32,145 nucleotides of DNA from positions 1 to 32,145 of the forward strand of contig NZ_JAUOEK010000090.1 of NCBI RefSeq assembly GCF_030540835.1, given 5' to 3'. Both the position numbers and the translations under genes were made by a program. The number at the start of each line of letters is the position of its first letter. Within the stretch, counting starts at the first letter, position 1. A model generated the notes under the pieces. It did no database searches, had not been told where the DNA came from, and saw only the letters and a list, made by a program, of their open reading frames with translations. This document shows, in pieces, positions 1 through 32,145 of the stretch. The stretch is from Flavivirga aquimarina (GTDB lineage: Bacteria; Bacteroidota; Bacteroidia; Flavobacteriales; Flavobacteriaceae).

Positions 1-118
1 CGACACTACAGTAGATTTAAGTTGGTTAGGAGCAACCGACAATATAGGAGTTACTGGTTATAACATATATATAGATGGAGTTTTAGAAACCACCTTAGGA
101 AATGTTTCGAGTTATCAA
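1..118 (+). repeat. Terminal direct repeat, left copy
   Basis: These 118 bases are identical, base for base, to the last 118 bases of the window (32028-32145). They encode part of an FN3 domain, and the reading frame is the same in both places. The internal FN3 paralogue at about 30170-30330 is clearly diverged, so the identity is not just family resemblance. It could mark a circular or tandem molecule or an assembly-graph repeat overlap. Confidence 0.95.
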
Positions 119-655
119 GTTACCGGATTAACAGCAGCCACGTCTTATGATTTTAGAGTAACAGCTTTAGATGCATCAAGTAATGAAAGTGTTGTGGTAA
201 GTAGTAATACAGTAACAATTATCACAGATTTGGCTTCAAGTGGAGGAGGTTCAGGAAATTGGATTTTAAACAATCAAGACGTGTATTACAATGTAGGTAA
301 TGTGGGGATTGGTACGGATACACCAGATGAAAAACTGGCAGTCAATGGAACCATACACTCAAGGGAAGTAAAAATAGATCTTAATAACTGGCCGGATTAT
401 GTGTTCACAAAAGATTACAACCTACCCACACTAGCTCAAATAGAAGAACATATACAAGAAAAGGGGCATTTACCCAATATCCCATCAGCAAAAGACGTCC
501 AAGCAAACGGAGTCCATTTAGGAGAGATGAATGCTAAACTTTTGGAAAAAATTGAAGAGTTAACACTGTACATTATCCAACAGCAAAAGGAGCTAGAAGA
601 ACAAAAAGAGCGAACAAAAATTCTAGAAAGCAAACTAGATCAATTAGAAAAATAA
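2..655 (+). CDS. FN3 domain protein with tail-fibre-like C-terminus, 5' partial
   Basis: The frame is open from base 2, so the gene begins outside the window; the ATG at 194 is internal. The visible part starts inside a fibronectin type III domain (DLSWLGATDNIGVTGYNIY, then TGLTAATSYDFRVTALD), followed by a Gly/Ser linker (SSGGGSGNW). After that comes a C-terminal module common in Flavobacteriia, with motifs NVGIGTDTPDEKLAVNG, NNWPDYVF, GHLPNIPSA and a coiled coil rich in E, K and Q at the very end. The module resembles phage tail-fibre or S74-type trimeric ends, but no catalytic motif was recognised. A secreted or surface structural role is inferred. It lies 31 bp upstream of the SpvB-like gene and probably heads the same operon. 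If the window ends join, the full protein starts at 30865 and is 605 aa long. Confidence 0.85.
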   Translation, partial: DTTVDLSWLGATDNIGVTGYNIYIDGVLETTLGNVSSYQVTGLTAATSYDFRVTALDASSNESVVVSSNTVTIITDLASSGGGSGNWILNNQDVYYNVGNVGIGTDTPDEKLAVNGTIHSREVKIDLNNWPDYVFTKDYNLPTLAQIEEHIQEKGHLPNIPSAKDVQANGVHLGEMNAKLLEKIEELTLYIIQQQKELEEQKERTKILESKLDQLEK

Positions 656-686
656 AAAAATAATTACCAAAAAATAAATCATAGTT

Positions 687-3600
687 ATGATTCATACGAT
701 AAGAACCAGCAAATTCTCAAAAGTTATTGCAAGTTACTTAGCTATTCAGCTTATACTAACAGCAGTACAACCATCACAACTGTTCGCATTAACAAGTGGC
801 CCTTCACAACCCGAGTTTAATGCCTTTACACCTATTGGTACCTCAGATATGGTGAATTTGGCATCAGGGAATTTTAACTATAACATTCCTATTATGGATG
901 TAGGTGGGTATCCCTTAAACTTGGCCTATGATTCTGGTGTAACTATGGATCAAGAAGCATCATGGACAGGATTAGGTTGGAATCTCAATGTAGGCCAAAT
1001 AAATAGGCAAGTACGAGGTATTCCGGATGACTTTAAAGGAGATGAAATGGTGTATGAGAATAAGATGAAGGATAATGTTACGGTAGGAGTTCATGCTGGA
1101 TTAGATATTCAAATCATGGGGTTTGAAACAAGTGATGCTGTCAAAGCTTCAGCTTCAATAGGGGTCGATTTAAAATATAATAACTATAGCGGCATGTCTT
1201 TTACGCCATCTTATGGATTGTCTTTTGATTTAGCCAATGCTGTAACTGTAGGGATGGAAGTAGAAACTTCTGCAACAGAAGGGACTACAATTTCCCCCAG
1301 CGTGGGTGGAAAAGTTAAATTTGCTAATTTAGAAGATAGCGCTATTAATGGTTCTTTAAATGCCGGAATTTCTTATAATTCTAATCGTGGTCTGTCTAAC
1401 TTTACTTTGTCAAGCAGTGTATCACAATCTTTTAAGATAGGGGAAAGGGAAACAAAAGATGGAACAACAGAAAACCTTTCTTCATCTAAGAGTCGTGGAG
1501 GTGGTTTTGGTTCAGTTTCTTTTCAAAATACCACCCTTACACCTAGAAAAAGAACTGCTTTTAAAGATATAGCAGGAACAGTAGCAGTATCGGTAGGTAC
1601 CTCTGTATGGGGTTTTGATATTGAAGGTGAAATTTCCGCTATGGGAGCCGTTCAAAAAATTAAAGATCCAATAAAAACAGAAGAAGCCTATGGTTATGAA
1701 TTTACTGGACATGCTACACCAGATGATATCTTGGATTACAATAGAGAAAAAGATGGTTTAATAAGTAAAAGTACCCTAGCATTACCCACTACAAATTATA
1801 CTTATGATTTGTATTCTGTAAACGGACAAGGGGTTGCCGGGATGTTTCGACCATTTAGAAGTCAAATAGGTCAGATAAATGATGAGCTAGTAGAGGATGA
1901 AAGTGATAGTTTCCAGTTAGGTATAGAGGTAGAGGCAGCTTCTTCTTTCCATGTAGGAGTAAATTTTACAGATGCTCCTTCTAATAGTAGAACGGGGATA
2001 TGGAATACAAAAGCGTTAAAGAATTTTAAACAAAAAAGAGAAGACACCAAAGACGCTGGTGAATCATTAGATTATGAACCTGTATATTTTAAATACATTG
2101 GAGAGCCCAGAGTAGATAAAGATCAACAATTATTTGAAGATTTAGGAGGCTATGCACCTGTTGCATTAGAAATTGGAGGCAGTAAAAAAAGTTTTGATAA
2201 ACAAGCGGAGAATCAATTTAGAATAAAAAAATATGATAATAATGGGTTTCCATATTATCCAGAAACAATAAGTAATGGTGGGCTTTCTCCAATTACAGGT
2301 AAGTATAAACGTGAAAAACGCGAAGTTCGTAACCAAACCGTTCAAAAATTCAGTGTTTCAGAATTAAGATCATTATACCCTAATGCAGATTATTATAATA
2401 ATAGAATTAATGCAAGTGCAAAATCGCACCATACAGCAGAAATACGAGTTTTAAAAGGAGATGGATCAACTTATGTTTTTGGAGAAACAGCATACAATAC
2501 CAATAAACAAGAAGTTACATTCACTACAGATAGTAATGACTTTAATTGTGCCACAGGTATTGTAAAATATAATGCAGATGAAGACTCTAAAGACAATAAA
2601 AGTGGTATAGATCATTTTTATAATAATGTAATAACCCCAGCCTATGCACATACTTATTTGTTATCCTCAGTATTATCTTCAGATTATGAAGACTTAGAAG
2701 GCGATGGTCCTTCAGATGATGATTTGGGAGCTTATACTAGTTTTGAGTATTATGTCCCGGAAGCGGAAAAATACAATTGGCGCGTTCCTTATAAATCTGA
2801 TGAGGCGTCATATAATGCAGGTCTTAATACACATCCTAACGATCAAAAAGGAAGTTATGTTTATGGCGAAAAAGAAATTAAATACATACGTAAAATTGAA
2901 ACTAAAACACATGTAGCACTTTTTGATTTATCTCCAAGAAAAGATGCCAAAGGAGCAAAAAATAGAGATGGTAGTGGTACTGAAGCTTCTATGTATAAAA
3001 TTGAGAAGATTCGTTTGTATTCTAAGCCAGAAGCTATTGCTGCTAAAATTCTAGACGATAATTCTGAAAATGATTTACCAATAACAGCTATTAAAACGGC
3101 TCATTTTATATATGATTATTCCCAATGTAAAGGCGTAGAGAATAACCTTGACGGTACACCAGAATTACCTCATGAGTTAAGTAATGAAGGAGGAAAACTA
3201 ACTTTAAAAAAAGTGTTTTTTACATACCGTGGGTCACAAATGGGAAAATATACCCCGTATACATTTAATTATGAAGGCTTCAATCCAGATTACAATTTAA
3301 AATCTTATGATGTTTGGGGGAATTACAAGCCCAACATAGATGGAGGATGTAATACCGGAGATGAAATTACAACTCCCGAATTTCCTTTTGTTCAACAAGA
3401 AAATAGAGATACTCAAAATTTATATGCTTCTGCTTGGTCCCTTACTTCAATAGATCTACCCTCTGGAGGACGTATAGAACTCACCTATGAAAGTGATGAT
3501 TACCAATATGTACAGAATAGGGACACCATGCAAATGTTTAAAGTTGTTGGAGCTGGTAGTAGTCCAAGTTCAGGAGACCCGGAAGGAAATACCAAGTTGT

Positions 3601-6600
3601 ATAAATTTAGTGGGAATAATGATGCAAAATATTTGTATGTAAAATTACCTGATGAAACCAGTGATAATATTGACTTTAAGGCAAAATATCTAAAAGGTAT
3701 AGAAGATAAGCCCATGTACTTTAGGTTTTTAATGAATATGACCAAAGATGGAGCACAATCTACTTCTAGTAAAGATTACGATTATGTAACAGGTTATTTT
3801 GAAATGGATGAAGAGGTTAACGTATTTACAGCTGATTCAGAAATATATGCAGCTATACCTATGAAAACTACCGATGTAGAAGGTGGTGCTTTTGGAGGAA
3901 CGAAACAAGTAAATCCTATATCTAAAGCAGGTTGGTATTTTGGTAGAAAACATCTAAATGGTTGGGTATATGGTTTAACGCCAGATGCAGAGACTCAGAA
4001 TATTCAAGATATAGCGCAAAATATTATAAGCAGCTTTGGAGCCATAAAAGACATTTTTTCGGGACCAAATAAAAAATTACGGAGCAATGAATATTTATGT
4101 GCACAACGTTTTATTCCTGAAAAATCATGGATTCGATTATCAACACCTAAAAATTATAAATTGGGTGGAGGTACTAGAGTAAAAAAACTAGTCATGAAAG
4201 ACCAATGGAACAAAATGGTAGGCGTTCCTGAAGATGGACGTTATGATAAAGAATATGGACAAACGTATGATTATACTTTAACCGAAGGCGGTTCTAGTGG
4301 TGTAGCTACTTACGAACCAAATATGTGTAAGGAAAACCCTTTTGTAGAACCTTTTTATAATAAAGGAGAACGACTCATAGCACCTAAAGAAGTAAGTTAT
4401 ATAGAAAAACCTTTTGGTGAGCAGTTTTTTCCTTCAGCATCAGTAACCTATAGTCAAGTAACAGTAAGAAACTTACAACGAGATGATATAAATAAACACG
4501 CAACAGGTAAAGTTGTAACCGAACATTTTACTTCTAAAGATTTTCCAACCATAGTGGATTATACAGATATTGACAATCCGGGCAATTTTGCAACGAATCA
4601 AGGTGAGTTTTTACAGAATGTAGTTAAAGGTTTACTCGGGGCTCCTGTTGAAGTTAAAAATGAGTATGCATTATCGCAAGGTTTTGTAGTGCATACCAAC
4701 GATATGAATGGCAAAATGCGAATGCAAAAGGTATTTGCAGAAAATAAAGATGAGCCTATATCTATGGTAGAGTATAAGTATGCCACCAGTACAGATAATG
4801 AGGGGGTTTTAGATAATAAAGTAGCGACTATAAATAGAGATGGCTCTATTAATACCGATAGACAGATTGGGGTAGATTATGATGTAGTTACAGATTTTAG
4901 AGAGAGTTATTCAGAATCTAAAACAACAGGGTATAAAGGGAACTTAGTTTTAATGTTTATAGGTATTTTTCCTGTTGTTATACCTTCAGCGCCACCATCT
5001 CGTACTAGAATAGAAAACGTAGCACATTCTACAATTACGACTAAAGTAATACATACTACAGCGCAACTAAAAGAGAAGATAGCCACAGATTTAGGAGCTA
5101 GAGTTTCCACTGTAAATGAAGCTTGGGATGCAGAAACAGGACAAGTATTACTTACTAGAACGATTAACGAATATAATGATGAATATTATAATTTCAATTT
5201 CCCTGCATATTGGTCTTACGAAGGCATGGGACAGGCATCTAAAAATATTGGAATTACTGGGCAGTTAACTAAAACAGGAAGTCTTTTTACAATAGAAGAA
5301 GCGTCTAACCAAGATTATTTGTATCCGGGAGATGAACTTTTGGTACAGTCTGATAGCGGTTATAAAAAACTTTGGGTGGTAGAAGTAAGTTCAACAGGGA
5401 TTAAACTTATGGACGCTAAAAGTAATATGGGCAATGACCTAAACTTACAAGGCACTATAGATTTTAAAGTTGTCCGTTCTGGATATAGAAACCAGCAAAT
5501 GGCAAATATGGCTTCAATAACTTTAATGAAGAACCCTATTAAAGATAGTAATGGAGATTATTTAGAGGAATTAGATAATAGTTCTTTTACACAATCTGCA
5601 ACAGGTACTTTTGCGGATAATCTACATATTATAAATGCAAGCGCGGTAAAATATGATGATTTCTGGAATTGCCAATGTGAGAATGGGCTGCCCTTTTTGC
5701 CAAGAAGCGTAAATTCTTCAGAAGATTTAGAAGGGACACCTATAGAAAGTTATGGTTTTAATCCTTACCTCTATAACGCTAAAGGAGAATGGCGTGCAAA
5801 AAAATCGTATGCATATTTAACAGAACGTACAGAAGTTGTTAATGGAAGTGTTTCAAAAGTAAACACTCGAAAAGAAGGTTATTTTAAAGACTTTATACCT
5901 TACTACAATCTGGTAGAACAATCACCTGGTATAAATAAATGGGAACAGACTGTAGATGCTCAATTAGACACAAATAAATGGACGTTTGCCAGTGAGGTAA
6001 CAGCATATAGTCCTTATGGAGCAGAATTGGAAAATATGGATGCCTTAAATAGGCATTCGGCAGCGCAATACGGGTATAATTATACCTTACCTACTGCTGT
6101 AGCTTCCAATAGTAAATACCAAGATATGGGGGCAGATAATTTTGAGGACTATGAGTTTGTAAATGCTCTTAATGGTCACTTCAATTTTAAAGAAACCATA
6201 GATAATAATGCGTTAGATGATGCTATTATATCTGATGCCCACGCACATACAGGTCAAAATAGTTTAGTACTACGAAAAGGAGACGAAGTATATATAGAAC
6301 GCCAATTATTAGGAGAGTTTCCTCCAGATTTAGATGCCGATGATGATTTAATTCCTGATGCAAAAGATAATTGTAAATACACCCCAAATCCAGCGCAATT
6401 CGATTATGATGAGGATGGTGTAGGAGATGCGTGTGATGATGATGCCGTGCCTAAAATTGTAAATATAGTGGTAACGAAGCAACTTACTCCTTGGAAAAAA
6501 CAAGCAAAATTTACTATACAAGGAAAACCAAATGATGTTGTTAGAGCAAAAGTTATAGATGTTAATTCGGGGCGTATTGGTTGGAGAGCATCGTTTAATA

Positions 6601-6875
6601 GTGGCGATGTATTTGAGACTCAAACAAAAGAGCTTTTTGTCCAATTAGATGCCGCTGGGAGAGCTAATATTACATTAGAAATGGGGGTAAGATGGGTTAG
6701 TAAAGGAGATAGGTCTGCAGGTAATAATACGATAATAGATTTTGCTTTATTTCATAAAAAGGCAGACAGGTCTATTACTTCTAGTCCTAAAGTAAGAATT
6801 CATGTTGTTGGCTATAAAACACCAGATTCGGGTACAGAATCAGGAGCAACCGAATTATTTCCATCAAAATTTTAA
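687..6875 (+). CDS. Large SpvB/RHS-N-terminus-like secreted protein with TSP3-type calcium motif
   Basis: This 2062-aa protein has a hydrophobic N-terminal stretch (about residues 12-34, VIASYLAIQLILTAVQPSQ) that probably acts as a signal peptide. Next comes the conserved opening of Bacteroidota RHS/SpvB-like proteins: ASGNFNYNIPIMDVGGYPLN, DSGVTMDQEASWTGLGWNL, NVGQINRQVRGIPDD. This block starts the beta-cocoon in SpvB/TcB-type proteins. A long beta-rich middle has no domain I can name. Near the C-terminus (about 1880-1918) is a thrombospondin type 3-like Asp-rich motif, DLDADDDLIPDAKDNC followed by FDYDEDGVGDACDDD, likely to bind calcium. There is no RHS core motif and no toxin tip, so it is not a complete RHS toxin. 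It is followed after 12 bp by the LRR gene. A shell-forming partner of the downstream RHS protein is inferred. No T9SS C-terminal domain was recognised. Confidence 0.8.
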   Translation: MIHTIRTSKFSKVIASYLAIQLILTAVQPSQLFALTSGPSQPEFNAFTPIGTSDMVNLASGNFNYNIPIMDVGGYPLNLAYDSGVTMDQEASWTGLGWNLNVGQINRQVRGIPDDFKGDEMVYENKMKDNVTVGVHAGLDIQIMGFETSDAVKASASIGVDLKYNNYSGMSFTPSYGLSFDLANAVTVGMEVETSATEGTTISPSVGGKVKFANLEDSAINGSLNAGISYNSNRGLSNFTLSSSVSQSFKIGERETKDGTTENLSSSKSRGGGFGSVSFQNTTLTPRKRTAFKDIAGTVAVSVGTSVWGFDIEGEISAMGAVQKIKDPIKTEEAYGYEFTGHATPDDILDYNREKDGLISKSTLALPTTNYTYDLYSVNGQGVAGMFRPFRSQIGQINDELVEDESDSFQLGIEVEAASSFHVGVNFTDAPSNSRTGIWNTKALKNFKQKREDTKDAGESLDYEPVYFKYIGEPRVDKDQQLFEDLGGYAPVALEIGGSKKSFDKQAENQFRIKKYDNNGFPYYPETISNGGLSPITGKYKREKREVRNQTVQKFSVSELRSLYPNADYYNNRINASAKSHHTAEIRVLKGDGSTYVFGETAYNTNKQEVTFTTDSNDFNCATGIVKYNADEDSKDNKSGIDHFYNNVITPAYAHTYLLSSVLSSDYEDLEGDGPSDDDLGAYTSFEYYVPEAEKYNWRVPYKSDEASYNAGLNTHPNDQKGSYVYGEKEIKYIRKIETKTHVALFDLSPRKDAKGAKNRDGSGTEASMYKIEKIRLYSKPEAIAAKILDDNSENDLPITAIKTAHFIYDYSQCKGVENNLDGTPELPHELSNEGGKLTLKKVFFTYRGSQMGKYTPYTFNYEGFNPDYNLKSYDVWGNYKPNIDGGCNTGDEITTPEFPFVQQENRDTQNLYASAWSLTSIDLPSGGRIELTYESDDYQYVQNRDTMQMFKVVGAGSSPSSGDPEGNTKLYKFSGNNDAKYLYVKLPDETSDNIDFKAKYLKGIEDKPMYFRFLMNMTKDGAQSTSSKDYDYVTGYFEMDEEVNVFTADSEIYAAIPMKTTDVEGGAFGGTKQVNPISKAGWYFGRKHLNGWVYGLTPDAETQNIQDIAQNIISSFGAIKDIFSGPNKKLRSNEYLCAQRFIPEKSWIRLSTPKNYKLGGGTRVKKLVMKDQWNKMVGVPEDGRYDKEYGQTYDYTLTEGGSSGVATYEPNMCKENPFVEPFYNKGERLIAPKEVSYIEKPFGEQFFPSASVTYSQVTVRNLQRDDINKHATGKVVTEHFTSKDFPTIVDYTDIDNPGNFATNQGEFLQNVVKGLLGAPVEVKNEYALSQGFVVHTNDMNGKMRMQKVFAENKDEPISMVEYKYATSTDNEGVLDNKVATINRDGSINTDRQIGVDYDVVTDFRESYSESKTTGYKGNLVLMFIGIFPVVIPSAPPSRTRIENVAHSTITTKVIHTTAQLKEKIATDLGARVSTVNEAWDAETGQVLLTRTINEYNDEYYNFNFPAYWSYEGMGQASKNIGITGQLTKTGSLFTIEEASNQDYLYPGDELLVQSDSGYKKLWVVEVSSTGIKLMDAKSNMGNDLNLQGTIDFKVVRSGYRNQQMANMASITLMKNPIKDSNGDYLEELDNSSFTQSATGTFADNLHIINASAVKYDDFWNCQCENGLPFLPRSVNSSEDLEGTPIESYGFNPYLYNAKGEWRAKKSYAYLTERTEVVNGSVSKVNTRKEGYFKDFIPYYNLVEQSPGINKWEQTVDAQLDTNKWTFASEVTAYSPYGAELENMDALNRHSAAQYGYNYTLPTAVASNSKYQDMGADNFEDYEFVNALNGHFNFKETIDNNALDDAIISDAHAHTGQNSLVLRKGDEVYIERQLLGEFPPDLDADDDLIPDAKDNCKYTPNPAQFDYDEDGVGDACDDDAVPKIVNIVVTKQLTPWKKQAKFTIQGKPNDVVRAKVIDVNSGRIGWRASFNSGDVFETQTKELFVQLDAAGRANITLEMGVRWVSKGDRSAGNNTIIDFALFHKKADRSITSSPKVRIHVVGYKTPDSGTESGATELFPSKF

Positions 6876-6887
6876 AATAAAAATATT

Positions 6888-9800
6888 ATGAAGATTAAAT
6901 TCTATAAAACATATTTTTTACTACTGTGTTTAATAAGTGCCCTTAAGGGTTTTGGACAATGTCCCGTTCCTGTCCCTACCAATGAACGAGATGCTTTAGT
7001 AGCTTTATATAATACGACCGATGGTGCTAATTGGACCAATAACACCAATTGGAATACAACAGCAGATGTATGTGATTGGTATGGGGTGACGGTTACTGAT
7101 GGAAATGTAATAAGCATAAATCTTACCAATAATAATTTAATTGGTAATATTCCTTTGTCAATGGGTAGTTTATCTTTGTTAACTACTTTAAATTTAGATT
7201 TAAATCAATTATCTGGAGATATTCCAGATTTTAGTGGTGTCACTCATTTAAGTATTGACAATAATGCTTTTGTTTTTAATAATTTCGAAAACGAACACAA
7301 TGCCTATACTACTAATTTAACAACATATACCTACAACCCCCAGGCCAAAGTAGATCAAGAAGAAACACCAACAGTACTAGAAGGAAACAGTTACACATTC
7401 ACAACCAATTTAAGTAGTCCCAATAATAGTTACCAATGGTATAAAGATGGTGTAGCCATTACAGATGCCACCAGTAAAGATTATACTATAAATTCAGTCG
7501 CATTAACAGATTCAGGAGTATACCATGTCATAGCAACCAATAGTATTGTTACAGGGCTTACTTTAGAGCGCAATACGGTAACGCTTTCGGTCACAACAGA
7601 TACCTGTGGTGTTTCAGAAGCAGAAAAACAAGCATTATTAGATCTGTATACCAGTACCAATGGAGCAAACTGGATTAATACATTAGCCAATAACCAACCT
7701 TGGGACACTAATATTCCTGTTTGTGATTGGTATGGGGTTACAGTAGTAGATGGTAAAGTAATAGCTGTAAATCTACCAACTAATAACCTTACAGGAAATA
7801 TACCAGATACTATTGGTGGATTATTACATCTTAATACTTTAGACTTGGGAGATAATAATATAACAGGTGCAATACCCCTTTCTTTAGGAACGCTTTTAGA
7901 GTTAGAAATCTTATTGTTACCAGACAATCAGCTAACAGGAGAATTACCTCCAGCATTAGGGAGTTTATCTAACCTTGTTACATTAGATTTAAGTAATAAT
8001 AATTTACAAAGTCAGATACCAATTTCATTTTGTAACCTAGCAAAGGTAACGGAGTTAAATTTATCTAATAATCAATTAATAGGATCGATACCAAGTCAGT
8101 TATCATTAATGCAGAGTCTGATTCGTTTAGATTTAAGGAATAATCAGTTAGAAGGTGCAATTCCATATCAAATAGCAGGTTTATACAATTTAGAATTTTT
8201 AGGGCTAAGCAACAACAATTTTTCTGGTACAATCCCTATTACTGTATCTGTTAGTTCTAATTTAGAAGAATTTGTTTTTGAAAATAATAACTTCATTTTT
8301 TCAGATTTTGAATCGAGACACCCTTCTTATACAGCAAATCTTAATGTAGGCTACATATATATACCTCAAGCAAAAACAGACATAGAAGAAACAAAAACGG
8401 TAACAGTAAATAACCCTATTACACTAACAACACAGTTATCTAGCGAAAATAATACATATCAATGGTTTAAAGATGGTGTAGCTATAGATGGTGCAACCGA
8501 AAGGGAATATACTATAGATAATGCCTTAGAAACAGATGCAGGCGTATACCATTTTACGGCAACAAATAGTATTATAATAGGTTTAACTTTAGAGCGCAAT
8601 CCAATAACACTTAATGTCATGCAAACGTGCGATGTAGTATCAACAGAGCGTCAGGCATTAATAGATTTATACACTACATTAGGAGGTACAAATTGGAGTA
8701 ATACTTTAGCAGGAAACCAACCATGGTTGGTAAATGATGCGAATGCTTCAGTATGTGATTGGTACGGAGTCGTAGTAGAAAACAATTCTGTAGTTGAATT
8801 AAACCTTAGTGCTAACGCATTAACAGGAACACTACCAGATATATTTGCAAGTTTACCGGCTTTACAAGCCATTAATATTAATAACAATAACCTTCAAGGA
8901 AGCGTACCAGCCTCCATAGCTGCTATTACTGGCTTAGGAACTTTGGCTATAGAAAATAATAGTTTTGTGTTTACCGATATCGAGACCGAATTCCTAACCT
9001 ATAATGCAAAATTAGGTACTGGATTTACCTACAATTTGCAAGCCAAAGTAGATACAGAAATTATTGAGACAGTAAATGAAACGGGGGCTATTACTTTAAC
9101 AACAACAGCATTGACAAGTGCAAATAATAGCTATCAATGGTATAAAAGCGGATTGCCAATAGCAGGCGCAACGAGTAAAGAATTAACACTTACAAATGTA
9201 ACAAGTGCAGATGCCGGAGCTTATTATTTTGAGGCAACAAATACAGTAGTTAACGGGTTAACGCTTATTCGTCATTTTATAAAACTAGAAGTATTACCCG
9301 CAGATGATACTTGTGGGGTGTCTTCTATTGAGCGTGACGCTTTAATGGCGTTTTATAATGCAACCGATGGTGCTAATTGGGCTAATACTTTAGCTAATAA
9401 TCAACCTTGGGATGTTAATGTTCCTGTGTGTGATTGGTATGGAGTTACTGTAACTGATGGAACTGTGACAAGTTTAAACCTTAGTAATAATCAGTTAACT
9501 GGAATTATTCCAACAAGTTTAGGAAATCTAGTAAATTTAGAATTCTTGAGACTTGGCATTAATAGCTTAACTGGAACTATTCCTGATGAGCTAGGGAATT
9601 TAGGATTATTAGAACAATTACAATTACAAAGTAATCAATTAACTGGAATTATTCCAACAAGTTTAGGAAATCTAGTAAATTTAGAAACCTTGTTGATTTC
9701 GAATAATAACTTAACAGGAACTATTCCTGACGAGTTAGGGAATTTAGGATTATTAGAACAGTTACAATTACAAAGTAATCAATTAACTGGAATTATTCCA

Positions 9801-12800
9801 ACAAGTTTAGGAAACCTAGTAAGTTTAGAAACCTTGTTGATTTCGAATAATAACTTAACAGGAACTATTCCTAATGAGCTAGGGAATTTACTATTATTAG
9901 AACAGTTACAATTATCATATAATGATTTTACTAATAGCATTCCAACAAGTTTAGGAAACCTAGTAAATTTAAAAGTCTTGTGGCTTCATAATAATAGCTT
10001 GACAGGTACCATTCCTGATGAGCTAGGAAATTTACCGTTATTAGAACAGTTATTATTATCAAATAATGATTTAACTGGTACGATTCCTCCATCTTTAAGC
10101 ACTATAAGTTCATTACAGTATTTTTGGTCTCAAAATAATGCCTTCGTTTTCAACAATTTCGAAAACGAACACAATACTTATACTACTAACTTAACAACAT
10201 ATAATTACACCCCCCAAGCCAAAGTAGACCAAGAAGAAACTAAAAATGTACTAACTGGAGAATCAATAACTTTAACTAGTACAGCCCTAACTAGTGTAAA
10301 TAATAGTTACCAATGGTATAAAGATGGCGTAGCAATTACTGGTGAAACCAATAAAGATTTGGTGATTTCTAACATTACAGAGGCAGATGCTGGCGTATAT
10401 TATTTTGAGGCTACAAATAGTATTGTTACAGGATTAACTTTAACCCGTAATGATATTACTTTAAATGTAGGTATTCCAGGAGCTTGCGAGGTTTCAGAAG
10501 CAGATCGTCAAATCTTAATAGATTTTTATAATGCTACCAATGGGGATAGTTGGGCAAATACCATTAATGTAAACCAACCATGGTTGGTAAACGACTCTAC
10601 TTCTTCTGTCTGTGATTGGTATGGGGTGACCGTAGATACAGCATCTAAAGTAGTAGGTATTCAATTGCCAAATAATAATGTACGAGGGGACATTCCAACA
10701 TTTATAGAGAACTTAATAGACCTAAAAACTTTAGATTTAAGTGAAAACGATGTTATTGGTGAGATTCCTGCGACCCTTAGTAATTTAGTAAATCTAGAGA
10801 CGCTAAACTTAAGTGGGAATGTCTTAGTAGGAGAAATACCAGAAACTATAGGGAATCTTACTGCATTACAAACCTTAAATTTAGGAGATAATAGGTTTTC
10901 TGAGGCAATTCCAAGTACAATAGGAAACTTACAAGGATTAGTATCTCTGGATTTAAGCGTTAATAAATTAACTGATGGGATACCAAGTTCGTTATATACA
11001 CTTCTAAATTTAGAATCGGTAAAATTACAAGACAATACACTCAATGGTACTATAAATAGTGCGATAGACAATTTAGTTCTATTACAAGAGTTCTGGTTGT
11101 CTAATAATAATTTTTCGGGAAGTATTCCTACTACTATTACAAACATTCCAGTATTACGTAGTGTACGATTAGATAATAATAGTTTTAACGGTGATATTCC
11201 TTTATTAATACCAAATTTTTCAGTACCTAATACAGAAGTTAAAATAGAAAATAACCGTTTTGTATTTAGTGATTTTGAAGCAGAATACCCAGATTACAGC
11301 ACGCAATTAGATGTGTTCACTTACGATCCGCAGGCTAAGGTCGATATTACAGAAACCATTTCTGTATTAGAAGGAGATCCTGTTACATTAGGAACAGTTG
11401 CTTTAACCAGTCCTAATAATAGTTATGTATGGTATAAAGATGGTGCTGTTATACCTGGGGCTACATCTAGTAGTTATACCATTCCAAGCTTTGATCCTTT
11501 AGTAGATGTCGGAGCCTATTATTTTATAGCAAGCAATAGTACGATTGCAAATTTAGAACTAACACGTAACACCATATATTTAGTAGAGCGTTTACCTGTA
11601 GAAGATCTCTCTGCGGTAGGAGTATGTTCTATAAACCCTTTCACCTATAAACAATGGGAAATAACCAATCCAAATGTTTTAGCTATAGAAGTTAATTGGC
11701 AAATTCTTGGCACATCGCAATCAGGAACATTTACAGCTATCCAAGGTACTAATTTGCTAACTACAAGTACAGAAACGGGAGGTAATACTATAGAAATAAA
11801 ATGGCTAAACGAAAGAGATATAGAACAGAGTACACAAGCTATTTCTAATGATACGTATTGTTACCCACCAGCAGATTGTATCGATGCTTTAATAGGTAGT
11901 GTAGATGGTAGTTTTGAAACAGCAACGACAGCACTTAACAATGGAAGAAATGGAAATTTAGATGGAACAAGCTGGGTGATAGGTACTGGAACACCAGATG
12001 CTTTTGTATTACCGTATAGTAATGAAGAAGACCCTTATCTAACGAGCATAGATGAGACATCACCAAATGGAGGAATATGTGTAGGAGCATTACGCGATAA
12101 TGATGTAGCAGAATCTTTTACAACAACAGTATCAGGTTTAACAAATGGGGTGACTTATATAGTTGAGTTTTATCAATCGAATGCTACATATTTATTAGAT
12201 CAAGAGTTTTTAGATGAAGCATTGGGGTTCTGGGAAGTGACTTTGGGTAGTACCACAAAAAGTAGTGAGTCTATGTATCCAAATTCTGGTCTCACAACTT
12301 GGGAAAGACAAAAGTTAGAATTTACAGCAACAGCAAGTTCAGAACAGTTGGAGTTTAAAGTAGGATCTTCTTCTTCAAACCCTACAAATGTGTACGAAGT
12401 ATATGTATTAATAGACGGTATTCGTGTTTATTCAAAACCAGCAATCCCATATTCAATAGAATGTGTAGATATAAACACTCAGGTTTTTTGTAATATAGAA
12501 GAAGATAATGAACCAACTATTGCAGATTTAGTAGCACCAGAAGGCGGAAATGTAACTTGGTATAGTAAACAAATAGGAGGAGAACTTTATTCTAATGATC
12601 TAGAATTAACAGAAATAGAAACATTAGGAAGAACTTCAGCCTCTTTTGTTTGGGCAGATAACGGTTCGGGAGACTTAAGGGTACCTGTAGAAATCTTATT
12701 TGATTTAGGTGCGCCAGAAGGACCAGATGCCCAATTTTTTGATATAGCCTCCAACTCAACAATTGCAGATTTACAAGCAGAAGGAATAGATGTGACTTGG

Positions 12801-14531
12801 TATGCTTCATATACCAGTACAAATCCATTACCAAGCACAACGCCTTTAATAAATGGTGTTAATTATTATGCGGCAAATGGAGAGAATTTGTGTCGTTTGG
12901 CAGTAAACGTTTCTATTGGTGTTCCAACACCTAATGGAGATGGTTTTCAAGAATTTTGTAGCACTACTAACCCTACTATAGATAATTTAGTTATGGAAGT
13001 TACTAGTGCCAGTTACGAATTGTTCTGGTATTCTGAAGAGATAGGTGGTAATCTATACAATAGCACCGATGCGTTGGAAAACGGAGTAACATATTATGCC
13101 GTACAAAGAGATGGAAATAATAATGAAGGAGAGCGAGTTCCAGTAGATGTATCTATCATTGATGTCGCATCAGAAGCTATAATTTATGAAAGAGATATAA
13201 CCCTACCAGAAGGCTATACATTAGCAAGTTTAACAGACTTTTTTGGATTAGATAGCACGGTTTTATGGTATGATGCAGCTCAAGGAGGGACATCTTACAG
13301 TAGCAGTTATGAAGTATTAACAGGAGAAACTTATTATGCAAGATTTAGTGAAGGGCTATGTCCATCGTTAGAAGTATTGGCAGTAACAGTAACCATAGCA
13401 GATGTTGAAGAACCCGAATTAATAACCTGTATAAAATTTGTGCCGCAACCAGGAGCAGAATATGTGATTAGTGGTTGGGTTAGAGAAGAAGAATTAGTAG
13501 CAGAACCAGCCGGAACAAAAGATTTTAATGATGATACAGAAGCTAAAGAAGCTTTTACTAGAATATTACAAAAAATAGCCGATGAAATTTTAAACAAAAA
13601 AGAAATCCCTGAAACTTTTGTGGTGGAATCCTTTTTTGAAGAAGATTTAAATTCTGATGTCTTATTACCATATATTAAAAACTTTACGGGTAATAAAGTA
13701 ACTATTTATGATTTTAAATTTGAGCAACAAAACTTTCAAGGCGTTTTTAAAACTATTGGATTCTCATTCTTTTTAGATCCAGATACCAATTTTAAATTTG
13801 TATACAATACCCCCAATATTGAATATCGAATATTCGGCCGTAGCTATACTTCAAGTTATAAATATCCATTATTAAATTATGACTTTTTAACTCTAACATT
13901 TAAAGATGTAAAAGTAGAAAATGGCATTTTTCAAATAGTTTCAGATTTTGAAATTAGTGCAAAAGGCAACGAAGAAGCCTTTACAGAAGTATCAAGTAAT
14001 AATCTTTTAAGGTTTTCCGGTAATGATTTATTAAGTTTTGTTCTTTATGAGTCAGGTATAGAAGAGACCATACAATTATTTGATTATTCTGAAAATCCAG
14101 ACTATGAAGTTATGGAATATGTAAATGGGGTTATAGAACTATCGTATAAAGATGTCGATGAAAACGATATTATATTAGGTACTGCAGAATTTATACCAAA
14201 AGGCGCCATCATTGATGGTTGGCAACGTATCTCAACAAGCTTTACAATACCTAATGATGCTGCATACATGAAGCTAACACTTAAAAATAAGGGAGATGGT
14301 CTTAATGCCTATTTTGATGATGTACGGATGCATCCATTTAATAGCAATATAAAATCGTTTGTATACGATCCGGTAACCCAAAGACTACAGGCAGAATTAG
14401 ACGAAAATAACTACGCCACTTTCTATGAATATGATACAGAAGGAGGTCTGGTAAGAGTAAAGAAAGAAACAGAACGCGGTGTATATACCATACAAGAAAC
14501 ACGCTCTGGAAATTCTAAATTGAATCAATAG
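6888..14531 (+). CDS. Giant LRR / Ig-like multidomain secreted protein ending in a YD (RHS) repeat
   Basis: This 2547-aa protein has a Sec signal (ending near residue 24, LKGFGQ). Five modules follow, starting near residues 25, 237, 579, 806 and 1197. Each has an LRR cap (ERxAL..LY, W..VCDWYGVTV), plant-type 24-residue leucine-rich repeats (LSNNQLTGIIPTSLGNL) and an Ig-like domain (SYQWYKDGVAI, DAGVYYFEATNS). Then comes a beta-sandwich region (about 1660-1850), four repeats of an Ig-like unit with WY...GG..Y...L..G..YYA (about 1885-2150), and a carbohydrate-binding-like stretch (WQRISTSFTIP, AYFDDVRMHPF). The end is an RHS-type YD unit (FVYDPVTQRLQAELDENNY, FYEYDTEGGLVRVKKETERG). LRR and Ig domains suggest binding to a protein or glycan on a target surface; this is inference. 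It sits 12 bp after the SpvB-like gene and 6 bp before the LolA-like gene. Near-identical 144-bp DNA repeats lie in module 4. Confidence 0.85.
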   Translation: MKIKFYKTYFLLLCLISALKGFGQCPVPVPTNERDALVALYNTTDGANWTNNTNWNTTADVCDWYGVTVTDGNVISINLTNNNLIGNIPLSMGSLSLLTTLNLDLNQLSGDIPDFSGVTHLSIDNNAFVFNNFENEHNAYTTNLTTYTYNPQAKVDQEETPTVLEGNSYTFTTNLSSPNNSYQWYKDGVAITDATSKDYTINSVALTDSGVYHVIATNSIVTGLTLERNTVTLSVTTDTCGVSEAEKQALLDLYTSTNGANWINTLANNQPWDTNIPVCDWYGVTVVDGKVIAVNLPTNNLTGNIPDTIGGLLHLNTLDLGDNNITGAIPLSLGTLLELEILLLPDNQLTGELPPALGSLSNLVTLDLSNNNLQSQIPISFCNLAKVTELNLSNNQLIGSIPSQLSLMQSLIRLDLRNNQLEGAIPYQIAGLYNLEFLGLSNNNFSGTIPITVSVSSNLEEFVFENNNFIFSDFESRHPSYTANLNVGYIYIPQAKTDIEETKTVTVNNPITLTTQLSSENNTYQWFKDGVAIDGATEREYTIDNALETDAGVYHFTATNSIIIGLTLERNPITLNVMQTCDVVSTERQALIDLYTTLGGTNWSNTLAGNQPWLVNDANASVCDWYGVVVENNSVVELNLSANALTGTLPDIFASLPALQAININNNNLQGSVPASIAAITGLGTLAIENNSFVFTDIETEFLTYNAKLGTGFTYNLQAKVDTEIIETVNETGAITLTTTALTSANNSYQWYKSGLPIAGATSKELTLTNVTSADAGAYYFEATNTVVNGLTLIRHFIKLEVLPADDTCGVSSIERDALMAFYNATDGANWANTLANNQPWDVNVPVCDWYGVTVTDGTVTSLNLSNNQLTGIIPTSLGNLVNLEFLRLGINSLTGTIPDELGNLGLLEQLQLQSNQLTGIIPTSLGNLVNLETLLISNNNLTGTIPDELGNLGLLEQLQLQSNQLTGIIPTSLGNLVSLETLLISNNNLTGTIPNELGNLLLLEQLQLSYNDFTNSIPTSLGNLVNLKVLWLHNNSLTGTIPDELGNLPLLEQLLLSNNDLTGTIPPSLSTISSLQYFWSQNNAFVFNNFENEHNTYTTNLTTYNYTPQAKVDQEETKNVLTGESITLTSTALTSVNNSYQWYKDGVAITGETNKDLVISNITEADAGVYYFEATNSIVTGLTLTRNDITLNVGIPGACEVSEADRQILIDFYNATNGDSWANTINVNQPWLVNDSTSSVCDWYGVTVDTASKVVGIQLPNNNVRGDIPTFIENLIDLKTLDLSENDVIGEIPATLSNLVNLETLNLSGNVLVGEIPETIGNLTALQTLNLGDNRFSEAIPSTIGNLQGLVSLDLSVNKLTDGIPSSLYTLLNLESVKLQDNTLNGTINSAIDNLVLLQEFWLSNNNFSGSIPTTITNIPVLRSVRLDNNSFNGDIPLLIPNFSVPNTEVKIENNRFVFSDFEAEYPDYSTQLDVFTYDPQAKVDITETISVLEGDPVTLGTVALTSPNNSYVWYKDGAVIPGATSSSYTIPSFDPLVDVGAYYFIASNSTIANLELTRNTIYLVERLPVEDLSAVGVCSINPFTYKQWEITNPNVLAIEVNWQILGTSQSGTFTAIQGTNLLTTSTETGGNTIEIKWLNERDIEQSTQAISNDTYCYPPADCIDALIGSVDGSFETATTALNNGRNGNLDGTSWVIGTGTPDAFVLPYSNEEDPYLTSIDETSPNGGICVGALRDNDVAESFTTTVSGLTNGVTYIVEFYQSNATYLLDQEFLDEALGFWEVTLGSTTKSSESMYPNSGLTTWERQKLEFTATASSEQLEFKVGSSSSNPTNVYEVYVLIDGIRVYSKPAIPYSIECVDINTQVFCNIEEDNEPTIADLVAPEGGNVTWYSKQIGGELYSNDLELTEIETLGRTSASFVWADNGSGDLRVPVEILFDLGAPEGPDAQFFDIASNSTIADLQAEGIDVTWYASYTSTNPLPSTTPLINGVNYYAANGENLCRLAVNVSIGVPTPNGDGFQEFCSTTNPTIDNLVMEVTSASYELFWYSEEIGGNLYNSTDALENGVTYYAVQRDGNNNEGERVPVDVSIIDVASEAIIYERDITLPEGYTLASLTDFFGLDSTVLWYDAAQGGTSYSSSYEVLTGETYYARFSEGLCPSLEVLAVTVTIADVEEPELITCIKFVPQPGAEYVISGWVREEELVAEPAGTKDFNDDTEAKEAFTRILQKIADEILNKKEIPETFVVESFFEEDLNSDVLLPYIKNFTGNKVTIYDFKFEQQNFQGVFKTIGFSFFLDPDTNFKFVYNTPNIEYRIFGRSYTSSYKYPLLNYDFLTLTFKDVKVENGIFQIVSDFEISAKGNEEAFTEVSSNNLLRFSGNDLLSFVLYESGIEETIQLFDYSENPDYEVMEYVNGVIELSYKDVDENDIILGTAEFIPKGAIIDGWQRISTSFTIPNDAAYMKLTLKNKGDGLNAYFDDVRMHPFNSNIKSFVYDPVTQRLQAELDENNYATFYEYDTEGGLVRVKKETERGVYTIQETRSGNSKLNQ
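9489..10064 (+). repeat. 144-bp in-frame tandem repeats in the LRR gene
   Basis: Units start at 9489, 9633, 9777 and 9921, exactly 144 bp apart, with a fifth diverging copy from 10065. Each unit encodes two 24-residue LRRs (NQLTGIIPTSLGNLVNLE... then NLTGTIPDELGNLGLLEQL...). The first three are nearly identical at DNA level; the fourth has drifted. The array is in frame, so copy-number change by slippage or recombination would add or remove 48 residues without frameshift. Confidence 0.9.
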
Positions 14532-14537
14532 TAGGTA

Positions 14538-15275
14538 ATGAGAAAAATAATAATATGTCTGTTACATAGTCTCTTTTTATTAGGATCGGTATTAAATATA
14601 CAAGCTCAAAAACCAAGTGTAGGAGAACTATTAAATAAAGTCACGAATTTTTATCAAAAAACGAATCAATATCATATAGATATGACTTTTACTATGTATC
14701 GGGGAATTACAGGAGATAAACTAACAGAATCCTACACAGGTACCATGGAAAAAAATGACGAATATACTAAGAATAGTACTTTAGAAACATTGGTATATCG
14801 TTTTCCGCAAGCACAATTAATTGTAGATAAAAATCAAAAAAAGATGATCTATAATAAATTAGATACTCATGCTATACAAAATGCTCCAATTGATCTTAGC
14901 TCTTATATGAAGTATTATGATAAATCACAAATATTAGAAGAAGGTAACCAATGGGTTTGCGAATTAATAGCATCACAAAATGTTTTTTCAGAACTGCCTT
15001 ATGGTAAAGTACTCTTATATGTAAGTAAAAAAGATTACAGAGTAACCAAACAAATACTGTTTTTCTCTAACCTTATTCCATTTCGAGGAAAAGAAGCATC
15101 AGATATAGAACAAGATTATGGAAGACTTCATATTGATTTATTATACGATTTCAATAAAAAAGTAGAAAAAAAGGAATTGGCATATTTTATTACAAAAACA
15201 GTCAATAATAAAATACAATTACAAAAAGATTTTGCCAGCTATCAATTGGTAGATCAAACAGAATACAATAAATAA
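14538..15275 (+). CDS. LolA-like periplasmic protein (putative lipoprotein-carrier fold)
   Basis: This 245-aa protein has a clear signal peptide (residues 1-23, ending NIQAQ). The mature part begins with the helix PSVGELLNKVTNFYQKTNQY, followed by alternating beta strands (HIDMTFTMY, ESYTGTMEK, AQLIVDKNQKKMIYN, YGKVLLYVSKKDYRVTKQIL). The layout and length resemble LolA/LolB and related outer-membrane lipoprotein carrier folds, though it is a remote match by eye. It lies between the LRR gene (6 bp upstream) and the RHS gene (33 bp to its likely start). A role as a dedicated periplasmic chaperone for exporting the flanking hydrophobic giant proteins or lipoproteins is a plausible inference, not shown. 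Confidence 0.6.
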   Translation: MRKIIICLLHSLFLLGSVLNIQAQKPSVGELLNKVTNFYQKTNQYHIDMTFTMYRGITGDKLTESYTGTMEKNDEYTKNSTLETLVYRFPQAQLIVDKNQKKMIYNKLDTHAIQNAPIDLSSYMKYYDKSQILEEGNQWVCELIASQNVFSELPYGKVLLYVSKKDYRVTKQILFFSNLIPFRGKEASDIEQDYGRLHIDLLYDFNKKVEKKELAYFITKTVNNKIQLQKDFASYQLVDQTEYNK

Positions 15276-15308
15276 TCAAGTAAATACTAAAAGCGAATGT
15301 TTACTACT

Positions 15309-18300
15309 ATGAAAAATAAAATCACAAAAACACTGTTTTTTCTTTTGCTAATGCAAACGTACTTTTTAAGTGCCCAAGAGAAAACAAACTATAATTCTAC
15401 CGAAATAGAAGCTGTACTGGGAACAACAACGCCTTTGCAATATGTAACCACGAATCTGGATGTGGTAGGAATAGTTAAAAATACAAACCCTATGGGGTAT
15501 ATAAGCCTCTATATAAAAGAAAACGAGCCTCCAAATGATTGGTTTTCCTATACATTACGGTTAAATGTAACTCCAGCTTCGCTTTCTGGAGTATTTGATG
15601 GTACTTCTAAAGAAATTACCCTAAAAGTAGAACATAATACCCTCGCTGGAGCCATTGGTAGTTCAATAGATATAAGTAAACATATAGAAACAGGAGCTTA
15701 TGGTGTTAGTGTAGAGCTTATAGAAGGGATCTATACAGACTTATCCAATAGTGGTTCAACACCAGTTTCTAATGGTGCCGTACCAGCAAATATTGGTTTA
15801 GAGTTAGGGTTTAGTGCTACAACATTTACAGCCTTGTCGTCAACAATACCATTGGTTACATTGACTCCTCCTGTGCCTAATAGTAACGAGATACAACTCA
15901 ATTGGGATTCTATTGATGGTGCGATGTCTTATGATGTAGAATGGACATGGATAGACGGGTATGACGAAGATGAAACTATTTCACTAAGAGATCCAGAGAC
16001 CATTCCCTTTACAAAACACGATTTCGAACAAAACAGTACTCGGGTACAGACCTCAAACACAGCATACAGCATACCATTAATTTATGCTAAAGGCTATTTA
16101 ATTTATAGAGTAAGAGCTGTAGGAAGATTTTTAGAAGACACAAATGTTTATAGATATGGAGCGTGGAGTGAAGCAGAAGATGATAATTCAAATTTTCTAT
16201 CAGATTGGAATGCAGTATATCCTATAAGTGATGACCACCAAGTTGATAAAAACTGGCAATTTCAAGCATCTTATGCAGAAGAGGGAAAAAAGAAAGAAGT
16301 AGTGAGTTATTTTGATGGTACCCTGCGTAACCGTCAGACCGTAACAAGGATTAACTCCGACGATAACATTATTGTTGGCGAAGTTATTTACGATGCACAA
16401 GGAAGACCAGCTGTAGAAGTGTTGCCAGTACCTACCAACAGTGAAGCTATAGATTATACAGATAACTTTAATTTAAACACTATAGGAGATATTTATAGTT
16501 ATCAAGATTTTGATACAGACGACCTTAATATTTTAGATGAGGAAACCTTATTAAAAGGAATGAATACCTTAAATGGAGCCAGTAAATATTACTCATCAGT
16601 TAATGATGTAAACAGTGCGTTTAAAGATAGAATCCCAGATGCACAAAACCATCCTTTTTCTCAAATAGAATATATGCCAGATAATACAGGAAGAATTCTT
16701 AGAAAAGGAGGTGTAGGCATAGATCATCAATTAGGAAGTACCCACGAAATGGAGTATCATTACGGAACCCCAGAGCAAAAAGAGTTAAACCGTTTGTTTG
16801 GGTATAGTGTGGGGCATTTTTCACATTATAAAAAAAATACAGTAATAGACCCTAACAGGCAAGCCAGTATTAGTTATATCGATCCGCAAGGAAGAACCAT
16901 AGCAACTGCATTAGCCGGTATTTCACCAACCAATTTAGATGCTTTAGAAGATGAAATTGATGCCAATCAATTACTACATAAACGTGTTACCACAGATTTA
17001 TTAGGAAAACTAGATGCTTTAGCTACAGATACACCACAGGACAATAATATAAAACAGTCAACTCAAGCTTTTGGAGCACAAGAAGATGCATTAGTTTATT
17101 CTGCGACAAAACTTGCTGTAGAACCGTCTGAACTAGATTTCTCTTATACACTTCAAACAACAGATTTTGAGTATACATGTACAAGTGGTTTAGTTAATTA
17201 CCCAGTCGTTTACGATTTGTTTGTAGATGTATTAGACATAGAAGGGAATAGTCTGGTGTTAAATCGTGAAGATCCAACTTTTAACCTTGCAGACTTTTCG
17301 CTAGACGTACCAAGAGGAGCCTATAGTATTACAAAAAACTTAGTAGTAAATAAAAACACATTAGAAACCTATGCAGATGCATTTATAGATAAGTTAACAA
17401 CACCAGGTGATGCATGCTATATAGACCCAGAAGTAGTAGTGCCTGTTCCTGCAGAGATTATAAATGGTTGTTTTGTAAGCTGTGAAGATTGTGAAAGTTC
17501 ATTAATTGCAGAGTATGGTAATGCTATAGGTTATAGCAATGCTAAAATGGAAGATTACGATTTCACAGACCTAGAAGAGACCTTAACAACAGAAGAATTA
17601 GACGAAGAAAAAGCAAGATTAATTGTAGCTTTTAAAGAACAATGGGAACAACTTATTCTAGCCTGTAATGCCCCATGTACAGATGGTACCGATTTAGCAA
17701 ACCTTTCTTCAGAAAACATTGTAGCTAACTCCATGTCTTGTAATATAGCACGTACTGTATTATTAAACGATATGAAACCTACCGGGCAATACGGGCAATA
17801 TCTAAGTGTTTTAATAAATGAAGGAAATGGAGAAACAATAGATGAAGTTATACAAACCACGCTAAATATTTTTAATGAAGGAAACCGTTTAATTAGTACA
17901 GAAACAGACGATAGTCAAATTCGCAATAGCTGGCGTAATCCAAGGCATCCTAATGATCCATTGCCAAATGGAAACGAATTATATACCCAAGGGCATTACT
18001 ATAATACAGACGGCACCATAAGCTATATAAAAGTAAAAGAAACGACAGATGCAGATGGAAATAACACCTATACACCAGACATTCAATTAGGAATAGAGTT
18101 AATACCCGTTACAAAAAACACCAATAACGATGAGTATTTAGTAGAACCACAATATTTAGCCAATGTAGAAGATTTTATTGCTTCGGGTGTTTGGCAAGAC
18201 CAATGGGCAGAATCACTTATCGTATACCATCCAGAATATTGCTATTTACAATACGGAGAAGCTATTTGTGGCATTACTAATAATGTTACAACTGCTATAG

Positions 18301-21300
18301 GGAGTCCTTTAATGAATTCTGATGGTTACGATCAATATTTACGTCAATTAGACACCTATGCTAGTGCAGGTTCATTAGCAACTGGTACAACTATAATGAC
18401 TCAAGATCCATTTTTTAGCGGAGGTACTCCTTCAGAATTAAGTGCTATACAATTTAATTTACGAAACAGTATCATGTTCGAGGCACTTACCAAAAACTAT
18501 AATAATACAGGACTTAGTTTAGAAGAATATGCATTGGCAAATGTAACATGTAATAGTGTTACAGATTGTAATACAGAAGGATCAACCGTATCTATATTAA
18601 CAACAACTGCACAAAGAGATGAATATTGGGCTATTTATAAATCCAATTACAGTAATGTAAAACAAATGATCCAAACATTTTATGGTAATATCTATGCAGA
18701 AAGTAAAAACTGTTATAATGGATGTATTGGAGAAGAAGATAAACCTGTAAATCTATTATCGGTACTGGCCGATTTTAATGATGTAAACAAAAGCGGATTT
18801 GATGCAATTATAAAAGCAGGAGAAGATAAAATATGTAATAGTGATGTTGCGAGCGATTATACAACAAAAGAAAAACGCTTTAAACCATCAGATAATTTAT
18901 ACGATTCTGGACAAGATGCAGCAGATATCGTAAATGAATATGGAGAATATACAGGTTACGAGTATTATATACAAACAGGAGTATGCCCATTAGCAAGAGA
19001 TTTACAAATCTTTTTAGAGTCTTCATTTAACGATTTTGGAACCCAATCTCCTGGGATTTCTGGAGAGAGAGCATTTACAGGTAAATACTTAAGTAGGGAT
19101 TTGTATCAGGATTTAGGAGGGAATCTGGAAGAACTGCAACAACCGGGAGATGTTATGTTAACAAGCACACCTAATGGACTTAGCTTAGAATTAAGTTTTG
19201 GAGTAGGAGATATTCCAATAACAATAACACTACCAGATGGTACGCAAACATGGGATAATTATGGAGACGCGAATTGGGTCATTACTAAAGTAAGCCATAT
19301 TAAATCAGACTATGATGATGTAGCCGAAGTATTTACCTTTAAGGCAGTAGCTCAAGTACGTACTAGTTTTGTAGCTACAGATTACGAAGAAATTGTTATT
19401 AGTGGTACCACCCAAGCACGTATATCAGACTGTAGTGTTGTGCGAGACTCGGGAAGTGTAGGACAATATTTAGGTAACGGAGGAACTTCTGGTCCGTTAG
19501 GGTATTGTTCTGAAAAACAACGTTTTACGTACGCATTTTTAGAGCTTTTAAATGAGCTTTACAATGCTAGTAGCCTAAATACGACAGTCCCATTAAATAG
19601 TATTTCGGCCTATAGTAATAGTTATTTAAAAACCTTTTTTGGTGGTGGTACAGCAACATGGAGCAATACAGGAAATATGTATTTTATAGAAGTTGATGAT
19701 GTAAAACGCTTTATATTAGAGTTGGAAGAAAATGAAACTTTACCAATCATAGGTGTTGCCGATTTTACAGGGATGGGTTTAAGCTATGAATATAATGAAG
19801 AAGGGGTCATTACCAAGCAAAATGTTCGAATTACGTATTTAACGGAATCAGATAAAATTAAAGAAAATAAAATTGGAACGCTATCACAAGAAATTATAGT
19901 AGATGAACCATTGTTTAAAACTAAATTTTTCTTAAGAAAACAGATATCATATGGAGGCCTAACTGGAGATGGTTCTCAAGGAAATAGGCAATACTATAGA
20001 GATGTATATTTTACACCCAAAAATGTTGGAATTTTTCTTGATGAGCTTGCAGATATTCAGTTTAATATTAATTTCAATAATTATTCCACGGATCCTGCAG
20101 ATTATAGTACGGCTGAAATGATTATAAATGGGCAAAATTTTAAAATGTCCGATGGTACTTTAAAAGTTGATTTTATTGATGGTCTGGCGGAAGCATATCA
20201 ACATTTCCCTCAGACAAATCGTCTTTCTTGGAATAGATATTACGGTCAAACTTTTGATATTTATGATTTTTCATACAATATCAATAACAATGAACGCATT
20301 TTTAATTTAAATGAAGGAAATGGTGCTGCAATATCTACGAATGGTTTAGGAGTTATTAATGTAAATGAAAGTAGTTGGTTTACAGATCCTATTTTAGGTA
20401 CAGGATTAAAATTTGATAGCTCTTTAGAAGCAGGGTGGCTTGATTCCATTCCTTTCATTTATGAAGAAGGAGCTGTTATTAGCTTTAATGCTAGGATTAA
20501 ATTTCAGGACGAATTACCTTATCAGACTCCAAACGATAATTTTGGATTTATAGCACATATTGATTACGAAGACCCTGAGGATAGCGATAACCTATATGTG
20601 TTAATGGTTGCTGCTGATAAAGGAGATGAACCAATAGTACCATTTCCGGAACTATGCGATTCACCTCCCTTAGCATGTATTATACCAATACCAGATCCAG
20701 TAAGCTGCACAGACAAATATCCTATGTATGTAACGTTAATGAATACCATTAACGATAAAGAAGAAGACTTTGGAGAAGATTTAGCCGAGGATGAAGGAGA
20801 CATTGTAAGCGAAGAGGAGTTTTGTGCCAACTCGTACCAATATTTAGTAGACGATTACCAGTATTATATCACTACGTTTGGTATTACCAGTGTTTTAGAT
20901 TTAGACTATATATCTATAGCCCGTTTTGGAGCAACAGAATTTAATTATGGGTTTCCAGGCATTCAAGGTATTATAAACTTGTATCAAACCCATGTAACAA
21001 CTACAAGAGCCAATGCAGACGAGTATACTATGGATTGGGCTGCATTTACATCAAATTATTTAAACCAGCCAGAAAACAAGAGTACTTGTGTACCAGTACC
21101 CTTCCCTGTGAATTTTGATTCAGTAAATATAGACATCCCAGAAGAAACACCTTGCGAACAATTTTATGCCAGTGTTACCGCAGCATATTCTAAAGATGTT
21201 TATGATAATCTTATAGCCACCAAGCGAGAAGAATTTATAAATGCCTATTTAGAACACGCATTAAGTACGCCTGTAGAAACATTTAATATGGAGTACCCAG

Positions 21301-24300
21301 ACAAAGAATATCAATATACTTTGTATTACTACGACCAAGCAGGGAACCTATTACAAACCGTACCACCAGAAGGTGTAGATCGTTTTACCGAAGAAGAATT
21401 AGAAGCAGATGGAATACATAGTGCCATTAATTTACATAGAGAGAGTAACAATCCAAATGAAGACCTAACACTATTACCAGATCATGATTTAATAACAGAG
21501 TACCGTTACAACACCCTAAACCAATTGGTATGGCAATTAACTCCAGATGGAGGTGAAACACGTTTTGCATACGATGCATTAGGCCGAATTATAGCCTCAC
21601 AAAATGCCAAACAATTAGTAAATAACCGTTTTAGTTATACCAATTATGATGAACTTGGACGCATCGTACAATCCGGAGAGTTTGCGCCTAATACAACCGT
21701 TTCTATAGAAGAAACCACAGGTAAATTGGTTTATACAGCAGATGGAAGCTATGTAGAAACAGCTGATGATTCAAATCCATACCCTCTAAATATTTCAGAT
21801 ATATTGTACGAAGTAACAACAACTGGGTATGATAAATTAAAAGGACTAAACCCTACAGAAATTTTTGATACAGTAGACGATGACAACAATACCACAGATA
21901 ATACCCGTAACCGTGTAGCAGCTGTTTATTATTACGACCTTCGGGATTATGTTAATAATATAGGAACAAACTTAGCAAACTACAATAATGCCACGTTCTA
22001 TAATTACGACATACATGGTAACGTAAAAGAGTTAGTACAACACAATAAACTTATGGTTATAGATCTCAATAATTCCCAATCTGGAATGAAAAGGGTATTG
22101 TATGAGTATGATTTAATTAGTGGAAATGTAAATAAAGTAAGCTACCAAAATGGTAAACCAGATATGTTTGCACACCGCTATACCTACGATGCCGATAACC
22201 GTATCACTATGGTAGAAACCTCTAGCGATGGTATGATCTGGGAAAAAGACGCATCGTACCAATACTATGCACATGGACCACTAGCACGTACCGTACTAGG
22301 AGGTAAAGAAGTACAAGGTATGGATTATGCCTATACATTACAAGGTTGGTTAAAAGGTGTAAATTCCGAAACCATGTCATCAACAGACGATATGGGAACA
22401 GATGGTACAGCAACCTCTCTAGTGGCAGAAGATGCGATGGGCTATTCGTTAAGTTATTTTGATGGTGATTACCAACCTATAAGTTCATTAGGAAATACAT
22501 TTAGTTATAGTACCACTAATACAGTGACAGACCCAGCGGCAACAGCAGGTAGAAATTTGTATAATGGTAATATTAAGCAAATGGTAACAAGTCTGTTAGA
22601 TAACGATGAAAACTTGCTAAGCTCGCAGTTAAACAACTATGGATACGATCAATTAAATAGAATTAAAACCTATAGTGGTAGCAGTATAAGTGGAGGAGGA
22701 GCGCCTACAGATAGTTACTCTGCAGATTATACCTACGATCGTAATGGAAACTTAAAAACACTTAATCGTTCAACCCTTAACAGCAATGGTGATGTTGTAG
22801 GAATGGATCAGTTAACTTACGATTATAAAACCAAACTAAACCCAGACACAGGACTCCAAGAACGCACCAACCAATTAGACGATGTACAAGACGCTTTAGG
22901 AGATACAGGATTTAATGATCTGGCAACACAAGACGATGGAAACTATGTATATGATGAAATTGGACAATTAATTAGTGATGCAGAGGAAAATTTAACTAAT
23001 ATAGAGTGGCGTGTAGATGGTAAAGTAAAGGCAATAACTAAAAATGTATCGGGCACAGAAAACGTTATAAAATTCCAATACGATGGGTTAGGAAACCGTA
23101 TCTCTAAAACCGATGTAGCAGACAGTAAAACCACCTTATATGTTAGAGATGCACAAGGCAATGTATTGGCAGTATATAATAGCGATTCTGTGGGTGATAT
23201 AGTAATTCCAGAATACCCATTCGATATTGCGCATAATAATATACAAGTAGCAGATACGCAAAGCTTTAGTGCCGTAAAGACCATTACCTCTAACAACACA
23301 ACAACAGAAAACACGGTAGAGGCAACAGGGAATTTAAGCTATATAGCGGGAGAAAGCATAACACTGTTACCTAATTTCCATGTCAAATCAGGAGGTGTAT
23401 TTACAGCTAAAATAGAAGAAGTAAGTAATAGTGGAGGAGAAGATGGTATGTTCTTAACCGAACACCATATATTTGGAAGTTCGCGATTAGGATTAGAACA
23501 AAAGAATTTGGAAATTACCGAAGAACCTATTACTTTAGGCGAAACGATCTTTGAAAATAAAGTTGGTGATAAACGCTATGAGCTTAGTAACCATTTAGGT
23601 AATGTATTAAGTGTGGTTACAGACCGAAAATTAATAGACCCTAATGGGCTTTTAAAACCTGATGTAGTTGCTTATAATGATTACTATCCTTTTGGCCAAC
23701 TGCTACCTAATAGGCATGGTAGTAGTGATAGCTATAGATATGGGTTTAACGGTAAAGAAAAGGATGACGAGTTAAAAGGAGAAGGGAATAGTTATGACTT
23801 TGGAGCTAGATTTCAAGACCCTCGCATTGGTAGATGGTTTAGTACAGACCCTGTAATTAAAGCAAACAAAAGTTCTTATCAATTTGGAGGAAATAGTCCA
23901 ATAGCTAATGTCGACCCAGATGGAAAAGATGAATTTTACTTTAACTTTATAACGGGTAAAATTATTTATAGACCAACACTCGGACCAAATAAATACTATG
24001 CAATATATCCGAAAGGGCTAACAAATGGTGAAAAGGATATTATAATTCCATTAAATCCACATGGCTTTGGTAAAGTAAATGGGTTTCTAGATGGAACGGC
24101 AAAGGGAGATGTAACCTTTACTCATACTAACGATATTTTCATTACTTGGCCTTTTCACAAAGATTACAAAGATTCTCATTTTACAACACTAGCAAAATTA
24201 GTAAAAGGAAATCCCTCTCTTGCGGAATTAATGAAAAGAAGCCCACATGAAGAAGATAAATCTTTAATTGGTCTTATACAAGCTCAAAATACATTATTAG

Positions 24301-24782
24301 ATATTGAGTCTGCCATAAAAACAAGTATTAATGTCGCTTTTGCAGCAAAGGCATTTATTGATTTAATAGAAGTATCACCTGCTATAATATCAAAAATTAA
24401 GAATTTTAAAGGTTCTAAATCAGCAAGTGTAAGAGGTATAAGTGGAACATCGTATTCAACTGAGCAGTTAGCAAAAGCAATAACCCCAATTGAAGGAGAT
24501 ATTGAAGTAGTTAAACTATATAGAGGGATATCTGGTACAGAAGGAACGACAGGCTTGTATTTAACTGAATCAGCAGAATATGCGGCTGCTTATGCTAATG
24601 GAGGACAAGTTGTTGAATATACAGTGTCTAGGTATGGTATGTACTTGTTGAAGAATGAAGGATTTATTTTTACCAAAACAGGAAGATATACTGGGGCAGC
24701 ATCTCAAGCAAATGCAAGTGAATTGTTAATTGAAAATAAAGAGATTATAAATGTATTTTTAGATAATTCAGTGAAAAAATAA
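15309..24782 (+). CDS. RHS-repeat polymorphic toxin with putative ADP-ribosyltransferase-type C-terminal tip
   Basis: The ATG at 15309 is preferred over the in-frame one at 15297 because it begins a normal signal peptide (MKNKITKTLFFLLLMQ...SAQ), giving 3157 aa. In order there is an FN3-like strand set (about 180-270), a DUF6443-like region with YFDGTLRNRQTVT and YDAQGRPAVEVL (about 310-465), a long Cys-containing middle (GCFVSCEDC near 720), and YD repeats (about 2000-2640, for example YRYNTLNQLVWQLTPDGGE). A small three-strand insert follows (GESITLLPNFHVKSGGVFTA, about 2650-2705), then the RHS core (SNHLGNVLSVVTD, YDFGARFQDPRIGRWFSTDP, SYQFGGNSPIANVDPDG). The 285-residue tip after DPDG (from base 23925) has a hydrophobic helical part, then LYRGISG (Arg 3072), GLYLTESAEYAAAYANGG and ASELLIENKEI (Glu 3138). 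This pattern fits an R-S/T-E ADP-ribosyltransferase fold. The shell should enclose the toxin until delivery. An immunity candidate follows after 5 bp. The RHS identity is firm; the tip enzyme class is tentative. Confidence 0.9.
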   Translation: MKNKITKTLFFLLLMQTYFLSAQEKTNYNSTEIEAVLGTTTPLQYVTTNLDVVGIVKNTNPMGYISLYIKENEPPNDWFSYTLRLNVTPASLSGVFDGTSKEITLKVEHNTLAGAIGSSIDISKHIETGAYGVSVELIEGIYTDLSNSGSTPVSNGAVPANIGLELGFSATTFTALSSTIPLVTLTPPVPNSNEIQLNWDSIDGAMSYDVEWTWIDGYDEDETISLRDPETIPFTKHDFEQNSTRVQTSNTAYSIPLIYAKGYLIYRVRAVGRFLEDTNVYRYGAWSEAEDDNSNFLSDWNAVYPISDDHQVDKNWQFQASYAEEGKKKEVVSYFDGTLRNRQTVTRINSDDNIIVGEVIYDAQGRPAVEVLPVPTNSEAIDYTDNFNLNTIGDIYSYQDFDTDDLNILDEETLLKGMNTLNGASKYYSSVNDVNSAFKDRIPDAQNHPFSQIEYMPDNTGRILRKGGVGIDHQLGSTHEMEYHYGTPEQKELNRLFGYSVGHFSHYKKNTVIDPNRQASISYIDPQGRTIATALAGISPTNLDALEDEIDANQLLHKRVTTDLLGKLDALATDTPQDNNIKQSTQAFGAQEDALVYSATKLAVEPSELDFSYTLQTTDFEYTCTSGLVNYPVVYDLFVDVLDIEGNSLVLNREDPTFNLADFSLDVPRGAYSITKNLVVNKNTLETYADAFIDKLTTPGDACYIDPEVVVPVPAEIINGCFVSCEDCESSLIAEYGNAIGYSNAKMEDYDFTDLEETLTTEELDEEKARLIVAFKEQWEQLILACNAPCTDGTDLANLSSENIVANSMSCNIARTVLLNDMKPTGQYGQYLSVLINEGNGETIDEVIQTTLNIFNEGNRLISTETDDSQIRNSWRNPRHPNDPLPNGNELYTQGHYYNTDGTISYIKVKETTDADGNNTYTPDIQLGIELIPVTKNTNNDEYLVEPQYLANVEDFIASGVWQDQWAESLIVYHPEYCYLQYGEAICGITNNVTTAIGSPLMNSDGYDQYLRQLDTYASAGSLATGTTIMTQDPFFSGGTPSELSAIQFNLRNSIMFEALTKNYNNTGLSLEEYALANVTCNSVTDCNTEGSTVSILTTTAQRDEYWAIYKSNYSNVKQMIQTFYGNIYAESKNCYNGCIGEEDKPVNLLSVLADFNDVNKSGFDAIIKAGEDKICNSDVASDYTTKEKRFKPSDNLYDSGQDAADIVNEYGEYTGYEYYIQTGVCPLARDLQIFLESSFNDFGTQSPGISGERAFTGKYLSRDLYQDLGGNLEELQQPGDVMLTSTPNGLSLELSFGVGDIPITITLPDGTQTWDNYGDANWVITKVSHIKSDYDDVAEVFTFKAVAQVRTSFVATDYEEIVISGTTQARISDCSVVRDSGSVGQYLGNGGTSGPLGYCSEKQRFTYAFLELLNELYNASSLNTTVPLNSISAYSNSYLKTFFGGGTATWSNTGNMYFIEVDDVKRFILELEENETLPIIGVADFTGMGLSYEYNEEGVITKQNVRITYLTESDKIKENKIGTLSQEIIVDEPLFKTKFFLRKQISYGGLTGDGSQGNRQYYRDVYFTPKNVGIFLDELADIQFNINFNNYSTDPADYSTAEMIINGQNFKMSDGTLKVDFIDGLAEAYQHFPQTNRLSWNRYYGQTFDIYDFSYNINNNERIFNLNEGNGAAISTNGLGVINVNESSWFTDPILGTGLKFDSSLEAGWLDSIPFIYEEGAVISFNARIKFQDELPYQTPNDNFGFIAHIDYEDPEDSDNLYVLMVAADKGDEPIVPFPELCDSPPLACIIPIPDPVSCTDKYPMYVTLMNTINDKEEDFGEDLAEDEGDIVSEEEFCANSYQYLVDDYQYYITTFGITSVLDLDYISIARFGATEFNYGFPGIQGIINLYQTHVTTTRANADEYTMDWAAFTSNYLNQPENKSTCVPVPFPVNFDSVNIDIPEETPCEQFYASVTAAYSKDVYDNLIATKREEFINAYLEHALSTPVETFNMEYPDKEYQYTLYYYDQAGNLLQTVPPEGVDRFTEEELEADGIHSAINLHRESNNPNEDLTLLPDHDLITEYRYNTLNQLVWQLTPDGGETRFAYDALGRIIASQNAKQLVNNRFSYTNYDELGRIVQSGEFAPNTTVSIEETTGKLVYTADGSYVETADDSNPYPLNISDILYEVTTTGYDKLKGLNPTEIFDTVDDDNNTTDNTRNRVAAVYYYDLRDYVNNIGTNLANYNNATFYNYDIHGNVKELVQHNKLMVIDLNNSQSGMKRVLYEYDLISGNVNKVSYQNGKPDMFAHRYTYDADNRITMVETSSDGMIWEKDASYQYYAHGPLARTVLGGKEVQGMDYAYTLQGWLKGVNSETMSSTDDMGTDGTATSLVAEDAMGYSLSYFDGDYQPISSLGNTFSYSTTNTVTDPAATAGRNLYNGNIKQMVTSLLDNDENLLSSQLNNYGYDQLNRIKTYSGSSISGGGAPTDSYSADYTYDRNGNLKTLNRSTLNSNGDVVGMDQLTYDYKTKLNPDTGLQERTNQLDDVQDALGDTGFNDLATQDDGNYVYDEIGQLISDAEENLTNIEWRVDGKVKAITKNVSGTENVIKFQYDGLGNRISKTDVADSKTTLYVRDAQGNVLAVYNSDSVGDIVIPEYPFDIAHNNIQVADTQSFSAVKTITSNNTTTENTVEATGNLSYIAGESITLLPNFHVKSGGVFTAKIEEVSNSGGEDGMFLTEHHIFGSSRLGLEQKNLEITEEPITLGETIFENKVGDKRYELSNHLGNVLSVVTDRKLIDPNGLLKPDVVAYNDYYPFGQLLPNRHGSSDSYRYGFNGKEKDDELKGEGNSYDFGARFQDPRIGRWFSTDPVIKANKSSYQFGGNSPIANVDPDGKDEFYFNFITGKIIYRPTLGPNKYYAIYPKGLTNGEKDIIIPLNPHGFGKVNGFLDGTAKGDVTFTHTNDIFITWPFHKDYKDSHFTTLAKLVKGNPSLAELMKRSPHEEDKSLIGLIQAQNTLLDIESAIKTSINVAFAAKAFIDLIEVSPAIISKIKNFKGSKSASVRGISGTSYSTEQLAKAITPIEGDIEVVKLYRGISGTEGTTGLYLTESAEYAAAYANGGQVVEYTVSRYGMYLLKNEGFIFTKTGRYTGAASQANASELLIENKEIINVFLDNSVKK
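23925..24779 (+). other. Variable toxin tip of the RHS protein (ART-like)
   Basis: This is the 285-codon segment after the DPDG motif that ends the RHS core. The first ~110 residues form an unknown beta-rich part (GKIIYRPTLGPNKYYAIYP). A hydrophobic helix follows (SINVAFAAKAFIDLIEVSP) that could help membrane passage, then a compact C-terminal domain with the order Arg (LYRG), small-residue strand (GLYLTES), helix (AEYAAAYA), strand (QVVEYTV) and Glu (ASELLI). That order matches ADP-ribosyltransferase-fold toxins. No H-E-x-x-H, nuclease HNH or deaminase motifs were seen. The enzyme assignment is inference. Confidence 0.45.
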
Positions 24783-24787
24783 TAATT

Positions 24788-25057
24788 ATGAAATTTTGTT
24801 GCGATAAATTTAAAAGTGATTGGAATTTTCCGAGAAATGTTGGTCTAAATATAAGGGTTTCAAAATTTCACCCTAGAGACTTTAATTTTCTCATAAAAAA
24901 AGAAATGTATCGCTTTTATATTACTTCAGGGTATAAAGATAATACAAAAGCTGAACCAAATTTAGTTATAGCTCATTGCCCTTATTGTGGAACAAATTTG
25001 TTTAAATATTACAAGGATGACTATTACATCAATGAATCTAAAGAATATTTTTTATAG
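24788..25057 (+). CDS. Small four-cysteine protein, candidate immunity protein
   Basis: This 89-aa cytoplasmic protein has no signal peptide. It carries Cys4-Cys5 at the N-terminus and a CPYCG knuckle (Cys64, Cys67), so the four cysteines could bind one zinc ion. It starts 5 bp after the toxin stop codon, the usual immunity position in polymorphic toxin loci, and is short and more AT-rich than the toxin. Proteins of this look (CC...K, ...CP(F/Y)CG.NL) are familiar beside Bacteroidota RHS genes, but I can name no family. If the toxin is an ADP-ribosyltransferase, this protein would be expected to block its active site. Immunity function is inferred from position alone. Confidence 0.7.
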   Translation: MKFCCDKFKSDWNFPRNVGLNIRVSKFHPRDFNFLIKKEMYRFYITSGYKDNTKAEPNLVIAHCPYCGTNLFKYYKDDYYINESKEYFL

Positions 25058-25076
25058 ATTAAATATAGAAACCATT

Positions 25077-25328
25077 ATGATTAAGTTGAGAAAATTATTT
25101 GTTTTCTTGTCAGTATGTCTCATCATTTATTTATTATTTTACGTTTACAGTAATTTTTATAAACTCTACTTGTTGTATACAAAAATCACTGAATTATTTT
25201 TTGTGAACGATTTAGAGATTCCTACTACCGAATTAACTTTGATTGTTGCAAATGTTTTAGGTTGGTTATCTATTCCTGTAATAATATTTTTATTGATAAG
25301 GTTTATAATAAAAAATTATCCCCGCTAG
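25077..25328 (+). CDS. Small two-helix membrane protein, function unknown
   Basis: The start at ATG 25077 gives 83 aa. It avoids the overlap with the immunity candidate that the longer frame (from 24987) would need. Two hydrophobic segments are visible: VFLSVCLIIYLLFYVY (about residues 9-24) and LIVANVLGWLSIPVIIFLLI (about 53-72). The C-terminus is odd: the last two codons (Pro-Arg) and the TAG stop lie inside the first REP-like element (from 25320), so the original 3' end was probably replaced or fused when the REP arrived. It lies 19 bp after the 89-aa gene and may share its transcript. It could be a second immunity protein of the membrane type or an unrelated remnant. Confidence 0.55.
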   Translation: MIKLRKLFVFLSVCLIIYLLFYVYSNFYKLYLLYTKITELFFVNDLEIPTTELTLIVANVLGWLSIPVIIFLLIRFIIKNYPR

Positions 25329-25401
25329 CGCTCGACTGTGTCCCCAGCTAGTCCTCGTATGCGCTAGCGCTTCGTCTATGACGAGTGCCGTACTGAGTAA
25401 G
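25320..25401 (+). repeat. REP-like element A (truncated short copy plus full long copy)
   Basis: A1 (25320-25341) is a truncated short-type element (CGCTAGCGCTCGACTGTGTC). It is followed directly by A2 (25342-25401), a full long-type element: CTAGTCCTCGTATGCGCTAG, then CGCTTCGTCTATGACGAG, TGCCGTA and GAGTAAG. A2 can fold the hairpin TTCGTC-TAT-GACGAG. The element overlaps the stop codon of the upstream gene. Confidence 0.9.
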
Positions 25402-25429
25402 CAAGAGAGTAGTAACAGAATAAAAATAG

Positions 25430-25462
25430 AAAAAGCTTTTACAGGGATGTAAAGGCTTTTTT
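25430..25462 (+). terminator. Probable intrinsic terminator of the RHS operon
   Basis: The arms AAAAAGCTTTTACA and TGTAAAGGCTTTTTT form a near-complete stem around GGA, and the 3' arm ends in a run of seven T. It lies just past REP A and about 100 bp after the last operon gene, so it is well placed to end the RHS-immunity transcript. Confidence 0.65.
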
Positions 25463-25496
25463 TAGTTTTAAGAGTAGGCCTGCTTGGTTTTAAAGT

Positions 25497-25539
25497 CCCC
25501 CGCTAGCGCTCGACTGTGTCGGGTGCCATATTGAGTAAG
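25497..25539 (+). repeat. REP-like element B (short type)
   Basis: Short-type copy: CCCCGCTAGCG, then the hairpin CTCGAC-TGT-GTCGGG, then TGCCATA and GAGTAAG. Both stem arms differ from the long-type copies yet still pair, which is compensatory change. Confidence 0.9.
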
Positions 25540-25588
25540 CAAAGTAAATAATAAACATTAATGATACAAAACGGGTATATCTTTTATG

Positions 25589-25648
25589 CCCCTGCTAGTC
25601 CTCGTATGCGCTAGCGCTTCGTCTTTGACGAGTGCCGTATTGAGTAAG
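25589..25648 (+). repeat. REP-like element C (long type)
   Basis: Full long-type copy: CTAGTCCTCGTATGCGCTAG, then the hairpin TTCGTC-TTT-GACGAG, TGCCGTA and GAGTAAG. It is nearly identical to A2 apart from the loop and flanking bases. Confidence 0.9.
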
Positions 25649-25750
25649 TAAAACAGGATTAAAATAATAAAAAAGAAAGCTTTTTTACTGAGCCAACTAG
25701 TGGGCTTCGTTTGTAGGATAAGTGTTAAATATAAGAAATTAAAATAAATT
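25649..25750. other. Gene-free spacer with two small inverted repeats
   Basis: No gene is visible here. A weak terminator-like hairpin (AAAAAAG loop CTTTTTT) lies at 25669-25686. An imperfect palindrome, AGCCAACTAGTGGGCT, lies at 25691-25706. The whole stretch 25329-26144 lacks a credible CDS; the 64-codon frame at 25931-26125 runs through REP D and I do not accept it. Confidence 0.5.
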
Positions 25751-25928
25751 AAGAAAGAAGCTATTTTAGAAATAGAGTAGCTTCACTATTTATAGCTTTT
25801 AACATTGAAAAGTATTAGTTTCTTTGGTATATGTTGTAGTAGAACAAAACATCATAAATCAATAATATTTTTAACTAAACATCTATAAATTTACTCATAA
25901 GTATATTTTTTGTTTAACTATAATTAAT
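25751..25928 (+). repeat. Duplicated noncoding segment, copy 1
   Basis: About 178 bp match 28320-28497 at roughly 75-80 percent by eye, including ATAGAGTAGCTTCACTATTT, ATAGCTTTTAACA and GGTATAT.TTGTAGTA. It opens with a hairpin at 25757-25784 (GAAGCTATT / AGTAGCTTC). It has no open frame. It may be a regulatory or terminator segment, or the remnant of a mobile element. Confidence 0.8.
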
Positions 25929-26033
25929 ATTTGATGGTTAAAGCCAAGCAAAAAAATGTTAAAAATGAACAGCTTTTTGTATTTACTAACTATTTAATTA
26001 ATAAATTGTCAAAATTGGTTTTAGATATAAAGC

Positions 26034-26095
26034 CCCCAGCTAGTCCTCGTATGCGCGCTAGCGCTTCGTCTATGACGAGTGCCGTACCGAGTAAG
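26034..26095 (+). repeat. REP-like element D (long type), upstream of the RAYT gene
   Basis: Full long-type copy with a 2-bp expansion in the centre (GCGCGCTAGCGC), the hairpin TTCGTC-TAT-GACGAG, TGCCGTA and GAGTAAG. It ends 49 bp before the transposase ATG and is in the same orientation as that gene. Confidence 0.92.
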
Positions 26096-26099
26096 ACAA

Positions 26100-26131
26100 T
26101 AAAAAACTATACTATAAAGGTATAGTTTTTT
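26100..26131 (+). terminator. Perfect hairpin with T-run just before the RAYT start
   Basis: AAAAAACTATAC and GTATAGTTTTTT pair perfectly around a 7-base loop, and the T-run ends about 13 bases before the ATG at 26145. As a terminator it would stop read-through into the transposase gene; as an RNA hairpin it could also limit translation. It leaves almost no room for a separate promoter. Confidence 0.7.
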
Positions 26132-26144
26132 GTATTTTAGAGCC

Positions 26145-26702
26145 ATGAGCAGAAAATACAAGTTCCATAACAAAGGCGGTTTATATTTTGTAAGCTTCGC
26201 AACCGTTTATTGGCTAGATGTATTTATAAGGCAAATATATTTTAATGTATTAGCAGAAAGCATAGACTATTGCAGAAAAGAAAAAGGTATGGAATTATAT
26301 GCATATTGTTTTATGCCGAGTCATATTCATCTAATGTTTAGATCCAGTGATGAACGACCTATGGAATTATTGAGAGATTTTAAAAAACATACAGCAAAAA
26401 AAGTAATAGAAACAATAGAAAACAACCCACAAGAAAGCCGAAAAAAATGGTTATTATGGATGTTTGAAAGAGCAGGGAAAAAGCAAGGTAATGTTACAAA
26501 ATATCAGTTTTGGCAGCATCATAATAAGCCTATAGAATTATGGAGTGAGAAGGTTATTAAACAAAAAATAGATTATATTCATAATAACCCAGTAGAAAGT
26601 GGTTTTGTAACCAGTGCTATAGATTGGAAATACTCAAGTGCAAAGAATTTTCAAGAAGACCATAGTATATTAGAGATAGATGATGCAGGGTTTTTAGGGT
26701 AA
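26145..26702 (+). CDS. REP-associated tyrosine transposase (RAYT, Y1/HUH family)
   Basis: This is a 185-aa protein from the ATG at 26145; a TTG at 26130 would add five residues but lies in the hairpin. It shows the Y1-transposase HUH site His60-Ile-His62 in CFMPSHIHLMF. A RAYT-type FWQHHNKPIEL segment follows (from about 122), and the catalytic-tyrosine candidate Tyr144 lies in DYIHNNPVESGFV. The length fits stand-alone RAYTs, which nick and join single-stranded REP hairpins and are usually single-copy, domesticated genes. It is flanked by REP D (same orientation, 49 bp upstream) and REP E (inverted, about 56 bp downstream), the usual RAYT-REP arrangement. All key residues are present, so it is probably active. 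It is best read as the enzyme responsible for the REP copies in this window. Confidence 0.9.
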   Translation: MSRKYKFHNKGGLYFVSFATVYWLDVFIRQIYFNVLAESIDYCRKEKGMELYAYCFMPSHIHLMFRSSDERPMELLRDFKKHTAKKVIETIENNPQESRKKWLLWMFERAGKKQGNVTKYQFWQHHNKPIELWSEKVIKQKIDYIHNNPVESGFVTSAIDWKYSSAKNFQEDHSILEIDDAGFLG

Positions 26703-26758
26703 GGCTAATTTAAAAGTCACTCTATTTCTGAGGTAAAGTAGTTTGTTAAATGTTTTTC

Positions 26759-26800
26759 TTACTCATTTCGGCACTCGTTATAAACGAGCGCTAGCAGGGG
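26759..26800 (-). repeat. REP-like element E (short type, inverted)
   Basis: Read on the minus strand it is CCCCTGCTAGCG, then the hairpin CTCGTT-TAT-AACGAG (perfect 6-bp stem), TGCCGAA and ATGAGTAAG. It is the only inverted copy in the window and, with D, brackets the transposase gene. Confidence 0.9.
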
Positions 26801-26871
26801 AATCGAGAAGTTCAAACACGTGAAATTGATAATACCGAAGTTAAAAAGGAAAACCCATAAAGATTTAAAAG

Positions 26872-27282
26872 ATGAGAATAATTATTTTAACTCTACTATT
26901 AGTTGTTTTTTCGTGTACGGAGAGCGAAGATATTATTTTTAAGAAGTTTAAAGGTCAGTGGTCTATATCTGAAATTAAGTATAATAATTTAAATTATAAG
27001 GATTATTTAAATAGCAATGTTTTAATTTTAAAAAAGAATAATGAAATATCAATTCCTGAAACGGTTCATTTTAATGAAGATAGATTCTCGTTTTGGAGTT
27101 TTAAATTAGATCAGGAGAACCAAGTATTATTGAATATTGAATCTTCAAATCATGCTTTTAGAGGTGTGTTTAATGTAGAATTCATTAAAGATGAAAAAAA
27201 AAAATTAGCAGGAATGATTCTTAAATCTGATTCAATTTATATTAAAGCATATAAGCTTTTGCAAAATTATAATGATTGGTAG
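26872..27282 (+). CDS. Small lipoprotein, orphan immunity or cargo candidate
   Basis: This 136-aa protein has a short lipoprotein signal (MRIIILTLLLVVFSC; lipid-bearing Cys15). The residues after the cysteine are acidic (TESED), as in Bacteroidota signals that send lipoproteins to the cell surface. The mature part begins FKKFKGQWSISEIKY and continues in beta strands (FSFWSFKLDQ, QVLLNIESS, AFRGVFNVEFI), reminiscent of small lipocalin-like proteins, but I recognise no family. It is isolated between REP E and REP F, and F starts 4 bases after its stop codon. No toxin gene is adjacent, so an orphan immunity role is a guess from context. Confidence 0.7.
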   Translation: MRIIILTLLLVVFSCTESEDIIFKKFKGQWSISEIKYNNLNYKDYLNSNVLILKKNNEISIPETVHFNEDRFSFWSFKLDQENQVLLNIESSNHAFRGVFNVEFIKDEKKKLAGMILKSDSIYIKAYKLLQNYNDW

Positions 27283-27286
27283 TCAT

Positions 27287-27345
27287 CCCCGCTAGTCCTC
27301 GTATACACTAGCGCTTCGTCTGTGACGAGTGCCGTATCGAGTAAG
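27287..27345 (+). repeat. REP-like element F (long type)
   Basis: Long-type copy with point changes: CTAGTCCTCGTATACACTAG, then the hairpin TTCGTC-TGT-GACGAG, TGCCGTA and GAGTAAG. It begins 4 bases after the stop codon of the lipoprotein gene. Confidence 0.9.
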
Positions 27346-27406
27346 TAAAATGGGGTGAGGAGAATAAAATATGAGCTAAAAAAGAAAAAAAAGGAGTGAT
27401 ATAATA

Positions 27407-27523
27407 ATGGTACTATTTTTAGTTATTCTTTTTGTAAGTGCTGTAGAATCAATGGAAAAAGATTTTCAGGAAATAGATTCGAAATTAAAAGCACATAAAA
27501 AAAATGGAAATAAAAGTTCTTAA
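27407..27523 (+). CDS. Possible 38-aa membrane or leader peptide
   Basis: ATG 27407 opens a 38-codon frame with a hydrophobic start (MVLFLVILFVSAVES) and a charged end (KLKAHKKNGNKSS). It has one of the best Shine-Dalgarno sites in the window (AAGGAG, 10 bases upstream), unusual for this organism, and ends 17 bp before the next lipoprotein gene. It could be a translated leader, a toxin-antitoxin type peptide, or the decayed end of a larger gene. No homologue is recognised. Confidence 0.35.
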   Translation: MVLFLVILFVSAVESMEKDFQEIDSKLKAHKKNGNKSS

Positions 27524-27540
27524 TAATTAAAGAGAAAAAG

Positions 27541-28257
27541 ATGAATTTAAAATATATTTTATTGGTAATTATTTTAGCGTTATACATAAATTGTATAGAA
27601 AAGAATGAAGAAACTAAAAAAGACTATGAACATGAAGTATTAGAAAAAAAGGTTGTGTTAGAAGAAAAAACACCTAAGCCGTCTTTGGATAAGGAACAAT
27701 TTGTTATCTCAAAAGAAAAATTAGAAGGATATAAAATGAAATCTAATCAGCATATTGGCCTAATAGATCAAAATGATGATGTATTGGATATTGGAGCCTC
27801 AGGGAAAATAGTTTATTATCCCTTTGGCGTAAAATCTTTTGCAGATAGTATAAATATTAAACAAAATAACATCTTTACCAAGGATACAATTGATTCATTA
27901 AACGAAAATTTTAGGGATTATTTATTATCATTTAAAGAATCTAAGATAAAAATTAGAGAGTATAAAAAAGATTATTTTCCAGATGGAGAAGACAAATTAG
28001 CAGAATATCATCATCAAAAACAGGATTTATCTGTAATATTAGAAGCCAAATTGTATAATTCAGAAATTGCATTAATTGACAATATTAGAGTAGGCATGAG
28101 TAAAGAAGAGTTTTTTGCTGTTATTATAGGGGATTATGATGATGATTTAAAAAGAATCAATACGATAATATTAGGCGATATGATTGGAAATATGTCACAA
28201 TTTTACAAATTTAAAAATGATTCCTTGTTTGAAGTTGTTTTTAAGTTAGAGAATTAG
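27541..28257 (+). CDS. Lipoprotein of unknown function, orphan immunity or cargo candidate
   Basis: This 238-aa protein has a lipoprotein signal (ILLVIILALYINC; Cys18). An acidic and lysine-rich linker follows (EKNEETKKDYEHE...KKVVLEEK). The mature part is mixed alpha/beta with GLIDQNDDVLDIGASGKIVY in the middle and NIRVGMSKEEFFAVI then FYKFKNDSLFEVVFKL at the end. The latter pair resembles a BamE/BLIP-like unit (a helix after 'GMSKEE', then strands). The charge after the cysteine suits surface display. It lies between REP F with the small ORF and the degenerate REP G, which begins about 5 bases after its stop. No family name is justified, and an immunity role is inferred only from the location. 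Confidence 0.7.
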   Translation: MNLKYILLVIILALYINCIEKNEETKKDYEHEVLEKKVVLEEKTPKPSLDKEQFVISKEKLEGYKMKSNQHIGLIDQNDDVLDIGASGKIVYYPFGVKSFADSINIKQNNIFTKDTIDSLNENFRDYLLSFKESKIKIREYKKDYFPDGEDKLAEYHHQKQDLSVILEAKLYNSEIALIDNIRVGMSKEEFFAVIIGDYDDDLKRINTIILGDMIGNMSQFYKFKNDSLFEVVFKLEN

Positions 28258-28261
28258 ACTT

Positions 28262-28316
28262 CCTCCGCTAGTCCCCGCTAGTCCCCGCTAGTACTCGTTT
28301 GTAACTAGTACTTATC
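28262..28316 (+). repeat. Degenerate REP-like element G with tandem 10-mers
   Basis: The 10-mer GTCCCCGCTA (REP left edge) is tandemly repeated here, with a variant copy before it and GTA after it. A decayed short-type hairpin follows, CTCGTT-TGT-AACTAG, with one mismatch. It starts about 5 bases after the preceding stop codon. Confidence 0.75.
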
Positions 28317-28319
28317 GAA

Positions 28320-28497
28320 AAAAGAAGTTACTTTAACAATAGAGTAGCTTCACTATTTATAGCTTTTAACACTAAAAGCATTAATTTTTTTGGTATATAT
28401 TGTAGTAAAACAAAGCATTATAAATCAATAACTACTTTTAACAAAAACATATTGATTTTACTTATAGGTATATTTTTATTTAATAATAGTTAAAATT
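28320..28497 (+). repeat. Duplicated noncoding segment, copy 2
   Basis: This is the partner of 25751-25928. The opening hairpin at 28324-28351 (GAAGTTACT / AGTAGCTTC) keeps all nine pairs, but its G-U wobble is at a different position from copy 1. No open frame exists. As in copy 1, it lies among REP elements. Confidence 0.8.
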
Positions 28498-28510
28498 AAA
28501 TCATTAAACG

Positions 28511-28572
28511 TCTCAGCTAGTCCTCTTATATGTTAGTACTTTAGTCTTTGATAAGTACCGTAGTCGAGTAAA
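28511..28572 (+). repeat. Degenerate REP-like element H (long type, AT-drifted)
   Basis: It aligns end to end with A2, C and D but has mostly lost its CpG and GC-rich core: CTAGTCCTCTTATATGTTAG, then TACTTTAGTCTTTGATAAG, TACCGTA and GAGTAAA. Most changes are C-to-T or G-to-A, and the hairpin no longer pairs well. Confidence 0.8.
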
Positions 28573-28599
28573 TAAAGGCTTTGTCTCGTCCAAATAAAG

Positions 28600-28629
28600 T
28601 TTACATCCCAATAGTATCGGGACTGTAAA
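28600..28629. other. Interrupted palindrome / hairpin
   Basis: TTTACATCCC and GGGACTGTAAA pair with one bulge around AATAGTATC. There is no T-run, so it is not a clear terminator. It may be a protein-binding palindrome or an old element end. The rest of 28573-28752 holds no gene and no convincing promoter. Confidence 0.45.
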
Positions 28630-28752
28630 AGATTTACAACTTATACTTTATACATAATAATTAAGGATTACCCTTATACATATCATGGTGTACCCTTTGC
28701 TAGCTATTAGATGCTTTTTTTAGCTTTAATAAAACTTTAACAAGTCATTTTT

Positions 28753-29358
28753 ATGAAGCTTTTAAAAAGGAGTTTTTCCCCAATATTCTTTATATTATTA
28801 CTACTGGTATTCAGTGTATTGATATCATGCAATAAATCTTCAAAATCTAATAAACTTCCAGAATACAAATTTTTTAATTTTCAACAGCAAGGCTGGAAAT
28901 CGAAGTGTGTCACACATTTTGTTAACGATATAAATTACACAGCCACAGAAGTTCCAATACAATACTATTTTCTAAAGAATAACCAAAGTAATTATAATAA
29001 AGTAGATTCATTATATCAATTAAATGCAAAAGAGCGTATTATAGAAATAGAGTTTCAGCATGCAAATGCAGCAGATTTATTACTAGAAGACTACACAGAT
29101 AAAACCTACAAAGAAGCAGTAAAGTACATGGCATTTATCTTAGAAAAAGACTTTACGGTAGTAACTTCTTCAAAAGATACCATTCGTTGTTCCGGTGTAA
29201 ACTTCGAACGCAACTTTAAAGTAGCTCCCTTTAAACGCGTGTTACTCTATTTCAATAATATCAATCCCAACGATCATATAAAACTCATATACCAAGATCA
29301 TTTGTTTAAAAATGGGATCATAAAATTCAATTTAATAGATAAACCATTAAAAATTTAA
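28753..29358 (+). CDS. Lipoprotein of unknown function heading the second operon
   Basis: This 201-aa protein has a lipoprotein signal (IFFILLLLVFSVLISC; Cys26). Basic and serine-rich residues follow the cysteine (NKSSKSNK), unlike the two upstream lipoproteins, so it is more likely retained facing the periplasm. The mature part has YKFFNFQQQGWKSKCVTHFV, ERIIEIEFQHANAADLLLED and a C-terminal strand set (RVLLYFNNINPNDHIKLIYQ). I recognise no family. It starts only 4 bp before the FN3/tail gene and after the REP-rich zone, so it looks like the first gene of a new transcription unit. A helper role for export or anchoring of the following proteins is a guess. Confidence 0.75.
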   Translation: MKLLKRSFSPIFFILLLLVFSVLISCNKSSKSNKLPEYKFFNFQQQGWKSKCVTHFVNDINYTATEVPIQYYFLKNNQSNYNKVDSLYQLNAKERIIEIEFQHANAADLLLEDYTDKTYKEAVKYMAFILEKDFTVVTSSKDTIRCSGVNFERNFKVAPFKRVLLYFNNINPNDHIKLIYQDHLFKNGIIKFNLIDKPLKI

Positions 29359-29362
29359 AGTT

Positions 29363-30817
29363 ATGAAATTGATTGTAAAATTGATCATCTTATTTATTTG
29401 TAGTATTTCATTTGCTCAAAATGATTCAGACTACCAAGCCATTTTAGATGAAGCTACTCTGCTGGGATATACATTACCAAGTTTAGCAGATCAAACTATC
29501 CAAAATCAAATAATTATTAGCATAAAAGCTAGTGGTGTATGGGCTAAAGCAGATTTGATCTTGTATTTTAAAGGAAGTGGTGATAAAAATTTCAAACTTA
29601 TTAACTGGAAGAACCCTATAGGGGTTAAAGCTACAGAAGAAAGCTTTGGAGGGTCTCTTACATGGGCATCAACTGGAGTTAAAGGAGATGGAATAGATGT
29701 AATTAATACACATTTCGACCCATCTGTAGGAGGCTTAAATTATACTCAAAACAATGCAGGGTTTTATGCTAAAATTTCAGAAGCATTTACAACTAAGTTC
29801 AATTTATTTGGAGGAGCAAATATTAGCTTATCAACTGAACTTCAAAGACCAGAAATAAATTCAGATGGAAGTTTACCACCAGTCTTTACTTTTCCAGGAA
29901 CTGGTTTACTTGGAGTTTCAAGAAACAATGCAACATCTCATATTGTTTCGGTAGGTACAGTTCTAACAACACAAACTCATGCCTCAGGAAGTATAACAAG
30001 TGAAGATATTAGAATTCTTGGACATAGTACTGTAACCTCTTCAAATTATACCCGATTTGATGGGGAGGTTGCTTATGTGCTTTTTGGTGGAGATATGTCC
30101 GCTAACCTATCTGATATTGATGCAGCATTTGAAATATCATCTTTTGACACCCAACCCCCAACTGCACCAACACTATCCAGTACCTTCCAAACAAGCACAA
30201 CAGTAGATTTAAGTTGGACAGCAGCTACTGATAATATAGCAGTTACAGGATATAAAATATATAAAGATGGCGTTTTAGAAGCTACTTTAGGCAATATTCT
30301 AACCTATCAGGTAACTGGGTTAACAGCAGCTACTTCTTACGATTTTACAGTAACAGCTTTAGATATTGCAGGTAATGAAAGTGTGGTTAGTAATACTATG
30401 ACTATTACTACAGATGTAATTTCAAGCGGAGGAGGTTCTGGTAACTGGAGCTTAAATAATGAAGATGTGTATTATAATACAGGAAATGTTGGTATCGGTA
30501 CTAATACACCAGATGAAAAACTAGCAGTAAATGGTAATATCCATGCTAAAGAAGTAAGGGTAGATTTAAATAATTGGCCAGATTATGTATTCACCAAAAC
30601 ATACAATTTACCAACATTAAAGGAAGTAGAAGAACATATTAAGGAAAAAGGGCATCTACCCAATATCCCTTCAGCCAAAGAAGTAGAAGCAAAAGGTATT
30701 CTACTAGGAGATATGAATGCGAAGCTCCTTGAAAAAATTGAAGAACTAACACTTTATATACTAGAGCAAGAAAAGCAATTAAATCAATTAAAAATAATAA
30801 TAAAACAACATAACTAA
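29363..30817 (+). CDS. Secreted FN3 protein with tail-fibre-like coiled-coil C-terminus
   Basis: This 484-aa protein has a signal peptide (MKLIVKLIILFICSISFAQ). Residues 20-255 include a LamG-like beta-sandwich look-alike (KATEESFGGSLTWASTGVKG, NNAGFYAKIS, GEVAYVLFGGDMS). One FN3 domain follows (about 260-345: DLSWTAATDNIAVTGYKIY, TGLTAATSYDFTVTALD), then the SSGGGSGNW linker. The conserved end module has NVGIGTNTPDEKLAVNG, NNWPDYVF, GHLPNIPSA and a coiled coil (MNAKLLEKIEELTLYILEQE). The FN3-to-end part is paralogous to 2-655 but diverged. Trimerisation through the coiled coil is likely by analogy with tail fibres. It is 4 bp after the lipoprotein gene and 47 bp before the DUF2341 gene. It is probably a surface or particle-associated binding protein. 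Confidence 0.8.
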   Translation: MKLIVKLIILFICSISFAQNDSDYQAILDEATLLGYTLPSLADQTIQNQIIISIKASGVWAKADLILYFKGSGDKNFKLINWKNPIGVKATEESFGGSLTWASTGVKGDGIDVINTHFDPSVGGLNYTQNNAGFYAKISEAFTTKFNLFGGANISLSTELQRPEINSDGSLPPVFTFPGTGLLGVSRNNATSHIVSVGTVLTTQTHASGSITSEDIRILGHSTVTSSNYTRFDGEVAYVLFGGDMSANLSDIDAAFEISSFDTQPPTAPTLSSTFQTSTTVDLSWTAATDNIAVTGYKIYKDGVLEATLGNILTYQVTGLTAATSYDFTVTALDIAGNESVVSNTMTITTDVISSGGGSGNWSLNNEDVYYNTGNVGIGTNTPDEKLAVNGNIHAKEVRVDLNNWPDYVFTKTYNLPTLKEVEEHIKEKGHLPNIPSAKEVEAKGILLGDMNAKLLEKIEELTLYILEQEKQLNQLKIIIKQHN

Positions 30818-30864
30818 ATTCATTTAGATACTATAGTTAGTATGTAAAAGCTAAAATTATAATT

Positions 30865-32145
30865 ATGAAAAAAATATTAGTAATTCTTGTATTGTTAATT
30901 ATATCTATTAATGTTAATGCTCAAACATTACAGGACTGGGGAAGAAAGCAAGCTATAACAATTAATAATACCTATGTAACGGGAAGTTCAGATTTAACAG
31001 ATTTTCCTTTTTTGGTAACCTTAGATCATTTAGACTCTGAAATTGTTGATGGAGGCACTAATTCGGCATTAAATGGCGGTGGTGATATTCGTTTTTCCAG
31101 TGATGCAGCAGGTAATAACAGATTAGCCTGTGAAATAGTAAGCTTAGTAACCGATGCTACAGCAGCGAACAGGCAATGTCAAGTATGGGTTAAAATACCA
31201 AGTCTACCATCAACCTCAGATACTACTATTTACATTTGGTATAATAAATCAGGAGAAACCCAACCCGTAGCTACAGATGCTTATGGAAGTCAAGCAGTAT
31301 GGACTAATTATAGTTTTGTAAGTCACGATTGTTTGACAGATTCTAGCGGTAACAAAACCATAAACCAAACAGTGGCAGCTTCTACAGGTGCTAGTGTTTT
31401 TGATGGTACAACGGCCGATTTTGATGGTGTAGATGATAGGCACACTATCGATATATTAGATTGGGATTTAACCACAGGGCAAACCATCACTTTTTGGGCA
31501 AATTATAATAATACCGGAGTTTATAAAAGATTGATTAACCTTATAAATAGTACCGGAGTTATCCAGTTTATTAAGGGAGACATTGCTACTAGTCCAGAAG
31601 ATATTATATTTTTTAGTTCAACAGACCTTCTTAACGATGGAGAATCTGGAGAGTCGATAAAGGCAGATCATACAGTTCAAGATCAATGGTTTTATATAAA
31701 AGGAAGTACTGTTGATTTAGATACTGGAAGAAATTTCAAGTCGAATAATATAGATTACTCTTCTACTTTGCCTGCAATTTATAATTGGACACCAAGCACT
31801 AATGAAAACCTAATGACTATAGGAGCTAGGGGAGATAATAGTAATCATTATCAAGGGAGAATAGCGTCATTAATGGTAAGTCCATTCCAACTCAGTGATG
31901 GTTATATAGCCAGTGCATATAACAACCAAAGTAGCCCATCTACATTTGCTACTCCAGAAACTCCAGTCTCTGTATCTGCAGATACAGAATCTCCAACACC
32001 TCCAACACTATCCAGTACTGACCAAACCGACACTACAGTAGATTTAAGTTGGTTAGGAGCAACCGACAATATAGGAGTTACTGGTTATAACATATATATA
32101 GATGGAGTTTTAGAAACCACCTTAGGAAATGTTTCGAGTTATCAA
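30865..32145 (+). CDS. DUF2341-LamG-FN3 secreted protein, 3' partial
   Basis: Open to the window end, with 427 codons visible. The signal peptide (MKKILVILVLLIISINVNAQ) is followed by a DUF2341-type domain (about 30-150: TDFPFLVTLDHLDSEIVDGG, GGDIRFSSDAAGN, CQVWVKIPSLP, TIYIWYNKSG). A LamG-like lectin fold follows (about 170-360: FDGVDDRHTIDILDWDL, GQTITFWANYNN, GRIASLMVSPFQLSDGYIA), then the start of an FN3 domain. The final 118 bases equal bases 1-118 and the frame continues into the CDS at 2-655. Joined there, the product would be 605 aa with the same tail module as its neighbour. DUF2341 and LamG domains commonly bind glycans, so a surface adhesin or delivery-particle role is inferred. 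Confidence 0.8.
   Translation, partial: MKKILVILVLLIISINVNAQTLQDWGRKQAITINNTYVTGSSDLTDFPFLVTLDHLDSEIVDGGTNSALNGGGDIRFSSDAAGNNRLACEIVSLVTDATAANRQCQVWVKIPSLPSTSDTTIYIWYNKSGETQPVATDAYGSQAVWTNYSFVSHDCLTDSSGNKTINQTVAASTGASVFDGTTADFDGVDDRHTIDILDWDLTTGQTITFWANYNNTGVYKRLINLINSTGVIQFIKGDIATSPEDIIFFSSTDLLNDGESGESIKADHTVQDQWFYIKGSTVDLDTGRNFKSNNIDYSSTLPAIYNWTPSTNENLMTIGARGDNSNHYQGRIASLMVSPFQLSDGYIASAYNNQSSPSTFATPETPVSVSADTESPTPPTLSSTDQTDTTVDLSWLGATDNIGVTGYNIYIDGVLETTLGNVSSYQ
32028..32145 (+). repeat. Terminal direct repeat, right copy
   Basis: Identical to bases 1-118. Position 32028 is the third base of a codon in the gene starting at 30865, and base 1 is also a third codon base in the gene 2-655, so the two genes join in frame without change. 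Confidence 0.95.

What the first reader, a model, noticed from the sequence alone, without database searches (positions are those of the whole stretch)
25320..28572. RAYT transposase and a family of at least nine REP-like elements inside the cargo zone of an RHS toxin locus
Within about 3.3 kb there are long-type (A2, C, D, F, H) and short-type (A1, B, E, G) REP-like copies plus an intact RAYT gene. REPs alternate with small genes (membrane protein, lipoprotein, small ORF, lipoprotein). RAYT-REP systems are known, mostly from gammaproteobacteria; their coupling to polymorphic-toxin immunity arrays in Bacteroidota would be new to me. REPs could serve as recombination sites that exchange toxin tips and immunity genes.
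Basis: partly seen in the sequence, partly recalled or inferred. Interest (0 to 1): 0.85.

Follow-up and report, generated by a model that had tools for sequence, protein, structure and literature searches.

The report
REP hairpins capping Rhs toxin–immunity cassettes
In marine flavobacteria, small DNA hairpins and the transposase that goes with them often sit just behind the toxin and immunity genes of Rhs weapon loci, where they appear to mark the ends of the gene cassettes that get swapped.

Summary
The finding holds and reaches beyond this window. The window has an intact REP-associated transposase (RAYT) between inverted REPs, six clear REP copies, one half copy and two decayed ones. In 12 genomes of the genus (Flavivirga) this REP is low copy and concentrated behind Rhs tips: 55 of 114 pattern matches fall in 0.7% of the DNA. 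So are RAYTs: 12 of 22 close matches, against 3 of 100 matches to two other transposase domains. Of 80 RAYT relatives in Flavobacteriaceae, 38 have an Rhs core upstream on the same strand. In 27 of 44 REP-bearing Rhs zones the first REP follows exactly one gene, often at its stop codon. In one genome, loci with unrelated cassettes become 96-99% identical where the REP starts; in another organism, near-identical REP dimers separate cassettes; in F. jejuensis a REP-RAYT-REP module stands at three sites behind Rhs tips. My reading: REPs mark the 3' borders of exchangeable Rhs cassettes and RAYT spreads them. Against: 22 of 66 Rhs zones lack REPs, most homology breaks lie elsewhere, and no strain series was available. 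Whether RAYT itself moves cassettes is open. My searches found no paper on the coupling.

The parts
15297..24782 (+). rhs gene (3161 aa): RHS repeats, Rhs-associated core (aa 2796-2876), variable C-terminal tip
24788..25057 (+). first gene after the tip, 89 aa, candidate immunity gene by position (DUF6980 match below cut-off)
25080..25328 (+). small ORF that reads like a membrane protein (no family match); its stop codon lies inside REP A1
25320..25342 (+). REP A1, 5' half copy identical to the first 23 nt of B
   Evidence: family D2
25342..25401 (+). REP A2, long type
   Evidence: 56.7 bits
25498..25539 (+). REP B, short type
   Evidence: 43.3 bits
25589..25648 (+). REP C, long type
   Evidence: 58.6 bits
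25649..26033 (+). linker between REP C and D; long matches only in the F. jejuensis rhs zone (three, 92-95%) and, partial, at 28318-28508 of the window
25757..25784 (+). terminator-like hairpin in the linker
   Evidence: 2 such sites found in 24700-29000, 1.0 expected
26034..26095 (+). REP D, long type, upstream border of the RAYT module
   Evidence: 54.9 bits
26130..26702 (+). RAYT (REP-associated tyrosine transposase); likely start ATG 26145
26758..26800 (-). REP E, short type, inverted, downstream border of the RAYT module
   Evidence: 59.5 bits; DNA fold z -4.1
26872..27282 (+). small cargo gene, lipoprotein-like by eye, no family match
27287..27345 (+). REP F, long type, 4 nt after the stop of 26872-27282
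   Evidence: 52.8 bits
27541..28257 (+). cargo gene, lipoprotein-like by eye; a piece matching its 3' end abuts REP E in contig C129
28263..28321 (+). REP G, decayed, 5 nt after the stop of 27541-28257
   Evidence: 7.4 bits, not significant alone
28510..28575 (+). REP H, decayed long type
   Evidence: 11.1 bits, not significant alone

Best explanation
In Flavobacteriaceae a RAYT and its REPs have become associated with Rhs polymorphic-toxin loci. A REP, or a pair of REPs with a linker, caps the 3' end of the tip-immunity unit. Each exchangeable cassette then has a conserved left border (the Rhs core coding sequence) and a conserved right border (the REP). Recombination between these repeats can add, delete, reorder or swap a tip together with its immunity gene. 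RAYT, encoded in some of these zones beside or between REPs, spreads REPs and its own REP-RAYT-REP module by single-strand HUH chemistry, in cis or in trans. Shown here: genome-wide enrichment, position after the first gene behind the tip, strand bias, abutment to stop codons, sharp homology boundaries at REP edges, near-identical REP dimers between cassettes, one module at three sites. Inferred: that RAYT binds and cuts these REPs, that recombination at REPs is what exchanges cassettes, that the genes behind the tips are immunity genes, and that the arrangement is selected.
For: Enrichment: 55 of 114 pattern REPs, and 79 of the 150 listed model REPs (283 found), lie 0-6 kb downstream of an Rhs core, zones making up about 0.7% of the DNA; 50 of 55 and 75 of 79 on the rhs strand. 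RAYT matches of at least 70% identity and over 350 nt: 12 of 22 in those zones, 0 of 22 on the upstream side. Controls: DDE_Tnp_1 2 of 67, rve 1 of 33. Family-wide: 38 of 80 RAYT loci have an Rhs core upstream on the same strand; 3 loci (two of them among the 38) have a convergent rhs downstream; none of the 80 shows an rhs with its 5' side facing the RAYT within the about 6 kb seen. The rhs label changes 15 times on a tree of 62 RAYTs, at least 6 forced by starred branches. Position: 44 of 66 rhs zones have a REP, after exactly one ORF in 27 and two in 10; 4 of 128 REPs inside ORFs. REP within 30 nt of a stop in 20 of 53 pairs, 6.1 expected. Boundaries: five loci of one genome, left 160 nt 54-62% identical, right 300 nt 96-99%, switching where the REP starts. 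L172: 182-193-bp REP dimers, 98-100% identical, at four places between unrelated genes, three within about 5 nt of a stop codon. F. jejuensis: a 743-bp REP-RAYT-REP unit at three sites, 99% identical, flanks different by eye.
Against: 46 of the 150 listed REPs lie neither near rhs nor near a RAYT; 37 loci away from rhs hold no Rhs core, and of 20 genes scanned in seven of them 11 match families with no evident toxin role and 9 match none. 22 of 66 rhs zones have no REP. 10 of 22 close RAYTs lie elsewhere; G007 has no RAYT in an rhs zone although its rhs zones are rich in REPs. Only 59 of 269 block ends are at a REP, 32 in both loci; of these 32, 11 come from G007 and 11 involve duplicated G011 loci, so independent events are few, and the null is lenient. 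A 698-bp block shared by two F. jejuensis rhs zones does not end at a REP. Two of five covariation measures are within shuffles. A REP on both sides of the RAYT was found in 31 of 80 relatives, on at least one side in 65. The rhs label is mildly clustered on the RAYT tree (16 of 500 shuffles as low). The REP-plus-linker may itself be one mobile repeat. No strain-level comparison was possible.
Confidence: 0.55

Rival explanations
1. 3'-UTR role: REPs are kept because as RNA hairpins they end or protect the toxin-immunity transcript; breakpoints at REPs only reflect that cassettes end where the transcript ends.
For: Same-strand bias (75 of 79), first REP after one ORF in 27 of 44 zones, abutment to stop codons, conserved stem.
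Against: The window hairpins carry no T tract, and separate terminator-like hairpins were found at 25757 and 28324. It does not explain RAYTs in the same zones, near-identical REP dimers or the RAYT module at three sites. Stem pair 12-31 is G-U in 70 of 73 copies, A-U in 3, never G-C, which hints at recognition of one strand rather than plain stability.
Confidence: 0.25
2. The mobile unit is the longer REP-linker repeat or the whole orphan-core cassette, spread by ordinary homologous recombination at the Rhs core; the REP is only its passive outer edge.
For: In five G007 loci the shared part is REP-REP-linker, about 300-355 nt; long matches to the window linker occur only in rhs zones of two species.
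Against: Different lineages carry different linkers but the same REP family at the same place.
Confidence: 0.2
3. Neutral harbour: the 3' zones of rhs loci are disposable DNA where any mobile element survives; REPs and RAYT only accumulate there.
For: RAYT fragments lie in the zones; contig C129 ends in a DDE_Tnp_1 fragment beside its REP; REPs and RAYTs also exist elsewhere.
Against: Two other transposase domains are rare there (3 of 100) while RAYT is common (12 of 22; Fisher p 1.7e-8, matches treated as independent). Strand bias and placement after the first gene are not expected of random survivors. The link recurs in the family. Only two control domains were tried.
Confidence: 0.15

Closest known systems
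RAYT / TnpA-REP with REPs (NF047646); perhaps subclass 2.6 = RAYT group 5 of Bacteroidetes (PMC6006769, passages and section 25 seen)
   Same: HUH transposase with WQ and YIHxNP motifs, flanked by hairpins, copies elsewhere in the genome
   Different: The word Rhs does not occur in that paper's main text; here REPs are few and concentrated behind Rhs tips, and one genome has the module at three sites
GTAG- and CGTC-tagged REPs (PMC3733652, abstract and passages seen)
   Same: Short imperfect palindromes with a conserved unpaired tag, mostly intergenic
   Different: Tag here is GAGTAAG; low copy and clustered; Rhs does not occur in that paper's main text
Rhs loci with orphan tips and displaced immunity genes (recalled)
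   Same: Main rhs, orphan cores with tips, small genes behind them
   Different: Cassettes here often end at REPs or REP dimers
Repeats around T6SS clusters and effector loci in Neisseria (PMC10210955, passages seen: CREE, dif sites; its reference list names a paper on porA deletion by recombination between REP clusters, title only seen)
   Same: Short palindromic or recombination repeats around secretion and effector gene clusters; REP-REP recombination has a precedent
   Different: Other repeats; no RAYT in the passages seen
Integron cassette arrays with attC hairpins (recalled)
   Same: Layout: gene followed by folded repeat, in arrays
   Different: The enzyme present is an HUH transposase; no integron integrase was searched for; cassette recombination not shown

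Membership tests
RAYT (REP-associated tyrosine transposase) | Matches the curated family model over cut-off | tested here: met
   NF047646 87 bits, cut-off 80; IS200 model 23.4, cut-off 55
RAYT (REP-associated tyrosine transposase) | HUH motif and catalytic-tyrosine motif conserved | tested here: met
   HxH in 61 of 62, WQ in 62 of 62, YIxxNP in 61 of 62 frames; 19 of 81 frames dropped as broken or odd length. That the Tyr lies in YIxxNP is read from the motif table of PMC6006769
RAYT (REP-associated tyrosine transposase) | Gene flanked by REPs | tested here: met
   REP D upstream and inverted REP E downstream in the window. Of 80 relatives, upstream REP in 62, inverted downstream REP in 34, both in 31, either in 65
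RAYT (REP-associated tyrosine transposase) | RAYT binds and cleaves its REP | not testable with these tools
   needs purified protein
RAYT (REP-associated tyrosine transposase) | REPs dispersed in high copy over the genome (usual gammaproteobacterial pattern, recalled; not a strict requirement) | tested here: not met
   9-69 model matches per genome (lower bounds), concentrated at rhs zones
Subclass 2.6 / RAYT group 5 | Motifs NH[LIV]H, WQ, YIH[QN]NP (PMC6006769 table) | tested here: inconclusive
   WQ 62 of 62, YIH[QN]NP 53 of 62, but SHxH 58 and NHxH 3 of 62; no tree with that subclass was built
GTAG or CGTC REP superfamily | GTAG or CGTC unpaired tag at one end | tested here: not met
   tag GAGTAA[GA] in 73 of 73, though the selecting pattern required it
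Rhs polymorphic toxin locus | Rhs core, variable tip, adjacent small gene | tested here: met
   toxin and immunity function not testable here
Integron-like cassette system | Dedicated enzyme that recombines folded repeat sites to move cassettes | not testable with these tools
   only the layout resembles it; no integrase search was run

The most novel reading that the evidence does not exclude
RAYT is a dedicated cassette mobiliser for polymorphic toxins: it recognises REP hairpins on single-stranded DNA at the ends of tip-immunity units and cuts and rejoins them, so that toxin-immunity cassettes are captured, shuffled and lost at rhs loci much as integrons handle attC cassettes, but with an HUH transposase.
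Probability: 0.17. Interest if true: 0.93.

Novelty: new variant of a known kind. Interest (0 to 1): 0.74.

Why it matters
How an Rhs tip is exchanged together with its immunity gene, so that the cell is not killed, is only half understood: the left border (the Rhs core) is obvious, the right border is not. A repeated hairpin with its own transposase at that right border gives a concrete, testable candidate. It would also give RAYTs, whose benefit to the host is debated (recalled), a possible role beyond their own spread.

Tried and rejected
Even spread of REPs over the genome: rejected. One ancestral RAYT-rhs event: not supported, 15 changes on the tree, shuffled mean 18.9. A known Rfam family: no match at E up to 0.1 in window 24700-29000. 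REP as a plain terminator: no T tract; separate terminator-like hairpins (2 found, 1.0 expected). REP or RAYT loci away from rhs as hidden Rhs arrays: no Rhs core at E up to 1 in 37 such loci, 20 REP and 17 RAYT loci. Of 20 genes scanned in seven of these loci, 11 match families with no evident toxin role (among them an AbiH phage-defence gene and a group II intron maturase) and 9 match none. Fold energy is weak evidence for most copies (z -0.1 to -2.0 for seven of the eight copies folded on their own strand; only REP E is strong, z -4.1). C103 RAYT: a different one, 41% identical; by blastn only its RAYT matched the window zone, no REP. Papers: RAYT + Rhs, 0; with repetitive extragenic palindromic, 0; polymorphic toxin + tyrosine transposase, 0; polymorphic toxin + repetitive extragenic palindrom, 2, of which PMC10210955 has the phrase only in its reference list and PMC12024412 was seen in the listing only. 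(the last: 42 papers, 10 listed) gave nothing on the coupling in what I saw.
Full report
What is there. The window is contig C80 of a 5.29-Mb genome. ORF 15297-24782 is an Rhs protein. Behind its tip lie two small genes, then half REP A1, REPs A2, B and C, a linker, REP D, a RAYT, inverted REP E, a small gene, REP F, another gene and decayed REPs G and H. The RAYT passes the curated REP_Tyr_transpos cut-off.

The REP. An alignment of 73 distinct copies from the genus and other Flavobacteriaceae gives a 9-pair stem with a short loop, a 5' GCTA and a 3' tag GAGTAAG. 98.4% of cells pair (83.2% shuffled); the covariation score is 0.368 (0.126 shuffled, at most 0.07 slid). Pairs with changes on both sides (5 against 3.7) and further pair types (10 against 8.8) are within the shuffles. 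One pair is G-U in 70 of 73 and A-U in 3, never G-C. The copies were chosen by a pattern that fixes part of the 3' arm and the tag, so conservation there is built in; the 5' arm was free. Long-type copies have extra bases before this hairpin.

Where REPs are. A pattern from the window copies matched 114 times in 12 genus genomes, 3 to 31 per genome, against 4 for the reversed pattern. By nearest Rhs core, 55 of 114 lie 0-6 kb downstream, 50 on the rhs strand; 5 lie just upstream of a core, 25 far from one, 29 on contigs without one. The zones are about 0.70% of the DNA, from rounded genome sizes (58 of 114 if any core counts). Contig C3 of G011 repeats part of its C2, so four of these matches are second copies; without them it is 51 of 110. 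The model R1 found 283 (lower bounds); of the 150 listed, 79 are in zones (75 same strand), 6 just upstream of a core, 19 near a RAYT away from rhs, 46 neither. R1 was trained partly on rhs-zone copies, so the pattern result is the cleaner one. The binomial p (2.5e-86) treats clustered copies as independent and means only 'very strong'.

Where RAYTs are. I tallied 61 of the 65 RAYT rows (four weak fragments, none near rhs by their coordinates, were left out): 30 of 61 lie in zones. For at least 70% identity and over 350 nt it is 12 of 22 (some are neighbouring or partial copies), none on the upstream side; for under 55% identity, 2 of 9. All NF047646 matches: 15 of 47. Controls in the same genomes: DDE_Tnp_1 2 of 67, rve 1 of 33. 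Eleven of 12 genomes have a RAYT or remnant of at least 40% identity in an rhs zone; G007 has none. In named genomes the best 80 of 204 relatives were kept; 9 of the 80 lie on contigs of the same 12 genomes. 38 of 80 have an Rhs core upstream on the same strand, the nearest at 1.2-5.5 kb; 72 had at least 2 kb of upstream sequence. Three loci, two of them among the 38, have a convergent rhs downstream. On a tree of 62 intact RAYTs the label changes 15 times, at least 6 on starred branches; shuffled mean 18.9, 16 of 500 as low.

Fine position. Of 83 rhs core hits, 68 loci remained after removing overlaps and 66 of these are 3 kb or longer; L127 and L128 are identical and both counted. 44 of 66 have a REP within 6 kb; between the tip and the first REP lie one ORF (60 aa or more) in 27, two in 10, none in 4, three or four in 3. 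4 of 128 REPs fall inside ORFs. Of 53 gene-to-REP pairs 20 are within 30 nt of the stop codon, 6.1 expected from gap lengths. In the window and in L087 the stop codon of the ORF before the REP lies inside the REP.

Borders. In G007 (Flavivirga sp. 57AJ16) five loci share a segment that begins where a REP starts: 160 nt to the left align at 54-62% (about what unrelated AT-rich DNA gives under global alignment; a judgement, no shuffle was run), 300 nt to the right at 96-99%. Four of the five have a tip and small genes before the REP; the fifth (L126) has only a cut-short core. Of 16 tips and small genes from the four, plus 7 from L172, two pairs hit at E 1e-3, both weak (34% over 80 aa, 30% over 181 aa). 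In three loci (L071, L087, L096) the segment is REP, second REP, linker, then an orphan Rhs core with another tip, another small gene and another REP. In L172 (uncultured Flavobacteriaceae) the order is tip1, gene, dimer, gene, dimer, core2/tip2, gene, dimer, core3/tip3, gene, dimers, RAYT; the dimers are 98-100% identical and three abut stop codons. Over all loci, 59 of 269 ends of non-RAYT homology blocks are within 20 nt of a REP in at least one locus and 32 in both; nulls 5.9% and 0.11%. Of the 32, 11 are G007 pairs, 11 involve the duplicated G011 loci, 3 are window against F. jejuensis and 7 are others. The null is lenient because a shared repeat extends alignments. Own genome: C80 and C129 share the RAYT module (769 nt, 96%), and in C129 the outer edge of REP E abuts a piece matching window 28177 onwards, the 3' end of the gene 27541-28257.

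Mobility. In F. jejuensis a 743-bp REP-RAYT-REP unit stands at three sites with 99% identity, ends at the REP edges and flanks that differ by eye, all behind rhs tips, two in the same zone. In L163 a short ORF whose start matches a longer copy further on ends inside the REP beside the RAYT. The window linker is 92-95% identical to copies in the F. jejuensis rhs zone while the RAYT regions of the two are 81% identical: exchange between species, or constraint on the linker.

Mechanism. Shown: association, position, orientation, sharp borders, one module at several sites. Inferred: RAYT recognises the hairpin on one strand and mobilises REPs through single-stranded DNA (as recalled for E. coli TnpA-REP); repeated REPs then act as right-hand homology arms while the Rhs core is the left-hand arm, so tip and immunity move together. 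The 3'-UTR role is a serious rival and can hold at the same time.

Known and new. RAYTs flanked by atypical hairpins are described for Bacteroidetes (PMC6006769, section 25). My searches found no paper that joins RAYT or REP with Rhs. The parts are known; the coupling is, as far as these searches go, new. Hence 'new variant of a known kind'. On checking, some statements were narrowed (flanking REPs, the fifth G007 locus, duplicated G011 loci, genes beside distant REPs); none changes the odds.

Noticed in passing
L254 (G011:C3, 19220 bp) against L255/L256 (G011:C2:310001-348000): C3 carries the same region as C2 but with an about 8.3-kb inner segment (both tips, small genes, REPs, a RAYT remnant) inverted between inverted Rhs cores (71% identical over 168 bp), so the long rhs frame meets the other tip. 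Could be an invertible tip switch or an assembly variant.
   Followed up: partly
L022 end (C101) and L018 end (C129): Second rhs locus of the genome: ankyrin-repeat gene after the tip, REPs, then a half REP that abuts sequence recurring in other rhs zones (92% over 144 nt in L129, ends of 35-39 nt in L077, L070, L183). C129 ends in a DDE_Tnp_1 fragment next to REP-RAYT-REP. The two contig ends may be one locus interrupted at a REP; not shown.
   Followed up: partly
L019:8954-9095 (C64): REP with an 89-nt RAYT fragment away from rhs, beside hairpin-like repeats of another sequence type.
   Followed up: no
window 6888-14531 and 687-6875: Giant LRR/Ig-like protein (2547 aa) and a 2062-aa protein with a TSP3 match below cut-off, upstream of a LolA3-family gene and rhs.
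   Followed up: no
L070 (G005:C28:540921-549921): Several broken RAYT fragments behind one rhs tip.
   Followed up: no
G009:C27, G008:C2, G010:C26: Series of Rhs-core ORFs, most of them short (orphan tips), about 1.2-7.7 kb apart.
   Followed up: no
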